The notes under the pieces were generated by a model. That model was not told the DNA's origin. It worked only from the letters and a program-made list of their open reading frames with translations, and ran no database searches. Positions 1 through 64,000 of a stretch of 64,000 nt of DNA are shown here, in pieces. Origin of the DNA: an uncultured Holophagaceae bacterium (GTDB taxonomy: Bacteria > Acidobacteriota > Holophagae > Holophagales > Holophagaceae); the NCBI GenBank assembly GCA_903857495.1, contig CAIOFF010000056.1, positions 1 to 64,000 of the forward strand, written 5' to 3'. A program made the position numbers and the translations under genes. Positions within the stretch are counted from its first letter, which is position 1. Each line of letters starts with the position of its first letter.

Positions 1-192
1 AAGCTTCGACCCGTTCTCGCAACGGAGCTAATTCCGAAGAGGACGGCAGCTTCTTCCGTTTAGCCAAGGGGGATCTCCAATCCCCACGAGCCTATCGGCG
101 ATCAACTCACCCGGTCACGCACCCTTGCCGGAAACACACGTTGAAGGTCATGCAGGTCAAAATCTCGCTTAGAAAATTGTGACCTATCTGGG

Positions 193-220
193 TTGACGAC
201 TTATGCACTGTTGGCATACC
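193..220 (+). promoter_or_regulatory. possible sigma70-type promoter
   Basis: A TTGACG hexamer at 193-198 is followed after 16 bases by CATACC at 215-220, about 40 bases before the GTG start of the zinc-ribbon gene. The -35 box is good and the -10 box is poor, so this is only a candidate. The rest of 1-257 shows no gene or repeat that I can support. Confidence 0.25.
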
Positions 221-257
221 GTGCCTCATTGTCATCAATGAGTCACCGGGGTATTCA

Positions 258-641
258 GTGCCATCTCACCGACTACATACCTACAAGTGCCAATCCTGCG
301 GCAGCTCGCTCAATGCCCGGCCAGAGCACCGTATCATTCGCTGTTCCTATTGCGGCAATCAGATTTCTCTTGAGCGGCAGTCAAACGGATTCTGCTCCTG
401 TGGGCGTAAGGAGGAATGCACCTGTTCCATGTGTGGGCAGGGCCTTTGTGGGCAGCACGTGTTCCAACTTCGGCACTTCGATCTGCGTTCGATCCTTCTT
501 CGTTACAGACCAGATCAAGTCTCCGCGGCCCAACTTTGGGTCCAGAAATTGGTGCGATCAGTACCTGAGGACCATGTGAACTGCTCCGATTGCTTTGACC
601 ACCTGGTTGAAGAATGGCTGACCGGCATCTCCAATAATTGA
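258..641 (+). CDS. zinc-ribbon small protein, unknown function
   Basis: A 127-residue cytoplasmic protein with an unusually dense set of cysteine pairs. CQSC and CSYC near residues 11-33 form a classic zinc ribbon. A second cluster reads CSCGRKEECTCSMC and ends CGQH, and a further CSDC lies near residue 110. These knuckles would bind two or three zinc ions. No catalytic motif is visible and I do not recognise the family. The start is a GTG with a GGGG stretch 7 bases upstream; no ATG fits. The gene lies 68 bases before the lytic transglycosylase gene on the same strand. Its base composition looks less GC-rich than the core genes further right, which fits the proposed integrated element. The role may be protein or nucleic-acid binding, but that is a guess. 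Confidence 0.7.
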   Translation: MPSHRLHTYKCQSCGSSLNARPEHRIIRCSYCGNQISLERQSNGFCSCGRKEECTCSMCGQGLCGQHVFQLRHFDLRSILLRYRPDQVSAAQLWVQKLVRSVPEDHVNCSDCFDHLVEEWLTGISNN

Positions 642-709
642 TGAAACGAGTCTCTGCGTGACCCATTTCTGCGAAACCCTTTTACGGCCTTCCTCACCCA
701 GGGGAGAAA

Positions 710-2995
710 ATGGCGGTTGACTCTGAATTCACAGGCTTTAGGACCTATGTCGTCGACGACTGGGAATACCTCATGCACTATTTCGAGGCCGCCCTGGTCG
801 ATTCCGGCACCGCACCTGCGGTGGCCGACCAATTCACAGCGTTCGTGGCCGATCATGCTGCAAGGGGGTTTGAATTTGTCCGCTGCGACGGGGTTCCCTA
901 CCGGGTGACCCCTGGCTGCCTGGCGGGCCTGCTGGGGGCCAAGGAGAGTTATGGTCACCGCACCATCGTCACCTTCAGGCGGCAGACGAAAGCCCCAGAA
1001 CTGACACCGCCCATCGCCGTGCCCGCGATGGCGGAGCCGCCCATGGGGGCGCCGGCGATAGCGGCCTCGGCAATGGTGGCCCCCCCGAACGCCCCAGCTC
1101 CGCAGCCGCAGGCGTTTCAACCGCCTGCACCGGATCAGAGTCAGACCAACCGGACCCCTCTCCTGATCGGAGGTGTTCTGGTGACTGTCTTGGTGTTGGG
1201 TGGCGCCCTTCTTTCCACCAGCCGCAACTCCCCAAAGGCACCGGTGGTGGCTCCGAGCGCCCCCGCATTCCAGCAGTCGGTGGCGCCCGTCGTGGCTGTT
1301 CCCACCTTCGCCGCCATCCCAATCAGTCCAGACTGGTTCCTCAAGGGTGGAGAGATTTCCGGCGGCTTCGTTCCTCCCGAAGCACGGCTCGACTGGCCGG
1401 AATGGATGCAAGCCATGGTCGGAGACAAGGCGGGGGTTCCACCGGCGGAATTGGCCAAGGCGGACTTCTACCGAATCCCGGATGCCAGTCTGGCGCATGC
1501 GGTGGGCGTCCTAGTCCGGGAGCGGGTGTTCACGCCTGATCTCCTGAAGCAGATTTCGGCCATTTCCTATGCGGCTGACACTGGCGGCTGGCTGTCGGCC
1601 CGCGGCGAATACCAGCGTGCGTACCTCCAGGCCAATCCTCTGCCCGTGGAGGACCCGGCCACCTGCTCCATGGTCCTGACCAGCCTGGTCAGGGCCAAGG
1701 AGTACGACACGGCCCGTGAGGCGCTCCAGCGGGGAGGCGTACCCACCGACCCGGAACTGCGCGCTTCCTGGCTCCGCATGCTGGATTTGGCAGCGAGTGC
1801 CGCCAAGCCTGATCCGAGGCTGATCGGCGAGCCGACGCTGCCGCCCGCAGAGCGGTACGCGGCCCTGGTCGCGTTGGATAAGAAGGACAACGGCTCGACC
1901 CTTCTGGCGTCCTTCCGTGGGACGCCGTTCTTCTCCGAGGCCGTCTACCTTGGTGTAGGCCGTGGCTGGGTGAAGGTCACGGACCCATTGGTGGACGAGT
2001 CGATAGCACAGGACCCGCCCCAGCGGGACGATGCGCCCTGGTTCCTTGCACGCCCCGGGGAGCGGGCCTCGGACCTACTCTGGCTGCAGGCGACAGACGC
2101 CGTGGCAAACGACCAGCTTGAGCGGGCGGCAGGACTCAGCCAGGAATTGCTCAAGCGGTTCCCCCAATCCTATTTCGCCGGCCACGCAATGTTCATGGCG
2201 GAGGCGTTGGGTCAACCGGACACAGAGGCCCGTCCACGCTTGAAAGTCCCATCCGACCTAAACCTATACAACGTAGCGCACCTGGCGCCGCGACCGGCGG
2301 CGTCCGACTTGTGGCCAGCACCTTACGATGCCATGGCGGCTCGCGGCCGCTTCGACCTGATCCTGGCCCAAACGGATCCCAGAACCCAGCCGATGGTCTT
2401 CTTCATGGCGGCGGCACGCTCCGGCCAGGTCGACTTGGCTTCCCGCTACCTGGCCACCGAGAAACTGTGCTCCACGGAAAACGTGAGTTATCTGTACCCC
2501 ACGGCCCTTGCGCCCGTGGTAGCCCAGGCCATCAGGGAGGAAGGACTCCAAGACCTTTTGGAGCCGGCCTTCATCCTGTCCGTGATCAAGTGCGAGAGCC
2601 TATTCCAGCCCACAGCCTCATCCGGCGCCAACGCAATGGGGATGATGCAGTTGCTGAGGCCCACTTTCCGGTCGCTGATGGGGCCTACCGCAGATATCCA
2701 CGATCCACTCACTAATATCCGGGCAGGGTTGAAATACTTCAAGAAAATCATCAAGCAGACAGGATTGGAGCGTACCCCGGTCCAAGTGCGTTATGCCTAT
2801 CTTCTGATGGGGTACCACGCCGGTGATGCTCGAGCCAAGGCGTGGTTCCGCCAGTTCGAACCCCAACTGCAACAAAGCACCGGTCCCAAGGCCACCCTCC
2901 AACGCATCGAGTCGGTACCCATCTTCAGCACACGGCAGTACCTGGTAAGAGTCCTCGGCGACTGCGCGGTCTATTCGCGCCTACTTCAGTTGTAG
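710..2995 (+). CDS. membrane-anchored lytic transglycosylase with N-terminal DUF4177-like domain
   Basis: A 761-residue protein in three parts. Residues 1-92 are a small alpha/beta domain of DUF4177 type, closely matched by the stand-alone protein encoded just downstream. A Pro/Ala-rich linker follows, then one membrane segment near 150-168 (LLIGGVLVTVLVLGGALL). The rest is alpha-helical and TPR-like, ending in an SLT lytic transglycosylase domain near 605-735. The SLT hallmarks are present: a catalytic Glu in IKCESLFQP (about residue 629) and GANAMGMMQLL. Family knowledge says such enzymes cleave peptidoglycan glycan strands to 1,6-anhydro products. With the single anchor, the N-terminal domain should face the cytoplasm and the catalytic part the periplasm. 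The start ATG follows GGGGAG closely. The domain fusion is unusual. Confidence 0.85.
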   Translation: MAVDSEFTGFRTYVVDDWEYLMHYFEAALVDSGTAPAVADQFTAFVADHAARGFEFVRCDGVPYRVTPGCLAGLLGAKESYGHRTIVTFRRQTKAPELTPPIAVPAMAEPPMGAPAIAASAMVAPPNAPAPQPQAFQPPAPDQSQTNRTPLLIGGVLVTVLVLGGALLSTSRNSPKAPVVAPSAPAFQQSVAPVVAVPTFAAIPISPDWFLKGGEISGGFVPPEARLDWPEWMQAMVGDKAGVPPAELAKADFYRIPDASLAHAVGVLVRERVFTPDLLKQISAISYAADTGGWLSARGEYQRAYLQANPLPVEDPATCSMVLTSLVRAKEYDTAREALQRGGVPTDPELRASWLRMLDLAASAAKPDPRLIGEPTLPPAERYAALVALDKKDNGSTLLASFRGTPFFSEAVYLGVGRGWVKVTDPLVDESIAQDPPQRDDAPWFLARPGERASDLLWLQATDAVANDQLERAAGLSQELLKRFPQSYFAGHAMFMAEALGQPDTEARPRLKVPSDLNLYNVAHLAPRPAASDLWPAPYDAMAARGRFDLILAQTDPRTQPMVFFMAAARSGQVDLASRYLATEKLCSTENVSYLYPTALAPVVAQAIREEGLQDLLEPAFILSVIKCESLFQPTASSGANAMGMMQLLRPTFRSLMGPTADIHDPLTNIRAGLKYFKKIIKQTGLERTPVQVRYAYLLMGYHAGDARAKAWFRQFEPQLQQSTGPKATLQRIESVPIFSTRQYLVRVLGDCAVYSRLLQL

Positions 2996-3027
2996 CGTTC
3001 AATCCAACCCCCTAAGGAGGGATCAGC

Positions 3028-3312
3028 ATGGCTAATGACTCAAAGTTCGCAGGCTTCAGGACCTACAGGGTCGGCGGCTTCGATTACCTCATGCAGTATT
3101 TTGAAGCCAAGTTCACTGGCACCGGAACGGTGCACGCAGTGGCCGATCAATTCACTGCTTTCGTGGCAAATCAGGCTGCGAGTGGCTATGAATTCTTCCG
3201 CACCGACGAGGTGCCCTACCGTGTGACCCCCGGGTGCCTCGGGGGCCTTCTGGGGGCCAAGGAAACCTACGGTCACTGCACCATTGTGACCTTCAGAAAG
3301 AAGGTTGACTGA
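3028..3312 (+). CDS. stand-alone DUF4177-like domain protein
   Basis: A 94-residue protein that is essentially the N-terminal domain of the upstream lytic transglycosylase on its own. Both share the FRTY start, ADQFTAFVA, PYRVTPGCL, GGLLGAKE or AGLLGAKE, and TIVTF. There is no signal peptide or membrane segment, so it is probably cytoplasmic. A strong AAGGAGGG ribosome site lies 7 bases before the ATG. It sits 32 bases after the transglycosylase and 2 bases before the YidD-like gene, so the three probably form one operon. The function of this domain family is not known to me. The duplication suggests that the free protein and the enzyme's cytoplasmic domain interact or compete. Confidence 0.8.
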   Translation: MANDSKFAGFRTYRVGGFDYLMQYFEAKFTGTGTVHAVADQFTAFVANQAASGYEFFRTDEVPYRVTPGCLGGLLGAKETYGHCTIVTFRKKVD

Positions 3313-3314
3313 CC

Positions 3315-3518
3315 TTGGTGACCTTTATGGTATGGATAATCCGCGGCTATCAAGCCGTGGCACCCCCAAGGCTTCGGCAGTGCTGCCGGTTCACCCCGAG
3401 TTGCTCTGAATACATGGTGCTTGCCTTGCGAAAATACGGTCCAGTCCGCGGGTTGACCATGGGCCTCACTCGGATCGGGCGCTGCAGGCCACCCCAGGGC
3501 GGAGAGGACTACCCGTGA
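3315..3518 (+). CDS. yidD: YidD-like membrane protein insertion efficiency factor
   Basis: A 67-residue protein with the YidD signature: an amphipathic N-terminus (IIRGYQAVAPPRL), the cysteine-rich core CCRFTPSCSEYM, a helix ALRKYGPVRG, and a C-terminal RIGRCRPPQGG. YidD proteins assist insertion of inner-membrane proteins at the YidC/Sec site. The likely start is the TTG at 3315 or the GTG at 3318, only a few bases after the stop of the preceding gene, so translation is probably coupled; an ATG at 3327 is also possible. YidD is normally found between rnpA and yidC. Here it follows a peptidoglycan lyase gene inside a putative integrated element, which is atypical. It may be a second copy serving the neighbouring membrane-anchored enzyme. 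Confidence 0.75.
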   Translation: MVTFMVWIIRGYQAVAPPRLRQCCRFTPSCSEYMVLALRKYGPVRGLTMGLTRIGRCRPPQGGEDYP

Positions 3519-3641
3519 TTATCACGGACCTAGGAGTCTCACCATCCTTGGAATAGAAGTGGGGAGGACGTCAAGTGGCAGGGAGAGAGCGCACGGCAAG
3601 GGGATAGCTTCATCCCATCTGAATTGGTTGCGGGCGTGAAG

Positions 3642-6600
3642 TCACCCTAGCCCAATGGATTCAAGGTGCTTCTGGAGTTCGGGCAGCCCAAAGGGCTTGG
3701 ACAGCAAGGTGACCCCCGGATAAGCCGAGGCCAAGGTCAGCGCGGTCTGGTCGGTTCGGCCTGTAGCAAGTAGAACCGGCACTTCTGGGCACAGCACTCG
3801 CAAGCGGGGCAGCGTCCCGATCCCACCTATTCCCGGCATGTTCATGTCCAGAATGACGAGGTCGGGCTCGAGCCCAGCCTCGAGTAAAGCCAGAGCCTCT
3901 TCACCGTTCTGGGCTGTGGTCACCGAAGGGTGGCCCAGGACCTCAAGGAGCAACTGGAGGGAACTCTGGATCAGTTCATCGTCATCCACCAGAAGAACCC
4001 TCATGCTTCCCTTGGGGATCAGTGTGGCCTCAGCAACGGCAACCGCCGGTGCGGCGACTTGGGTTTCCTTCTCCCAGGCGGGGAAGCGCAGCATCACCCG
4101 GGTGCCTTGGCCGGGTTCGCTAAGAATGTCCATCTGCCCCCGGTGCGCCTTCATGGTGCTGAAGACCATGGAGAGGCCTAGCCCCGTGCCCTTGCCATGT
4201 TCCTTGGTGGTGAAGAAGGGGTCCGCAGCTCTCTCTTGGATCTCCTTGGACATGCCCGTTCCGTTGTCTTCCACCACTACCTCAATCCAGTTCTTATCCG
4301 CATTGCGGGTGTGCAGGGTGAGGGTGCCGTTCTCAGGCATGGCATCTACGGCGTTCACACAGAGGTTCATGACGGCATGGGTCACGGCACTGGCATCACC
4401 CTGGATTGGATGCAGGCCTGGCTCCAGATCCATCTGCAGGTGAATGTGGGCCAGGGTCGTCCTCTCCAGAAGGCTGACCTGTTCCCTGAGAATGGCGTTC
4501 AGATCGAGTTCATGGATCTCCACTGGAGTCTGACGGGCAAAGTTCAGCAGGGACTTGACCATCTTGCCGCCCCGCTCAGTGGCCTTGCAGATGGTGTCGA
4601 GGGCCTGATAGAGGGGACTTCCGTAGGGCTGGGTGCTGATGTGAGCTGAGGCCAGGCCGAGAATGGCCCCCAGGACATTGTTCATATCGTGAGCGACACC
4701 GCCAGCCAGGGTACCTAGGCTCTCCATTTTTTGGGATTGTTGAAGCTGGGCTAGGAGTTTGGCCTTCTCCTCCTCAGCTTGTTTGCGTTTGGTGATGTCG
4801 CTGTTGGTGCCAATCATGCGCAGCGGTTTGCCATTTTCATCGCGCTGCACCACCATGCCGCGGCCCAGCGTCCAACGCCAGCTCCCATCCTTGCACAACA
4901 TCCGAAACTCGACCGCTACGTGGCCGGGCTTGCCCTCCATGTATGGCTGCAACGTCGCAAATACACCGGGCGCATCATCGGGATGGATGCGCTTGCTCCA
5001 TTCGTCCGACGAGGTGCCGAAGTCGGCCTCGGCATACCCATACATTTCCTTGTAGTGCGGTGAGAAGTAGGCCTTACCGGTCTCGAGATTCCAGTCCCAA
5101 AGGCTGTCTCCTGCCCCTTCGAGGGCGAATTTCCAGCGCTCCTCGCTCTCCCGCAACGCAGCCTCCGCCTGCTTACGTGCGGTGATGTCACTGAAGGTGA
5201 TCACGGCCTGGACAATTAGGCCAGCCGCATCCTTCACGGCATATGCATTGCAGAGCACCCAGGTTGGTGCTGCGCGATCCGGGCGGCAGACGCCAATGGC
5301 TTGGCCCCTGAAGCCCTCGCCAGTGGATAGGACGCGGTTGACAGGATACGAATCCAGAGGCATGGGTGAGCCATCCTCCTGGAGGAAGCACCACTGCGGA
5401 TCGATGGCAGTCTTGCCCAGCATCTGATCTTCGGAAAGTCCGAGGAGGGCTGACGCCATCCCATTGGCCAGCAGGATAGAACTGTCCGGGCCGTGCACCA
5501 CCAAGCCGGAGGAGAGGTTGTCGATGAGGGTTCTGTATTTTTCTTCACTGGCCTTCAGGACGACTTGCGCCTGCTTGCGCTCAGTAATGTCCTGCGCGAT
5601 TCCCGTGAGAATCCATGGCTTGCCATCCTCGTCTCGGCGGAATTCACCGGCTTCCGCCCAGACCACTCGAACGGTGCCGTCCGGCCTGATGATCCGGTAT
5701 TCCAAGGGTGCAGGCCTCCCCTGTTCTATGACGGAGAGGTTGGATTGTTCCACGGCTGCGCGGTCATCCGGATGGATCGCCTGGGCAATCACCTCGGAGA
5801 GGACTCCACGGAAGGACTCCCGGTTGAGACCAAAGATGCGGTACATCTCGTCGGTCCATTCAAGCTGGTCCGACTGGACGTTCCAGGTCCAACTGCCAAC
5901 ATGGGCAACTTGTTTGGCCTTATTCAGACTATTTTCAGATTCGAGCAGTGCCCGCTCCGCGCGCATGCGCTCGGAGACGAGCTCCGTGTACACGATGATT
6001 CCACCGATCGAACCATTGGCTTCGTACCATGGCCGACATTCCCAGCGAGTCCACTCCACGGTGCCATCAGCCCGGGTCCACTCATCGCCGTCCGCACTTG
6101 AAATCACCCCGGCAAGCGCCTTCTGATGAACGTCCCGCCACTTCTGCGGCAGGTCAGGCATGACCTCGTAGTGGTGCCTCCCGATGATGTCCTGACCTAC
6201 CACTTTGTAATCTTGGAGGTATTGCTGGCTTACGTAGATGTACTTCATGTCCCGGTCATGGACTGCCACGGCCTCCTGGCAGTGCTCGATGATGTAGCGC
6301 ATCAACTCATAGGAATGGTTCAGCCTGTCCTCTGCTTGCCTGCGCTCTGTGATGTCCGTAACCGTTGCAAGCACTCCGATGATTTTTCCTTGGGAGTTAC
6401 GGAAGGGGACGCTGGCATCAATGTTCCATCCCTCCTTCCCAGTGCTCTGAACATGGAACCGGAACTCAATCGGGTCGACTCGCTCTCCAGCCAGGGCCCG
6501 GTTCAAGTGGTCCATGGTTCCTGCTTCCTGAAGGAATGGGAACACCTCAAGAGGATGCTTTCCGATCACGTCCTTGGCTGGGATGCCGCTCAGTTGCTCC

Positions 6601-6947
6601 ATGAACGGGTTCCATACTTGGTAGCGCAGATCAGGACCGTAGACGATGACTCCTTCATGGACGCTATGGATAATTTGATCGGTGAACCTTTGGGCCTCCA
6701 TCGCCTTTTTGGCTTCAGTCCGCTCCCTGCGAAGTGCAGCGCGTATCCCCACGAAGAGCAATACTGTCGTGATCAGGACGTAGGTGAAGCCCTTGTAGGT
6801 GGAACTGACACGCTGGTTCTCGATGCTGAGGGATATGGAAGCGACCAGTGCATCAGAGAAGTAAATCCAGAGGCCAGAGAATAGTGCAAACAAGGCGGGC
6901 ACCAACCACTCGGCACGCCTTCCCAGACTCTGAACCCTCTCCGCCAT
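3642..6947 (-). CDS. membrane multi-PAS hybrid histidine kinase
   Basis: A 1101-residue sensor kinase. Two membrane helices at about 13-33 and 50-68 enclose a very short periplasmic loop, so sensing is probably by the cytoplasmic PAS domains. About five PAS/PAC units follow (roughly 85-730), seen from repeated ends such as VTDITERRQAE and QDITERKQAQ. HisKA carries the phospho-accepting His in GGVAHDMNNVL (about 752). HATPase_c has DNGTGM and GKGTGLGL. A C-terminal receiver has the Asp in VILDMNMPG (about 1033). No DNA-binding output is attached, so phosphate must pass to a partner that I cannot identify here. It is convergent with the yidD operon. Its transmitter and receiver are close relatives of those of the kinase at 7619, across the junction. 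A run of ten G lies about 64 bases upstream of its start. Confidence 0.9.
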   Translation of the reverse strand: MAERVQSLGRRAEWLVPALFALFSGLWIYFSDALVASISLSIENQRVSSTYKGFTYVLITTVLLFVGIRAALRRERTEAKKAMEAQRFTDQIIHSVHEGVIVYGPDLRYQVWNPFMEQLSGIPAKDVIGKHPLEVFPFLQEAGTMDHLNRALAGERVDPIEFRFHVQSTGKEGWNIDASVPFRNSQGKIIGVLATVTDITERRQAEDRLNHSYELMRYIIEHCQEAVAVHDRDMKYIYVSQQYLQDYKVVGQDIIGRHHYEVMPDLPQKWRDVHQKALAGVISSADGDEWTRADGTVEWTRWECRPWYEANGSIGGIIVYTELVSERMRAERALLESENSLNKAKQVAHVGSWTWNVQSDQLEWTDEMYRIFGLNRESFRGVLSEVIAQAIHPDDRAAVEQSNLSVIEQGRPAPLEYRIIRPDGTVRVVWAEAGEFRRDEDGKPWILTGIAQDITERKQAQVVLKASEEKYRTLIDNLSSGLVVHGPDSSILLANGMASALLGLSEDQMLGKTAIDPQWCFLQEDGSPMPLDSYPVNRVLSTGEGFRGQAIGVCRPDRAAPTWVLCNAYAVKDAAGLIVQAVITFSDITARKQAEAALRESEERWKFALEGAGDSLWDWNLETGKAYFSPHYKEMYGYAEADFGTSSDEWSKRIHPDDAPGVFATLQPYMEGKPGHVAVEFRMLCKDGSWRWTLGRGMVVQRDENGKPLRMIGTNSDITKRKQAEEEKAKLLAQLQQSQKMESLGTLAGGVAHDMNNVLGAILGLASAHISTQPYGSPLYQALDTICKATERGGKMVKSLLNFARQTPVEIHELDLNAILREQVSLLERTTLAHIHLQMDLEPGLHPIQGDASAVTHAVMNLCVNAVDAMPENGTLTLHTRNADKNWIEVVVEDNGTGMSKEIQERAADPFFTTKEHGKGTGLGLSMVFSTMKAHRGQMDILSEPGQGTRVMLRFPAWEKETQVAAPAVAVAEATLIPKGSMRVLLVDDDELIQSSLQLLLEVLGHPSVTTAQNGEEALALLEAGLEPDLVILDMNMPGIGGIGTLPRLRVLCPEVPVLLATGRTDQTALTLASAYPGVTLLSKPFGLPELQKHLESIGLG

Positions 6948-7010
6948 TCCTGGACCTCGACGTCTTCAAAGGAAATGAGCCCTGAGATTAACAAACCCTG
7001 TGCTTCAATA

Positions 7011-7020
7011 GGGGGGGGGG
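7011..7020. repeat. G10 homopolymer upstream of the hybrid kinase
   Basis: Ten consecutive G residues lie about 64 bases upstream of the minus-strand kinase start, so they read as C10 in its promoter or leader. Tracts of this length can change by slipped-strand mispairing and shift promoter spacing. It is also a place where sequencing errors are common. Confidence 0.8.
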
Positions 7021-7070
7021 AATTGCACTGCTAAGCGCGGACCAGAAATGTATTACACCTGGAACCTCGG

Positions 7071-7257
7071 CTCAGAGGGCCGTTTGCCACCATTCATTCC
7101 GAGGCAGGCACACCCGTCCAAGTTATTCAGGCGCTGCAGCTAGGGCACAACTCTGCCAGGACCACGATGCTTTCTGGAAAACCACCAGGAGAAGGCTACG
7201 GAGCAGCAGGCCAAGGTTGCAGAGAGAATGGGCTTTGGCGGGAAATCGGCAGGCTAA
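7071..7257 (+). pseudogene. tyrosine recombinase (integrase) C-terminal remnant
   Basis: Not in the ORF track. Read from 7071 the frame gives LRGPFAT, then HSEAGTPVQVIQ and LGHNSARTTM. This matches the tyrosine recombinase core LRHTFAT..EAG....IQ.LLGH.s..TT. The reading frame breaks near 7170. Skipping one base gives FLENHQEKATEQQAKVAERM and a TAA at 7255. The canonical HxLRH histidine is lost, and the tyrosine expected shortly after TT is absent (Phe lies near that position). A stop codon at 7032 blocks the upstream frame. It is therefore a decayed 3' end of an integrase gene, lying 40 bases from a tRNA 3' fragment. That is where an integrase gene or its scar is expected next to an att site. 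Confidence 0.7.
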
Positions 7258-7297
7258 TCATAAAAAGGACGCACCAACACTAATTATTTACAACGCC

Positions 7298-7340
7298 ACG
7301 AATCTGAGGGTCGGGCGTTCGAGTCGCGCCGGGACCACCA
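7298..7340 (+). other. tRNA 3'-half fragment, probable att junction (Arg NCG type)
   Basis: The stretch ending CGCGCCGGGACCACCA fits the 3' half of a tRNA. Counting back from CCA gives discriminator A, acceptor strand CGGGACC, T stem CGCGC, T loop TTCGAGT, T stem GGGCG (one mismatch), a five-base variable loop, an anticodon-stem strand TCTGA, and loop bases ACGAA. The anticodon would be NCG (Arg). No matching acceptor 5' strand GGTCCCG lies upstream, so the gene is not intact here. A 3' fragment beginning at the anticodon loop is the usual footprint of site-specific integration into a tRNA gene. The intact tRNA would lie at the other end of the element, beyond the left edge of the window. Confidence 0.65.
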
Positions 7341-7355
7341 AGAATAACAACACTT

Positions 7356-7386
7356 AGGCCCATCACTCCGATGGGCCTTTTCCTTT
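7356..7386 (+). terminator. intrinsic terminator after the tRNA fragment
   Basis: A perfect 9-bp stem AGGCCCATC / GATGGGCCT with a five-base loop is followed by TTTTCCTTTT. It lies 16 bases after the CCA end of the tRNA fragment and is most simply the original terminator of the disrupted tRNA gene. This supports the chromosome continuing to the right. Confidence 0.85.
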
Positions 7387-7618
7387 TGACCTGCGTCCTG
7401 CCTGTGTGGCGTGAACCATGCCGGGTTGTTCGGGGTAATTCATGGTTCGCACCAAGCCTGGCCGAGCCGGTGGGAGGGGGTCGCGTCTGGGGTATGGGCC
7501 TTTCGATAGGTCAAAAATTGGGCAATATGCGCCCATGAGCAACCAATATTTACCCCACAGCTGTGCAGGACGATATCTGGCATTGAAGTCCTCACCCGCT
7601 GGGGCCTCAGGAGGAGAC

Positions 7619-9967
7619 ATGCCTGCCCAGGATGGCTCAAGCAACCTGCTTTCCTCCGGTGTCCTACCTGTTCATGAAAACGGCATGGAGGGCCTCCAGT
7701 CGCTGCTGCAGCTGGTGCCCTTCGGAATCGTGTTCCAGGATGCGGAGGGGAACATCCTCACTGCCAACCCGGCTGCCGAGAGCGTCCTCGGGCTTTCCTA
7801 CGAGCAGATGGTGGGCCGCAAGAGCATCGACCCAAGGTGGAAGGCTCTCCACGAAGACGGCTCCCCCTTCCCAGGAGAGGACCAGCCGGCCATGACGGCC
7901 CTGCGCTCCGGCCTTCCTGGCGAAGCGATCATGGGGCTGTTCAACCCGAGCAAGGAACGGACAACCTGGATCACCGTCTCCGCCGTTCCCCTTTTCCGTC
8001 CTGGCGAGGACACCCCCTATCAGGTGTTGACCACATTCCTGGACATTACCGAGCGCAGGCGGATCGAGGAAGAGCTGCGTGAGAGTCAGGACCTGTTCCG
8101 GGCCATCTTTGACAGCAACACGATCGGCATTGTCGTCTCGGCCGTGACCGGGCCCACGGATGGCTCCGTCCTGACCAGCAATCGCGCCTTCCAGGAGCTG
8201 GTCGGATATTCGAATGAAGAGCTGGCCTGCAGAAGCTTCAAGGAATACACCCACCCCGACTATATCGAAGCCGAAGAGGCCCTGATTGAGGGGTTGACCA
8301 CGCAAACGCGCGCCTTCTATCAGATCGAAAAACGGTTTGTGCGCAAGGGTGGACAGGTTGTCTGGGGGCGACTGCATGGCATTGCCCTGCGGGACCGGGG
8401 AGGGCGGGTCACCGGCGGCGTGTGCGTGATCGAAGACATCACGGGGCGCAAGCAGGTTGAAGAGGCTCTGGAGATGAGCCGAAGGACCCTGTTCGAGGCG
8501 CAGAGACTCGCCCAGGTCGGTAGCTGGCAGTGGGACCTTCAAACGAACAAGGTTCAGTGGTCGCCTGAGATCTACCGCATCACGGGCCTTGATCCAGAGA
8601 ACTATGGCGGAAGCCCCGATCTATTCCTGGAGATCGTCCATCCTGATGACAAGGACGCCTTCACCCAAGTGATGAATAAGACGCGCAGCCAAGAGGGGAC
8701 GACACCCCTCGAATACCGCGTGGTCCGTCCGGACGGTTCCGTGCGCACGGTGTTCGCCACCGGAACCCTGGTCTTGGATGCGGAGGGCCGGACTACCCAA
8801 TGCATTGGCACGATCCAGGACATCACGGAGCGCAGGCTGGCCGAGGAGGTCAACTTAAGGCTGCAGCAACAGCTCCAGCAAGCCCAGAAGATGGAGAGCC
8901 TTGGGAACTTGTCCGGGGGCATTGCTCACGACATGAACAATGTGCTCGGCGCCATCCTGGGAATCGCCTCGGCCAACCTCCAGATCCAACCCCCAGGAAG
9001 CCCCGCCCACAACTCCTTCGAGACCATTGTCAAGGCCGCCACCCGTGGCGGGGAGATGGTGAGAGGTCTGCTGTCGTTTGCCAGACAGAGTCAGGCTGAA
9101 GAACGAACTCTGGATCTGAATGCCATCCTCAAGGAGGATGCCGACCTCCTGGCACGGACAACGCTGGCCAGGGTGGAGCTGAGACTGGACCTCGAAGCTG
9201 ACCTCCTGCCGATCAGAGGGGATGCCGGTGCCTTGTCCCACGCTTTCATGAACCTCTGCGTCAATGCCGTGGATGCCATGCCCGAGAACGGCACCCTTTC
9301 CATCCGTACCAGGAACATCGGCAGGGAGTGGGCTGAAGTCGTCATTGGGGACACGGGATTGGGAATGTCCAAAGAGGTTCTTGAGAAGGCCATGGATCCC
9401 TTCTTCACCACCAAGGGTGTGGGCAAGGGAACGGGACTGGGCCTCACCATGGTCTACAAGACGGTGAAGGCCCATCGGGGGCTGATCGAGATCCAGAGCC
9501 AGCCTGGTCGAGGAACGCAAGTGACGATGCGGTTTCCGGCCAGCGAGTCCGTGAGGACTGACCATGAAGTTGATGCCGGGGCTCGGGCGGCTGTGCCTGC
9601 GCAAACGCTGCGCATCCTCCTGGTCGATGATGATGAACTCATCAGGAGTTCCACCGGAATGGTCGTTCAGACTCTGGGCCATGCTGTGACTACGAGTTCG
9701 AGTGGTGAGGAGGCACTGGCCCTGGTCGAGGCGGGGCTGCGGCCCGAGGCGGTGATCCTGGACATGAACATGCCGGGAATGGGTGGGGCCGGGACACTGC
9801 CTCGTCTGAGAGAGCTGCTTCCAGGTGTTCCTGTCCTGCTGTCCTCAGGGCGGACGGACCAGGCGGCACTGGACCTGAGCAAGGTCCACCCCTCTGTTCT
9901 CCTGCTCCCGAAGCCATTCAGCATCACTGAGCTGAAGGCGTGCCTTAGGTCGCTTGCAGGAGGCTGA
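7619..9967 (+). CDS. soluble PAS hybrid histidine kinase
   Basis: A 782-residue kinase. I place the start at the ATG at 7619, which follows a clear AGGAGGA site, rather than the longer ORF start at 7442. The upstream residues are low-complexity and overlap the terminator region. Three PAS/PAC units (about 15-420) end in DITERRRIEEE, DITGRKQVEE and DITERRLAEE. HisKA has its His in GGIAHDMNNVL (about 435), followed by HATPase_c with GKGTGLGL and a C-terminal receiver with Asp in VILDMNMPG (about 713). No membrane segment is present, so it should sense a cytoplasmic signal. The kinase, ATPase and receiver parts match those of the 3642-6947 kinase over long stretches (VNAVDAMPENGTL is identical). 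It is followed by an intrinsic terminator. Confidence 0.9.
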   Translation: MPAQDGSSNLLSSGVLPVHENGMEGLQSLLQLVPFGIVFQDAEGNILTANPAAESVLGLSYEQMVGRKSIDPRWKALHEDGSPFPGEDQPAMTALRSGLPGEAIMGLFNPSKERTTWITVSAVPLFRPGEDTPYQVLTTFLDITERRRIEEELRESQDLFRAIFDSNTIGIVVSAVTGPTDGSVLTSNRAFQELVGYSNEELACRSFKEYTHPDYIEAEEALIEGLTTQTRAFYQIEKRFVRKGGQVVWGRLHGIALRDRGGRVTGGVCVIEDITGRKQVEEALEMSRRTLFEAQRLAQVGSWQWDLQTNKVQWSPEIYRITGLDPENYGGSPDLFLEIVHPDDKDAFTQVMNKTRSQEGTTPLEYRVVRPDGSVRTVFATGTLVLDAEGRTTQCIGTIQDITERRLAEEVNLRLQQQLQQAQKMESLGNLSGGIAHDMNNVLGAILGIASANLQIQPPGSPAHNSFETIVKAATRGGEMVRGLLSFARQSQAEERTLDLNAILKEDADLLARTTLARVELRLDLEADLLPIRGDAGALSHAFMNLCVNAVDAMPENGTLSIRTRNIGREWAEVVIGDTGLGMSKEVLEKAMDPFFTTKGVGKGTGLGLTMVYKTVKAHRGLIEIQSQPGRGTQVTMRFPASESVRTDHEVDAGARAAVPAQTLRILLVDDDELIRSSTGMVVQTLGHAVTTSSSGEEALALVEAGLRPEAVILDMNMPGMGGAGTLPRLRELLPGVPVLLSSGRTDQAALDLSKVHPSVLLLPKPFSITELKACLRSLAGG

Positions 9968-10097
9968 GGCTGTCTATCTGAAGCAGCGTTCAGCTCGGAC
10001 CTCGTCGGCATGGTCTGGTGATGCCACAAGGTGAACTCGTCGCCTCTGCGATAGGGCGTCGCCCAGGTTGGGACCCGTCGCTCCAGGACCACCGACC

Positions 10098-10122
10098 AAG
10101 CCCCTGCAGGTCAGGGGCTTTT
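10098..10122 (+). terminator. intrinsic terminator after the hybrid kinase
   Basis: A 9-bp perfect stem AAGCCCCTG / CAGGGGCTT with loop CAGGT is followed by TTTTG. It ends transcription of the plus-strand kinase and may also serve the convergent minus-strand mini-gene. The remaining sequence between 9968 and 10097 holds nothing else I can support. Confidence 0.8.
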
Positions 10123-10145
10123 GCTTGGGTGCGCTCGAGCTCTCC

Positions 10146-10238
10146 TCAGCCCCTCTTCAACGACCGGTCGATGAGAATCGCGACGATGGCGACCGCGAAG
10201 CAGAGACCGGCGGCGTAGAGCTTCCAGTTGGGGTTCAT
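10146..10238 (-). CDS. 30-residue single-pass membrane protein
   Basis: Too short for the ORF track. The minus strand reads ATG AAC CCC AAC TGG from 10238 to a TGA at 10146, giving MNPNWKLYAAG followed by LCFAVAIVAILI and the basic end DRSLKRG. That is a short polar start, one hydrophobic helix of about 15-18 residues and a positively charged C-terminal end. An AGAGGAG ribosome site lies 6 bases before the ATG. The gene starts 24 bases after the stop of the OPA-family transporter on the same strand and ends before a terminator, so the two are probably co-transcribed. It could be a small accessory subunit of that transporter; this is inference from position and topology. Confidence 0.6.
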   Translation of the reverse strand: MNPNWKLYAAGLCFAVAIVAILIDRSLKRG

Positions 10239-10262
10239 CTCGCGCTCCTCTGCAGCCTTGAA

Positions 10263-11645
10263 CTATTGCTCTGGGCGTGGTTCTGGGGTCATTCTCCCGC
10301 TCTGCCGCTGCATGTGCCTGGCCAGGAGGGTCAGGGCGACACTGGCGAGCGCGGCGGCGAGCCAGCAGGCGCGCACGCTGGTGAAGTCGTAGGCGGGGAG
10401 GCCGGCGCCACTGAGGCGGCCGCGGCCGATGAGCCAGCCGCTAAGCACGTCCTGGATGCCGGCGCCGATGTAGCTGGCCACGCCCACAAGGCCCAGGGCC
10501 GTGCCCGCGGCGGCCCGGGGCACGGAGTCCACGGCCATCAGGCCGCCCATGAGGCAGACCAGGGAGCCGATGGAGAGGCCGAAGCCCACCATGCTGAGGG
10601 CATCCAGGATCCGCGGGCCGTGGGGTACCAGGAGCATCAGCGCCAGCGAGGCGCAGTTCAGCAGGCCGAAGAGCACGGAGGGCTTCACCCGGTCCCCGTG
10701 GAAGACCACGTCCGAGAGCCAGCCGGAGGCGATGGTGCCGATGACGCCGCACACGGAGCTGATGGCCACCAGGCTGCCCGCCTCCACCAATGTGTAGCCC
10801 TTGGCGTGGTGGAAGTAGAACACGCCCCAGCTGTTCACGGCGTAGCGGGTGACATAGACGGCGGCGCTGGCCGAGGCGATGCACCAGACCAGCGGACTGC
10901 GCAGCACGCGCAGCTGCTCCTGGGTGAGCAGGCCCGAGGGCTTCACCGGAACCGCTTCCACAGCGACCGTGGCGCTCGCCTCCAACGGCTTGTGCCGGAA
11001 GAGCACCCAGATGAGCAGCACGCCGAAGGCCCCGGCGGCGGCGCTGGCGAGGAAGCCCGCCCGCCAGCCCCAGCTGGCCACCACCAGGGAGGTGAGCAGG
11101 AAGGTGATGGCCTCGCCGAGGTTGTGGCTGGCGCTCCAGAGGCCGTAGCAGGTGCCCCGCTGGCGCGGCTCGAACCAGCGGGTGATGCCCACGACGCAGG
11201 CGCTGGCGCCCATGGACTGCAGCCAGCCGTTCAGCCCCCAGAGGGCGGCGAAGCCCGCGAAGACCAGCCAGCCCCCGGCCCAGCCCAGGGCCAGGTTCAC
11301 CAGCGCCGAGCCCACCAGGCCCAGGGCCAGCAGCAGGCGGAGGTTCAGGCGGTCCGCCAGCACCCCATTGGCGAACTTGCCCGCGGCGTAGGCAAAGAAG
11401 AGGGCTGATCCGGCGATGCCGACCTGGGCTTCGGTCAACACGCCGGTGGACACCAGGGGGGCCTTCACCACGGCGAGGCTGAGGCGGCAGACGTAATAGA
11501 ACCCATAGCCGAAGGTGGCTCCCGCCAGCACCGCCCACTGGCGGCCCGTGACCTCGCCCCAGCCGAAACGGCTCACTGCCGCGCTCCGAGCGCAGGAGGA
11601 AAGGGCCACAGGGGCAGGGTGGGGGCGGGAACCAGCATGCCCCAT
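10263..11645 (-). CDS. MFS transporter, organophosphate:phosphate antiporter (GlpT/UhpC-like) family
   Basis: About 460 residues with roughly 12 hydrophobic segments. The N-terminus FGYGFYYVCRLSLAVVKAP is typical of the OPA branch of the major facilitator superfamily, which exchanges sugar phosphates or glycerol 3-phosphate for phosphate; some members (UhpC) act as sensors. The track's longer start (11744) adds a low-complexity Pro/Arg-rich leader, so I prefer the ATG at 11645. GTG codons slightly downstream are also possible. The substrate cannot be read from the sequence. It is followed by a 30-residue membrane protein on the same strand and is divergent from the cupin gene. Confidence 0.8.
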   Translation of the reverse strand: MGHAGSRPHPAPVALSSCARSAAVSRFGWGEVTGRQWAVLAGATFGYGFYYVCRLSLAVVKAPLVSTGVLTEAQVGIAGSALFFAYAAGKFANGVLADRLNLRLLLALGLVGSALVNLALGWAGGWLVFAGFAALWGLNGWLQSMGASACVVGITRWFEPRQRGTCYGLWSASHNLGEAITFLLTSLVVASWGWRAGFLASAAAGAFGVLLIWVLFRHKPLEASATVAVEAVPVKPSGLLTQEQLRVLRSPLVWCIASASAAVYVTRYAVNSWGVFYFHHAKGYTLVEAGSLVAISSVCGVIGTIASGWLSDVVFHGDRVKPSVLFGLLNCASLALMLLVPHGPRILDALSMVGFGLSIGSLVCLMGGLMAVDSVPRAAAGTALGLVGVASYIGAGIQDVLSGWLIGRGRLSGAGLPAYDFTSVRACWLAAALASVALTLLARHMQRQSGRMTPEPRPEQ

Positions 11646-11746
11646 CGAACCACGCCCCCTCAGCGGGGGGACAGGGGTTTTCGGGCTCCGGTGCCGGTAG
11701 GCTGGTTGAAGGCCTCCCCACGGTTGTCCCATCCACCGGAGCACTC

Positions 11747-12208
11747 ATGACCCTGCCGACCTGCCTTCCCCTCGCAGCCGTGCTGCTGTTTTCGGGCTGC
11801 GGCTCGGCGCTCGTCGCCCAGGCTCCCAAGGCGGCGCTGGCGGTGACCTCGACCTCGCTGCTCAAGACCAACACCACCTGGAACGGTGCGCCCATCACCT
11901 ATTCCAAGTCCGGCAGCCCTGAGATCCAGTCCGTTATCGTCACTATTCCCGCGGGTTCAGCCACCGCCTGGCACCTCCACCCCGTCAACAACATCGCCTA
12001 TGTGCTCGAAGGAAAGGTGCGCCTCGAGCTGGAGAACGGCACGACGAAAAGCTTCAGCGCCGGAGAGTCCTTCGCGGAAGTGGTGAACACCTGGCACCGC
12101 GGTACCAACCTCGGCGAGGGCCCGCTCCGGATCCTGGTGATCTATCTCGGCGAGATCGGCACGCCCCTCTCCGCCGCCAAGGGTGGCGTGGCTCCCGAGA
12201 AGCATTGA
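11747..12208 (+). CDS. secreted cupin-domain protein
   Basis: 153 residues. The first 25 or so are a hydrophobic signal sequence (PLAAVLLFSGCGSALVAQA). It could be cleaved after AQA or lipidated at the Cys of FSGC, although that lipobox is imperfect. The mature part is a single small beta-barrel cupin. The metal-binding pattern is visible as AWHLHPVNNIAYVLEGKV (HxH plus a downstream E-like position) and a later His in NTWHRG. Such stand-alone periplasmic cupins bind a metal and a small ligand or carry out simple oxygen or isomerase chemistry; which one cannot be said. It is divergent from the OPA transporter and convergent with the small-protein gene at 12261. Confidence 0.8.
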   Translation: MTLPTCLPLAAVLLFSGCGSALVAQAPKAALAVTSTSLLKTNTTWNGAPITYSKSGSPEIQSVIVTIPAGSATAWHLHPVNNIAYVLEGKVRLELENGTTKSFSAGESFAEVVNTWHRGTNLGEGPLRILVIYLGEIGTPLSAAKGGVAPEKH

Positions 12209-12260
12209 GCCTGGCCGCGGTCCGGGTCGAAGAAGTCCTCATCCATCCTCGTCGCGGCGC

Positions 12261-12521
12261 CTAGAGCCGCGCCCGCTCAGCCCGGATGAGGTCCCAGAGA
12301 TCCTGCAGGACAAGCCCCGAGGCGACCCGCTCCCGCTCCAGCATGGCTTCGGCCAGATCCTTGGGGTCCGTGTAGGTCACCCCCTGGTATTCCCACACCC
12401 AGAAGTCATTGGCGAGCCGCACTGAGAAGGTGTGCTTGCCAAGCCTGAAGGTGCCGCCGGTGGGCGTGTTCATGGTCAGGACGAGGATCCTGCTTTCGAG
12501 CGAGCCGTGGCCAGAACCCAT
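12261..12521 (-). CDS. small conserved protein, paralogue of the one at 14145
   Basis: 86 residues with no signal peptide. The start ATG follows an excellent AAAGGAGG site. The core TGGTFRLG...FSVR...DFWVWEYQGVTYTDPKDLAEAML lines up with SGGGFWLG...IVVR...DWWEWKACGKVFFDPHDLAETLT of the protein at 14145, so the two are paralogues flanking hisC. The pattern of aromatic residues and a closing DPxDLAE helix suggests a small beta-sheet domain with a C-terminal helix. I do not recognise the family and assign no function. Its neighbour upstream on the same strand is a small two-CxxC protein about 40 bases away. Confidence 0.7.
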   Translation of the reverse strand: MGSGHGSLESRILVLTMNTPTGGTFRLGKHTFSVRLANDFWVWEYQGVTYTDPKDLAEAMLERERVASGLVLQDLWDLIRAERARL

Positions 12522-12558
12522 CAGTGCCTCCTTTGATTGCGCCGATCAATGGGTCTTC

Positions 12559-12786
12559 TCACAAACCCGTTCGGCGGTGGCCACGGGGGCCCCCGCGGTG
12601 CAGGGCGGTCTCGTGGTAGGCCAGCAGAAAATGGTTCTTCAGGCACTTGTTGCAGATGCCGTGGGAGATGAGGGCGTTGGGCCACGCCTTGATGACGAAC
12701 CGCTCGAGGGTCTTCGGCAACCAGACGCTGTTGATGTTGATGGCGTCACACCAGGCGCACTTGATCAAAAAGTCCTTTTTCTTCAT
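12559..12786 (-). CDS. small two-CxxC zinc-binding-like protein
   Basis: 75 residues from the ATG at 12786, which is preceded by CGGAGGATGTC. The longer track ORF (165 aa) runs into unrelated low-complexity sequence and overlaps the region ahead of hisC. Two cysteine pairs, CAWC near the N-terminus and CNKC about 40 residues later, fit a single zinc site, and histidines follow (HGIC, KNHF). The first part is basic (MKKKDFLIK). The family is unknown to me; such proteins often bind nucleic acid or act as small adaptors. It probably forms a two-gene unit with the small protein at 12261 and is divergent from hisC. Confidence 0.65.
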   Translation of the reverse strand: MKKKDFLIKCAWCDAININSVWLPKTLERFVIKAWPNALISHGICNKCLKNHFLLAYHETALHRGGPRGHRRTGL

Positions 12787-13013
12787 GACATCCTCCGGGG
12801 CAGGAGGCCCATGTTGCTGGAATGGAATCCAAGCATAGGGGTTCTGACTGGGCCGGCCATCCCGGGTATCGGGTAGTCCGGGTATCGGGAAACAGGTAGG
12901 GCCCGGGGGCCGTGGTACGATGGGCTGGCCTTCCTGCTGCCCGGCGCAGGGAATGAACCTGCTGGCCTCGCCGCCCGTGGCCCGTTGCTCACCATCCTCT
13001 GACTGAAGTGACC

Positions 13014-14087
13014 ATGAGCCGATTCTGGAGTCCCGTCGTTCGCACCTTGACCCCATACGTTCCCGGCGAGCAGCCGAAGCAGGAACGCATCGTCAAGCTC
13101 AACACGAACGAGAACCCCTACGGCCCCTCTCCCCGGGCCCTGGAGGCCATCCAGACCGCATCGGGGGATGCTCTGCGGCTCTACCCGGACCCGAACAGCG
13201 AGGCCCTGAAGCGCGCCCTGGCGACGCAGCTGCGGGTCCGCCCGGACCAGGTCTTCGTCGGCAACGGCTCCGACGAGGTGCTGGCCCACGTGTTCCAGGC
13301 GCTGCTCAAGCAGGAGCGGCCGCTGTGGTTCCCGGACATCACCTACAGCTTCTATCCCGTCTACTGCGGCCTCTACGGCATCGCCTCGCGGACCCGCCCC
13401 CTGGCGGAGGACTTCTCCATGCGCGTGGAGGACTACCTGCCCACGCCGGACGAGTGCGCAGGCGGGATCATCTTCCCCAATCCCAACGCGCCCACGGGCT
13501 GCCCCGTGCCGCTGGCGGGGGTCGCGCGCATCGCCGCCGGAAACCCGGATGCGGTGGTGGTCGTCGATGAGGCCTACGTGGACTTTGGCGGCGAGAGCGC
13601 GGTCGGTCTGGTGGACCGTCACCCGAACCTGCTGGTGGTCCAGACCTTCTCCAAGAGCCGCTCTTTGGCCGGTCTGCGGGTGGGCTTCGCCATCGGCCAC
13701 CCGGAGCTCATCGAGGCGCTGGAGCGGGTGAAGAACAGCTTCAACTCCTACCCGCTGGACCGCCTGGCGCTGGCGGGCGCGGTGGCCTCCGTGCAGGACG
13801 TGGACTACTTCCAGGCCTGCTGCCAGAAGGTGATCGCCACCCGCCAGCGACTGGTCGCGCAGCTGGACGCCCTGGGCTTCGAGGTGCTGCCCTCCGCCGC
13901 CAACTTCATCTTCGCCCGCCACCCTGGCCGGGATGCCGCCGCCCTCGCTGCCGAGCTGCGCCAGCGGGCCATCATCGTCCGGCACTTCCGCCTGCCGAGG
14001 ATTGACCAGCACCTCCGGATCACCGTGGGCACGGATGAGCAGTGCCAGCTCCTGGTCGAGGCGCTGACAGAGATCCTGGACCACTGA
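13014..14087 (+). CDS. hisC: histidinol-phosphate aminotransferase
   Basis: About 357 residues of the class I/II PLP aminotransferase fold. The opening [26 protein letters not shown] is the HisC hallmark. Other motifs are [26 protein letters not shown] (cofactor-binding Asn), [10 protein letters not shown] (Asp) and [16 protein letters not shown], where the Lys forms the Schiff base. HisC converts imidazole acetol phosphate and glutamate to histidinol phosphate in the cytoplasm. Length is normal. I prefer the ATG at 13014; the track begins two codons earlier at a GTG. It stands alone rather than in a his operon, with small unknown genes on both sides, so a role in aromatic amino-acid transamination is also possible. 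Confidence 0.9.
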
Positions 14088-14144
14088 TCCGTCCCGGAGG
14101 CGGGCTTTGTCTGAACCAGGCTGCTCGGCGGCCCTCCCAGGGAG

Positions 14145-14393
14145 CTAGGCCCTCGACTCGAAGCTGTGACGATGATGGGCCTGGGCCTGGTGGCGTCGGG
14201 GCCGGAAGTGGGCGACACGCCTTCGGGTGAGGGTCTCGGCAAGGTCGTGCGGGTCGAAGAAGACCTTGCCGCAGGCCTTCCACTCCCACCAGTCGGGGCC
14301 GTAGCGGACGACGATGAAGCTGCCGCCCAGCCAGAACCCCCCGCCACTCGGGGTGCTCGCCGTCAGTTCCATGATGAGCGCTTCTGAAACCAC
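14145..14393 (-). CDS. small conserved protein, paralogue of the one at 12261
   Basis: 82 residues starting at a GTG preceded by GGGAGGTG at good spacing. The core is clearly related to the 12261 protein (GGxFxLG, VVRYGPDWWEWK, FFDPHDLAETL), but the C-terminal tail is different and His/Arg-rich (RPRRHQAQAHHRH). Such a tail could bind metal or nucleic acid. The function is unknown. It is convergent with hisC. Upstream lies an AT-rich stretch that probably holds its promoter. Confidence 0.65.
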   Translation of the reverse strand: MVSEALIMELTASTPSGGGFWLGGSFIVVRYGPDWWEWKACGKVFFDPHDLAETLTRRRVAHFRPRRHQAQAHHRHSFESRA

Positions 14394-14550
14394 GCTTCAC
14401 CTCCCAGGGGACGTTCAAGCCAGAGGCGCTGGTGGCAGGCGTGGCGGGCAGGGGCTTTCGCGTACTCGCCTCACCAGGCCAGCCAGGGATCTGGCCTCAG
14501 GTGCCCTCAAGATAGGTCAGAGGCTTCTGGCCGCAAGCCACAATGGACAC

Positions 14551-14590
14551 AAAAGTAATCAATTATTGGTATAAATCATTTGATTTAGGC
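14551..14590. promoter_or_regulatory. AT-rich patch with a 14-bp palindrome
   Basis: In otherwise GC-rich sequence, a stretch of about 40 bases is mostly A and T. It contains the palindrome AAATCATTTGATTT (14573-14586) and a nearby TAATCAATTA-like motif. It lies about 180 bases upstream of the minus-strand gene starting at 14393, just after the 3' end of the hybrid kinase. It could be a promoter/operator or a binding site for a nucleoid protein. Nothing else is visible in 14394-14620. Confidence 0.35.
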
Positions 14591-14620
14591 TCGCCAGGCC
14601 CCCTGGCAGCTCTGCCAGGC

Positions 14621-17032
14621 CTAGGCCAGGCGGGGCTGGATCTCCTGGATGAGCGCCTGGAGGGCGGGCAGCTCGAAGGGTTTTTGCAGGAATCCGGAAG
14701 GGATCTGGTCGCCAAACTGCCAGGTGGCATCCTGCTGGCTGTACCCGCTGATGAGCACCACCCGGACCCCGGGGTTGAGGTCGCGCAGGGCCCGGAAGGT
14801 ATCGGCACCGCTCAGCTCTGGCATGGTGAGATCCAGCAGCACCCAGTCGATCGCTTCGGCATGCTCAAGGTAGAGGGCGAGGGCCTCCGTGCCATCAGCG
14901 GCCAGCAGCGTGCGGAACCCCAGGTAGGCCAGCATGGCGGCGGAGGCATCCCGGACCAGATCATCATCGTCCACGATCAGGACCAGGTCGGAGCCCCGGG
15001 CTTCGTTTCCGGGCGTGCCGGTTGCCGCCAGGGCCTGCCTGGGCTCTGCTGCGGCCGAAGCGGGGCTGCTGCTGACCGGGAAGAGAATCCGGACGTTGGT
15101 GCCCTGGCCGGGATGGCTGTCGATCCTCAGCGCGCCATGGTGGCCCCGGACGATGCCCAGCACCGCGGACATGCCCAGGCCGCGACCGGTGAACTTGGTC
15201 GTGAAGAAGGGATCGAAGAGCCGACTCAGGGTGTCCTGGTCCATGCCGGAGCCGGTGTCATCCACCTCGACGAAGACGTAGCGGCCCGGGGCTGGCTTCT
15301 CATCGAGGCGGCTGCCCGCAAGGTAGGCCTCGTCCGCATCTAGGACGCCTGTGGCGATCGAGACCGTGCCCGGCTGCTGGCCGATGGCCTCGGAGGCGTT
15401 GGTGATGAGGTTCATCACCACCTGCTGGACCTGCCCTGGATCCGCATGGGTGTGCGGCAGGCCTGCGGTCAGGTTGAGGTTCAGGGTGATGGTCCGGGAG
15501 AGTCCCACCCGGAACAGGTGCACGTTCTCCTCGACCACTTCGTTGAGGTCCAGGTCCTTCACGTCGAAGGTGCCCCGGCCCGAGAAGGCCAGCATCTGGC
15601 GCACCAGGTCCGTGGCCCGGCGGTTCGCCTGCAGGCTCCGCTCCAGGAAGGGGCGGGCGGGCGAGTCGCCGCCCTGGGTGTGCAGGGCCAGCTCCAGGTT
15701 CGCCAGCATGGCCATGAGGAGGTTGTTGAAGTCATGGGCGATGCCCCCGGCCATGACGCCCAGGCTCTCCAGCTTCTGGGTGTGGAGGAGCCGCCGCTCG
15801 AGCTCCAGGCGGGTGCTTTCCCACTTCCGGTGTTCGGTGATGTCGAGGCAGGAGCCGATATACCCCACGAAGGCGCCCGTGGAGTCATGGCGGGGGTGGC
15901 CCTCGTCGATGACCCACTGGTACTCCGCATCGTGGCGGCGGAGCCGATACTCCATCCGGAAGGGCTGCCGCGCCTCCCAGGCTGTCAGGTAGGTCCTGGC
16001 GCAGCGCCGCAGATCCTCCGGATGGACGACGGCCCGCAGTCCGGCTGCCCTCAGCTCCTCCAGGCTCAACCCGACGAAGGTGAGGAAGCGGCCATTGAAC
16101 CAGCTGAGGCGCTTGTCCGGCCCCGTGAGCCAGATCATGGCCGGTGAGCTGTTGGCCACGGACTCGAAGAGCGACTGGCTCTCCCGGAGCGCGGCCTTGG
16201 CCTGCTCACGCTCGGTCTCGTCCTCCAGGCAGAGGAGGAACACGGTTCTGCCGGCGGCCTGGATCAGGGCCAGGGAGGCCCGGAAGGCCACCACACGGAT
16301 GACGCCCTGCTGCTCGATGGTGGTGCGGTAGCTGAGCCCGGTCTCCGGCTGGCCCGTCCCCAGGATCCGCCGAGCCGACTGCTGCACAGCGCACTCGCAG
16401 CAGGCCAGTCCCGTGCCGCAGCCTTGGGGCTCCGCCGTGGCCCGGACACAGCCGAGGGCACTGCCGAAGCCCAGGGATTTCAGCAGGGCCTCGGAACGGC
16501 CCGCATAGGCCTCGAAGGCCCGGTTGGTGTCGATGATCTGGAACCCGGGGTCCAGGCGGCACATCATCACCGGGGCATTCTGGTAGATGGCTTCCATCTC
16601 CAGCCGGTTGTGGTTCAGGGCCTCCTGGGTCCGCTGGTGGTCCTGCTTGGTCCCCCACTCGCGCAGGGCCCGGCCCAGGGAGTGGCGCAGGTCCTGGAAG
16701 GACTCCGGGGACTTGACCAGGTAGTCGAGGGCGCCGGCCCTCAGGACATCCACCGCGATCTGCTCGCTGCCGAAGCTGGTCATGACCAGGACGGGGATCG
16801 GCGCCTCCGTGGTCCAGCCCCGGAGCAGGTCCAGGGCCTGACCATCGGGCAGGTTCATGTCCAGCAGTGCCAGGTCCGGCAGACAGACGCGCATCGCCTC
16901 CCGGCAGTCGGCCAGTGTCTCAACGACCTGGACCTGATAGACAGGATCGACGCCTTCCAGAGCCCGCCCGATTGCCTCCGCATGGGCGGGATCGTCCTCG
17001 ACCACGAGGACCCGGATGGGGGTAGCGTCCAT
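14621..17032 (-). CDS. receiver-PAS-kinase-receiver hybrid histidine kinase
   Basis: About 803 residues from the ATG at 17032; the longer track ORF overruns the upstream receiver gene in another frame. An N-terminal receiver (VLVVEDDPAHAEA, Asp in LALLDMNLPDG) is followed by two PAS units. The first, near 138-260, contains a cysteine-rich insert, CECAVQQS. The kinase core has His in GGIAHDFNNLL (about 432), an HATPase_c with GRGLGMSAVLG, and a terminal receiver (Asp in WVLLDLTMPEL, about 732). There is no membrane segment. Receiver domains at both ends make it a relay node, probably accepting phosphate from the upstream kinase or the Rcp-like receiver. It is the last gene of a three-gene operon, starting about 18 bases after the receiver gene stops. 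Confidence 0.88.
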   Translation of the reverse strand: MDATPIRVLVVEDDPAHAEAIGRALEGVDPVYQVQVVETLADCREAMRVCLPDLALLDMNLPDGQALDLLRGWTTEAPIPVLVMTSFGSEQIAVDVLRAGALDYLVKSPESFQDLRHSLGRALREWGTKQDHQRTQEALNHNRLEMEAIYQNAPVMMCRLDPGFQIIDTNRAFEAYAGRSEALLKSLGFGSALGCVRATAEPQGCGTGLACCECAVQQSARRILGTGQPETGLSYRTTIEQQGVIRVVAFRASLALIQAAGRTVFLLCLEDETEREQAKAALRESQSLFESVANSSPAMIWLTGPDKRLSWFNGRFLTFVGLSLEELRAAGLRAVVHPEDLRRCARTYLTAWEARQPFRMEYRLRRHDAEYQWVIDEGHPRHDSTGAFVGYIGSCLDITEHRKWESTRLELERRLLHTQKLESLGVMAGGIAHDFNNLLMAMLANLELALHTQGGDSPARPFLERSLQANRRATDLVRQMLAFSGRGTFDVKDLDLNEVVEENVHLFRVGLSRTITLNLNLTAGLPHTHADPGQVQQVVMNLITNASEAIGQQPGTVSIATGVLDADEAYLAGSRLDEKPAPGRYVFVEVDDTGSGMDQDTLSRLFDPFFTTKFTGRGLGMSAVLGIVRGHHGALRIDSHPGQGTNVRILFPVSSSPASAAAEPRQALAATGTPGNEARGSDLVLIVDDDDLVRDASAAMLAYLGFRTLLAADGTEALALYLEHAEAIDWVLLDLTMPELSGADTFRALRDLNPGVRVVLISGYSQQDATWQFGDQIPSGFLQKPFELPALQALIQEIQPRLA

Positions 17033-17049
17033 GGGCGGGGCTCTGCTCC

Positions 17050-17490
17050 TCAGTAGGGATACTTGTTCCAGGCGAGCCAGTAGTAGCCGCACGTCTCCAT
17101 CAGCGAGACGAACTGCGGGAAGTCCACAGGTTTGACCAGGTAGCTGTTGGCGTGGAACTCGTAGGCCTTGGCCATGTCCGCCTCGGCGGCGGAGGTGGTC
17201 AGGATCACCACGGGGATCGCGGCCAGGGCCGGGTCCTGCTTGATCACCTTCAGCACCTCGAGGCCATCCACCCGCGGGAGGCGGAGGTCCAGCAGGATGA
17301 GGCCGGGGCGGGGGCTGGCGGCCGGATCCGCGTAGTCTCCCTGCTGGTGCAGGTAGTCGAGGGCGGCCTGGCCATCCGGCACGTGGATGAGGCGGTTGGC
17401 GAGCCGGAAGCCCTCGAAGTTCCGCCGGACGATCTCCGCATGGGCGGGTTCGTCCTCCACCAGCAGGATCACAAAGGCTTCGCCCATCAT
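17050..17490 (-). CDS. Rcp1-like single-domain response regulator
   Basis: About 146 residues from the ATG at 17490, just after GGGGGAGG. It is a stand-alone receiver of the phytochrome-partner (Rcp) subfamily: ILLVEDEPAHAEIVRRNFEG, phospho-accepting Asp in LILLDLRLPRVDG, LTTSAAEADMAKAYE and the Lys of SYLVKPVDFPQF. There is no output domain, so it shuttles phosphate or acts by protein contact. Its ATG overlaps the TGA of the upstream kinase (ATGATG), so the two are translationally coupled and probably form a cognate pair. A hybrid kinase follows in the same operon. Confidence 0.9.
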   Translation of the reverse strand: MMGEAFVILLVEDEPAHAEIVRRNFEGFRLANRLIHVPDGQAALDYLHQQGDYADPAASPRPGLILLDLRLPRVDGLEVLKVIKQDPALAAIPVVILTTSAAEADMAKAYEFHANSYLVKPVDFPQFVSLMETCGYYWLAWNKYPY

Positions 17491-19967
17491 CGCGCCTCCC
17501 CCGGTGCTTGTATCGCTTTCGGCAGGGTGAACAGGAAGCATGAACCCTGATCCGCCCCCTCGGACTCCACCCGGATGGTGCCTCCGTGGACCTCCACAAT
17601 GCGCTTGATCAGGGCCAGGCCTAGACCGGTGCCTTCGGTGCGGGCATCGAGCTTCTCGAACAGCCCGAAGACCTTCCCGTGATAGCGGGGGTCGATGCCC
17701 TGGCCGTTGTCCCGGACGAAGAACTGGGGGTGTGCGCCAGCCCGCTCCACACCCACGTGGATCCGGGGGCTGGGCTGGTCGCCCATGTACTTCACGGCGT
17801 TCTCCAGCAGGTTCTGCCAGACCTCCACCAGGCGGGGCCGGTCGCCCCGCATGGGCAAGTCCACCTCGTCCACGGTCACTTGCACGCTGCGCAGGGCCAG
17901 GCTGCCTGCCACGGCTTCCAGGGCCTCCTTTGCGAGGGCCTGGAAGCTGGTCTGGACCGGGGTATTCACCACCCGCCCGATGCGGGAGACCTCCAGCAGG
18001 TCACCCAGCAGGCGGCCCATTTTCTCCGTCGCCCCGTGCATGTAGAGCAGGTCCTTCTTCACGCGCTCGCCATCCTGCTTGCCCAGATCCTCTTCCAGGT
18101 AGCCCAGGAACGTCTTGACCGTGACCAGCGGGCTCTTCAGGTCATGGGAGACCAGGTAGGTGAAGCGCTCCATCTCCTCGTTCTTCTGGCGCAGCTCATC
18201 CTCCCGGGTCTTCCGCTCGGTGATGTCTTCGAACACCGTGGCGAACTGCCCGGGTCTGGGGCAGATCACGGAGATGCGGAAGTGCCGCTCCATCGGCGGG
18301 TAGTAGGTCTCGAAGGCATAGGGCAGGCCCCCCTGGGCCACCTGGGCGAACTCGTCCAGGTAGGGCGGCGGGGCCAGGCCATAGAGTTCCGAGCCCAGGC
18401 GGTTCCGGGTGGCATCCAGGTCGAGGCCCGTGTGGCGCCGGTAGGCGGGATTGACGTCGAGCACCAGGTAGTCCAAGGGGCTGCCTATCTCATCGAGGAC
18501 CAGCTCATGGAGGGCGACCCCTTCCGCGAGGTTTTCGAAGAGGGTCCGGAACTTCCGCTCGCTGAACTGGAGGGTGTCCAGGATCTTGTGGTGCTCGGTG
18601 AGGTCGTTGATGATGGCGAGCCCCACCCGGAGTCCCTGGCCCCGGTCCACCAGCTGCAGGTGGGTCTCCACCGGGTATTCGGTGCCGTCCTTTCGGCGGT
18701 GGGTGAGCTCGAGGACCAGGGTCTCCTGGTCACCGGCGGCGAGGGGGGCGAGGAGACCCTTGAAGGAGGCGGGCGACTGCGCCGGCTTGAAGTCGGCCAT
18801 GGTCATGGCGAGCAGCTCCTCGCGGGAGTAGCCGAGGTTCCGCACCGCCCCGTCGTTGGCGAAGAGGATCCGGAGGGTGTCCGGGTCGAAGACGCAGATC
18901 TCGTTCAGGCTCCGGGCGATGGCCTGGCGCAGCCAGGCCAGTTCCTGCTCCTGGGCGTAGCGCGCCTGGAAGTAGCGCGCCCGCTGGTGCCGCCAGAAAC
19001 CGGCGATCGCCACCCCGGTGCAGAGCATCAACAGGGCCGCCAGCAGGAGGGTGCCCAGCACCTGCCTCCGGAAGGGCTCGTAGGCCTCAGCCCGGTCCAT
19101 GCGGGAGACCAGGAACCAGGGGGAGTCGGGTACCGGGCGAACATCGGCCAGCACCTGGTTGCCCCGGTAGTCCCGGCCCTCCACGACCCCGACCTTGCCG
19201 CTCACGGCCATGGCCGCGGGCAGCTCCGTCTGGCCCAGCGGGAACCGGAGCTTGAGGGCGGCGTCCGCCTGGAACTTCAGCTGGTTCAGGTAGAGTACTT
19301 CCTGGCCCTCCTGCTTGACGAGCAGGGTCTCGGCGCTCTGGGCGGCGGTGGGCCAGCGGCTGATGAAGGGGTAGAATTCCAGGGCGGGATCGATGCGCAG
19401 GGCGGCGATGCCGAGCATCCGCTGCGGATTCCGAGGGTCGGCGATCGGGACGCGGATGGACAGGTAGACCCGCTGGTCCTCCACACTCCGATAGAAGTCC
19501 TGGAACCTGGGCTGCCCCTCGGCCATGGCGGTCTGGAAGCCCCGGAGGATGGCGGCTGTGGGCTTGGGCAGCTCCGCGGGGATGCTCAGGAGTTCCTGCC
19601 CATCCCGATCCAGCAGCCGGATCCGGTCATAGGCGTGCTGGTGCCAGATGGACTCGAGCCAGCTCTGGAGGAGCGCCCGGGCCTTAGGGTCTTCCTTCCC
19701 GACCTGGGCCCGTTGGAAGAGGTCCGCGAAGGCCCGGTTCCGGCCCAGAGCCAGGGCATCCGCGATGCGCTCCTGCCGCCACTGGGCGATCTGGCGGACC
19801 TTCAGCTCGCCGACCGAGGAGAGCTGGGTCTGGATCTTGGCCTGTTCCTCCCGATACTGGCGGCGGAGGTAGTCAGCCGTGGCCCCGGTAATCGCCAGCA
19901 TGAGGAAGCCGGCCAGGATCAGCAGGCCGATGGGTTTCCGCCACTCGAGCGAGGGCTGCTCAGCCAT
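17487..19967 (-). CDS. membrane sensor histidine kinase with extracytoplasmic domain and PAS domains
   Basis: About 826 residues using the ATG at 19967; the track start at 20084 adds a low-complexity leader. A first membrane helix (LLILAGFLMLAITGATA) and a second near 300-322 (LLLAALLMLCTGVAIAGFW) enclose a periplasmic sensor of roughly 270 residues with dCache/CHASE-like spacing. Two PAS units follow, then HisKA with His in YLVSHDLKSPLV (about 607) and HATPase_c with DNGQGIDPRYHGKVFGLFEKL, the arrangement common in phytochrome-like kinases that pair with Rcp receivers. The ligand is unknown. First gene of a three-gene operon; its stop overlaps the next start. It is divergent from the cytidylate-kinase-like gene. 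Confidence 0.88.
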   Translation of the reverse strand: MAEQPSLEWRKPIGLLILAGFLMLAITGATADYLRRQYREEQAKIQTQLSSVGELKVRQIAQWRQERIADALALGRNRAFADLFQRAQVGKEDPKARALLQSWLESIWHQHAYDRIRLLDRDGQELLSIPAELPKPTAAILRGFQTAMAEGQPRFQDFYRSVEDQRVYLSIRVPIADPRNPQRMLGIAALRIDPALEFYPFISRWPTAAQSAETLLVKQEGQEVLYLNQLKFQADAALKLRFPLGQTELPAAMAVSGKVGVVEGRDYRGNQVLADVRPVPDSPWFLVSRMDRAEAYEPFRRQVLGTLLLAALLMLCTGVAIAGFWRHQRARYFQARYAQEQELAWLRQAIARSLNEICVFDPDTLRILFANDGAVRNLGYSREELLAMTMADFKPAQSPASFKGLLAPLAAGDQETLVLELTHRRKDGTEYPVETHLQLVDRGQGLRVGLAIINDLTEHHKILDTLQFSERKFRTLFENLAEGVALHELVLDEIGSPLDYLVLDVNPAYRRHTGLDLDATRNRLGSELYGLAPPPYLDEFAQVAQGGLPYAFETYYPPMERHFRISVICPRPGQFATVFEDITERKTREDELRQKNEEMERFTYLVSHDLKSPLVTVKTFLGYLEEDLGKQDGERVKKDLLYMHGATEKMGRLLGDLLEVSRIGRVVNTPVQTSFQALAKEALEAVAGSLALRSVQVTVDEVDLPMRGDRPRLVEVWQNLLENAVKYMGDQPSPRIHVGVERAGAHPQFFVRDNGQGIDPRYHGKVFGLFEKLDARTEGTGLGLALIKRIVEVHGGTIRVESEGADQGSCFLFTLPKAIQAPGEAR

Positions 19968-20206
19968 GGGGCTGGGCCCGTCGCTGGGTGGGCAGAGCCG
20001 AGGTCGCCCCGGAGGGCAGGACTCGGCCAGGTTGGAAAAAGGGAGAGGTGTACATCTAGAGTGTCTATCGAACCCCAGGCGCAAAGCATGACTTTTTACA
20101 ACCCAGCCCCCCCGGGAGGGGCGGATCGGACCTTGCCCATAGCCCCGCAGACCCTATGTTTTGAACAGAGGCAATCCTGTCTGGCTACATCTGCGCTGGA
20201 GCTGCC

Positions 20207-20932
20207 ATGACCAAGTCCTTTGGCACCCTCATCCCAAGCATCGAGCAGCGGGAAACCGGCTGGCTCCAGATCCGGGAGCGTCTCGCCCGGGACGGGCGGG
20301 AAGTCGCCCATCCCACCCTCACCATCTCGCGCGAGTTCGGGTGTGAAGGGCATGCCCTGGCCCAGCGGCTGAGGGAGCTCCTCGACGAAGTCTCGACGGA
20401 GCCCTGGCAGGTGTTCGATAAGGCGCTCGTGGAGAAGGTGGGGGAGGACGAGAAGCTCTCCCGGCACATCCTCAGTCGCCTGGGCGACGAGAGCCATGCC
20501 GGGGACGTGCTCAAGACCCAGTTCGGCTTCCTCACCCATGACGACGTCTACGCCAGCGTGCTCAAGCACCTGCTCGGCATCGCCCAGGCCGGCTGCGCGA
20601 TCATCGTCGGCCGTGGCGGCGCCGTGGCCTGTCAGGGCCTGCCGAACTGCTTCCACTTCCGCCTGGTCAGCAGCCCCGCCTTCCGGGCTGCCACCCTTGC
20701 CCGGCGCCGGGGCCTCCCCTTGGCCGAGGCGGAGGAACTGGTGCGGGTCCAGTCGCGGCTGCGGGAGAAGTTCATCAGCGATCACCTCCACGCCGACATC
20801 ACGCTGCCCCAGTGGTATGACGCTGTCTTCAGCAACGAACGCCAGGATGTGGACACCATCGCCCGAGCCTGCCTGCTGCTGGTGATGACCAAGTGGCCCG
20901 AGAAGGGCCTCTTCAAGCACCCGAAAGGCTAG
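20207..20932 (+). CDS. cytidylate kinase-like family protein
   Basis: 241 residues of the cytidylate-kinase-like P-loop family (the AAA_26/PF13189 type). The opening HPTLTISREFGCEGHALAQRL replaces a normal Walker A and is characteristic of this group. VFDKALVEKV, GRGGAVAC and a basic stretch RRRGLPLAEAEELVR follow. Housekeeping Cmk phosphorylates CMP, but members of this branch are not proven to; some are fused to or neighbour signalling proteins. The gene lies alone between two signalling operons, and its end overlaps the 3' end of the NarL-type regulator gene by four bases. No signal peptide is visible. The substrate is uncertain. Confidence 0.8.
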   Translation: MTKSFGTLIPSIEQRETGWLQIRERLARDGREVAHPTLTISREFGCEGHALAQRLRELLDEVSTEPWQVFDKALVEKVGEDEKLSRHILSRLGDESHAGDVLKTQFGFLTHDDVYASVLKHLLGIAQAGCAIIVGRGGAVACQGLPNCFHFRLVSSPAFRAATLARRRGLPLAEAEELVRVQSRLREKFISDHLHADITLPQWYDAVFSNERQDVDTIARACLLLVMTKWPEKGLFKHPKG

Positions 20933-21567
20933 ACCAGCCCCTCCCGGAGGGCGTAGCGGGTCAGCTCGGCGGTGGTGTGGAGGCCGAGCCGCGCCTTGAG
21001 CTTCCGGCGGTAGACCACCACCGTCGCCGCTGAGATGCCCAGCTGCTCGGCGATCTGGCTGGAGCGCTGGCCCTCGGCGAGGGCTTTCAGCACCTGCCGC
21101 TCCCGCTTCGAGAGGACCGTCGCCGGGGGACTCAGGGACCCGGCCGCCCCGTGCTGCTGGCCCATCAGGGTCTGGGTGGCGTCGGGGCAGAGGTAGCTCC
21201 GGCCTGCGGCAAGGGTCTGGATGCCCCGGAAGAGCTCCTCGGCGCCGGCGGACTTGACGATGTAGCCCCGGGCCCCGGCCTTGAACATCTCCTTGATGAA
21301 GATCCGGTCTGCATAGCCCGTGAGCGCGAGGATGGCGAGCCGGGGGTAGAGCTGGGTGAGCTGTCTGGCCAGGTCGATGCCACTGGCATCCGGCAGGGCG
21401 ATGTCAAGCAGGAGCACCTCGGGCTGCTGGGCCGCCACCATGGCCAGGATCTCCTGAACCGTGCCCGCCTCCCCCACGATCTCCAGGTTTGGCTCCCGGG
21501 TGAGGACCACCCGCAGGGACTCCCGGAACAGGCGGTGGTCATCGGCCAAGGCGATGCGGATGGTCAT
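20929..21567 (-). CDS. NarL/LuxR-family response regulator
   Basis: 212 residues. The receiver at 1-120 has IALADDHRLFRESL, phospho-accepting Asp in VLLLDIALPDASG (about 54) and Lys in GYIVKSAGAEEL. The C-terminal LuxR helix-turn-helix is LSKRERQVLKALAEGQRSSQIAEQLGISAATVVVYRRKLKARLGL, shown here only as its family pattern: LSKRERQVLK, then QIAEQLGIS. It should bind DNA as a dimer when phosphorylated. Its ATG overlaps the stop of the kinase gene by 4 bases (ATGA), which makes that kinase its near-certain partner. Regulated genes are not identifiable. Confidence 0.93.
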   Translation of the reverse strand: MTIRIALADDHRLFRESLRVVLTREPNLEIVGEAGTVQEILAMVAAQQPEVLLLDIALPDASGIDLARQLTQLYPRLAILALTGYADRIFIKEMFKAGARGYIVKSAGAEELFRGIQTLAAGRSYLCPDATQTLMGQQHGAAGSLSPPATVLSKRERQVLKALAEGQRSSQIAEQLGISAATVVVYRRKLKARLGLHTTAELTRYALREGLV

Positions 21568-23276
21568 GCGGGCTCCCCGGCTCCCACAGGTTCCAGGGGA
21601 ATGTCCAGGGAGACCACCCAGCCGCTTCCAGGCTTCCGGTGGACCCGGAAGGCCCCGCCCAGCTGCAGGGTGCGCTCGCGGATACTCCGGAGGCCGAAGC
21701 CCTTGGCCGTCTCGAGGACCCGCTCCGGGGCCTCGGTGCCACAGCCCTCATCGGCGGCTTCGATCAACAGCCGTCGATCCTGGAGGCGCGTGCTGAGGCT
21801 AGCCCGCTTTCCGCCCGAGTGCTTCGCGGCGTTGAGCAGCAGCTCGCGGGCAGCCCGGAAGACGAAGGTAGCGAGGGCAGGGCTGAGGGGCTTGGCCAGG
21901 CCATCATCCTGGATCCCCACCTCGAGCCCGTAGGTGTCCGCCAGCTCTTCGCTGAGCCAGTGCAGGGCCGCTACCAGGCCGAGGGTCTCCAGCACCGGCG
22001 GACTCAGCTGGGAGGTGAGGGACCGCACGCTTCGGCTCGCCTCCATCAGGGTGGCCTTCATCTGGGCGGTCAGGGCCCTGCGCTCGGTGGCCGTCCGGGC
22101 CGCGGCCAGCCGATCGAGCTGGTGGGTGGTGACATGGAGCAGCTGCCCCAGGTCGTCGTGCAGGTCATGGGCGATGGCCCGCCGCTCGCGCTCCTCAGCC
22201 AGGGTGGTCTCCGCCGCGAGGCGCCGTACCTGCCGGGTGCGCTCGATCACCTGGCGCTCCAGCTCCTCCTGGATGGCCTGCTGTTTTCGCTCGGCCTCCT
22301 TGCCCGGGGTGTTGTCCACCACCGTGGCGAGGGAGTGGAGGAACGTCCCTTCGGCGTCCAGCTTGGCGTCGGAGTTGACCAGGGCCGGGAACTCAGAGCC
22401 GTCCTTGCGCCTGAAGTCCGCCTCGATGTTCCGGAGGCGACCGGTCCGGAGGAGCTCGGGAAAGGCCCGCTGGAACGTGGCATGACCCGCCTCTGTGAGC
22501 AGGTCCCGGGCGTGCAGACGGCCGGCCACCTCTTCCCGGGTGTAGCCCAGCATGCGGAGCATGGTGTCATTCATCCCGAGGATGGTGCCCTGGGCGTCCA
22601 GGGAGTGGTAGCCGCAGGGGGCGCGGTTGTAGAGGTCGGCGTATTCGGCGGTGCGGAGCTCTAGTTCTCGGGTGCGCTCGGCAACGAGCTGCTCGAGCTG
22701 GACTTGGTGGTCCTCCCGCAGCCTGCGGGCCTCATGGCTCTCGGTGCTGTCGCTGAAGGCGATCAGGCGCTCCTGGTTCACGCCGGGGACGATCTCCTCC
22801 ACGCGGATCCAGGTCACGGCCCCCTCGGCGGGCAGGAGCGCCAGCTCACAGGTGCTGAGGGCAGATCCGGAGTCAGGCTCGGCCAGGTGGTCCAGGAAGC
22901 GGCGGCGGCTCGGGGCGTCCAGCAGCCGGGGAAACGATCGGCCGGTCAGCCGGCCGCGGTAGACGCCCAGGAGGGAGCCGGCCATGAGGTTGGCCCGGCG
23001 GATGAGGCCGCCCGCATCCAGGGTGAGGAGCCCGATGGGCGCGAAGTCGTAGAGGTTCGTGTATTCCGAGAGGACGGCCAGCAGCTCTTCACGCGTCTCG
23101 AGCAGCTCGTCGTTCTGCATCTCCAGCTCGACCTGGTGGACCTGCAGCTCATGGACCAGGCGCAGCGCTGACAGCTCCTCAAGCGGCCCCGAGGGCCGCT
23201 GCTGCGTGGACAGCACCGCCTCCGCCTTCTTCCTGCAGAGCTTCGGCCGCCAGGGTTTGCGTGCGGGTGAGGCCAT
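21564..23276 (-). CDS. PAS sensor histidine kinase, HisKA_3 (NarX/DegS type)
   Basis: About 570 residues from the ATG at 23276, preceded by TAGGAGCC; the track start at 23342 lacks a good site. A coiled-coil-like start (ALRLVHELQVHQVELEMQNDELLETREEL) leads into two PAS units, one near ILGMNDTMLRMLGYTREEV. The dimerisation domain is HisKA_3: ERERRAIAHDLHDDLGQLLH with the His about residue 372. A short HATPase_c follows with DEGCGTEAPERV and GFGLRSIRERT. No membrane segment is present, so the sensed signal is cytoplasmic. It is translationally coupled to the NarL-type regulator downstream. Confidence 0.92.
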   Translation of the reverse strand: MASPARKPWRPKLCRKKAEAVLSTQQRPSGPLEELSALRLVHELQVHQVELEMQNDELLETREELLAVLSEYTNLYDFAPIGLLTLDAGGLIRRANLMAGSLLGVYRGRLTGRSFPRLLDAPSRRRFLDHLAEPDSGSALSTCELALLPAEGAVTWIRVEEIVPGVNQERLIAFSDSTESHEARRLREDHQVQLEQLVAERTRELELRTAEYADLYNRAPCGYHSLDAQGTILGMNDTMLRMLGYTREEVAGRLHARDLLTEAGHATFQRAFPELLRTGRLRNIEADFRRKDGSEFPALVNSDAKLDAEGTFLHSLATVVDNTPGKEAERKQQAIQEELERQVIERTRQVRRLAAETTLAEERERRAIAHDLHDDLGQLLHVTTHQLDRLAAARTATERRALTAQMKATLMEASRSVRSLTSQLSPPVLETLGLVAALHWLSEELADTYGLEVGIQDDGLAKPLSPALATFVFRAARELLLNAAKHSGGKRASLSTRLQDRRLLIEAADEGCGTEAPERVLETAKGFGLRSIRERTLQLGGAFRVHRKPGSGWVVSLDIPLEPVGAGEPA

Positions 23277-23489
23277 CCGTAAGGCTCCTAGGACACCCGG
23301 GTTGATAGCGATACGAGAACAGCAGGATGAGGTTTCCCCCAAAGGATAGGCCGGAACCCGCGGCCATGCGGGCGGCTTATTCTAAGGACAAGGACGTATT
23401 GTGATCATCCATGACCGCCCAAGGCTCAGGGGCGGCAGCCGTGCCGCGCGACCTTGGGTCCAGCGGCCACTTGCCGGCAGGTAGGGACC

Positions 23490-24626
23490 TCAGACCCAGA
23501 GGGGTGCCAGGGTGTCCAGCAGGCGGGCGACGATATCCCGGTTGCGGCGGGTCCGGGCTTCCCGGCCCGAGAGGGGCGGAAAGGCGGGATCGGGATCGTG
23601 CAGGTGGGGACCGACCTCGGGACCCAGGGTGGCCTCCCAGCGCGCCGCCCAGCCGGTCGGCAGGTCCTGGGGCAGGGGGAGGTCCATCACGGTGTGGTAG
23701 AGGATGGTCCAGACCCGGGCCACCACCTGGGCCTCGTAGCCGCCGCCTAATGTGATGAGCAGCCGGTCCTCGGCGTGGGTCTCGGCCAGCTCCAGGATGC
23801 GGCGGAACAGGGTCTCGAAGGTCTGGGTGGTCAGGGCCAGGTCGCCGAGGGGATCGGAGAAGTGGGCATCCGCGCCGGCCTGCACCACCAGCGCCTGGGG
23901 CTTGAACCAGGCCAGGGCTCTGGGCACCACGGCCTCGAAGGCCTCCAGGTAGTCCTCCGCGCCGGTGAAGGGCTCCAGGGGGATGTTCACGGCGGTCCCG
24001 GGGGCGCGGGGGCTGCCCGTCTCCTGGATGTGGCCGGTGCCGGGGTAGAGGTAGTGGCCGGACTCGTGGAGGCTGATGGTCAGGACCTGGTCGTGGTTGT
24101 AGAACAGGTTCTGGACGCCGTCCCCGTGGTGGAGATCAATGTCCAGGTAGGCCACCCGGAGGCCGCGGTCTACCAGGGCCTGGATGGCCACGGCCAGGTC
24201 GTTGTAGAGGCAGAAGCCCTCCGCGCGCTCCCGCTGGGCGTGGTGCAGCCCGCCGCCCAGCTGCAGGACGCGGCGCTCGGGGCCGTCCAGGAGGAGGCGC
24301 GCGCCGTGGAGGGTGCCGCCCACCAGCCACCGCGCGGCCTGGTCCATGCCCGGGAAGATGGGATTGTCCGGCGTGCCCAGACCGTAGGGTTCCCCCTGGG
24401 TGGCGCTGGCCTCGCCCCGGTCCAGGGCCTCGACCATGGCCACGTAGGCCTCGGCGTGGACGGAGAGGATCTCCTCCCGGGTGGCGGCCGGCGGCGCGAG
24501 GGGCTCGACCGGGCAACCCAGGGTGCGCAGCAGGTCCAGCAGCATCCCCAGCCTCGACGGCGTGAAGGGGTGCTCAGGCCCGAAGTCGTACCCGGCGTAT
24601 TCCGGGCGATGGATCAGTGTGGCCAT
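23490..24626 (-). CDS. acuC: AcuC-type histone deacetylase-family protein deacylase
   Basis: About 378 residues from the ATG at 24626; the 648-aa track ORF reads on into acuB in another frame. It has the arginase/deacetylase fold motifs: GGGLHHAQRERAEGFCLYND (catalytic His pair), LDIDLHHGDGVQNLFY (zinc Asp and His), SLHESGHYLYPGTG and VQAGADAHFSDPLGDL (zinc Asp). AcuC in Bacillus removes acetyl groups from acetyl-CoA synthetase lysine and reactivates it. Here it overlaps the end of acuB by about 13 bases and lies in the same operon as a GNAT-type protein acetyltransferase. The pair can therefore write and erase lysine acylation. Length is normal. Confidence 0.9.
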   Translation of the reverse strand: MATLIHRPEYAGYDFGPEHPFTPSRLGMLLDLLRTLGCPVEPLAPPAATREEILSVHAEAYVAMVEALDRGEASATQGEPYGLGTPDNPIFPGMDQAARWLVGGTLHGARLLLDGPERRVLQLGGGLHHAQRERAEGFCLYNDLAVAIQALVDRGLRVAYLDIDLHHGDGVQNLFYNHDQVLTISLHESGHYLYPGTGHIQETGSPRAPGTAVNIPLEPFTGAEDYLEAFEAVVPRALAWFKPQALVVQAGADAHFSDPLGDLALTTQTFETLFRRILELAETHAEDRLLITLGGGYEAQVVARVWTILYHTVMDLPLPQDLPTGWAARWEATLGPEVGPHLHDPDPAFPPLSGREARTRRNRDIVARLLDTLAPLWV

Positions 24627-25243
24627 GGCTTCGGCAGGGGCCAGAGGACGTCGAAGTGGGCGGCGCGCATGGCTTCGGCCAGGGGCCGGGACTGGTTCGA
24701 GCCCACCCGCAGCACCGTGTGGACGGTGCCATCCGGAGCCGGGGACGTCAGCAGGGAGTGGATGTTGACGTTGCGGTCGGCCATGAAGACCGTCAGCCGG
24801 GCCAGCTCGCCGGGGCGGTCCGCCAGGGCCACCTCCAGGCGCGAGGTGGGCTTGGTGAGGCCCGTGAGGTTGATGAGGGCGTCCAGCAGGTCCATGCCGG
24901 TGAGGATGCCCACCAACTCGCTGCCATCCACCACGGGGAGGCAGCCGATCTTGTGCTCCCGCATGATCTTGGCGGCGTCCTCCACGGGATCCAGGGGATC
25001 GGCGGTGAGGACGTGGGTGCTCATGGCCAGGGTCACAGGATCCGTGGCGGTGTGGGGCGTCGTGCAGAAGGAGCTGGTGGCGAAGCGGAGATCGCGGTCC
25101 GTGAGGATGCCCACCACCCGGCCCCCGTCCACCACGGGCAGGTGCCGGAAGCCGTGGGCCTCGAAGAGGGCATAGGCCTCGCCGAGGGTGGAGGTGAGGG
25201 AGAGCACGGTCACGGGACTGCGCATCCTGTCTTTGACGAACAA
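24614..25243 (-). CDS. acuB: AcuB-like CBS-CBS-ACT regulatory protein
   Basis: 209 residues. Two CBS repeats (HGFRHLPVVDGGRVVGILTDRDL and KIGCLPVVDGSELVGILTGMDL) form an adenine-nucleotide-sensing Bateman module. A C-terminal ACT domain follows (LEVALADRPGELARLTVFMADRNVNI), the domain set of AcuB. The start is a TTG at 25243 after the strong site AAAGGAGGGCACC. AcuB proteins are tied to acetate/acetoin use, but their biochemical role is unsettled. The gene lies 15 bases after the acetyltransferase gene and overlaps acuC, making a three-gene acu-like operon. It may report AMP or ATP level to the acetylation switch; that is inference. Confidence 0.88.
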   Translation of the reverse strand: MFVKDRMRSPVTVLSLTSTLGEAYALFEAHGFRHLPVVDGGRVVGILTDRDLRFATSSFCTTPHTATDPVTLAMSTHVLTADPLDPVEDAAKIMREHKIGCLPVVDGSELVGILTGMDLLDALINLTGLTKPTSRLEVALADRPGELARLTVFMADRNVNIHSLLTSPAPDGTVHTVLRVGSNQSRPLAEAMRAAHFDVLWPLPKPWPH

Positions 25244-25258
25244 GGTGCCCTCCTTTGT

Positions 25259-27721
25259 CTATTGGGTGCGGAAACCGACCTGAGTGAAGGCGAGGCGGGG
25301 GCCGGGCTGGAGGGCCAGTGCCGACACCGGTGCGGTGCTCTCGGCCGGAACGAGCACCTGGGCCTCGATGCTGGAGAGCCAGGGCAGCTCTTCCACCAGG
25401 TGGGTCAGGCGGCCCAGGGTCTCGGCCAGGCCGCATTCGGGGCTGAGGTGCAGCCGCTGGATCACATCGGCGACATCGAGGTTGGTGAGCGGTGTGATGC
25501 GCAGGATGGACCCCACACCGGCGCGGCGGAAGCGCCAGATGGGCCCGAAGTCCGGGTCCGCCGAGAGGCCCAGGGTGATGGCGGTGGGCTTGGGCAGGGA
25601 GAGGCCGGGGGCCGCTTCGGCAACGGCCACGCCGAAGCAGGCCAGGAGCTCCCGGGCCTGGGTGGCGTTGAGCGCCCGCGGGGCCGAGCCCTCGGCGGCG
25701 CCCTCGAGCAGCTGCTCCACCCGGCGCCGGGCTTCGCCGGCGTCCAGGTCGTCGTAGTTCAGGATCCGGCCCGGAGGCTGCAACCGGAACTGCGCATAGT
25801 CCACGACCTTGGAGAGGGCCAGGGCGGCGGACTCGGGGAAGCGGTAGGACGGGAAGGTCCGGTGCACGCCGCCGCCATCACCCAGGGCACCGGCGGCCCC
25901 CACGGCCACGGCGCCGCTGACGCCCATGAGGGACAGGAGCGTGGGCTTGGCGATGCCGGTGGTGCGCTCGGCCCGCACCGCCGCCCGGCGGATGGCCCGG
26001 GCCACCAGGTTCGGGTCGCAGTCCCCCACGCAGGCGAAGGTGGCGATGAGGGCATCGACCTCGGGGTGTTCCAGGGCCGCCAGGCAGGCCCGCTCGTAGT
26101 GATCGGCGGTGGCCATGGTGTGGAGGTCCACCACACCGGGACCGGAGATCTGCATGCCATTGGACTCGCAGGCATCGGCACAGATGGTGGCCACGCCGCC
26201 GGAGTTGCTCACCACCGCCACCCGGTTGCCCCGGGGCAGGGGCTGGTGGGACAGCAGCAGGGCGATGTCGAAGAGCTCCTCCAGGGTGTCCGCCCGGATC
26301 ACGCCGGCCTGGTGGAACAGGGCCTCCACTTCCGCGTCGTCCCGGGGGCTGGCGCCGATGTGGGCCTGGGCCATGCGGCGGCCCGCGTGGCTGCGGGCAC
26401 TCTTCACGCAGAGCACCGGCTTGCGGTGGGAGATGCGGCGGGCCAGGCGGGCGAAGCGGCGGGGATTGCCGAAGGTCTCCAGGTAGAGCAGGGCCACGTC
26501 CGTGTCCGGGTCCTCTTCCCAGTACTGGAGGAGGTCATTGCCGGAGACGTCCGCCCGGTTGCCTGCGGAGACAAAGGTGGAGAAGCCCAGGCCGCGCTCG
26601 GCGGCGTATTTCAGGATCACGACGCCCAGGGCGGCGGAGTGGCTGAAGAACCCGACGCGCCCCCGGGGCGGCATGGCCGAGGCGAGGCTGGCGTTGAGCT
26701 GCACGGCGGGATTGGTGTTCAGGAGGCCCAGGCAGTTGGGGCCCACCAGCCGCGCCCCCCGGCTGCGAGCCAGGTGCAGCAGGCGCTCCTGGCGCCGGGC
26801 GCCGTCGGGGCCCGACTCCGCGAAGCCCGCGGCCAGGGCCAGCAGGCCCCGGGCGCCCTTGTCGAGGGCGGCCTTGGCCATGGGGACCACCTTGGTGGCC
26901 GGGACCGCCAGGACCACCAGGTCCGGCGCCTCCGGCAGGGAGTCCAGGGAGGGATAGGCCCGCACGCCCTCGATGGCCCGGGCATGGGGATTGACGGGGT
27001 AGACCACCCCCTTGAAGTGACCCTGCAGGATGTGGCGGAAGATGGCGTTGCCCACGGAGCCGGGATCCCGCGAGGCCCCCACCACGGCCACGGTCTCCGG
27101 GCGCAGCAGGGGCACCAGCGAGTTTGCGGCGGCCACTCGCTCGCGGATGTCCGCCCGTTCCCTCTGAGCCTGCGGGGCGTTGAGGGGGAAGTGCACGTGG
27201 ATGATGCCGCCCTCCATGGCCCGGCGCGTCTCGAAGCCGGAGTCCCGGAAGACGTTGCTCATCTTCTCGTTCTCGTAGAGCACGTCCGCCTCGAAGCCCA
27301 GGTAGCCGGCCCCGGCCGCGAGGCCCGCCAGCCGCTCGAGGATCAGGCTGCTGATCCCCCGGCCCTGGTGCTCGTCCGCAACCATGAAGCTGACCTCGGC
27401 GTTGGCGCCGCCCTCGCCCACGTAGTTGCCCAGGCCCAGGACACGCTCCTCGGTACCCTCACCCTCCACTGCCAGGAGGCAGGCCCGCACATGGGGATTC
27501 TCCACACAGAGCTCTTCCACGAACTTGCGGGCGATGCGGGAGATGCCCCCCATGAAGCGCATGGACAGGGCCTCCTGGGAGAGGCCCCGGATGAACGTCT
27601 CGACCCGGTCCACATCCTCGGGGGTGGCGATCCGGAGATAGATCCCCTGGCCGTCCTTTAGGAGGACGAACTCCCGGTAACCGGCGCCGTCAGGAATGAT
27701 GCTGAACAAGGGGAGCCCCAC
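25259..27721 (-). CDS. GNAT protein acetyltransferase fused to NDP-forming acyl-CoA ligase-like domains (Pat-type)
   Basis: 820 residues. An N-terminal GNAT domain (about 20-175; VADEHQGRGISSLIL is the acetyl-CoA site) is followed by the CoA-binding and succinyl-CoA-synthetase-like domains of the NDP-forming acyl-CoA ligase family (VAVVGASRDPGSVGNAIF, FFSHSAALG, VSAGNRADVSGNDLLQYW). The C-terminal ATP-grasp part is reduced: the segment that normally carries GYPVVLK is absent. This agrees with the Pat/PatZ class, in which the ligase part senses acetyl-CoA and does not make it. PatZ has its GNAT at the C-terminus; here it is at the N-terminus. First gene of the operon with acuB and acuC, and divergent from an acyl-CoA synthetase. 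The start is a GTG without a clear ribosome site. Confidence 0.85.
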   Translation of the reverse strand: MGLPLFSIIPDGAGYREFVLLKDGQGIYLRIATPEDVDRVETFIRGLSQEALSMRFMGGISRIARKFVEELCVENPHVRACLLAVEGEGTEERVLGLGNYVGEGGANAEVSFMVADEHQGRGISSLILERLAGLAAGAGYLGFEADVLYENEKMSNVFRDSGFETRRAMEGGIIHVHFPLNAPQAQRERADIRERVAAANSLVPLLRPETVAVVGASRDPGSVGNAIFRHILQGHFKGVVYPVNPHARAIEGVRAYPSLDSLPEAPDLVVLAVPATKVVPMAKAALDKGARGLLALAAGFAESGPDGARRQERLLHLARSRGARLVGPNCLGLLNTNPAVQLNASLASAMPPRGRVGFFSHSAALGVVILKYAAERGLGFSTFVSAGNRADVSGNDLLQYWEEDPDTDVALLYLETFGNPRRFARLARRISHRKPVLCVKSARSHAGRRMAQAHIGASPRDDAEVEALFHQAGVIRADTLEELFDIALLLSHQPLPRGNRVAVVSNSGGVATICADACESNGMQISGPGVVDLHTMATADHYERACLAALEHPEVDALIATFACVGDCDPNLVARAIRRAAVRAERTTGIAKPTLLSLMGVSGAVAVGAAGALGDGGGVHRTFPSYRFPESAALALSKVVDYAQFRLQPPGRILNYDDLDAGEARRRVEQLLEGAAEGSAPRALNATQARELLACFGVAVAEAAPGLSLPKPTAITLGLSADPDFGPIWRFRRAGVGSILRITPLTNLDVADVIQRLHLSPECGLAETLGRLTHLVEELPWLSSIEAQVLVPAESTAPVSALALQPGPRLAFTQVGFRTQ

Positions 27722-27872
27722 GAAATCGGTTGCGACGCGACCAACCTACCATGCCTTCCAGTCCACTGTTCTGATTCAGGGAGCTTTCTTATCCATTGTG
27801 TCATCTTTCGTTCTAGACGGTGGCAGCCCGTCATCATAAATTGGATGGATCACCCCTTTCCAGGAGAGCTGT

Positions 27873-29549
27873 ATGAACGAACGAGAGGCCTTTCTCAGTG
27901 CCCGGCAGTTCCTGTTCGACAACAGCGGGGATCGTGCCGCTGCCTGCAAGGGGTTCAAGTGGCCCGTGCTGGAGAACTTCAACTGGGCGCTCGATCACTT
28001 CGATGTGATGGCGGCTGGGAACGAGAACCCCGCGCTCTGGATCGTCGAGGAGGGCGGCAGCGAGACCAAGGTCTCCTTCCAGGAGATGAGCCAGCGCAGC
28101 AACCAGGTGGCCAACGCCCTCCGCGACTTAGGCGTCAAGCGCGGCGATGGCGTGCTCATCATGCTCGACAACGTGCGCCCCCTCTGGGAAGTGCTGCTGG
28201 CCTGCATCAAGCTCGGCGCGGTGATGGTGCCCTCCACCCTGCTGCTGAGCCCGGCGGACCTGACCGACCGCCTCGAGCGGGGCGGCATCCGCCACCTGGT
28301 GGTGGACTCCGCCCAGACCGCCAAGTTCGACGGCATGGACACCTCCCTCACCCGCATCTGCGTGGGCGACGCCGTTCCCGGCTGGCATGACGTGTCCGTG
28401 CTCTACAGCGGCTCCACCACCTACGTGCCGGACGCCATCACCAAGGCCACGGACCCCCTGCTGCTCTACTTCACCAGTGGCACCACCGCCAAGCCCAAGC
28501 TGGTGCTCCATACCCACCAGTCCTACCCCGTAGGCCATCTGTCCACCATGTTCTGGGTGGGGCTGCGCCCAGGCGACATCCACTTCAACATCAGCTCCCC
28601 GGGCTGGGCCAAGCACGCCTGGAGCAACTTCTTCGCCCCCTGGATCGCCGGCGCCTGCATCTTCATCTACCGGTCCACCCGGTTCAGCGCCGCGGCCGCC
28701 CTCAAGGTGATCGCCGACAAGGGCGTCACCAACCTGTGCGCCCCGCCCACGGTGTGGCGCCTGTTCATCCAGGAAGACCTGGGCAGCTACAAGATGAAGC
28801 TGCGCGGCGTCATCGGCGCCGGCGAGCCCCTCAACCCCGAGGTCATCAGCCAGGTGGAGAAGGCCTGGGGCCTCACCATCCGCGACGGCTTCGGCCAGAC
28901 CGAGACCACCTGCGTGGTGGGCAACTCCCCCGGCGTCCCCGTGAAGCCGGGCTCCATGGGCCTGCCCATGCCAGGCTACGACGTGGTCCTGCTGGACCTG
29001 GACGGCAAGGAGACGGACGAGGGCGAGATCGCCCTGCGGCTCAGTCCGCGCCCCCTGGGTCTGATGGACGGCTACAAGGACGATCCCTCCAAGATGGAGA
29101 AGGCCCTGAAGGAGGGCTACTACCGGACCGGCGACGTGGCCACTCGCGACGCCGAGGGCTACCTGTTCTTCGTCGGCCGCGCGGACGACGTCTTCAAGAG
29201 CTCCGACTACCGCATCAGCCCCTTTGAGCTGGAGTCCTTCCTCATCGAGCACGACTTCGTGGCCGAGGCCGCCGTGGTGCCGAGCCCCGATCCCGTGAAG
29301 CTGGCCGTGCCCAAGGCCTACGTCATCCTCCGGGCGGGCGTGGAGCCCAGCCGCGAGACCGCCCTGGCGCTGTTCAAGTTCATCCGTGAGCGCCTCAGCG
29401 CCTACAAGCGCATCCGCATCCTCGAGTTCAGCGAGCTGCCCAAGACCATCTCCGGGAAGATCCGCCGGGTGGAGCTCCGTAAGCGCGCCGCCGACCAGGG
29501 TGCCTCCGCCACCGAGTGGCGCGAAGATCAGTTCCCTGAGCTGAAGTAG
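27873..29549 (+). CDS. medium/short-chain acyl-CoA synthetase (AMP-forming)
   Basis: 558 residues of the AMP-binding ANL superfamily. The opening FNWALDHFDVMAAGNENPALW is typical of the ACSM/MbcS-like acyl-CoA synthetases. The ATP loop is LYFTSGTTAKPKLVLHT, followed by DGFGQTETT and RTGDVATRD. The conserved lysine that catalyses adenylation is in PKTISGKIRR (about K529). The ATG follows AGGAGAG. The enzyme should activate a short, branched or aromatic acid to its CoA ester in the cytoplasm. The motif around K529 is the usual target of Pat acetylation, and the acetyltransferase/deacylase operon lies directly upstream in divergent orientation. An acyl-CoA dehydrogenase follows 51 bases downstream. 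Confidence 0.88.
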   Translation: MNEREAFLSARQFLFDNSGDRAAACKGFKWPVLENFNWALDHFDVMAAGNENPALWIVEEGGSETKVSFQEMSQRSNQVANALRDLGVKRGDGVLIMLDNVRPLWEVLLACIKLGAVMVPSTLLLSPADLTDRLERGGIRHLVVDSAQTAKFDGMDTSLTRICVGDAVPGWHDVSVLYSGSTTYVPDAITKATDPLLLYFTSGTTAKPKLVLHTHQSYPVGHLSTMFWVGLRPGDIHFNISSPGWAKHAWSNFFAPWIAGACIFIYRSTRFSAAAALKVIADKGVTNLCAPPTVWRLFIQEDLGSYKMKLRGVIGAGEPLNPEVISQVEKAWGLTIRDGFGQTETTCVVGNSPGVPVKPGSMGLPMPGYDVVLLDLDGKETDEGEIALRLSPRPLGLMDGYKDDPSKMEKALKEGYYRTGDVATRDAEGYLFFVGRADDVFKSSDYRISPFELESFLIEHDFVAEAAVVPSPDPVKLAVPKAYVILRAGVEPSRETALALFKFIRERLSAYKRIRILEFSELPKTISGKIRRVELRKRAADQGASATEWREDQFPELK

Positions 29550-29600
29550 CCCCCTCTCAGACCCCAGATTCCTTTCACACCACCCCTAGCCGGAGGTCCC

Positions 29601-31427
29601 ATGCTCTTCCTCGACGACCATCGTGATATCCACTTCAACCTCCTTGAGTGGCTGGACCTGGATGCGGTTCTGAAGGGCGAGCCCTACCAGGACGTGGATC
29701 GCGAGCAGCTGGGCATGGTGCTGGACGAGGCCCTGAAGGTCTCAAAGGGCAGCGTGGCGGCCTGCAACGAGGTGGGCGACCGCGTCGGCGCGAAGTGGGC
29801 GAACGGCAAGGTGGAGCTGCCCGAGGGCTTCGCCGAGGCCTTCGAGGATCTGGCCTCCGGCGGCTGGATCAGCGCCACCATGAATCCCGAGTTCGGCGGC
29901 ATGGGCCTGCCCGAAGTCGTGGGCACGGGCATCAGCGAGTACCTCATGGGCGCCAACACGGCCCTGGCCCTGAAGACGATGCTCACCCGCGGCTCGGCCC
30001 ACCTCATCGAGACCTTCGGCAGCGATGAGCTGAAGGCCACCTACGTCGAGAAGATGTACAGCGGCGAGTGGTGCGGCACCATGTGCCTCACCGAGGCCGG
30101 CGCGGGCAGCGACCTGGGCGCCCTGACCACCAAGGCCACCAAGCAGGCCGATGGCACCTACCTGGTCACCGGCGAGAAGATCTTCATCACCAGCGGCGAC
30201 CACGAGCTGGTGCCCAACATCATCCACGCGGTGCTGGCCCGCACGCCGGATGCACCGGCGGGGCCCAAGGGGCTCAGCCTCTTCGTGGTGCCGAAGTTCC
30301 GGGTCAACGCCGACGGCAGCCTGGGCGAGCGCAACGACGTCACCTGCGCGGGCATCGAGCACAAGCTGGGCATCCACGGCTCGCCCACCTGCACCCTGGT
30401 GTTCGGCATCGACAACGCCAGCCAGGGCTTCCTCCTGGGCCAGGAGGGCCAGGGCCTGGTCTACATGTTCCAGATGATGAACGCTGCGCGCTACGAGGTT
30501 GGCGTCCAGGGTCTGGGCAACGCCTCCGCCGCCCACCAGGCTGCCATCGCCTTCGCCAAGGAGCGGCTGCAGGGCCGCGCGGGCAAGGGCGTCGGCCAGT
30601 CGCCCATCATCCAGCACCCGGATGTGCGCCGCATGCTGCTCATGCAGTCCTCCTACGTGCAGGCCATGCGGGCCCTGGTGTCCTACACCGCCTGGTGCAT
30701 GGACATGGCCCACGTCTCCTCCGGCGACGACAAGAACCGCTGGCAGGGACTGGTGGAGCTGTTCACCCCCATCTGCAAGGCCTGGTGCTCGGACTGGGGC
30801 TTCCGGGTGACCGAGTGGGCGCTGCAGACCTACGGCGGCTACGGCTACACCATGGAGTATCCCGCCGAGCAGTACCTGCGCGACTGCAAGATCGCCTCCA
30901 TCTATGAAGGCACCAACGGCATCCAGGCCCTGGATCTGGTGGGCCGCAAGTTCCGTATGCAGGACGGCCGACCCATGCAGGACCTGCTCCAGCTGGTCGG
31001 CGCCACCGTTCAGACCCTGGCCGCGGATCCGGTCCTGGGCCCCTCCGCCCAGCAGCTGGGCGCGGCCCTGAAGACCCTGACCGCAGTGCTCCAGGAGGTC
31101 CCGGCCAAGCCCAACGGCGGCCAGCTGACGGTGCTCAACGCCGTGCCGGTGCTCGACATGCTGGGCCACGTGGTGTCCGGCCACCTGCTCCTCCAGCAGG
31201 CGACCCTGGCCCTCAAGAAGGGCGAAGAACTGCAGCGGGCCCGGGGCGTGGACCCCACGGACCGCGCCGCCGTCCAGGCCCTGCTCAAGGACAGCCCCGA
31301 GGCCGCCTTCTATCACAACAAGGTGCAGGCCACGATCCACTTCGCCCACCGCGGCCTGCCCCTGGTGGCGGCCTTGGCCGTGGCCCTGCAGGCCGGCGAG
31401 ATCGCGCCCATCGAAGCGGTCTTCTAG
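29601..31427 (+). CDS. acyl-CoA dehydrogenase (DmdC/AcdA-like large type)
   Basis: 608 residues, longer than the classic 380-residue enzymes because of an N-terminal extension and a C-terminal helical domain; this is the size of the DmdC/FadE-like group. Flavin and substrate motifs are CLTEAGAGSDLGAL and FITSGDHELV. YGGYGYTMEYPAEQYLRDCKI precedes IYEGTNGIQ, whose Glu is the expected catalytic base. It would form the trans-2-enoyl-CoA of an acyl-CoA made by the synthetase upstream, passing electrons to ETF. A CCGGAGG ribosome site precedes the ATG. The pair forms an operon ended by a strong hairpin. Confidence 0.9.
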   Translation: MLFLDDHRDIHFNLLEWLDLDAVLKGEPYQDVDREQLGMVLDEALKVSKGSVAACNEVGDRVGAKWANGKVELPEGFAEAFEDLASGGWISATMNPEFGGMGLPEVVGTGISEYLMGANTALALKTMLTRGSAHLIETFGSDELKATYVEKMYSGEWCGTMCLTEAGAGSDLGALTTKATKQADGTYLVTGEKIFITSGDHELVPNIIHAVLARTPDAPAGPKGLSLFVVPKFRVNADGSLGERNDVTCAGIEHKLGIHGSPTCTLVFGIDNASQGFLLGQEGQGLVYMFQMMNAARYEVGVQGLGNASAAHQAAIAFAKERLQGRAGKGVGQSPIIQHPDVRRMLLMQSSYVQAMRALVSYTAWCMDMAHVSSGDDKNRWQGLVELFTPICKAWCSDWGFRVTEWALQTYGGYGYTMEYPAEQYLRDCKIASIYEGTNGIQALDLVGRKFRMQDGRPMQDLLQLVGATVQTLAADPVLGPSAQQLGAALKTLTAVLQEVPAKPNGGQLTVLNAVPVLDMLGHVVSGHLLLQQATLALKKGEELQRARGVDPTDRAAVQALLKDSPEAAFYHNKVQATIHFAHRGLPLVAALAVALQAGEIAPIEAVF

Positions 31428-31465
31428 GTCACCAGGCCCCGCACCAGACTGAGCGTGCAGAAAAC

Positions 31466-31501
31466 CTCGAGCGGTACGCCCTGGCGTGCCGCTCGAGCTT
31501 T
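31466..31501 (+). terminator. intrinsic terminator after the acyl-CoA dehydrogenase
   Basis: A 13-bp stem, CTCGAGCGGTACG paired with CGTGCCGCTCGAG (one G-U pair), is followed by CTTTG. The T run is short but the stem is very strong. It ends the acyl-CoA synthetase/dehydrogenase operon. Confidence 0.75.
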
Positions 31502-31800
31502 GTGCCCACCGAGCCAAGCCCCCGGTGGACTGAGGAAGCCCCCACCGCTCAAGAAGGGGCGTGGTCGGATAGGAAAAAAGTAAGCACTCAGAACTGTCCT
31601 GCCTCGGCCGTCCAGGCTGATCCATTCTCTGGAAGGAAGCCGCTTGCCCGAGGACGGATCAGCTTGGTGGAGAGGGGCGTCCTTATACCCTGTTCATGTC
31701 ATTTTAGAAGGTGACTCCGGGCGGCTGACCCCTCTCTCGTCGTTCGCAAGCGTGCTGGAATTTACCTAGTCCAATCGACGTAAAAACTTGCTGCGCGAAG

Positions 31801-31822
31801 ACCGACCGGACAGTCGGTTTTT
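31801..31822 (+). terminator. possible terminator or attenuator in the porin leader
   Basis: ACCGAC and GTCGGT form a 6-bp stem with a six-base loop followed by TTTTT. It lies about 240 bases before the porin ATG within a 557-base non-coding stretch (31502-32058). It could end a small RNA or attenuate a long leader. Apart from this hairpin and some AT-rich promoter-like sequence near 31840-31870, I see no gene in that stretch. Confidence 0.45.
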
Positions 31823-32058
31823 GGTGCAGTAGCTTCGCCTTAACACTATTGTTTCCATAATTTCACATGGCCTGCGGAACACCCATGTGTCATCTGTCAC
31901 ATCATGGGGAACTTTCCTAGGATTTTGATGGACTCGCTCCCAGGGCGCGCTTAGCTTGAATCGAACTGATGTCCCGGCAGAGCCTGACTGTGCGCTCTTC
32001 AGAGCCTGGCGGATTTCCTCCTGAAGTTCCCCCCACCCTCCCTCTTAGGAGAAAGAAT

Positions 32059-33315
32059 ATGAAGATCTCTCGCCTCGCTGGTGTCGCCGCGCTGCTCGCA
32101 GCTGGAGCTGCCCAGGCCCAGGAAGCCATCAAGGTCAACGCTCTCATCGAAATCTGGTACACCCAGATGACCGACAACAACCTGCGGCTCGACTCAGCCG
32201 CCAAGCCCGGCGGCGCCTCGGCCTACTACGACGGCATGAGCGCTGGCCGCTTCGCTGAGAACGGCTTCACGGTCAAGCGGTCCGAGGTCTACCTCAGCCA
32301 GACCATCTCGGATTCCATCAGCTGGAACCTGATGTTCGATCCCAACAACGCGGTCAACACGACGACGACCCTCAACCCCGTCCTGCACGACGCAGTCATC
32401 ACCTGGACCCTCGGCAAGGGCTTCGTCCTGAAGGCCGGCCAGTTCAAGATGCCCACCACCTATGAAGCCACCATCGTGGCCGCCAAGGACCTCTACTTCT
32501 TCGATCGCAACCAGCTCAACCGCGCCTTCGGCGACAAGCGGGACCGCGGTGCTTGGCTCAGCTACGGCTACGGCGATGCCAAGGGCTGGCAGGGCAAGCT
32601 GAGTGTCGCCGTCTCCAACGGCACCACGGACGACGGCAGCGGCGGCAAGACGGCGGTTGATGCCAACGCCCAGAAGGACTTCACCGTTCGCTACGAGGGT
32701 GCTTTCGGCAGCGCGCACAAGTTTGGCGCCTACTACCGCGAGGGCGTGACGAACCTGAAGGATTCCACCTTCGCCACCCCCACCACGATTCCGGCCGGCC
32801 TGACCGCGCAGCAGATCAAGGACAACAAGGACAAGACCACCCTCCAGGGCGCGTTCTACGCCTTTGACACCAGCAAGTGGCACTTCGACTTCGAGTACGC
32901 GACTGGCCTGCTGGGCCGCCGCTTCCCCAGCCTCTTCGCGACCGCCCCGACTGGCCTGTCCCGCGAGAACCTCGACCAGAAGTTCGCTGGCTACACCGGC
33001 ACCCTCGTCTACAAGATGGGTCAGCACCAGCTCGCGCTGCGCTATGACAGCCTGAACTACAACTCCGGGAACAACTGGTACACCGCCACCAGCCCCTACA
33101 AGGTGACGGTCAACGGCGCTGCCGCCGACTACTCGCCTAACTACACGGAGACCACGGTTGGCTACAACTACAACTTCGTTCCCGGCAAGTACAGCGTGGC
33201 GAAGCTGAAGATCGACTACATCATGCGCAGCAAGAACTTCCTGGCCCCCCGCGCTGGCCAGACCGGCGAGCAGGGCGGCAACAGCCTCGTCGCCTCCCTC
33301 GGCATCGGCTTCTAA
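32059..33315 (+). CDS. outer-membrane porin-like beta-barrel protein
   Basis: 418 residues from the ATG at 32059, which follows TTAGGAGA; the track start (31969) is too early. A typical signal peptide (RLAGVAALLAAGAAQA) is cleaved before QEAIKV. The mature protein is a run of alternating amphipathic strands rich in Gly and aromatics, ending in IGF with a terminal Phe as required for BAM recognition. YLSQTISDSISWNLMFDPNNAVN and FVLKAGQFKMPTTYEA resemble the phosphate-selective porin OprO/OprP group. The substrate is not evident; the neighbouring acyl-CoA and Liv genes suggest uptake of small organic acids or amino acids. It is followed by a strong terminator. Confidence 0.82.
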   Translation: MKISRLAGVAALLAAGAAQAQEAIKVNALIEIWYTQMTDNNLRLDSAAKPGGASAYYDGMSAGRFAENGFTVKRSEVYLSQTISDSISWNLMFDPNNAVNTTTTLNPVLHDAVITWTLGKGFVLKAGQFKMPTTYEATIVAAKDLYFFDRNQLNRAFGDKRDRGAWLSYGYGDAKGWQGKLSVAVSNGTTDDGSGGKTAVDANAQKDFTVRYEGAFGSAHKFGAYYREGVTNLKDSTFATPTTIPAGLTAQQIKDNKDKTTLQGAFYAFDTSKWHFDFEYATGLLGRRFPSLFATAPTGLSRENLDQKFAGYTGTLVYKMGQHQLALRYDSLNYNSGNNWYTATSPYKVTVNGAAADYSPNYTETTVGYNYNFVPGKYSVAKLKIDYIMRSKNFLAPRAGQTGEQGGNSLVASLGIGF

Positions 33316-33349
33316 GGCCTCGCCAGAGAGTAAGTCTTTTTACTGAACG

Positions 33350-33394
33350 ACCACGGGGCTGCTGAGAAATTCTCATCAGTCCCGTGGTTTTTTT
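33350..33394 (+). terminator. intrinsic terminator after the porin
   Basis: ACCACGGG pairs with CCCGTGGT, with further pairing inside the loop, and seven T follow. It separates the porin from the livKHMGF operon. Confidence 0.9.
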
Positions 33395-33455
33395 ACCCGG
33401 ACTTCGGCTAACATTGCTAAACCCACCTCACCATCTCTTTTCAATCGGAGCAGAC

Positions 33456-34601
33456 ATGCGCAAGCACCTCCTCGCCCTGGGCGCCGCCTTGGCTCTCACC
33501 CCCTGTCTCATGGCGCAGAAGATCGGCGTCATCAACTCCATGAGCGGCCCCGAGGCGCCCATCGGCGAGAACATCACCAACGGCATCAAGCTGGCCGAGG
33601 AGGACCTCAAGAAGAAGGGTGTCAACGTCCAGCTGGTGTGGGAGGACGACACGGGCAAGCCCCAGATCTCCATGAGCGCCATGGAGAAGCTGGCGACCCG
33701 CGAGAACGTGGTGGGCGTGGTGGGTCCCTATACCTCGGCCTGCTCCAACGCCGTGGCCAAGCTGGCCGAGAAGTACAAGGTGCCCCTGTTGATTCCCGCC
33801 GCGGCCAAGGAGGAGATCACCCGCCAGGGTCTCACCCACGTCTTCCGCATGAACGCCCCTGCCGACAAATATGCTTCCAGCCTCATCGATGCTGCGGCCT
33901 CGCTAGGCAAGCCCAAGACCATCGCCTTCATCTACGAGAACACGGACTTCGGCACCTCCACCTCCAAGACGGCCAAGGACTATGTGGCGACCAAGGGCAT
34001 CCAGGTGGTGGCCGATGTCTCCTATCCCAAGGGCTCTGCCGACTACCGCTCGACCCTCGCCCAGATCAAGTCGAAGAATCCGGATCTGGTGTTCATGGTC
34101 TCCTACGTGGCCGACGCCATCCTGCTCATGCGCCAGTCCCGCGAAGTGGGCCTCCAGCCCCAGGCCTTCCTCGGCGCCGGCGCCGGCTTCACCACCGTCG
34201 AGTTCGCCAAGGAACGGGCGATCTCCGACAACGTCATCTCCTGCACCCAGTGGACAGACGATGTCAACTGGCCCGGCGCGAAGGACTTCGGCGCCCGCTA
34301 CAAGGCCAAGTTCGGCAAGGAACCCACCTACCATGCCGCCTGCGCCTACGCTTCCATGATCATCATGGCCGAGACCGCCAAGGCCTCCGGCGGCGACCGC
34401 ACCAAGACTCGCGCCGCGCTGAAGTCGGGCAAGTGGAATGGCGTCATGGGTGAGGTGAAGTTCGCCGACTATGACGGCTTCACGAACCAGAACAACCACC
34501 AGATGCTCGTCCAGCAGATCATCGCCGGGAAATACGAGACGGTGCTGCCCGCCCAGTTCGCGACCAAGAAGGCGATCTATCCCTTCCCCAAGTGGAAGTG
34601 A
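33456..34601 (+). CDS. livK: branched-chain amino-acid ABC transporter, periplasmic binding protein
   Basis: 381 residues from the ATG at 33456. A signal peptide (HLLALGAALALTPCLMA) is cleaved before QKIGV. The mature protein is a type I periplasmic binding fold (Peripla_BP_6): GVINSMSGPEAPIGENITNGIKLAEE, VGPYTSACSNAVAKLAEKYKVPLL and KNPDLVFMVSYVADAILLMRQ. Ligands in this family include Leu/Ile/Val but also other amino acids, amides and aromatic acids, so LivK is a family label rather than proof of substrate. First gene of livKHMGF; a GC-rich hairpin lies between it and livH. There is no Cys at the signal cleavage site, so it is a free periplasmic protein. Confidence 0.9.
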   Translation: MRKHLLALGAALALTPCLMAQKIGVINSMSGPEAPIGENITNGIKLAEEDLKKKGVNVQLVWEDDTGKPQISMSAMEKLATRENVVGVVGPYTSACSNAVAKLAEKYKVPLLIPAAAKEEITRQGLTHVFRMNAPADKYASSLIDAAASLGKPKTIAFIYENTDFGTSTSKTAKDYVATKGIQVVADVSYPKGSADYRSTLAQIKSKNPDLVFMVSYVADAILLMRQSREVGLQPQAFLGAGAGFTTVEFAKERAISDNVISCTQWTDDVNWPGAKDFGARYKAKFGKEPTYHAACAYASMIIMAETAKASGGDRTKTRAALKSGKWNGVMGEVKFADYDGFTNQNNHQMLVQQIIAGKYETVLPAQFATKKAIYPFPKWK

Positions 34602-34614
34602 TCGAGTCCTGTCC

Positions 34615-34636
34615 GGGGGCGCCCACGGGCGCCCCC
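34615..34636 (+). promoter_or_regulatory. intercistronic hairpin between livK and livH
   Basis: A perfect 10-bp inverted repeat GGGGGCGCCC / GGGCGCCCCC with a two-base gap, 13 bases after the livK stop and without a T run. Such structures protect the upstream mRNA from 3' exonucleases and raise binding-protein levels above those of the permeases. Confidence 0.6.
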
Positions 34637-34664
34637 GTCTGAATTCCTGGAGGGTCACGCGCCC

Positions 34665-35534
34665 ATGGCTGTCTTTCTGCAATCCCTCATCAGCGGCATC
34701 CTCATCGGTGGGGTATACGCGCTCATCGGCATCGGCCTCACGCTGATCTTCGGCGTGATGCGGGTGATCAACTTCGCCCACGGCGACATCCTGATGGTGG
34801 GGATGTACCTGACCTACATGATCTTCACGCTCCTTGGGATCGACCCCTTCGTGTCCGTGCTGATCACGTTCCCCCTGATGTTCCTCTTCGGGGGCTTCCT
34901 CCAGAAGGTGTTCATCAATCGGGTGCTGGACGCACTGGCACAGAACCAGATCCTGCTGACCATAGGCCTGGGCCTGATCATGAGCAATACGGTGATGCTC
35001 ATCTTCACCTCCGACTACAAGATCCTGAGCACCAGCTACTCCTCAGCCACCATCAAGGTCGGCGGCGGGGTCTCGGTCTCCACGCCCCTCCTGATCTCGT
35101 TCCTGATCACGGCGGCGATCACGGCGGCCCTCTACTGGTTCCTGCTGAAGACGGACACCGGCCAGGCCATCCGCGCCACGGCCCAGGATCGCGATGCGGC
35201 CCAGCTCATGGGCATCAACGTCAAGCGCATGTCGATCATCGCCTTCGGTCTCGGCTCAGCCCTGGCGGGCACCGCCGGCGCCCTGATCTCACCGACCTAC
35301 TACATCTTCCCCCAGGTGGGCAGCGTCTTCACGCTGAAGGCCTTCGTCATCACGGTGCTGGGCGGCATGGGCAGCGTGGTGGGCGCCACGCTCGGCGGGG
35401 TGCTCATCGGCATCACCGAGTCCATGAGCGCGGTCTACATCTCCTCTGGCTGGAAGGACGTGGTGGTCTTCGTGCTCTTCCTGCTGGTGTTGCTCTTCAA
35501 GCCCTCGGGCCTGATGGGCAAGTCGCGGACCTGA
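34665..35534 (+). CDS. livH: branched-chain amino-acid ABC transporter permease LivH
   Basis: 289 residues, about eight membrane segments. The start LQSLISGILIGGVYALIGIGLTLIFGVMRVINFAHGD is the LivH signature. The cytoplasmic coupling region is QDRDAAQLMGINVKRM, and the final part contains VITVLGGMGSVVGATLGG. It forms the membrane channel with LivM. Length matches the family. It follows livK after the hairpin, and its ATG has a GGAGG site 13 bases upstream. livM starts 10 bases after its stop. Confidence 0.93.
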   Translation: MAVFLQSLISGILIGGVYALIGIGLTLIFGVMRVINFAHGDILMVGMYLTYMIFTLLGIDPFVSVLITFPLMFLFGGFLQKVFINRVLDALAQNQILLTIGLGLIMSNTVMLIFTSDYKILSTSYSSATIKVGGGVSVSTPLLISFLITAAITAALYWFLLKTDTGQAIRATAQDRDAAQLMGINVKRMSIIAFGLGSALAGTAGALISPTYYIFPQVGSVFTLKAFVITVLGGMGSVVGATLGGVLIGITESMSAVYISSGWKDVVVFVLFLLVLLFKPSGLMGKSRT

Positions 35535-35544
35535 GGAGAACACC

Positions 35545-36594
35545 ATGAACAAGAGCATCCTCAAGAGCGCCTTCGGTATTCTCCTTCTGGTCGGCCTGCT
35601 GCTCATCCCCCGCTACGTGGAGAGCCCCTACGCCCTCCACATGATGATCCTGCTCTTCCTGAGCGTGGCTCAGGGCCAGAGCTGGAACATCCTCGGCGGC
35701 TACGCGGGGCAGCACTCCGTAGGTCACGCCGCCTACTTCGGAGTCGGCGCCTACACCACCATGATGCTCATGCACTCCAAGAACATCGTCCCCTGGGTGG
35801 GGGTCTGGGCGGGGGTGGCCGCGGTCATCGTGGTGGCTCTCATCATCGGCAGCATCTGCTTCCGCCTCCGGGGCCCCTACTTCGTCCTCGCCTCCATCGC
35901 GGTGGCCGAGATCATGCGCCTGTCGGCCATTAACCTCACCACCCTGACCAACGGGGCCGAGGGCATCCTGGCCACGGAGTTGCCTGCCTTCAAGATCGGG
36001 GCCACCGTGGTGACCGACTTCGTGACGAAGGTGCCCTTCTATTACATTGGTCTCTTCCTGGTGCTGCTGACGATCGGCGTCACTTACTGGGTGCAACACT
36101 CCAAGCTCGGCTACTTCTTCCAGGCCATTCGTGAGGACCAGGACGCGGCCCACTCCCTGGGCATCAACATCGCGCTCTACAAGAACATCGCCCTGGTCAT
36201 CTCCGCGGTCCTGACCTCCCTCGCCGGCAGCTTCTACGGCATCTACGTGGGCTTCGTGGATCCCCCCACGGTGCTGGGCCTGGATGTCTCCGTCCAGATC
36301 ATGCTCATCTGCATCATCGGCGGCATGGGCACCCTCTGGGGCCCCGTGCTGGGGTCCCTGATCCTGGTGCCGCTGTCCGAAGCCCTGCGCAGCAACATGG
36401 TCACGGACCTGCTGGTGAAGATCGGCCTGGTCAACGCCGAGTCCAAGATCGGGATCTTCCTCAAGGAGAACCTCTCCCACGCCCACGTCCTGCTCTACGG
36501 CATCCTGGTGGTGCTGGTGATCCTCTTCATGCCAGACGGCCTCATGGGGTTCGTCAAGAAGCTGGCCCTGCGCCGGAAGCGGGAGGCGGTCTGA
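35545..36594 (+). CDS. livM: branched-chain amino-acid ABC transporter permease LivM
   Basis: 349 residues, roughly ten hydrophobic segments. Recognised by GYAGQHSVGHAAYFGVGAYT, the coupling loop REDQDAAHSLGINIALYK and the C-terminal FIGGMGT-like segment (CIIGGMGTLWGPVLGS). It pairs with LivH in the inner membrane. A GAGGAG ribosome site precedes the ATG. Its TGA overlaps the ATG of livG by one base, so translation is coupled. Length is within the usual range for LivM without the N-terminal extension of E. coli. Confidence 0.93.
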   Translation: MNKSILKSAFGILLLVGLLLIPRYVESPYALHMMILLFLSVAQGQSWNILGGYAGQHSVGHAAYFGVGAYTTMMLMHSKNIVPWVGVWAGVAAVIVVALIIGSICFRLRGPYFVLASIAVAEIMRLSAINLTTLTNGAEGILATELPAFKIGATVVTDFVTKVPFYYIGLFLVLLTIGVTYWVQHSKLGYFFQAIREDQDAAHSLGINIALYKNIALVISAVLTSLAGSFYGIYVGFVDPPTVLGLDVSVQIMLICIIGGMGTLWGPVLGSLILVPLSEALRSNMVTDLLVKIGLVNAESKIGIFLKENLSHAHVLLYGILVVLVILFMPDGLMGFVKKLALRRKREAV

Positions 36595-37313
36595 TGGCCA
36601 TCCTGGAAATCAAGAACGTCAGCAAGTTCTTCGGCGGCCTCGCGGCCAACTCGGATGTCAGCTTCGACGTCCACGAGGGCACGATCATGGGCCTCATCGG
36701 CCCCAACGGCGCCGGGAAGACCACTCTGTTCAACTGCATCACCGGCTACTACCCGCCCTCCAAGGGCGAGGTCATCTTCAACGGCCGGAAGTTGAACGGG
36801 CTCGATCCCGACAAGGTCTGCATGCTCGGCATGGTGCGCACCTGGCAGAAGGTGCGGCCCCTGGCCAAGCTCTCCGTGGTGGACAACGTGATGGTGGGCG
36901 CCCTGGCGCGCACCGGTTCGCTGAAGGTGGCTCGCGAGATGGCCATGGAACAGATCAAGGTGGTCCGCATGGAGCACCGGACCAACTTCCTGGCGGGCGG
37001 GCTGCCCATCGGCGAGCGCAAGAAACTGGAAGTGGCGCGGGCCCTGGCCACCCAGCCGAAAATCCTGCTGCTCGATGAGGTCATGGGCGGTCTCAACCCC
37101 GCCGAGAGCGAGGAGATCATCCAACTCATCCTGGACATCAAGCAGCGCGGCCTCACCCAGATGGTCATCGAGCACGACATGAAGGCGATCATGCGGATCT
37201 CCGATCGCATCGTGGTCCTGACCTCGGGCGAGAAGCTCACCGAGGGCTCGCCCCAGGAAGTTGTCAGCAACCCCGATGTGATCAGCGCCTACCTGGGTGA
37301 GCCCCATGCTTAA
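36594..37313 (+). CDS. livG: branched-chain amino-acid ABC transporter ATPase LivG
   Basis: 239-residue ATPase. Walker A is GPNGAGKTTLF, the signature region is LPIGERKKLEVARALA (the usual LSGGQ is altered, as in other LivG), and Walker B is ILLLDEVMGGLNPAE. The H-loop lies in MVIEHDMKAIM. LivG and LivF form the heterodimer that drives transport. It is coupled by overlap to livM before and livF after. Length is slightly shorter than E. coli LivG (255). Confidence 0.93.
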   Translation: MAILEIKNVSKFFGGLAANSDVSFDVHEGTIMGLIGPNGAGKTTLFNCITGYYPPSKGEVIFNGRKLNGLDPDKVCMLGMVRTWQKVRPLAKLSVVDNVMVGALARTGSLKVAREMAMEQIKVVRMEHRTNFLAGGLPIGERKKLEVARALATQPKILLLDEVMGGLNPAESEEIIQLILDIKQRGLTQMVIEHDMKAIMRISDRIVVLTSGEKLTEGSPQEVVSNPDVISAYLGEPHA

Positions 37314-38010
37314 AATCGATAAGCTCAACTTCGCCTACGGCGACCTCAAGGTGCTCTGGGACGTCGACCTGGAAGTGCACCAGGGCGAGATCGTGACCGT
37401 GGTGGGCGCCAACGGCGCCGGCAAGTCCACGACGCTCAAGAACATCTCCCGCCTCGTCAAGCCCGCCTCGGGCACCATCACCTTCAATGGGCAGGACCTC
37501 AGCAAGATGCAGTCCCATCACGTGGTGGAAGCGGGGCTCATCCAGGTTCCCGAGGGTCGGCGGATCTTCCCCGAGATGACCGTGATGGAGAACCTCCGCA
37601 TGGGTTCCTACGTCAAGTCGACCCGGGGCGACCGCCAGAAGAACACTGACTGGGTCTTCGAGCTGTTCCCCCGCCTCAAGGAACGCGAGAAGCAGCTGGG
37701 CGGCACCATGTCCGGCGGCGAGCAGCAGATGCTGGCCATCGCCCGGGGTCTCATGGCCAACCCCAAGGTGCTGCTCCTGGACGAGCCCTCCCTTGGTCTG
37801 TCCCCGCTGCTGGTGAAGAACATCTTCGACATCATCACCGGCATCAACAAGGAAGGCGTTACCATCCTGCTGGTGGAGCAGAATGTCTACCAGTCCCTCC
37901 GCATTTCCCACCGGGCCTACGTGATGGAAACCGGACGGGTTGTGCTCACGGGCAAGGGCGACGAGCTGCTCAACAACGACCACATCAAGAAAGCCTTCCT
38001 GGGCATGTGA
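37306..38010 (+). CDS. livF: branched-chain amino-acid ABC transporter ATPase LivF
   Basis: About 234 residues from the ATG at 37306, which lies inside the last codons of livG; a GTG at 37297 is also possible. Walker A is GANGAGKSTTL, the signature is MSGGEQQMLAIARGLM, Walker B is VLLLDEPSLGLSPLL and the H-loop region is ILLVEQNVYQS (Gln in place of the His is usual for LivF). PEGRRIFPEMTVMENL is diagnostic. Second ATPase of the complex. A CBS-domain gene follows 10 bases downstream with its own GGAG site. Confidence 0.93.
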   Translation: MLKIDKLNFAYGDLKVLWDVDLEVHQGEIVTVVGANGAGKSTTLKNISRLVKPASGTITFNGQDLSKMQSHHVVEAGLIQVPEGRRIFPEMTVMENLRMGSYVKSTRGDRQKNTDWVFELFPRLKEREKQLGGTMSGGEQQMLAIARGLMANPKVLLLDEPSLGLSPLLVKNIFDIITGINKEGVTILLVEQNVYQSLRISHRAYVMETGRVVLTGKGDELLNNDHIKKAFLGM

Positions 38011-38020
38011 GGAGAAGCCA

Positions 38021-38440
38021 ATGACCAACGTCGAAAAGTGGATGACCAAGAATCCCTACACCATTGATCAGGACGCCTCGATCATCGAGGCCATTCACCT
38101 GATGAAGGAGAAGGGCGTGCGGCGGCTGCCCGTCATGAGCGGCGGCCGCTTCGTGGGCCTCATCACGGACCGCATGATCAAGGACTACAGCCCCGGCAAG
38201 GCCACCAGCCTGGACACCTGGGAAGTCCACTACCTGCTCTCCAAGACCCCCGTGAAGGACCTGATGAACCCCGCGCCCATGACGGTGGCCCCGGAGACGG
38301 ACCTGAGCACCGCCGCCCAGGCGATCCTGGACCACAAGCTCTACGGCCTGTGCGTGGTGGATGCCAAGGGCGACCTGGTGGGCATCATGTCCGTGGGCGA
38401 CATGCTCAAGGCGGTGGTGGAGTTCACCAAGCCCCAGTAG
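38021..38440 (+). CDS. CBS-domain protein, last gene of the liv operon
   Basis: 139 residues from the ATG at 38021 (site TGAGGAGAAGCC); the track ORF begins inside livF in another frame. It is just two CBS repeats: KNPYTIDQDASIIEAIHLMKEKGVRRLPV with FVGLITDRM, and LMNPAPMTVAPETDLSTAAQAILDHKLYGLCVVD with GIMSVGDML. Stand-alone pairs like this bind AMP, ATP, SAM or similar ligands and control a partner. Its place directly after livF suggests it modulates the Liv transporter in response to energy or nucleotide state, much as CBS domains do in the osmotic transporter ATPase OpuA. That is inference; I know no characterised example in Liv systems. Confidence 0.85.
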   Translation: MTNVEKWMTKNPYTIDQDASIIEAIHLMKEKGVRRLPVMSGGRFVGLITDRMIKDYSPGKATSLDTWEVHYLLSKTPVKDLMNPAPMTVAPETDLSTAAQAILDHKLYGLCVVDAKGDLVGIMSVGDMLKAVVEFTKPQ

Positions 38441-38523
38441 GGGAAGGTTCTGCGCGGTTTGGATTGACCTCAGCTCGAGTCTCCCGGGAAGATCGGGGGT
38501 AAGACTGTGTCCAGGGAGGTCCT

Positions 38524-39810
38524 TTGAGTGCAGCTCAGCGCTTGCGCGAGATCCGTGATGGCTTCGAGCGCCCGTTCTGGGTGGCGAACGTCAGCGAGCT
38601 GTTCGAGCGCCTCTCCTACTACGCGGCCTTCGCCTCCCTGGCTCGTTACCTGAATGAATCGCTGGGCTTCCCGACCCAGGATGCCAGCAGCCTGGCCGGG
38701 TTGTTCGGTGGCCTGGTCTGGTTCCTGGCGGCCTTCGGGGGCGCCGTGGCGGATCGCCTCGGGTTCCGGCGGGCGCTCTCCCTGGCCTACCTGATCCTCA
38801 GCGGCTCCTACTTCCTTCTGGGCTCGCTCGGCTCCTCTTGGATGGCGCCGATCCGCGGCATGGTGCCTCTGAGCGTGCTCGTGGCCTTCCTGCTGATGCT
38901 GCCGGCCCTGGGCATCGCCCTGGTGAAGCCGGCGGTGGTGGGGACGACGGCCCGGGCCTCCAAGGGCAACGTCCGGTCCCTCGGCTACTCGATCTACTAC
39001 ACGCTGGTGAACATCGGCGGCGCCGCCGGTCCCTACGCCGCGTCCTATGTCCACCGCCACATGAGCGTCGAGAACGTCTTCCGCGTGGCTGCGGTCAGCG
39101 TGTTCCTGATGTTCTTTGCGGTCCTGCTGCTGTTCAAGGAGCCGCGCAAGGAGGGGGATGCGCCGCCGCCCTCCCTGGTCCAGACCGGAAAGAACTTCCT
39201 CACGGTGGTGTCGAATCCCAAGTTCATGCTGTTTCTGCTCATCTTCACCGGCTACTGGGTGGTGTACTGGCAGGAGTTCATCACGCTGCCCCTCTACGTG
39301 GTGAAGTACATCGATCCCAAGGCGGATACGGAGCTGCTGCTGGTCACGGGCCCCCTGGCCGTGATCTGCCTGACGGTGCTCATCAGCCTGGCCACCCAGA
39401 AGATCGCCTCCGTGAAGGCGGTCACCCTGGGCACGCTGATGTCCTCCCTGGCCTGGATCGTGCTGATCTTCATGCCCACCGTGACCGGCGTGATCATCAC
39501 CCTGGTCTGCGTTGCGCTCGGAGAGATCGTCCAGTCGCCGCGCTACTACGAGTACATCTCGCGGCTGGCTCCGCCGGGGCAGCAGGGCACCTACATGGGC
39601 TTTGCCTTCCTGCCGATCGGGCTCGGGTCCCTCATCGGCGGCTGGTTCGGGGGCAAGCTGATGCACCACTTCGGCGAGGTGGCCCACCGGCCGACCGGCA
39701 TGCTCTGGACCATCACCGGGGTGGGCGTGCTCACCGCCCTGCTGCTGTGGGTGTATGACCGCCTGCTCCCTGCGAAGCCGGAGGAGCCGGCCCCGGTCGA
39801 GGCGGACTGA
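38524..39810 (+). CDS. POT-family proton-coupled peptide transporter (MFS)
   Basis: 428 residues, about 12 membrane segments. The first helix carries SELFERLSYYA, the ExxERxxYY motif that couples proton movement to peptide uptake in the POT/PTR2 family. The pattern GGAVADRLGFRRAL after helix 2 is the MFS loop. It should import di- or tripeptides. The start is a TTG at 38524 preceded by GGGAGG; no ATG fits as well. Directly downstream on the other strand lie a DPP-IV-like peptidase and a Xaa-Pro dipeptidase, so a peptide-use cluster is plausible. An MFS transporter with another substrate remains possible. Confidence 0.8.
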   Translation: MSAAQRLREIRDGFERPFWVANVSELFERLSYYAAFASLARYLNESLGFPTQDASSLAGLFGGLVWFLAAFGGAVADRLGFRRALSLAYLILSGSYFLLGSLGSSWMAPIRGMVPLSVLVAFLLMLPALGIALVKPAVVGTTARASKGNVRSLGYSIYYTLVNIGGAAGPYAASYVHRHMSVENVFRVAAVSVFLMFFAVLLLFKEPRKEGDAPPPSLVQTGKNFLTVVSNPKFMLFLLIFTGYWVVYWQEFITLPLYVVKYIDPKADTELLLVTGPLAVICLTVLISLATQKIASVKAVTLGTLMSSLAWIVLIFMPTVTGVIITLVCVALGEIVQSPRYYEYISRLAPPGQQGTYMGFAFLPIGLGSLIGGWFGGKLMHHFGEVAHRPTGMLWTITGVGVLTALLLWVYDRLLPAKPEEPAPVEAD

Positions 39811-39814
39811 CGGC

Positions 39815-41977
39815 TCACAGGTTCCGGGACAGGAACTCCCACATGGCCTGGTAGCGCGCCCAGCGGTGCTGGGGGGCTCGCGGGCTGTGGTCGGAACCCG
39901 GCAGCAGCACCAGCTGGACGGAGTGTCCGGCCTTCTGCAGCGCGTCGATGAGCATGACGCTGTTCTGGGGGTGCACGTTGTCGTCCAGGGTGCCGTGCAG
40001 CAACAGCAACTTGCCGGACAGGTTCGCCGCGGCCTTCAGCACCGAGCTGGACTCGTAGCCGGCCTGGTTGTCCGCGGGCAGGCCCATGTAGCGCTCGGTG
40101 TAGATGCTGTCGTAGAGCTTCCAGTCCACCACCGGCGCCCCGGCGATGCCCAGCTTCCAGGCCTTGCTGTGGGTGAGGGCGAAGGTCACCATGTAGCCGC
40201 CGTAGCTCCAACCGTCCAGACAGAGCCGGTCCAGGTCGGCCCAGCCCTGGGCCTTCAGCCAGGCATGGCCATCCAGCTGGTCCTGCAGCTCCTGGGCGCC
40301 CAGGTTCCGGTGGATGCCGTGGGCGCTGGCGATGCCCTTGGCCGAGGCGCTGCGGTTGTCGCAGATCCAGGTGGCGATGCCGTGCTGGGCCAGGAACTGG
40401 AACCAGCTCATGGAGCGGTTCCAGGTGTCGCCGACCAGCGGGGCAGCGGGGCCGCCGTAGATGTACTGGTAGACGGGATACTTCTTGGCGGGGTCGAAGT
40501 CCACGGGCCGCACCAGCATGGTCTCCATGAGGAAGCCGTCCCGGGTTCTGACCTGCTGGAAGGTCACCTGGCCAAGCTTCAGGGCCTTCCAGTCGGCGCC
40601 GGGGTTGGCGTCGATGAGGCGGAGCCGCTGGCCGGAGCCGTCATGGAGCGTCTGCTGAGGCGGGGTGTGGACATCGCTCCAGGTGTCGAGGAAGGCCGTG
40701 AAGGTGGCGTTGAACTTCACGCGGTGGGTGCCGGGCCGCTCCGTGAGGCGGATGAAGCCCTTGCCGTCGAGGCCGATGCGGCAGGCATCGAGCATGATCG
40801 GGCTGCGCTCTGTCGCGTCGAAGTAGACCTGCTGGGCCTTGGCATCCACCCCGTGGAGCTTCCGGACATCCCAGGCGCCGGTGGTGACCGCGCCGACCAG
40901 GCCGCCCTCCTTGTCGTAGCGGTAGAGGTGCTGGTGGCCCGTTCGGCTCGACTCCCAGAGGAAGCCGCCATGCGCCAGGAACCAGGGCAGGGGCAGGCGC
41001 TCCTGCCAGGCCTTGCTGCTCTCGCGGAGCAGCACGCGCGAGGCGGTGCCCTGGTGGCGGCGCAGGTCCAGCCAGGACTGGATGCGGTCCTGATAGGCCG
41101 CCAGCAGCCGCCCCTCGGGATCCCAGCCCACCTGCACGATGAGCGTCTCCTGGGCCGGGTAGGGGTTCTCCATCCAGGTGGTCTGGCCCTGCAGGTCCAC
41201 CACGCCGAGCCGGGCGATGGGGTTGGGGTCGCCGGCCTTGGGATAGCGGGCGGTGAGTGCCTTCTGGGGCTGGGTGCGGTCGTCCAGCAGGGTGAAGACC
41301 GGGACCTTGGTCTCGTCGAGGCTCAGGTAGGCCACATGCCGGGAGTCCGGGGACCACCAGAAGGCGCCGAAGCCGCCGCGGCCGTAGACCTCCTCCTGGT
41401 AGACCCAGTCCAGGCGGCCATTGAAGACTGTGGCGCTGCCGCCCGTGGTGAGGCGCGTCTCCTGGCCCGTGGCCAGCTCGGTCCGGTAGAGGTCATTGCC
41501 GCGCAGGTAGGCCACCTGGAGGCCGTCGGGGCTGAAGGTGGGCTCGTCGGCCTTCCCGCCGAGCAGCCGCCGCACCGAGGCCCCTCGCAGCTCCGCCAGG
41601 AAATACTCCCCGGCGACGGCCAGCAGGAAGGCGCTGCGGTCCGGATTCCAGATCAGCGTGCCCCGGTCCAGGGCGGCCTTGGCCGCGGCCTCCGTGACAC
41701 CGGCCCCGGCCAGGGCCTTCTCGATGGGACCGGCGTCCAGCAGAGGCTTGGCCTCCCAGGTGACGGGGTCCACGCGCAGCAGGGCGACCCGGTTGCCGTC
41801 CCGGTTGGTCCGCAGGAGCCCCCCATCCGGGAGCCAGTCCAGGCGGGTGGCGGCTGGACCTTCGTAGGCTTTCCGGAGGGTCGGATGGCCCACCGCCTCC
41901 AGACTGAGGGTGCCCGCATCCTGAGCGAGCAGGCTGGAGGCGAGGAGCAGGCAGGCCAGGGCGGTGCGCAGCGACAT
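39815..41977 (-). CDS. dipeptidyl-peptidase IV-like serine peptidase (S9B), exported
   Basis: About 720 residues from the ATG at 41977. A signal peptide (LRTALACLLLASSLLAQ) sends it to the periplasm. The N-terminal beta-propeller of DPP4 type includes RLDWVYQEEVYGRG, where the paired Glu bind the substrate amino group. The C-terminal alpha/beta-hydrolase carries the nucleophile Ser in DGWSYGGYM, Asp in HGTLDDNVHPQNS and His in PGSDHSPR. Family knowledge says it releases X-Pro or X-Ala dipeptides from peptide N-termini. Convergent with the POT transporter gene and upstream, across 67 bases, of the Xaa-Pro dipeptidase on the same strand; together they would degrade proline-containing peptides. 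Confidence 0.9.
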   Translation of the reverse strand: MSLRTALACLLLASSLLAQDAGTLSLEAVGHPTLRKAYEGPAATRLDWLPDGGLLRTNRDGNRVALLRVDPVTWEAKPLLDAGPIEKALAGAGVTEAAAKAALDRGTLIWNPDRSAFLLAVAGEYFLAELRGASVRRLLGGKADEPTFSPDGLQVAYLRGNDLYRTELATGQETRLTTGGSATVFNGRLDWVYQEEVYGRGGFGAFWWSPDSRHVAYLSLDETKVPVFTLLDDRTQPQKALTARYPKAGDPNPIARLGVVDLQGQTTWMENPYPAQETLIVQVGWDPEGRLLAAYQDRIQSWLDLRRHQGTASRVLLRESSKAWQERLPLPWFLAHGGFLWESSRTGHQHLYRYDKEGGLVGAVTTGAWDVRKLHGVDAKAQQVYFDATERSPIMLDACRIGLDGKGFIRLTERPGTHRVKFNATFTAFLDTWSDVHTPPQQTLHDGSGQRLRLIDANPGADWKALKLGQVTFQQVRTRDGFLMETMLVRPVDFDPAKKYPVYQYIYGGPAAPLVGDTWNRSMSWFQFLAQHGIATWICDNRSASAKGIASAHGIHRNLGAQELQDQLDGHAWLKAQGWADLDRLCLDGWSYGGYMVTFALTHSKAWKLGIAGAPVVDWKLYDSIYTERYMGLPADNQAGYESSSVLKAAANLSGKLLLLHGTLDDNVHPQNSVMLIDALQKAGHSVQLVLLPGSDHSPRAPQHRWARYQAMWEFLSRNL

Positions 41978-42043
41978 GGGAACTCCGGAGGGATGGCGGA
42001 TGGGCATCCCGGGGGTAGGGCAGGGTCAGGGTGGCGTGGGGCC

Positions 42044-43357
42044 TCAGGCGGGCAGGTGCGGCCGGGTCAGGTTGCGGTGTCCATCGGCCGTGACCAGCAG
42101 GTTGTCCTCGATCCGGATGCCGCCGCAGGGGGTGAGCTCGTCGATGAGGTTCCAGTTGAAGCGGTCCCGATACTCGTTGTCGCGGAAGGGCCGCAGCAGC
42201 ATGGGGATGAAGTAGAGGCCGGGCTCGACCGTGAACACCTGGCCCGCGTCGATGGTGCGGGTGGTGCGGAGGAAGGGGTGCTGGGGCGGCGGCGGCGCGA
42301 CGGTGCCGTCGGGCGCGCCCTGGCGGCCAGCCACATCATGCACCTGGATGCCCAGGTGGTGGCCCAGGCCGTGGGGGAAGAAGGGGCGGCTGAGGCCGTC
42401 GGCCACGGCCTCAGCGGGGCTGACCTTCAGGATGCCCTGCGCCTGCAGGAGGCCTGCGATGAGCAGGTGCCCCTGATGGTGGAGGTCCCCGTAGGGCAGC
42501 TGGGGCTTCACCATGGCGCAGAGGTCCAGCTCGATCTGGACCATGCCGTCGATGAGCGCCGCGAACCGGGGGTTGCAGTGGGGCGCGGCCAGGGTCCGGG
42601 TGATGTCGGCGGCGTAGCCGCGCACCTGAGCGCCGGCGTCGATGAGCATCACCGCACCGTGCTTCAGCCCGCGCTTGCCCTCGTAGTGGAGGGTGGCACC
42701 CTTCTCGTTGAGGGCCACGATGCTGCCGTAGGGCATCTCGTGATCCACGATGCCCGCGGCCTGCACATAGGCATGGTGGATCTCCAGCTCGCTGGCCCCG
42801 GCCAGGAAGGCGGCCCGGGCGGCCCGGTGGCCCCGGGCCGCGATGACCGTGGCCTCGTCGATGCACTGGACTTCGTAGGCTGACTTGGTCGTGCGGTGCC
42901 AGTCGAGGTGGGCCGTCAGCAGGGTGGGGTTCACCTCCAGGCCCGCGGCCTCGGCTCGGTCGGGCTCGTTGCCAATGTAGGCGGCCCGGGTCAGGGTGCC
43001 GAGCCGCTTCCAGACGTCCTCCACGGTGCCGCCGACCTCCTCGAGGTCGAAGGCGTCAGCCCAGAAGGGATCGCCCAGCGGTGACTGCTCGTACCAGAAG
43101 TCCTCGGGGGCGTAGCGGATGAGGCGGGGGCGCTGGCCCGGGCGGATCACCAGCACATGGTGGGGGCCCGCCATGGGGCACCAGTGGGCGAAGTGGGGCG
43201 TGGGGTGGAAGGGGGCGTCCTGGTCATCGGCGAAGTGGGTGTAGACCTTGCCGCTGGAGATCACCAGGGCGTCGTGGCCCGTCTCGGCTAGGGCCTCGGC
43301 GGTGGTGCGCTGGCGCTCGGCGACATGGCTTTGGAAGAGGGCGGCGAGGTCGGTCAT
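42044..43357 (-). CDS. pepQ: Xaa-Pro dipeptidase
   Basis: About 437 residues from the ATG at 43357; the track start adds unrelated sequence from the mqnA frame. It is a pita-bread metallopeptidase (M24B). The five metal ligands are visible as Asp in MLIDAGAQVRG, Asp in ADITRTL, His in GLGHHLGIQVHD, Glu in VEPGLYFIP and Glu in IRIEDNLLV. Length and the start AALFQSHVAERQR match PepQ (443 residues in E. coli). It splits dipeptides ending in proline, the products a DPP-IV would release. It lies in the same direction between the mqnA gene (53 bases upstream) and the DPP-IV gene. Confidence 0.93.
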   Translation of the reverse strand: MTDLAALFQSHVAERQRTTAEALAETGHDALVISSGKVYTHFADDQDAPFHPTPHFAHWCPMAGPHHVLVIRPGQRPRLIRYAPEDFWYEQSPLGDPFWADAFDLEEVGGTVEDVWKRLGTLTRAAYIGNEPDRAEAAGLEVNPTLLTAHLDWHRTTKSAYEVQCIDEATVIAARGHRAARAAFLAGASELEIHHAYVQAAGIVDHEMPYGSIVALNEKGATLHYEGKRGLKHGAVMLIDAGAQVRGYAADITRTLAAPHCNPRFAALIDGMVQIELDLCAMVKPQLPYGDLHHQGHLLIAGLLQAQGILKVSPAEAVADGLSRPFFPHGLGHHLGIQVHDVAGRQGAPDGTVAPPPPQHPFLRTTRTIDAGQVFTVEPGLYFIPMLLRPFRDNEYRDRFNWNLIDELTPCGGIRIEDNLLVTADGHRNLTRPHLPA

Positions 43358-43409
43358 GGGGTCATCCAGGTGAGGGTCCAGGTTGTCAGAGGAACGGGCG
43401 TTCGGAAAG

Positions 43410-44219
43410 TCAGAGGAAGCGGAGCGGCTTCTCCTCGGGGGCGAACCCGTGGCGGACGGCCTTCTCGAAGAACAGGGCCAGGCTCTCCCGCTCCGCCTCG
43501 CCCAGGGTGTAGCTGATGTTCTCCGTGAGGTATTCGTGGAGCTCGATCTTGGTCCAGCCGATGGTCCGCCGGGCCTCCTCCACGATGTCGGGCAGCTGGG
43601 CCAGGCCGATCTCCAGGCTCTTGTGGAAGAAGGGCCCCACGCCACCGGGCACCTTCAGGACCGGGGCATCCTTCCGCACGAGCCAGAGGGCGAAGACGAA
43701 GGGGAGGCCCGTCCAGGCGTGCCACTCCTCGGCGAGGTCCAGCACGAAGAGGCCCTGGCGGGGCGCGCGCATGGCCGCGTCGCCGATCATCAGGGCCGCG
43801 TCGTGGGCTTCCAGCATCGCGGGCAGGTCCGGACCCATGTCCGCCACCACTGGGCTCACTCCGTAGCGCTCGCGGAGCAGCAACTGGGCCAGGACCACGC
43901 TGGTGCGGCTGGAGGTGTCCAGGGCCAGGCTGCGGATCTGCTCGGGCGGGACCTTCGACAGGATCACCACGCTGCGCACCCGCTTGGGCGAGGCGATGCA
44001 CAGGCCCGGCACGATCAGCAGGTCCGGGATCCGCAGGTATTCAATGGAGCTGACGATGCCTGCGTCCACCTCGCCCGCCCGCAGGCGGTCGGCGCAGACC
44101 GACGGATAGTGGAACTTCAGGTGGAAGTGCTCCCAGCCCAGCCCGTGCTTGAACCCCTGGTTCAGGGGGGCGGCGTTGAGGTAGTCGATGATGGAGAGGC
44201 GGAAGGGAGACTCGGGCAT
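43410..44219 (-). CDS. mqnA: chorismate dehydratase MqnA, futalosine pathway
   Basis: 269 residues of the periplasmic-binding-like VitK2_biosynth family: RLSIIDYLNAAPLNQGF, AGEVDAGIVSSIEYL, LALDTSSRTSVVLAQLLLRE and MIGDAAMRA. MqnA dehydrates chorismate to 3-[(1-carboxyvinyl)oxy]benzoate, the entry of the futalosine route to menaquinone. It is cytoplasmic, as no signal peptide is present. Length is usual. No other mqn gene lies in the window. It is followed by pepQ on the same strand. Confidence 0.92.
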   Translation of the reverse strand: MPESPFRLSIIDYLNAAPLNQGFKHGLGWEHFHLKFHYPSVCADRLRAGEVDAGIVSSIEYLRIPDLLIVPGLCIASPKRVRSVVILSKVPPEQIRSLALDTSSRTSVVLAQLLLRERYGVSPVVADMGPDLPAMLEAHDAALMIGDAAMRAPRQGLFVLDLAEEWHAWTGLPFVFALWLVRKDAPVLKVPGGVGPFFHKSLEIGLAQLPDIVEEARRTIGWTKIELHEYLTENISYTLGEAERESLALFFEKAVRHGFAPEEKPLRFL

Positions 44220-44445
44220 GGCTTGAGTCTAGGAGCCCAGGCGGCACCCGGGAAACCCTTCTGCGAATCCCTTGCAGGCCGCGGCGGCCCTGGCATGATG
44301 ACTCCATGCTCCTCTGGCACGACGAGCTGACCCCCGCCCAACGGCTGATCCTGCCGGGGGGCGGCCCGCTCCCGAAAGCACTGCGTCACCTTGAGACTGG
44401 GATGGGATGGCAGAAGCCCTGATAACAAAAAACCGTGATTCTGCC

Positions 44446-44970
44446 ATGCTGGAGCCCATGCCAGAGACCTTTCACATGCTCAGCACGCCCTTCGGGGAGC
44501 TGGGCGCAGCCTTCGATGGCGATGGGCGTCTGGCGCAGCTGGTTCGGGTCTACAAGGCGCCTCCGGCGCCCCCAGAGGGACCACCGCCCCGGAGCCTGCC
44601 CTACCTGCGGCGGCAGCTGGAGGCCTATTTCTCGGGCAACCTGCGCGACTTCAACATTCCCATGATCGTGGAAGGCACCGAGTTCCAGCGGCGGGTCTGG
44701 AAGGAGTTGCAGCAGATCCCCTACGGCCAGGCTGTCACCTACCTGGAGCTGGCCCGCCGCCTGGGCGACGAGAAGTGCATCCGGGCCGCGGCCCGCGCCA
44801 ACGCCGCGAACCCCATCGCGATCCTGATCCCCTGCCACCGGGTGATCGGCTCCGACGGCTCCCTGGTGGGCTACGCTGGCGGGCTGGACATGAAGGAGTT
44901 CCTGCTGCGCCTGGAGGGTGTGCTGCCCAAGGCGCCGCCCCAGCCGAGGCTGCCGCTGAGCTGGGACTGA
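44446..44970 (+). CDS. ogt: O6-methylguanine-DNA methyltransferase
   Basis: About 174 residues; the start is uncertain (ATG at 44407, 44446 or 44458), with no strong ribosome site at any. The C-terminal domain has YGQAVTYLELARRLGDEKCIRAAARANAANPIAILIPCHRV in outline: the helix-turn-helix with Arg finger (AAARAN) and the alkyl-accepting Cys in IPCHRVIGSDG. Each protein molecule repairs one O6-alkylguanine by irreversible transfer to that Cys. There is no Ada metal-binding domain, so it is the Ogt form. It stands alone, convergent with speD. Confidence 0.92.
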   Translation: MLEPMPETFHMLSTPFGELGAAFDGDGRLAQLVRVYKAPPAPPEGPPPRSLPYLRRQLEAYFSGNLRDFNIPMIVEGTEFQRRVWKELQQIPYGQAVTYLELARRLGDEKCIRAAARANAANPIAILIPCHRVIGSDGSLVGYAGGLDMKEFLLRLEGVLPKAPPQPRLPLSWD

Positions 44971-45330
44971 TCAGCCTGGGAGGACCCGCAGGGGGCCGCG
45001 CTCCAGCTCGAGCCGGGTCTCGCCGGTGGCGCCGAAGGCCGCCTTCAGGTGAGCCACGCCTCGCTCCATGGCCACGGCCCCGCAGCTGAAGAAGTCCAGG
45101 GCGGCGAAGCCGTGCTCGGGCCAGGTGTGGAGGGCGAGGTGGCTCTCGGCGATGATGACGGCGCCGCTCACCCCGTGGGGGCTGAAGTGGTGGAAGCTGT
45201 GGGTGACGATGGTGGCCCCGGAGACCGTGGCGGCTTCGAGCATGGCCCGGGTCACGCCCTCGAGATCGGCCAGGGCAGGGGCCTCGCAGCCTGTGAACTC
45301 AACCAGCAGGTGACGGCCCAGGGCGCTCAT
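44971..45330 (-). CDS. speD: S-adenosylmethionine decarboxylase proenzyme (SpeD, prokaryotic type)
   Basis: About 119 residues from the ATG at 45330, which overlaps the stop of the upstream methyltransferase gene (ATGA). The self-cleavage site is AESHLALHTWPE: the chain breaks between Glu62 and Ser63, the Ser becoming the pyruvoyl group. A proton-donor His lies in SFHHFSPHG and a catalytic Cys in DFFSCG (about 83). It makes decarboxylated SAM, the aminopropyl donor for spermidine. No speE is present in the window. Confidence 0.93.
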   Translation of the reverse strand: MSALGRHLLVEFTGCEAPALADLEGVTRAMLEAATVSGATIVTHSFHHFSPHGVSGAVIIAESHLALHTWPEHGFAALDFFSCGAVAMERGVAHLKAAFGATGETRLELERGPLRVLPG

Positions 45331-46592
45331 GGGACTCGAGTCAGCAGGGCCACGCACTCCACATGGCTGGTGAGGGGGAAGAGGTCCAGCACGGCCAGCT
45401 GGTCCAGCCGCCAGGCGGTGGAGAGCCGCTTCACGTCCCGGCAGAAGGCGGCGCCGTCGCAGCCCACCAGCACCAGGGTGCCCGCGCCTGCGGTGGCGAG
45501 CCGGTCACAGAGGGCGGGCTCCAGTCCCGCCCGGGGCGGGTCCAGCAAGATCACATCCTCGGGCTGGCCGAGGCCCTCCGGCACCCACTCCGCCACGTCG
45601 GCCACCAGGCACTCGGAGGGCAGGCCCGCGGCCTCCAGGTTGCGCCGGGCCCAGGCCACGGCCGCGGTGCCTGATTCGACGAGCACCCGGTGCTGGAAGC
45701 GGTCGCCCAGCAGCGCGGAGAAGAGGCCCACCCCGCCATAGAGGTCGAACAGGGTGTTGCCCTGGACCTTCCAGTCCCGCAGCAGGCCCCCGAAGGCTTC
45801 GGCGGCCCAGGGCGGACTCACCTGGAAGAAGGCGCCGGGCTCGTGGCACAGCACGGTCTCGCCCAGCTGGTGGCGGATGGGCTCGGTGGCGCGGTGCCAG
45901 CCGTCGGACTCGAGGGACCAGGTCCGGCTCCGCTCATCGGTGGCCCACACCTGGTCCGCGGGACTGCCCGTGGACAGCTCCCAGCGCCCGGGGCGGGTCG
46001 TAAGCGCCTGGCCCAGGATGCCCTCCAGCAGCCTGGGGATGGCGTTCGACAGGGGATCGGCCGCGGCTGGGCAGGTGGTGACCGGCACCAGGGCGTGGCT
46101 GTGCCGCCGGAAGTAGCCGAGGGAGGCGCCGTCCCAGTGCAGCTGGATCCGGTGGCGGCGGGCGCCTTCCGGGGCGGGGTGCCAGGTCCAGGGCTGGTCT
46201 TCGCCCAGCTGGCGCCGCAGCAGGTCCGCGACCATCTGGCGCTTGAGCTCAGCACCGTGCCGCCCGGCTTCCCACAGCTCGCAGCCGCCGCAGAGGTCGG
46301 CCACGGCACAATCGGCGACGGCCCTCCGCGGGTCCCGCGTGACCCAGCGGGTGACCCGGCCTTCGCCGTGGCGGGCCTTCCAGATGACCTCGGCCTCGAC
46401 GACTTCGCCAGGGAAGAGGGCGAGGGGCGCTTCCAGTAGCAGCAGGCGGCCATCCTCGGCCCTTCCGACGCCCTTACCGCCCCAGGCGAGGCGCTCGATG
46501 GGTCCTCGCCAACCTTCAGTCGGTGCTGGGGAATTCCGATATGCTGGCGGAACCCCTCTCTTTTTGGAGCCTGATTCCGCCTTGCGATTCAC
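45327..46592 (-). CDS. 23S rRNA/tRNA (uracil-5-)-methyltransferase, iron-sulfur type
   Basis: About 421 residues if the GTG at 46592 is used; the 531-aa track ORF runs far into the next gene and cannot be right. A short TRAM-like N-terminus (IERLAWGGKGVGRAEDGRLLLLEAPLALFPGE) is followed by iron-sulfur cysteines CAVADLCGGCELW and a later VTTCP. The Rossmann methyltransferase core has LFDLYGGVGLFS (SAM), ILLDPPRAGLE, the nucleophile Cys in VLVGCDGAAFCRDVKRL, and SHVECVALL. This is the RlmC/RlmD/TrmA family; which uracil it methylates is not decidable. Its stop overlaps the start of speD. Its proposed start overlaps the divergent HD-GYP gene by about 11 bases. Confidence 0.85.
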   Translation of the reverse strand: MNRKAESGSKKRGVPPAYRNSPAPTEGWRGPIERLAWGGKGVGRAEDGRLLLLEAPLALFPGEVVEAEVIWKARHGEGRVTRWVTRDPRRAVADCAVADLCGGCELWEAGRHGAELKRQMVADLLRRQLGEDQPWTWHPAPEGARRHRIQLHWDGASLGYFRRHSHALVPVTTCPAAADPLSNAIPRLLEGILGQALTTRPGRWELSTGSPADQVWATDERSRTWSLESDGWHRATEPIRHQLGETVLCHEPGAFFQVSPPWAAEAFGGLLRDWKVQGNTLFDLYGGVGLFSALLGDRFQHRVLVESGTAAVAWARRNLEAAGLPSECLVADVAEWVPEGLGQPEDVILLDPPRAGLEPALCDRLATAGAGTLVLVGCDGAAFCRDVKRLSTAWRLDQLAVLDLFPLTSHVECVALLTRVP

Positions 46593-48294
46593 CGTAGCCG
46601 TACCCCCAAAGCACCGTAACACCCTCCTGGACTGCATCGCAGGAGAGATACGCGGGGCCCTGGTCTTCCAGGAGGGTGCGCCAGCTGACGTGGTGATCGG
46701 CGTGCCTGGGGAGGGCGCCTTCGTCGCCTGCCATGCCTGGCCCGGTGCGGATGCGGCGTTGGCCCTGCTGAAGGCCGGCTGGGAGCGGGCCAAGGACCGG
46801 CGGTCCATGGAGCGCCTCCACGAGGTGGGCCGGGCGCTGGCCTCGGAGCAGAACCTGGACCGGCTGCTGGATCTGATCCTCACCAAGGCCCGGGAGCTGC
46901 TCAAGGCCGAGGCCGGCTCCATCTACCTGCTGTCCGGGGAGCCGGACCAGCGGGAGCTGCTCTTCGCGCACACCCAGAATGCCCGGGTGAGCCTGCCCTT
47001 CCACCGCATCGTGATGCCCGCCTCCCGGCAGACCCTGGCCGGGTTCGTGGCTCTCACGGCGGAGACCCTCAACATCCGGGACGTGTACCACATTCCGGCT
47101 GAGGCCCCCTACCGCTTCAATGAAGCCTTTGACCGCCAGGCGGGCTACCGCACGACATCGATGCTGGTGGTGCCCATGCAGGACACCGAAGGGCAGGTCC
47201 TGGGGGTGCTGCAGCTGCTGAACCGGCTGGAGGAGGACTCCGGGGACGGGGGCTGCTTCACCTCGGAGGACCAGGCCCTGGCCCAGAGCCTTGCGGGGCA
47301 GGCGGCGGTCTCGGTGAAGAACGCCCAGCTGCGCCAGGAGATCGAGCTGCTGTTCGAAGGCTTCGTCGCGGCCTCCGTGCAGGCCATCGAGTCCCGGGAC
47401 CCGGTCACCAGCGGGCACTCCGGGCGGGTGGCGGACCTGACCGTGGGCCTCGCCGAGGTCGTGAACGCCACGCCCAACGGCACCTACGGCGACCTGCGCT
47501 TCACGGATCGCCAGCTGCGGGAGCTCCGCTACGCCAGCCTGCTCCACGACTTCGGCAAGGTGGGCGTCCGGGAGCAGGTGCTGATCAAGGCCAAGAAGCT
47601 CGAACCCAGCCAGCTGGAGGTCATCCTGCAGCGCCTTCGCCAGCGGGAGATGGAGGAGAGCCTCGAGCTGCTGTCCCTGGCCTGGAAGGGGGGTCAGGCC
47701 TTCGATCCCGCGCGCTGGGAACAGACCCTGCGGGACCGCCAGGTGGAGACCGAACGCCTCATGCGCCTGGTCAGCCAGAGCAACGAGCCCACCGTGCTGG
47801 CCCAGGAAGTGGTCGAGGGGCTGGGGCTGCTCGAGGACCTCTCCTTCACGCACTGGAGCGGCGAGCGCCGGGGCCTGGTCGAGCCCGACGACCTCGCGAG
47901 CTTGCGGATCCGCCGCGGGAGCCTCTCGGAGGCCGAGCGCCTCGAGATCGAGAGCCACGTCACCCACACCTTCCGGTTCCTGGAGCGCATCCCGTGGACC
48001 CGGGACCTGGCCGGAGTGCCCGCGATCGCCTACGCCCACCACGAGCGGCTCAGCGGCCACGGCTATCCCCGCCAGCTCGGAGCCGCGGAGATCCCCATCC
48101 AGAGCCGGGCCATGGCCATCGCGGACATCTTCGACGCCCTGACCGCCCGGGACCGGCCCTACAAGGCCGCGGTGCCCCTGGAGCGCAGCCTCGCCATCCT
48201 CGACGAGGAGGCCCGGAGCGGGGCCATCGATCGTCCCCTGCTGGACCTCTTCATCGAGGCGCGGGTCTTCGAGCGCACGACGACCCAGAGCTGA
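46582..48294 (+). CDS. GAF and HD-GYP domain protein (putative cyclic-di-GMP phosphodiesterase)
   Basis: About 570 residues from a TTG at 46582 behind a GGAG; the track start (46243) lies inside the divergent methyltransferase gene. After a short N-terminal region, a GAF domain spans roughly 85-230 (LLDLILTKARELLKAEAGSIYLLSG). The HD-GYP domain has SRDPVTSGHSGRVADLT, the metal pair in LLHDFGKVGV (about 323) and HHERLSGHGYPRQL (about 487), the variant of the HHExxxGxGYP motif. An insert of about 120 residues separates those two parts. Such enzymes hydrolyse cyclic-di-GMP; the GAF domain would bind a small ligand. No membrane segment. fabZ starts 50 bases later. Confidence 0.85.
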   Translation: MRFTVAVPPKHRNTLLDCIAGEIRGALVFQEGAPADVVIGVPGEGAFVACHAWPGADAALALLKAGWERAKDRRSMERLHEVGRALASEQNLDRLLDLILTKARELLKAEAGSIYLLSGEPDQRELLFAHTQNARVSLPFHRIVMPASRQTLAGFVALTAETLNIRDVYHIPAEAPYRFNEAFDRQAGYRTTSMLVVPMQDTEGQVLGVLQLLNRLEEDSGDGGCFTSEDQALAQSLAGQAAVSVKNAQLRQEIELLFEGFVAASVQAIESRDPVTSGHSGRVADLTVGLAEVVNATPNGTYGDLRFTDRQLRELRYASLLHDFGKVGVREQVLIKAKKLEPSQLEVILQRLRQREMEESLELLSLAWKGGQAFDPARWEQTLRDRQVETERLMRLVSQSNEPTVLAQEVVEGLGLLEDLSFTHWSGERRGLVEPDDLASLRIRRGSLSEAERLEIESHVTHTFRFLERIPWTRDLAGVPAIAYAHHERLSGHGYPRQLGAAEIPIQSRAMAIADIFDALTARDRPYKAAVPLERSLAILDEEARSGAIDRPLLDLFIEARVFERTTTQS

Positions 48295-48343
48295 GGCTGG
48301 AGGCGAAGCGCCGAAGCCGGTAAGCTAAACGATTGGAGTTGTC

Positions 48344-48814
48344 ATGTCTGACCGCGAACCGCGCACCATCGATCTGCAGGGGATCATGGATCTGCTGCCC
48401 CACCGCTACCCGCTGCTGCTGGTGGACCGGATCCTGGACTTCGAGCCCAAGGTCTGGATTCGCGGCCTGAAGAACGTCAGCTACAACGAAGAGATCTTCC
48501 AGGGGCACTTCCCCAGTCGCCCCGTGTTCCCGGGGGTCTACATCGTGGAGGCCATGGCCCAGACCGGCGGCTGCCTCCTCATGCGGGAGTTCGAGGACCG
48601 CGCCACGAAGGTGATCTACTTCATGGGCATCGACAACGTCAAGTTCCGCAAGCCGGTGCAGCCCGGGGACCAGCTGGTCATGGAAGTGAAGGTGCTCCAG
48701 ATCAAGGGCCGCATCTGCAAGATGCGCGGAGAGGCCTTCGTGGGCGGCCAGAAGGTCGCCGAGGCCGAGTTCATGTCCATGCTGATGGATGTGACGGAGG
48801 GAGAGTCGAAATGA
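48344..48814 (+). CDS. fabZ: 3-hydroxyacyl-[acyl-carrier-protein] dehydratase FabZ
   Basis: 156 residues, hot-dog fold. IMDLLPHRYPLLLVDRIL, the catalytic His in GHFPSRPVFPGVYIVEAMAQTGG and the catalytic Glu in the same stretch are all present. It dehydrates 3-hydroxyacyl-ACP in fatty-acid synthesis and controls the supply of hydroxyacyl chains to lipid A. Its TGA overlaps the lpxA ATG by 4 bases, the classical fabZ-lpxA arrangement. Confidence 0.95.
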   Translation: MSDREPRTIDLQGIMDLLPHRYPLLLVDRILDFEPKVWIRGLKNVSYNEEIFQGHFPSRPVFPGVYIVEAMAQTGGCLLMREFEDRATKVIYFMGIDNVKFRKPVQPGDQLVMEVKVLQIKGRICKMRGEAFVGGQKVAEAEFMSMLMDVTEGESK

Positions 48815-49596
48815 GCGCACAAGTCCACCCGAGCAGTGTCATCAGCCCCGAGGCCCGTCTTGGCGAGGGCGTGGTGGTGGGACCCTTCTGCGTCATCGAG
48901 GGCAACGCCGTCATCGGCGCCCGCACCCTGCTCCGCAGCCACATCGTCATCGGCCCCCACACGGAGCTGGGCGAAGACAACGACATATACCCCCACGCCA
49001 CCCTCGGCATGGGCCCCCAGGACCTCAAGTTCAAGGGGGCGCCCACCCGCCTGCAGGTCGGCCACCGCAACGTCCTCCGCGAGGGCTGCACCCTGCACCG
49101 GGGCACCGAAGGCGGCGGCGGGCTCACCACCCTGGCCGACGACAACTTCCTGATGACCGGCTCCCACATCGCGCACGACTGCCACGTGGGCAGCAAGAAC
49201 ATCTTCGCCAACTCCGCCACCCTCGCGGGACACGTTGAGGTCGGCGACGGCTGCAACATCGGCGCCTTCTCTGCGGTCCACCAGTTCTGCCGGGTGGGCC
49301 ACCACGCCTTCATGGGCGGCTTCACCGTGGCCACCCAGGATGTGCTGCCCTTCATGAAGACCGCCGGCGCCCGGGACACCAAGAGCTACGGCGTGAACAC
49401 CATCGGGCTCCAGCGCAAGGGCTTCCCGGCCGAGACGGTCGAGGGGCTGAAGCGGGCCTACCGGCTGCTCTTCCACGCCGGGCTGCTGCGCGACGAGGCG
49501 CTGGCCCAGGCCCAGCAGGAAGTGGGGCATATCGCCGAGGTCGCCTACCTGCTGCAGTTCATCCGCGAAGCCAAGCGGGGCGTGCACCGTGGCTGA
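48811..49596 (+). CDS. lpxA: UDP-N-acetylglucosamine acyltransferase LpxA
   Basis: 261 residues of left-handed beta-helix hexapeptide repeats (GEGVVVGPFCVIEGNAVIG and so on) with a C-terminal helical tail. The catalytic His is in GSHIAHDCHVG. HPSSVISPEARLGEG and GLQRKGFPAETVEGLKRAYR are diagnostic. It performs the first step of lipid A synthesis in the cytoplasm, which shows that the organism has an LPS-type outer membrane. Start overlaps fabZ; its stop overlaps the start of era by 8 bases, so the three are one transcription unit. Confidence 0.95.
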   Translation: MSAQVHPSSVISPEARLGEGVVVGPFCVIEGNAVIGARTLLRSHIVIGPHTELGEDNDIYPHATLGMGPQDLKFKGAPTRLQVGHRNVLREGCTLHRGTEGGGGLTTLADDNFLMTGSHIAHDCHVGSKNIFANSATLAGHVEVGDGCNIGAFSAVHQFCRVGHHAFMGGFTVATQDVLPFMKTAGARDTKSYGVNTIGLQRKGFPAETVEGLKRAYRLLFHAGLLRDEALAQAQQEVGHIAEVAYLLQFIREAKRGVHRG

Positions 49597-50500
49597 TCGC
49601 CACCACGCCACCCTCGCCATCATCGGTCTTCCCAACGCCGGCAAGTCCACCCTGCTGAACGCCCTGCTGGGGCAGAAGCTGGCGGCCACCAGCCAGATCC
49701 CCCAGACCACCCGGACCCGGGTGCTGGGCGTCATCGACCGGGGCGACACCCAGCTGGCCTTCCTGGACACGCCGGGCATCCACCTGCCAAAGCACGCCCT
49801 CAACGAGCGCATGATGGCCCACGTGGAGCAGGCCCTCGAGGAAGCCGACATCGTACTCTGGGTGGTGGACGCCGACGCCTACCTGGGCACCGGGGAGCAC
49901 GCGCTCGCCAAGCGCCTGCGCCGGCTGGAGCGGCCCACCTACCTGCTGCTGAACAAGGTCGACCTGCTCTCCAAGGGCCGCCTCCTGGAGAAGATCGCCA
50001 CCTACAAGGACCTGCTCCCCTTCAAGGAGATCGTGCCCATCGGCGCCAAGACCGGCCTGAACCTGGAGCCCCTCTGGACGCTGCTGGAGCGGGATGCCAC
50101 TCAGCCGGGCTGGCCCTACGCGGAGGAGGTCTTCACGGACCAGACCGAGCGGTCCCTGGCGGCGGAGTTCATCCGTGAGAAGGTGCTGCGCAAGACTCGC
50201 GAAGAGGTACCCCACGGCGTGGCGGTGCTCATCGAGCAGTGGCTGGAGCCCGGCGAGGCGGACTATCCGGAGGACATGGGTCCCGACGGCGTGTTCATCG
50301 CCGCGCGGATCGTGGTGGATCGCGACGGGCACCGGAAGATCCTGCTGGGCAGCGGCGGCGCCATGATCAAGGACATCCGCCAGAGCGCGCAGCGGGAGCT
50401 GAAGAAGCTGCTCCAGCGACCCGTGCGACTGGAGCTGTTCGTGAAGGCCGACGAGGGCTGGCGCGACCGGCCGGACCGCCTGGATCGGCTGCAGCTCTGA
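49589..50500 (+). CDS. era: GTPase Era
   Basis: 303 residues. G1 is GLPNAGKSTLLN, G2 QTTRTRVLG, G3 DTPGIHLPKHALN and G4 NKVD. The C-terminal KH domain contains VDRDGHRKILLGSGGAMIKDI, which binds the 3' end of 16S rRNA. Era helps 30S subunit assembly. Length is typical. It overlaps lpxA and is the last gene of the fabZ-lpxA-era unit; an inverted repeat follows 4 bases after its stop. Confidence 0.95.
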   Translation: MADRHHATLAIIGLPNAGKSTLLNALLGQKLAATSQIPQTTRTRVLGVIDRGDTQLAFLDTPGIHLPKHALNERMMAHVEQALEEADIVLWVVDADAYLGTGEHALAKRLRRLERPTYLLLNKVDLLSKGRLLEKIATYKDLLPFKEIVPIGAKTGLNLEPLWTLLERDATQPGWPYAEEVFTDQTERSLAAEFIREKVLRKTREEVPHGVAVLIEQWLEPGEADYPEDMGPDGVFIAARIVVDRDGHRKILLGSGGAMIKDIRQSAQRELKKLLQRPVRLELFVKADEGWRDRPDRLDRLQL

Positions 50501-50503
50501 CCT

Positions 50504-50555
50504 AGTGCACCTCGCCTGAAACATCTGGATCAAGTTGGTGCCGGCGAGGTGCACT
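50504..50555. repeat. 13-bp inverted repeat after era
   Basis: AGTGCACCTCGCC and GGCGAGGTGCACT are perfectly complementary with 26 bases between, starting 4 bases after the era stop. There is no T run, so it is not a typical terminator. It opens a 200-base intergenic region unusually rich in further dyads. Confidence 0.8.
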
Positions 50556-50649
50556 TCCATCGGGGCAAAGCCCCTCTGGCGCCCCAGCGCGCAGACGCGC
50601 CGGGGCTGTCACCCCACTGGGGGCACTGCCGTGCCCCCAGACCCCCGCC

Positions 50650-50705
50650 GCGTGGTGCCCGGGGGCGGGTTGGATGGTCCGATCATTTCGCGCGGGCACC
50701 ACTAA
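50650..50705. repeat. second intergenic inverted repeat (GTGGTGCCCG / CGGGCACCAC)
   Basis: A 10-bp arm GTGGTGCCCG near the start of the segment pairs with CGGGCACCAC at its end, just after the stop of the carbonic anhydrase gene on the other strand. Together with GC-rich runs between 50560 and 50650 this looks like a palindromic interspersed element or a bidirectional RNA-processing structure. Confidence 0.6.
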
Positions 50706-51373
50706 ATCGAGAGGTCCGTGCCCCGGTGGTCGGTGTCGAGGGGATCCAGCCCCTGAGTGCCGGTGATCGAGGCGTACTGCCCCCGGGCGGGGTCGAAGGC
50801 GAAGACCTCGCCGGTCTCGATCTTGTAGACCCAGGCGTGCAGGTGCAGCATGCCGTTGGCCACGGCCTTGGCCACTGAGGGGTGCTTGCGCAGGTTGTCC
50901 ACCTGGACGAGCACGTTCTCCTCCACCGTGGCGTGGAGCAGGTCGCTGCCCTTCAGGTGGCCGTAGCTCTCCCACATGATCCGTTCCGTGGTGCGGCAGT
51001 GGGCCAGCCAGGCGCGGGTGGCCGGCAGCTCGCCCAGCTCGTCCGGGTTCAGCAGCGCCCGCATGGCGCCGCAGTTCGAGTGGCCGCAGATGATGATGTC
51101 CTTCACCTTGAGGGAAGCGACGGCAAACTCAATGCCTGCGGCCATGCCGCCCATGCTTTCGTAGGGCGGGATGAGGTTGCCCACGTTGCGCAGGATGAAG
51201 AGCTCGCCGGGCTGGGTCTGCGTGATCAGGTTGGGGCTGATGCGCGAGTCCGAGCAGGTGACGAAGAGCGTCTCGGGGGTCTGCTCATTCTGGTCCAGCC
51301 GCTCGAACAGCTCCCGGTGGTTGCTGAAGATCTGAGTCTGGAACTGGTGGATGCCTTGGACGAGTCTTTGCAT
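50702..51373 (-). CDS. beta-carbonic anhydrase
   Basis: 223 residues. Zinc ligands are Cys40 with the Asp42/Arg44 dyad in TCSDSRI, then His98 and Cys101 in CGHSNCGAM. Further family motifs are PGELFILRNVGNLIPPY and YGHLKGSDLLHA. It interconverts CO2 and bicarbonate in the cytoplasm, supplying bicarbonate to carboxylases. Length is typical of clade B enzymes. It stands alone; the ABC ATPase gene ends 32 bases upstream of its start on the same strand. Confidence 0.95.
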   Translation of the reverse strand: MQRLVQGIHQFQTQIFSNHRELFERLDQNEQTPETLFVTCSDSRISPNLITQTQPGELFILRNVGNLIPPYESMGGMAAGIEFAVASLKVKDIIICGHSNCGAMRALLNPDELGELPATRAWLAHCRTTERIMWESYGHLKGSDLLHATVEENVLVQVDNLRKHPSVAKAVANGMLHLHAWVYKIETGEVFAFDPARGQYASITGTQGLDPLDTDHRGTDLSI

Positions 51374-51404
51374 CCGACCATGTTACCCCGGGTAAGACCC
51401 CTTG

Positions 51405-52136
51405 TCAGAGGCTCAGGCGGGCCATGTGCTCTTCGGGTGTGATGGGGGTGTTGGGCTCGTCGTGGATGATCTTGCCGTCCCGGAGCTTCACGATGCGGTG
51501 GGCATGGCGGGCGATGTCCTCCTCGTGGGTCACGAGGATGATGGTGTTGCCCTTCTGGTAGAGGTCCTCGAAGAGGGCCATGATCTCGATGCTGGTCTTG
51601 GAGTCCAGGGCGCCCGTGGGTTCGTCTGCCAGCAGGATGGAGGGCTCGTTCACCAGGGCCCGGGCGATGGCCACGCGCTGCCGCTGGCCGCCGGAGAGCT
51701 GGTTGGGCATGTGGTCGCTGCGGGTGCCGAGGCCGACGTTTTCCAGGGCGCGCTGTGCCATCTCATGGCGCTGATGGGGGGTCTTGCCCGCGTAGATCAG
51801 GGGCAGCTCCACGTTCTGCAGCGAGGTCGTGCGGGCCAGCAGGTTGAAGGTCTGGAAGACGAAGCCGATCTCCTCGTTCCGGATCTGGGCGAGGTTGTCG
51901 TCGCTCATGGCCGAGGCCAGCTTGCCGTTCAGCTCGTAGGTGCCGGCCGAGGGCGTGTCGAGACAGCCGATGATGTTCATCATGGTCGATTTCCCGGAGC
52001 CGGAAGGTCCCATGATCGCCACGTACTCGCCCCGCTGGATGGCCATGGAGACACCATCCAGAGCCCGCACCTCCATGTCTCCCATCTGGTAGACCTTGGT
52101 GATGTCGGTGAGTTGGATCAGGGGCGAATCGGCCAT
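51405..52136 (-). CDS. MacB/LolD-type ABC transporter ATPase
   Basis: About 243 residues from the ATG at 52136 (site GAGG). [22 protein letters not shown] is the opening of MacB/LolD-type ATPases. Walker A is [12 protein letters not shown], the signature [15 protein letters not shown], Walker [16 protein letters not shown] and the H-loop [10 protein letters not shown]. This class powers mechanotransmission, for example lipoprotein release or macrolide export with a MacB-type membrane subunit. No such permease is adjacent, so the partner must be encoded elsewhere. It is divergent from the acyltransferase/ligase gene. Confidence 0.88.
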
Positions 52137-52266
52137 CGGAACCTCGAAGGACCCCGCTGGGTCCTGCATCATCTTCGCAGAAGTCCCGGGACAGGTTTAG
52201 GAGCGGGCTGTGTTTCCCGTTACAATTCCCGCTCACCCGTCATCAGCCAGCAGGTAACACTCCCCG

Positions 52267-54897
52267 ATGATTGCCTCCCTGTTTCTCGCCCTGGGCCGAC
52301 CTCTGCTGCGACTGCGGTACCGGATGCGCGCCGAGGGACTCGAGGAACTGTCGCCCCGCCTGGGGCCGGGCACGCTGTTTGTGGCGAACCATCCGACCCT
52401 GGTGGACCCCTTCCTGCTGCTCACCACCCTCGCGCCGCGCTTCGCGCCGATCCTGGTGGCGGGCCGCGACCATGCCGCCTCGCTGCCCCTGCGCTGGCTC
52501 GCCCGGCTGCTGGGCGCTCGGGCGCTGCCGGATCCTTCGGACCTGGGCGACCGGTGCCGGCCTGCGCTGGACGCCGAGCTGGCCGCGCTGGCCACCCAGC
52601 TGGCCGCGGGCCGCAACCTGCTGCTCTTCCCTGGTGGGCGGCTGGCCCGCCAGCGCACCGAAGACTACTCCGACAACAGCGTGGTCGAGGCGATCCTCCG
52701 CCAGTCCCCCGGCGCCCGGGTCGTGACGGTGCGGCTGCAGGGCCTGTGGGGCAGTCGCTTCAGTGCCGCGGCAGGGACGCGGCCCCGGCTGGGGCTCCAG
52801 CTGCTGAAGACCGTGTTCTACCTGGGCGTGAATGGCCTGTTCTTCATGCCGCGCCGGGACGTCCGCCTGGTGCTGGAGGAGGCCTGTGAACTGCCTCTGG
52901 ACCAGGGCCGGACCGCCCTCAACCGGGCCCTGGAAGGGGCGCTCAACCGGGAGGCCACGGCCCGCACCTATGTTCCCTACCGGTTCTGGCGGAACCATGC
53001 CCCGCGCACGCTGCCGGAGCCACCCCGACCCCGGGTCGAGGGGAACACCCGCACGGTGCCCACCCAGGTGCGGGACACAGTTCGCCACCACCTGCAGGCG
53101 GTCACGGGCCACTCGGACATCCAGGATGCCCAGGCCCTGGTGAACGACCTCGGCCTGGATGCCCTGGGTCACCGCGAACTCGAGCTCTGGATCCAGCGGG
53201 CCTACGGCTATGCCTGCGGCGACCCAGCCTCCCTCCAGACCGTGGGGGATGTGCTGCTGGCCGCCACGGGCGCCGCGGTCTCCCTGCGCCAGGGTGAGCT
53301 GAAGGCCGTGCCCCAGGCCTGGTTCCACACCCGCACCGACCTGCCCATCGAGATGCCCGAGGGCGACACCATTCCCGAGGTCTTCCTCAAGCAGGCCCGG
53401 CGGGATCCGCGCCGCGTGGTGATGGCGGACCAGGCGGGCGGCGTGAAGACCTACCAGGACGTGCTCACCGCGATCCTGGTGCTGAAGCCCCTCTTCGAGC
53501 GCCTGGAGGGCACCCATGTGGGCCTGATGCTGCCGGCCTCGGGTGGGGCCAGCATCATCTACCTGGCGCTGCTCTTCGCGGGCAAGACGCCGGTGCTGGT
53601 GAACTGGACCGCCGGCGCCCGGAGCATGGGCTTCGGGCTCGATCTGGTGGGTGTGCAGCACGTCGTCACGGTCTCTACGCTCGTCAACCGGCTGGATGCG
53701 CAGGGCGTGGACCTGTCGGCCGTGAAGGACCGACTGCTGCTGCTGGACGAGGCCGGCAAGAAGATCACCCTGCCGACCAAGCTGATGGCGGCCTTCCGGG
53801 CCCGCTTCAACTGGGCCTCCCTGGTGGCGGAGAAGGCCCCTGCCACTGCGGCAGTGCTGTTCACCAGCGGCAGCGAGAGCAACCCCAAGGCCGTGCCGCT
53901 GAGCCATGGCAACATCCTGGCGAACATCCGGGACGCGGCTGAGGCCCTTCACTTCCGGGAGGACGAGCGGGTCATGGGTTGCCTGCCGCCCTTCCACGCC
54001 TTCGGCCTCACCACCACCACGATCCTGCCGCTGCTGCTGGGGCTGCGGGTGGTCTACCACCCCAATCCCACCGAAGGCCGCATGCTGGCCCGGATCATCG
54101 AGGCCTACCACGCCACCATGCTGGTGGGCACGCCCACCTTCCTCGGGGGCATCCTCCGCATGGCGGAAGACCGCCACCTGGAGTCCCTCCGCGTCGTCGT
54201 GTCGGGCGCCGAGAAGTGTCCCGACTCGATCTATGCGACCCTCGCCCGGCGGTGGTCCGGCTGCACGGTCCTCGAAGGCTACGGCATCACCGAGTGTTCG
54301 CCGGTGGTCTCCGTCAACCGCGAGGAGGATCCCCGCACCGGCAGCATCGGGAAGCCGCTGCTGTCCGTCACGTGGTGCATCGTGGACCTGGACACCGGAC
54401 GTCGGGTGGAACCCGGGCAGCCCGGCATGCTGCTGGTCAAGGGTCCCAGCATCTTCGGGGGCTACCTCAACCCCGATGTGGACTCCCCCTTTGAGACCTT
54501 TGAGGGCAGCTCCTGGTATCGCACCGGCGACCTGGTGCGACAGGACCGCGGCGTCCTCGTGTTCGCAGGTCGGCTCAAGCGCTTCGTGAAGCTGGGGGGC
54601 GAGATGGTCTCCCTCCCCGCCATCGAAGAGGCCCTGTCCCGCCGCTTCCAGGGCGATGACGAGACCGAGCCGGTCCTGGCCGTGGAGGCCTCGCCCGAGG
54701 AGCTAAACCCGGACCTGATCCTGTTCTCCGTGGCCGGCATCGGCCGCGACGATGCCAACGCTGTCATCCGCGCGGCGGGGCTGTCGTCCCTGCACAACAT
54801 CCGCGTGGTTCGCCACATCGACCAGATCCCCACCCTGGGCACCGGCAAGACCAACTACCGGGCGCTGAAGGAGCTGCTGGGCGAGACACCGGCCTAG
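52267..54897 (+). CDS. acyltransferase / carrier-like / AMP-ligase fusion (Aas-like)
   Basis: 876 residues with three parts. Residues 1-220 are a PlsC-type acyltransferase with the HX4D motif in VANHPTLVDPF (His42, Asp47). Residues 260-340 look like an acyl-carrier domain (ALVNDLGLDALGHRELELWI), but the phosphopantetheine Ser is Ala299. Residues 360-876 are an AMP-binding acyl-activating enzyme with LFTSGSESNPKAV, GYGITECSPVVS, YRTGDLVRQD and the late Lys in TGKTNYRAL. E. coli Aas has the first and last parts and re-acylates 2-acyl-lysophospholipid; a similar fatty-acid-recycling role at the inner membrane is likely. The inserted carrier-like domain without its Ser is unusual and is probably structural. 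Confidence 0.82.
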   Translation: MIASLFLALGRPLLRLRYRMRAEGLEELSPRLGPGTLFVANHPTLVDPFLLLTTLAPRFAPILVAGRDHAASLPLRWLARLLGARALPDPSDLGDRCRPALDAELAALATQLAAGRNLLLFPGGRLARQRTEDYSDNSVVEAILRQSPGARVVTVRLQGLWGSRFSAAAGTRPRLGLQLLKTVFYLGVNGLFFMPRRDVRLVLEEACELPLDQGRTALNRALEGALNREATARTYVPYRFWRNHAPRTLPEPPRPRVEGNTRTVPTQVRDTVRHHLQAVTGHSDIQDAQALVNDLGLDALGHRELELWIQRAYGYACGDPASLQTVGDVLLAATGAAVSLRQGELKAVPQAWFHTRTDLPIEMPEGDTIPEVFLKQARRDPRRVVMADQAGGVKTYQDVLTAILVLKPLFERLEGTHVGLMLPASGGASIIYLALLFAGKTPVLVNWTAGARSMGFGLDLVGVQHVVTVSTLVNRLDAQGVDLSAVKDRLLLLDEAGKKITLPTKLMAAFRARFNWASLVAEKAPATAAVLFTSGSESNPKAVPLSHGNILANIRDAAEALHFREDERVMGCLPPFHAFGLTTTTILPLLLGLRVVYHPNPTEGRMLARIIEAYHATMLVGTPTFLGGILRMAEDRHLESLRVVVSGAEKCPDSIYATLARRWSGCTVLEGYGITECSPVVSVNREEDPRTGSIGKPLLSVTWCIVDLDTGRRVEPGQPGMLLVKGPSIFGGYLNPDVDSPFETFEGSSWYRTGDLVRQDRGVLVFAGRLKRFVKLGGEMVSLPAIEEALSRRFQGDDETEPVLAVEASPEELNPDLILFSVAGIGRDDANAVIRAAGLSSLHNIRVVRHIDQIPTLGTGKTNYRALKELLGETPA

Positions 54898-54919
54898 GCA
54901 TCCACTCTGACAACAGACC

Positions 54920-56062
54920 CTAAGGCAGGGTCTCGAGCAGCAGGGCGAGGCCCAGACCGCCGCCGATGCCGAGGGTGGCCACGCCCAGGCCGCCGCCGCG
55001 CCGCCGCAGCTGATGGATCAGGGTGCAGATGATGCGGGCCCCCGTGGCACCGATGGGGTGCCCCAGCGCCACGCCGCCCCCGGCCACGTTCAGGCGGTCC
55101 GGCGGGAGGCCCAGCTGCCGCTGGCAGACCAGCAGCTGTGTGGAGAAGGCCTCGTTCAGCTCCCAGAGGTCGATGTCGGCCACGGTCATCCCGTGGGCGG
55201 CCAGCAGGCGCTGCACGGCCGGCACGGGGGCCTCGCCCATGTCCAGGGGGTCCACTCCGGCCTCGCTCCAGCCCAGGATCCGCGCCAGGGGCCTGGCGTC
55301 ACCTGCGTGCTCGCGCCGGCCCAGCAGCAGGGCTGCGGCGCCATCCGAGAGGGCCGAGGCATTGCCGGCGGTGACCTGCCCCTCAGGATCGAAGACCGGG
55401 GCCAGGCGGGCCAGACGCTCCGGAGTCACCGCGGGGCGGACGCACTCGTCATGGTCCAGGGCCGGATGCACGACCAGCTCGGTCTGGAAGTCGGCCTGGG
55501 CCGCGCGCCGGTGGCTCTCTGCGGCCCAGGCATCGGCCTCCAAACGGGTGAGCCCGCGCTTCCGGGCCAGCTGCTCGATGGTCTCGCCCATGAGCAGACC
55601 GGTCACCGGGCAGCGCAGACCATCCTGGTGCATGACGTCCGGCAGCTGGCGGTGCCCCATGCGGAAGCCCCAGCGCAGCCCCGGCACAAGGTGGGGGGTG
55701 TCCGACATGGCCTCGCTGCCGCCGGCCAGCACCGGACCTGAGCCGGGCTCCGCCAGCTGCTGGGCGGCGAGGAGGATGGTCTGGAGGCTGGAGCCGCAGG
55801 CCATGTTGACGGTGAAGGCGGCGGTATCCAGGGGCAGCCCGGCCTTGAGTGCCAGGGTGCGGGCGGGGTTCATCCCCTGGGTGTGGCTGCGGGCCATGCC
55901 CCAGAGCAGGCGATCGGGGCGGGGCAGGGCAGGGTCTGTGGTGAGGGCGTCCACCACGGTCTGGCCGAGCGGGACGGCGCCCTGGCCCCTCAGGCTTCCG
56001 CCATAGCTGCCCTGGGGCAGGCGGCGGGCGGCCAGGATGAGCACCTCTGTCTCAGGTTTCAT
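54920..56062 (-). CDS. thiolase-family acyl-CoA acyltransferase, second catalytic Cys replaced
   Basis: 380 residues, normal thiolase length. The nucleophile is Cys89 in NMACGSSLQ. The acetyl-binding region GGGVALGHPIGATGAR carries the active His, and NEAFSTQLL is present. The C-terminal motif that normally reads CIGGGxG is LGIGGGLG here, with Gly365 in place of the catalytic Cys. The codon is GGC, one base from TGC. Without that acid/base the normal Claisen condensation or thiolysis should be poor, so the enzyme may be impaired or specialised, as in SCP2/PhlC-like thiolases. Its ATG overlaps the stop of the SanA-like gene (ATGA). The start is well supported by alignment to family N-termini (EVLILAARRLPQG). 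Confidence 0.85.
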   Translation of the reverse strand: MKPETEVLILAARRLPQGSYGGSLRGQGAVPLGQTVVDALTTDPALPRPDRLLWGMARSHTQGMNPARTLALKAGLPLDTAAFTVNMACGSSLQTILLAAQQLAEPGSGPVLAGGSEAMSDTPHLVPGLRWGFRMGHRQLPDVMHQDGLRCPVTGLLMGETIEQLARKRGLTRLEADAWAAESHRRAAQADFQTELVVHPALDHDECVRPAVTPERLARLAPVFDPEGQVTAGNASALSDGAAALLLGRREHAGDARPLARILGWSEAGVDPLDMGEAPVPAVQRLLAAHGMTVADIDLWELNEAFSTQLLVCQRQLGLPPDRLNVAGGGVALGHPIGATGARIICTLIHQLRRRGGGLGVATLGIGGGLGLALLLETLP

Positions 56063-56742
56063 CGGGCGGGATCCCAGTCGTCGGGGGTGGGTTCCCGGGG
56101 GCCGAGGCGGGCATCCGGGGGAAACCAGGCGTTCCAGAGGGCCAGGTGCCGGGCGATGTATTCACGCCCCCAGAACCGCACTCGGCTTGTCCAGGGCCGA
56201 TCATCGGTCCGGGCGGGGACACCCCAGGCCTGGAGCCCGATCTGGTCCGCCAGGTAGAGCGCCCGGGGCAGGTGGAAGTCCGAGGTCACAATGACCGCCT
56301 GACGCTGGCCGAACACGACCTGGGCGCGCCGGAGGCTGTCCCAGGTGCGCAGTCCGGCGTAGTCGCTGACGATGTGCGTGGGCGGCACGCCCTGCCGGAT
56401 CAGCCAGCGGCGCATGGCCTGGGGCTCGTTGTAGGTGGGGTGGCGGTTGTCCCCGGACACCAGGAACCAGCGCACCTTGCCGGTCCGGTAGAGCTCATGG
56501 GCGGTGCGCAGCCGTCCTTCCAGGATTGACGTGGGCTCTCCGTCCCCATAGACACCGGCTCCGAGCACCAGCACCGGCCCGCCCACCACGGGCAGCTGGT
56601 CGGCGGGATAGATCTGCAAATGGTGCATCGCGGGGAACCTAACCAGCGTCCAGAGCAGATCTCCGAGGAGGACCATCGCTGGAACCAGAATCAGGGGCCA
56701 CCGGTGCTGCCAGCAGCGATGAAGGAAGGCGGAGATCGGCAT
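56059..56742 (-). CDS. SanA/YdcF-like DUF218 membrane protein
   Basis: 227 residues. One N-terminal membrane helix (WPLILVPAMVLLGDLLWTLV) is followed by a periplasmic DUF218 domain: PVLVLGAGVYGDGEPTSILEGRLRTAHELY, FLVSGDNRHPTYNEPQAMRRWL, HIVSDYAGLRTWDSL and VIVTSDFHLPRALYL. SanA-type proteins affect envelope permeability to vancomycin and detergents, probably through peptidoglycan or lipid-carrier metabolism; the exact reaction is not known. It is coupled by overlap to the thiolase gene and divergent from the large lipoprotein gene. Confidence 0.88.
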   Translation of the reverse strand: MPISAFLHRCWQHRWPLILVPAMVLLGDLLWTLVRFPAMHHLQIYPADQLPVVGGPVLVLGAGVYGDGEPTSILEGRLRTAHELYRTGKVRWFLVSGDNRHPTYNEPQAMRRWLIRQGVPPTHIVSDYAGLRTWDSLRRAQVVFGQRQAVIVTSDFHLPRALYLADQIGLQAWGVPARTDDRPWTSRVRFWGREYIARHLALWNAWFPPDARLGPREPTPDDWDPAR

Positions 56743-56821
56743 CGTGAGTTAGCATAGACCTTTCGTCCGCCAAGACCCACGGACCTCCGTTCCCTTTCGA
56801 GACTTCCATCGAGACCCGTTG

Positions 56822-59800
56822 ATGACCATGCGCCTCCGTCCCGCCGTCGCCCTCTCCCGGACTCACCTTGCCGGAACCCTCCGGGTCTTGGCGCCGCTCG
56901 CGCTGATCCTGGCTGCCGGCAGCATGGGGTGCTTCCGGGCCACGGGGATCTCCCGGCCTGACGTCGTGGTCGAGGAGATCGCTGCAGCTGGTGGTGACCG
57001 GGTCTCGGGCCTGAAGGCCACGGCCGGTCCTGGCGACTACTACCTGGGCAACGACAGCGTCCACCTCGCTGTGGATGGCGCAGTCTACGGGGACCGCGAA
57101 GGTCAGCTGGGCGCGGCTTCGGGCGGCGCGATCCTGGACGTGGGCTCCATCTCCCTGGATCAGAGCTTCCATCGCGTCTCCATGCCCACCGATCTGGTGG
57201 AGCGGCTGGGCCTGGTGGCCAACCAGGATCCGGACCTGCCGGTGGTCATCGATCGCTTCACGCCCTCCTCGAATGGCGGCTCGGTCTACCTTGAGATGCA
57301 GGGCGGCTTGCTCGACACCAAGGGCAAGCTGGGCGCGGCCAAGGACGCGCAGGGCCGGGTCAACGGCGTGTCGGTGGTCCATCGGATCACGCTGAACAAG
57401 GCCGACGCCTTCTTCCTCCTGGAGACCACGCTGACCAATGGCAGCGGGGCCACCCTGCCGCTGCGGAACGTCGGGGACTTCCTCTCCCAGCGGGGCGGCG
57501 GCCTCCGCTTCGTGGTGCCTGCGGTCTCCACCTTCGCGGGCACTCCGCTCAACACCTGGGGGGTCGAGATCCCCGGCTCGGACTTCGCCGCCCCGCTGAC
57601 CAGCAGTGTGGTCGCTCCCATGGTTGGGCTCATGGGCGCCGAATCCGCCGCCAACACCAGCGACTATCACGCCTCCCTGGGCATTCTGCCGCTGGACGTG
57701 GATGGTGTCCTGGTGGCCTCGGATCCCCAGCAGGCCCTCACGGAGAATCGCCCAAAGTTCCCGGGGCGGCTCGTGGTGGGGAGTCCCGCCGTGACGAACC
57801 TCGCGGCGGGCCAGTCCGTCCGCTACCGCCGTCGGCTCTATGTCACCGGAGGGGCCAGCTACATCGGCTCCCTGCCGGCCCAGACCACCACGATCTTCAC
57901 GCTGATGACCCAGGCCCGGGCTGGCTTCCGGACCGAGGATGTGGGCTACCTGGCCTACACCAGCTCCGGGACCGCGGTCCGAGGTGGTCCGCTCCAGGCG
58001 GAGTTCAAGTTCGAGCGCTACACCTATGCCGGGAGCCAGGCCTTCAACCTGGCCGATCCGGCCAATCCAGCCAACCAGCCCGCCAACTGGCGCCTGGAGC
58101 GGGTGGAGTGGCGGGAACCCGCCGACATCGCGGCCGGCATCTCCAGCATCGGGATGTTCCTCCCAGCCATCCCCGATGGCACCAGTGGTCAGTCCCAGCG
58201 CTACCGGATCACGGCCCGGAACAGCCTCCAGCAGAGCTCGCCGCTCTACCTGGGGACCAACTCCCTGGACACCACCCGTCCTGCCCTCGCGACTCCTGTG
58301 ACGCCCTCCAAGGCCCAGAACTGGCAAGTCCTGGAGGTCCTCAGCCCCGAGCGGGACCAGGTCGTTGACGCTTCCGGAAACATCCTCCGGCAGCTCCAGA
58401 CTTCGCACACGTTTTCGGCCCGCCAGTCCGGGACCTTGGAGTTCGGGGGCATCAACCCGCTCCGCATCACCCTGCAGGGCATCGGTGTCGCCGATCCCAA
58501 CATGCAGCGCATCCGGCGGCTCTCCACCGCCTACAACGAGGTCCTCAAAGGCAAGCTGAGTGCCGGGGCGAACTATGGTGCCTACCAGTACACGGCTGGG
58601 AATCAGGTCTTCGGTACGACCTTCGGAGCCACGGCAGCCTCTACCGCCGCATTCTTCCCCGCCGGGGACTACATCGCCTATGCCAGCCGGGGTCCCCTGT
58701 CCCACCTGGACTCCCTGCCGCTCAAAGCCTTCGAGGGCCAGGCCGACACCGCCCACGCTTTCGTGGTGACTCCCCCCGCCCTGCCCACGGGCTGGACCAG
58801 CTTCGACGTGCCGGGCCCCACCCAGGTCACCACCGGCGGGTTCAACCCCGGTGAGCTGCTCACCTCCGCGGTGGCCGAGGGTGTCCAGGTCGTCACCCGC
58901 ACGGAAGAGGACGCCCTCAGCGATCCCTCGGCACTCCAGGCGGAGTTCCGGTCCGAGATCGACAATATCCTCCTGGTCAGCGACGCCCAGCGGGCTCCCC
59001 TCGGCAGTGATCCCTTCGTGGTCGGCGCCCGCAGCGCCTCCCTCAGCGATGGTTTTGCCACAGCCCTCTTCACGCCTGCCCCCAGCACGGACCGGAATGG
59101 CGGCGCCCGTCCTTCCAGGGGCTGGAACCTGGCTGACTTCATCACCCAGGCCGAAGGCGGCTATACCGTCATCCATCGCCCCCGCGGCCCCGGCGGCCTG
59201 TTCACAGTCCGCGGCTTCAGCCGCACCGTGGCTCTTGGTACCGGCGTCAATGCCTGGTGGACCGCGACCGGCCCGGCCTCGCTCGGCAAGCGCATCGGGG
59301 ACTTCGATGCCCTGGAGCTCCTGCGCGGCGAGGGCTTTGATTCCGCCAACCCCACGTCCTGGATGGCCGAATTCACCGCCGTTCGTGACGACTGGTACGC
59401 CCTGCTGAACCAGCAGACCCCGACGGCCTTCACCAAGGGCCTGGGCCTCTCCTCGGCCCGCTACAGCCTGGACACGCCCGTGGGGCTCGCCCGGACCTAC
59501 CTGAAGACCGGCACGGCGACGCTCAGCCAGGGCGCCCTCACCCCGGTGCTCTCGGCCCTCCGCAGCGGCGCCGCAGTGGCCTCCACCGGTCCCATGCTGG
59601 ATGTATCCGTGAGCGGGGTTGGACCGGGCAGCCTGGTGTCGGGTCCCGTGGCCAGCGTGTCCGTGAGCATCTCCCTCTATGCGCCCGACTGGGTGCCCGT
59701 GGACGAGGTGCGCGTGGTGGTGAACGGTTCGAGCACGCCCATCCCGGTGCCCCTGAGCAGCTTCACGGCTTCCGCGACGGACTTCCGGCTCCGCACCGCC

Positions 59801-59995
59801 ACGGTCACCGTGCCCATGCCCGTGGGCAAGGACGCCTGGCTCGTGGTGGAGGCCGGTGTCGCCCGAAGCACCACGGGCGCCTACCGGGCCGGAACCCCCT
59901 GGAACAAGATCATGAAGGGCCTGTATCCCATCGCCGTGACCAACCCGATCTTCGTGGATGTCACCGGCGGCGGCTACACTCCTCCAGGACTCTGA
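56822..59995 (+). CDS. large lipoprotein resembling a CehA/McbA (PHP-type) metallohydrolase without metal ligands
   Basis: About 1057 residues from the ATG at 56822. A hydrophobic leader ends LILAAGSMGC, a lipobox-like site, so it is probably lipid-anchored. The first 600 residues form beta-rich modules (GPGDYYLGNDSVHLAVDGAVYG and others). The last 400 are laid out like CehA/McbA hydrolases, closing with the characteristic AVTNPIFVDVTGGGYTPPG. Where active enzymes have a GDLHxHS motif and later a TDH, this protein reads FDVPGPTQVTTGG and VQVVTRTEED, so the metal-binding histidines are missing. It is therefore likely a binding or structural envelope protein. dnaB starts 17 bases after the stop. 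Confidence 0.65.
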   Translation: MTMRLRPAVALSRTHLAGTLRVLAPLALILAAGSMGCFRATGISRPDVVVEEIAAAGGDRVSGLKATAGPGDYYLGNDSVHLAVDGAVYGDREGQLGAASGGAILDVGSISLDQSFHRVSMPTDLVERLGLVANQDPDLPVVIDRFTPSSNGGSVYLEMQGGLLDTKGKLGAAKDAQGRVNGVSVVHRITLNKADAFFLLETTLTNGSGATLPLRNVGDFLSQRGGGLRFVVPAVSTFAGTPLNTWGVEIPGSDFAAPLTSSVVAPMVGLMGAESAANTSDYHASLGILPLDVDGVLVASDPQQALTENRPKFPGRLVVGSPAVTNLAAGQSVRYRRRLYVTGGASYIGSLPAQTTTIFTLMTQARAGFRTEDVGYLAYTSSGTAVRGGPLQAEFKFERYTYAGSQAFNLADPANPANQPANWRLERVEWREPADIAAGISSIGMFLPAIPDGTSGQSQRYRITARNSLQQSSPLYLGTNSLDTTRPALATPVTPSKAQNWQVLEVLSPERDQVVDASGNILRQLQTSHTFSARQSGTLEFGGINPLRITLQGIGVADPNMQRIRRLSTAYNEVLKGKLSAGANYGAYQYTAGNQVFGTTFGATAASTAAFFPAGDYIAYASRGPLSHLDSLPLKAFEGQADTAHAFVVTPPALPTGWTSFDVPGPTQVTTGGFNPGELLTSAVAEGVQVVTRTEEDALSDPSALQAEFRSEIDNILLVSDAQRAPLGSDPFVVGARSASLSDGFATALFTPAPSTDRNGGARPSRGWNLADFITQAEGGYTVIHRPRGPGGLFTVRGFSRTVALGTGVNAWWTATGPASLGKRIGDFDALELLRGEGFDSANPTSWMAEFTAVRDDWYALLNQQTPTAFTKGLGLSSARYSLDTPVGLARTYLKTGTATLSQGALTPVLSALRSGAAVASTGPMLDVSVSGVGPGSLVSGPVASVSVSISLYAPDWVPVDEVRVVVNGSSTPIPVPLSSFTASATDFRLRTATVTVPMPVGKDAWLVVEAGVARSTTGAYRAGTPWNKIMKGLYPIAVTNPIFVDVTGGGYTPPGL

Positions 59996-60011
59996 CGGGC
60001 AGGAGTGGAAC

Positions 60012-61373
60012 ATGGCGGACTGGCTTCCGGAACGACTCCCGGAAGATATCGATGCTGAGCGGTCATTCCTGGCGACCTGTTGCGCCCCCGGCGCAGGCTT
60101 CATCGCCAGTGAGGCTGTGTTCAACCTCACCGAAGAGGACTTCGTCCATCCCGCCCATCGGGCCGTCTTCCGGGCGCTGAAGACCCTGATCGAGGCCCAG
60201 GTCGAGGTGAACTCCCTCACCCTGAAGGACGCCCTCGACCAGGACGACAGCCTGAACAAAGTGGGCGGCTTCACGGGTCTCACCGACATCCTCATGGCCG
60301 AGGACGTGGAGCGGCCGCAGGTGCTGGCCGATGTGATCCGCCGCAAGGCCAAGCTGCGCCGTCTCGTCCACCTCGGGGCCCAGCTGGTCCGGCAGGCGGC
60401 CGAGGAGGAGGAGGCGCCGGAAGTGCTCGTGGACCTCACGGCCCAGAGCCTGTTCCAGCTCGCGCAGGGTGACGCCAAGACCAAGGGACTGCTGTCCATC
60501 CAGTCCGTGGCCGACGATGCCATGGTCCGCCTGGCCGACCGCATGGAAGGCCGACTCTCCACGGGTATCCGGGTGGGCTTCAGCCGCTTCGACGACCTGA
60601 CCCAGGGCTTCCAGCCGGGCAACCTCATCGTCCTCGCGGCGCGGCCCGGCATCGGCAAGACCGCCCTGGCCCTGAACTGGGTCCTCAACGCGGCCCGGGT
60701 GGGCGGTCACTGTGGGGCTTTCTTTAGCCTTGAGATGAGCCACGAGGAGGTCTTCATGCGCCTGCTCGCGGCTCAGAGCCAGACCAACATGAAGGACCTC
60801 CAGTCCGGCCGGGCCTCGGGCCAGATGGAGAAGGTCCTGGAGAGCCGTGACGCGCTGGTCCAGATGCCGCTCTACATCTGTGACCAGGCCTCCATCACCG
60901 TGCCGCTCATCCAGAACATGATCGTGAAGCAGGGCAGCCAGAACAACCGCCGCGTGGAGTTCGTGATCGTGGACTACCTGCAGCTCATCAGCAGCCCCGA
61001 GGGCAGCCGCGGGGCCAAGCAGAACGAGGCCGTCCGCATCGGTGAGATCAGCCGCGGCCTGAAGATCATGGCCAAGGACTTCGGCATTCCCGTGGTGGTG
61101 CTCTCCCAGCTCAATCGCGAGGTGGAGCATCGCACCGGCGGCCGGCCCCAGCTGAGCGACCTGCGGGACTCGGGCGCCATCGAGCAGGACGCGGACATGG
61201 TGGCCTTCATCCACCGGAAGATGATGCCGTCCGCCAACGAAGAGCCCGACAACACAGCCGAGCTGATCGTGGCCAAGCACCGCAACGGGCCCACGGGCCT
61301 CATCCAGCTGCATTTCACGGGGGAGCACGCGCTGTATCGCGAGCTGATCCGGGAGACCAGCAGCTTCGGGTGA
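60012..61373 (+). CDS. dnaB: replicative DNA helicase DnaB
   Basis: 453 residues from the ATG at 60012 with AGGAG upstream. The N-terminal domain binds primase (PEDIDAERSFLATCC, FVHPAHRAVFRALKTL). The RecA-like C-terminal domain has Walker A in LAARPGIGKTALAL (about 209), FFSLEMSHEEVFMRLLA, VIVDYLQLISSPEG (Walker B), LSQLNREVEHR and SGAIEQDADMVAFIHR. It unwinds DNA at the replication fork as a hexamer. Length is normal and no intein is present. Convergent with the E2 gene. Confidence 0.95.
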   Translation: MADWLPERLPEDIDAERSFLATCCAPGAGFIASEAVFNLTEEDFVHPAHRAVFRALKTLIEAQVEVNSLTLKDALDQDDSLNKVGGFTGLTDILMAEDVERPQVLADVIRRKAKLRRLVHLGAQLVRQAAEEEEAPEVLVDLTAQSLFQLAQGDAKTKGLLSIQSVADDAMVRLADRMEGRLSTGIRVGFSRFDDLTQGFQPGNLIVLAARPGIGKTALALNWVLNAARVGGHCGAFFSLEMSHEEVFMRLLAAQSQTNMKDLQSGRASGQMEKVLESRDALVQMPLYICDQASITVPLIQNMIVKQGSQNNRRVEFVIVDYLQLISSPEGSRGAKQNEAVRIGEISRGLKIMAKDFGIPVVVLSQLNREVEHRTGGRPQLSDLRDSGAIEQDADMVAFIHRKMMPSANEEPDNTAELIVAKHRNGPTGLIQLHFTGEHALYRELIRETSSFG

Positions 61374-61385
61374 AGCGGTCGGAAC

Positions 61386-62714
61386 CTACTCCAGCCCGAA
61401 GGTGGAGTTTTCCAGCTCCTTTTTAACAAAGGCCATGAACAGGTCGCCGGTGGCGCCGTCGATGATGCGGTGGTCGAAGCCCAGGCTGCTGAACATCATC
61501 TGCCGGATGGCGATGAAGTCCGTGCCATCGGGGCCGGTGACCACCACCGGCCGCTTCACGATGGCGCCCACGCCCTGGATGGCCACCTGGGGCTGGTTGA
61601 TGATGGGCAGGCCGAAGGTGTCCCCGTAGACGCCGGGATTGGTGATGGTGAAGGTGCCGCCGCTGATCTCGTCGGGCTTGAGCTGCTTGGTGCGGGCGCG
61701 CTCGGCCAGGTCGTTGAGGCTGCGGGCCAGGCCGCCCAGGTTCATCATGTCGGCGTTGCGCACCACGGGCACAATGAGGCCCCAGTCCAGGCTCACGGCG
61801 ATGCCGAGGTTGATGTCCTGCTTGTAGACGATGGTGTCGCCGTCCACGGAGGCGTTGACGACGGGATAGGCCCGCAGCGCCTTGCACGCCGCCATCATCA
61901 CGAAGGGGAGGAAGCTGAGCTTGGTGCCGAACTGGGCCTCGAAGGCCTGCTTGTGCTTGTTGCGCAGCTGCGCGACCCGGGTCATGTCGATCTCGAAGAC
62001 CGTGTAGACGTGGGCCGAGGTCCGGCGGCTGGCCAGCATGCCGTCCGCGATGACCTTCCGCATGCGGCTCATGGGTTCCACCTTCACGCGCTCGCCCGGG
62101 GCGAAGGCGGGCAGGGCGGGGGCCGGCGGCACGGCCAGGGCCGGCAGAAGCCCCATGGTCGGCGCGGAGGGGTCATGCACCGCCGGCAGGATGGGCGCGA
62201 TGCCGGTGGGGGCTGGTGCCACGGCGGTCTGGCCGGCCTGGTGGGCCTCCAGATCCTCCCGGGTGACGCGACCGGCCTGGCCGGTTCCCTGGAGCCGGCT
62301 GAGGTCGATGCCGTGCTGGCGGGCCATCTCCCGCACCAGGGGGCTGCTCTTGGTGCGGAGGCGGTCCTCCAGGCTGTTGGCGTCTTCGATGCCTCCTGTC
62401 TGCAGGGGAGGTACTACGGCGGCAGGCGTCGAACTCACCGTCACGGCCGGCGCGCCTGCGCCAGCGGGCTTCTCGGAAGCGTCCCCGATGCGGGCCACAA
62501 CCGTGCCCACAGGCACCGTGATGTTCACGTCCACCAGGATCTCCAGGAGCGTGCCTGTGGCCGGGGCGGGAATCTCCGCGTCCACCTTGTCCGTGCTGAT
62601 CTCGTAGAGGGTCTCGTCCTTCACGATGGCGTCGCCCGCCTGCTTGTGCCACTTGAGCACCGTGGCTTCAGCAATGCTCTCGCCCATCTGGGGCATGACA
62701 ACGTCAAAGGCCAT
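61386..62714 (-). CDS. 2-oxoacid dehydrogenase E2 (dihydrolipoamide acyltransferase)
   Basis: 442 residues. A single lipoyl domain (1-78) has the lipoylated Lys43 in EISTDKVDAEIPAP. A linker leads to the E1/E3-binding domain (about 130-168, VREMARQHGIDLSRLQGTGQAGRVTREDL). The CAT domain ends with the catalytic His415 and Asp419 in GFDHRIIDGATG. A Pro/Ala linker separates the parts. The ETLYEISTDKVDAE pattern and single lipoyl domain point to the branched-chain 2-oxoacid or 2-oxoglutarate class rather than pyruvate, but this is not certain. E1 and E3 are not in the window. It starts 10 bases after the gatA stop on the same strand. Confidence 0.9.
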   Translation of the reverse strand: MAFDVVMPQMGESIAEATVLKWHKQAGDAIVKDETLYEISTDKVDAEIPAPATGTLLEILVDVNITVPVGTVVARIGDASEKPAGAGAPAVTVSSTPAAVVPPLQTGGIEDANSLEDRLRTKSSPLVREMARQHGIDLSRLQGTGQAGRVTREDLEAHQAGQTAVAPAPTGIAPILPAVHDPSAPTMGLLPALAVPPAPALPAFAPGERVKVEPMSRMRKVIADGMLASRRTSAHVYTVFEIDMTRVAQLRNKHKQAFEAQFGTKLSFLPFVMMAACKALRAYPVVNASVDGDTIVYKQDINLGIAVSLDWGLIVPVVRNADMMNLGGLARSLNDLAERARTKQLKPDEISGGTFTITNPGVYGDTFGLPIINQPQVAIQGVGAIVKRPVVVTGPDGTDFIAIRQMMFSSLGFDHRIIDGATGDLFMAFVKKELENSTFGLE

Positions 62715-62723
62715 GGGGTGCTC

Positions 62724-64000
62724 CTAGGCAGGCAGGGGAGGGGTCTGGAGGTGGTGGCGGGTGAGGGACTGGAAGGCCTGAGCCACCTCCAGCAGCTTGA
62801 CATCCGAAAGGGCGGGCCCAATGAGTTGGATGCCGACGGGCAGCCCCGCGGTGAGTCCCGCGGGCATGGAAAGACAGGGCAGGCCCGCCAGGGAGGCGGG
62901 CACGGTGTAGGCGTCCGCCAGATACATGGCCAGCGGATCCGTGGTGCGGGCGCCGAAGGGGAAGGCCACACCGGGGCTGACGGGGGTCGCGAGCAGGTCC
63001 ACGGAGGCGAAGGCCTCCTCAAAGTCCCGGGCGATGAGGGTGCGGGCCTTGAGGGCCTTCAGGTAGAAGGCGTCGTAGTAGCCCTTGGACAGGCAGAAGG
63101 TGCCAAGTAGGATCCGGCGTTTCACCTCGTCGCCGAGTCCGGCGTCCCGGGTTTCGGCGATCATGCCGGGCAGCGTTCCGGCCGCGACCCGGTGGCCGAA
63201 GCGGACCCCGTCGAAGCGGCTGAGGTTGCTGGAGACCTCGCTGGTGCAGAGCAGGTAGTAGGTGTCGATGGCGAAGCGGGTGTGGGGCAGTCGGACCTCG
63301 CGGAGCTCGGCGCCCTGGTTGGCGAAGACCTGGAGGGCGGCCTCCAGGAGCTGGCGGGAGCTGGCCTCCAGGCCCTCGCCGAAGTAGTCCACGGGCACGC
63401 CGATGCGGAGACCCTTGAGCCGGGCCGGGCCGAGCGGGAAGAGACGCTCCCGGCCGGGCAGGTCCACGGAGGTGCTGTCGAGGGGGTCCCGGCCCGCCAT
63501 GGGCTGCAGGGCCAGGGCGATGCCCGCGGCGCTGGCAGCCACCGGGCCCACCTGATCCAGGCTGGAGGCCATGGCGGTGAGTCCGTAGCGGCTGAGGACG
63601 CCATAGGTGGGCTTGAGGGCGGTCACGTTGCAGAAGGAGGCGGGCAGCCGGACCGAGCCGCCGGTGTCGCTGCCCAGGGCCAGGGGCGCATAGCCAGCCG
63701 ATACGGCCACGATGGAGCCGCTGCTGCTGCCGCCGGGCACCCGGCTGGTGTCCCAGGGGTTGCGCGTCGGCCCGAAGGCGCTGTATTCGCCGCTGGAGCC
63801 CATGGCGAACTCGTCCATGTTCGCCTTGGCCACGGGCACCGCCCCCGCTTCCAGCAGGCGACGCACCACGGTGGCGTCATAGGGGGCCCGGTAGCCCCCG
63901 AGCACCCGGGAACCGCAGGACACGGGTAGTCCGGTCCAGTTCAGGTTGTCCTTCAGGACCACCGGCAGGCCGAGGACCGGGGAGCGCTCTCCGGCGCGCA
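62724..64000 (-). CDS. gatA: aspartyl/glutamyl-tRNA amidotransferase subunit A, 5' end cut by the window
   Basis: 425 codons are visible and the reading frame stays open to base 64000, so the first 60 or so residues lie outside. The amidase-signature triad is present: Lys in LPVVLKDNLN, Ser in VPGGSSSGSIV (cis-Ser) and the nucleophile Ser in GSDTGGSVRLPAS. NMDEFAMGSSGEYSAFGPTRNPWD is diagnostic of GatA. With GatB and GatC it converts Glu-tRNA(Gln) or Asp-tRNA(Asn) to the correct amide form. The track start at 63962 is an internal GTG, not the true start. Confidence 0.93.
   Translation of the reverse strand, partial: RAGERSPVLGLPVVLKDNLNWTGLPVSCGSRVLGGYRAPYDATVVRRLLEAGAVPVAKANMDEFAMGSSGEYSAFGPTRNPWDTSRVPGGSSSGSIVAVSAGYAPLALGSDTGGSVRLPASFCNVTALKPTYGVLSRYGLTAMASSLDQVGPVAASAAGIALALQPMAGRDPLDSTSVDLPGRERLFPLGPARLKGLRIGVPVDYFGEGLEASSRQLLEAALQVFANQGAELREVRLPHTRFAIDTYYLLCTSEVSSNLSRFDGVRFGHRVAAGTLPGMIAETRDAGLGDEVKRRILLGTFCLSKGYYDAFYLKALKARTLIARDFEEAFASVDLLATPVSPGVAFPFGARTTDPLAMYLADAYTVPASLAGLPCLSMPAGLTAGLPVGIQLIGPALSDVKLLEVAQAFQSLTRHHLQTPPLPA

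Follow-up and report, generated by a model that had tools for sequence, protein, structure and literature searches.

An integrase remnant, a displaced tRNA-Arg(ACG) 3' half and a tRNA terminator at the very likely end of an integrated element in a Geothrix-like bacterium

The stretch of DNA analysed here (the window) covers positions 1 to 64,000 of the 79-kb contig C56 in the 3.7-Mb, 70-contig source genome, G000. Two hybrid histidine kinase genes face a short junction. The left one (positions 3642 to 6947, minus strand; 1,101 aa) carries PAS, HisKA, HATPase and receiver domains by Pfam, and the right one (7442 to 9967, plus strand) begins the right flank. Between them lie the C-terminal remnant of a tyrosine integrase (7068 to 7236, plus strand), the 3' half of a tRNA-Arg(ACG) gene (7298 to 7340, plus strand) and an intrinsic terminator (7356 to 7378, plus strand). 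To the left of the first kinase, positions 1 to 3641 hold a 127-aa open reading frame (ORF), a lytic transglycosylase with an SLT domain (710 to 2995, Pfam), a 94-aa ORF and a YidD-like gene (3315 to 3518, Pfam). YidD is usually a core gene; here it adjoins the SLT transglycosylase in island DNA. The two kinases flanking the scar are ~65% identical to each other in their kinase and receiver parts and 27% in the sensor part. A sequence-only reading had taken the three junction signals, in that order, as the distal end of an element integrated into a tRNA gene.

The frameshifted tyrosine-recombinase C terminus named in that reading is indeed present. The remnant corresponds to the last 56 residues (279 to 334) of a 334-aa homologue encoded intact in another species (G054, C41:3494-4498): 7068 to 7172 in one frame resemble residues 279 to 312, and 7168 to 7236 in the next frame resemble residues 312 to 334 (tblastn E value, 5e-17). 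Relative to the homologue it carries an additional residue, and its reading frame shifts near 7172, where a 2-base gap hits the tyrosine codon of the TTMLY motif, and the same remnant occurs in a second genome, G062. The full-length homologue scores 59.8 bits against PF00589 (E value, 3.8e-16), and the remnant alone scores 14.2 bits (E value, 0.037), below the family cutoff of 27.1. Since the remnant by itself is weak against Pfam, its identity is settled by the relatives; within the PF00589 family it counts as a fragment of a pseudogene and not as a working member. No further relative of the G054-type integrase was found in G000 at an E value of 1e-10, and self-excision of the window element is not expected, because most of the integrase sequence is missing. 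The G054 layout is that of the window: a tRNA-Arg 3' half starts at 4562, 64 bp after the end of the intact integrase gene (4498). Directly behind that half, from C41:4569, ORF reading revealed phage-tail-like genes; the G054 locus may represent two adjoining prophages or a phage genome carrying its attP.

The tRNA fragment, of attR type, spans the first anticodon base to the CCA end and equals bases 35 to 77 of the genome's own intact tRNA-Arg(ACG) at 42 of 43 positions (98%; E value, 1.2e-14); a reversed control pattern gave 0 matches. The intact gene, the one full copy in G000, lies at C29:96545-96621, 3' of a glpD-like gene. ARAGORN found no intact tRNA in the 64-kb window. An intact tRNA-Arg sharing the last 43 bases had been predicted outside the window, to its left; it was found (with one mismatch) outside the window, but not to the left on the same contig. 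It sits on another contig, since a contig ends where the window begins. That a GC-rich stretch of 43 bases resembles a tRNA by chance has a practically negligible probability. The fragment folds no better than shuffles, and Rfam returned only chance matches over the junction, with no tRNA match to the half. This is as expected of half a tRNA, which is unable to fill the tRNA model; against that model the intact homologue reaches 65 bits. The match to the genome's own gene, and homology that extends through the terminator, speak against chance, which is refuted by a collinear empty site in a relative.

The terminator is a hairpin with a perfect 9-bp stem, a 5-base loop and a T-rich tail (−16.8 kcal/mol; z score, −5.0). 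The same stem-loop follows the intact tRNA in the close relative G045, and a closely similar one is retained in more distant species (G004, Geothrix terrae); the window terminator is therefore the original terminator of the tRNA-Arg gene, as had been proposed. At the loci read, a simple stem rule, applied with no shuffled control, places a stem-loop with a T-rich tail behind 29 of the 31 intact genes and 12 of the 13 halves.

G045 (contig CAIPAY010000197.1) retains the site without an insertion. There, sequence collinear with C29:91160-96664 (95%), one intact tRNA-Arg and sequence collinear with window 7298-9975 (93.5%) are contiguous, so that the tRNA is joined straight to its terminator and the right flank, with the second histidine kinase adjoining, follows. 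Such a relative was what the earlier reading had suggested looking for. Window 1-7297 and C29 past 96664 are missing at the G045 site, which is exact at the tRNA. With the intact tRNA elsewhere in the genome and this empty site, the junction is almost certainly the distal end (attR) of an element integrated in the tRNA-Arg(ACG) gene of a Geothrix-like bacterium.

The site has been used repeatedly, with at least 14 copies of the tRNA-Arg(ACG) 3' half in 10 of 47 genomes of the genus. All are 3' halves that start at tRNA bases 28 to 36 and head to the CCA end (the alignment of the copy on G004:C9 reaches only base 70); a tRNA truncated where its contig ends accounts for the sole 5'-only match among these genomes. 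Several half copies adjoin integrases, including the intact one in G054. A tRNA half could also arise without integrase-driven integration if the tRNA locus were duplicated or rearranged, for instance by an IS, and the island does contain a transposase (DDE_Tnp_1) and shared repeats. The fixed breakpoint of the half copies and an empty site precise at the tRNA nonetheless speak strongly against it, as do the neighbouring integrases, and we regard it as extremely improbable.

Base composition agrees with acquisition of the island by integration. GC content is 60.5% in window positions 1-3640, 58.1% in 3641-7297 and 67.8% from 12 kb onward; on C29, it passes from 69.8% before the tRNA to 57 to 62% in C29:96622-105304, and outside the island it is 68 to 70%. 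The lower island GC that had been anticipated was thus seen (58 to 60% versus 68%). The flank kinase at 7442 to 9967 is also lowish in GC (~60%) and may be an older acquisition.

The decayed element, with the 1,101-aa kinase as its cargo, is shared with G062, where the tRNA, the terminator, a histidine kinase at the matching position (78% amino acid identity), an equally truncated integrase and the scar lie within 4.1 kb, collinear with window 3670-7342 at 80%. Because the G062 element is without window 1-3669, these bases are probably an additional insertion. The proposal that bases 1 to about 7300 are acquired DNA therefore stands, since they are missing from G045 and lower in GC, with the correction that 1-3669 are probably an insertion of their own and that the island is compound, with at least two elements. 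The kinase copies of G000 and G062 are only 80% identical and their flanks 90 to 93%, which makes it uncertain that one old element simply descended vertically. In glpD and the flank kinase, G045 is nearer to G000 than G062 is. It is nonetheless without the element, so the element was lost in G045 or spread through recombination. Compared between G062 and the window, the island kinase has kept its sensor part (85%), and the kinase part has diverged (71 to 76%). Together with the identities of the two kinases beside the scar, this pattern suggests domain exchange among these histidine kinases.

Adjoining the intact tRNA, C29:96575-101680 is a complete 5.06-kb element with its own 473-aa tyrosine integrase, an exact 47-base tRNA repeat at each end and an excisionase-like protein (phrog_66; E value, 4e-4). 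Its far repeat is a second tRNA-Arg(ACG) 3' half (C29:101634-101680) followed by a similar terminator. One large element could be drawn from the intact C29 tRNA to window position 7340, the scar at 101634 being incidental, and the identical orientation of the tRNA-Arg scars on C29 and C56 would suit it. We consider this very unlikely, given that the 5.06-kb segment has a complete integrase and both end repeats and that the sequence past the C29 scar is the left end of a separate element in G062 (91.5% over 258 bp). That likeness marks the C29 scar as an element end, and the terminator shared with G045 marks the window scar as the original end. The island is thus made up of two or more elements, in tandem or nested, with the window's older one lying beyond the 5.06-kb one. 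The sequences imply that the tRNA is followed first by the complete 5.06-kb element and a scar, then by the decayed element with extra DNA and another scar, and last by the original flank; in G000, the extra DNA includes a DDE transposase (DDE_Tnp_1) on C29 and window 1-3669. C29 and C56 are separate in the assembly, and both break at repeats common to other contigs. No k-mer is shared between the C29 and C56 ends, and each end equals that of some other contig; where those other contigs are matched at all in G045, it likewise ends at the same repeats. We infer that C29 and C56 join through a repeat.

From the sequences, the empty site, the shared decayed element and the second element, all directly observed, the order of events and a strand exchange within the anticodon loop can be inferred. 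An incoming element would have brought a copy of the tRNA 3' half with a terminator, and its tyrosine integrase would have recombined that half with the anticodon-loop region of the chromosomal gene. The tRNA gene would thereby have been rebuilt at the left end, and the original 3' half and terminator displaced to 7298-7378 at the right end. The integrase gene beside the right end would then have shrunk to its last 56 codons and acquired a frameshift, fixing the element with the histidine kinase as cargo. Later, the complete 5.06-kb element would have entered the rebuilt tRNA, leaving the second 3'-half scar at C29:101634.

Islander, a catalogue of tRNA-gene islands, places 2083 of 3919 islands in the anticodon-centred crossover class and also describes tandem arrays (125) (PMC4383910). 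The present island resembles those in having an intact tRNA at one end and a displaced 3' fragment in the same orientation at the other, a tyrosine integrase inside and a crossover of the same class. It differs in that the integrase of the window element is decayed and the two ends lie on different contigs; a search requiring an integrase ORF per candidate could miss the window element as a separate island. The 5.06-kb C29 element, with its integrase, excisionase-like protein and tRNA repeats, is like the prophages and satellites that enter tRNA genes via phage-type (PF00589) integrases; unlike in prophages, no structural phage gene was recognised among its few tested ORFs.

A literature search found no island study for Geothrix (Acidobacteriota). 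The kind of event is already textbook, and the recurrent integration site is newly mapped in this genus; a three-signal scar read by eye proved confirmable from relatives, despite a contig break and a dead integrase. Throughout Geothrix and its relatives, the tRNA-Arg(ACG) gene behind glpD might be a hot spot of accretion, a proposal we hold to be evenly poised: elements would supply the 3' half and terminator, keeping the tRNA terminated through repeated tandem insertions, and decayed ones would leave sensor kinases as lasting host genes.

Two further loci carry half or whole copies of the gene. Contig C28 of G000 (1-17155) has an exact 141-base end overlap and is probably a circle of ~17.0 kb or a tandem unit; it holds another tRNA-Arg(ACG) 3' half (8988-9029, minus strand), TniQ and TniB genes and an rve-type transposase, and no tyrosine integrase was recognised on it. 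In G002 (C1:1795000-1806500), two complete, identical tRNA-Arg(ACG) genes point the same way at a distance of 2.9 kb and enclose an integrase-like piece, unlike the half-copy scars elsewhere.
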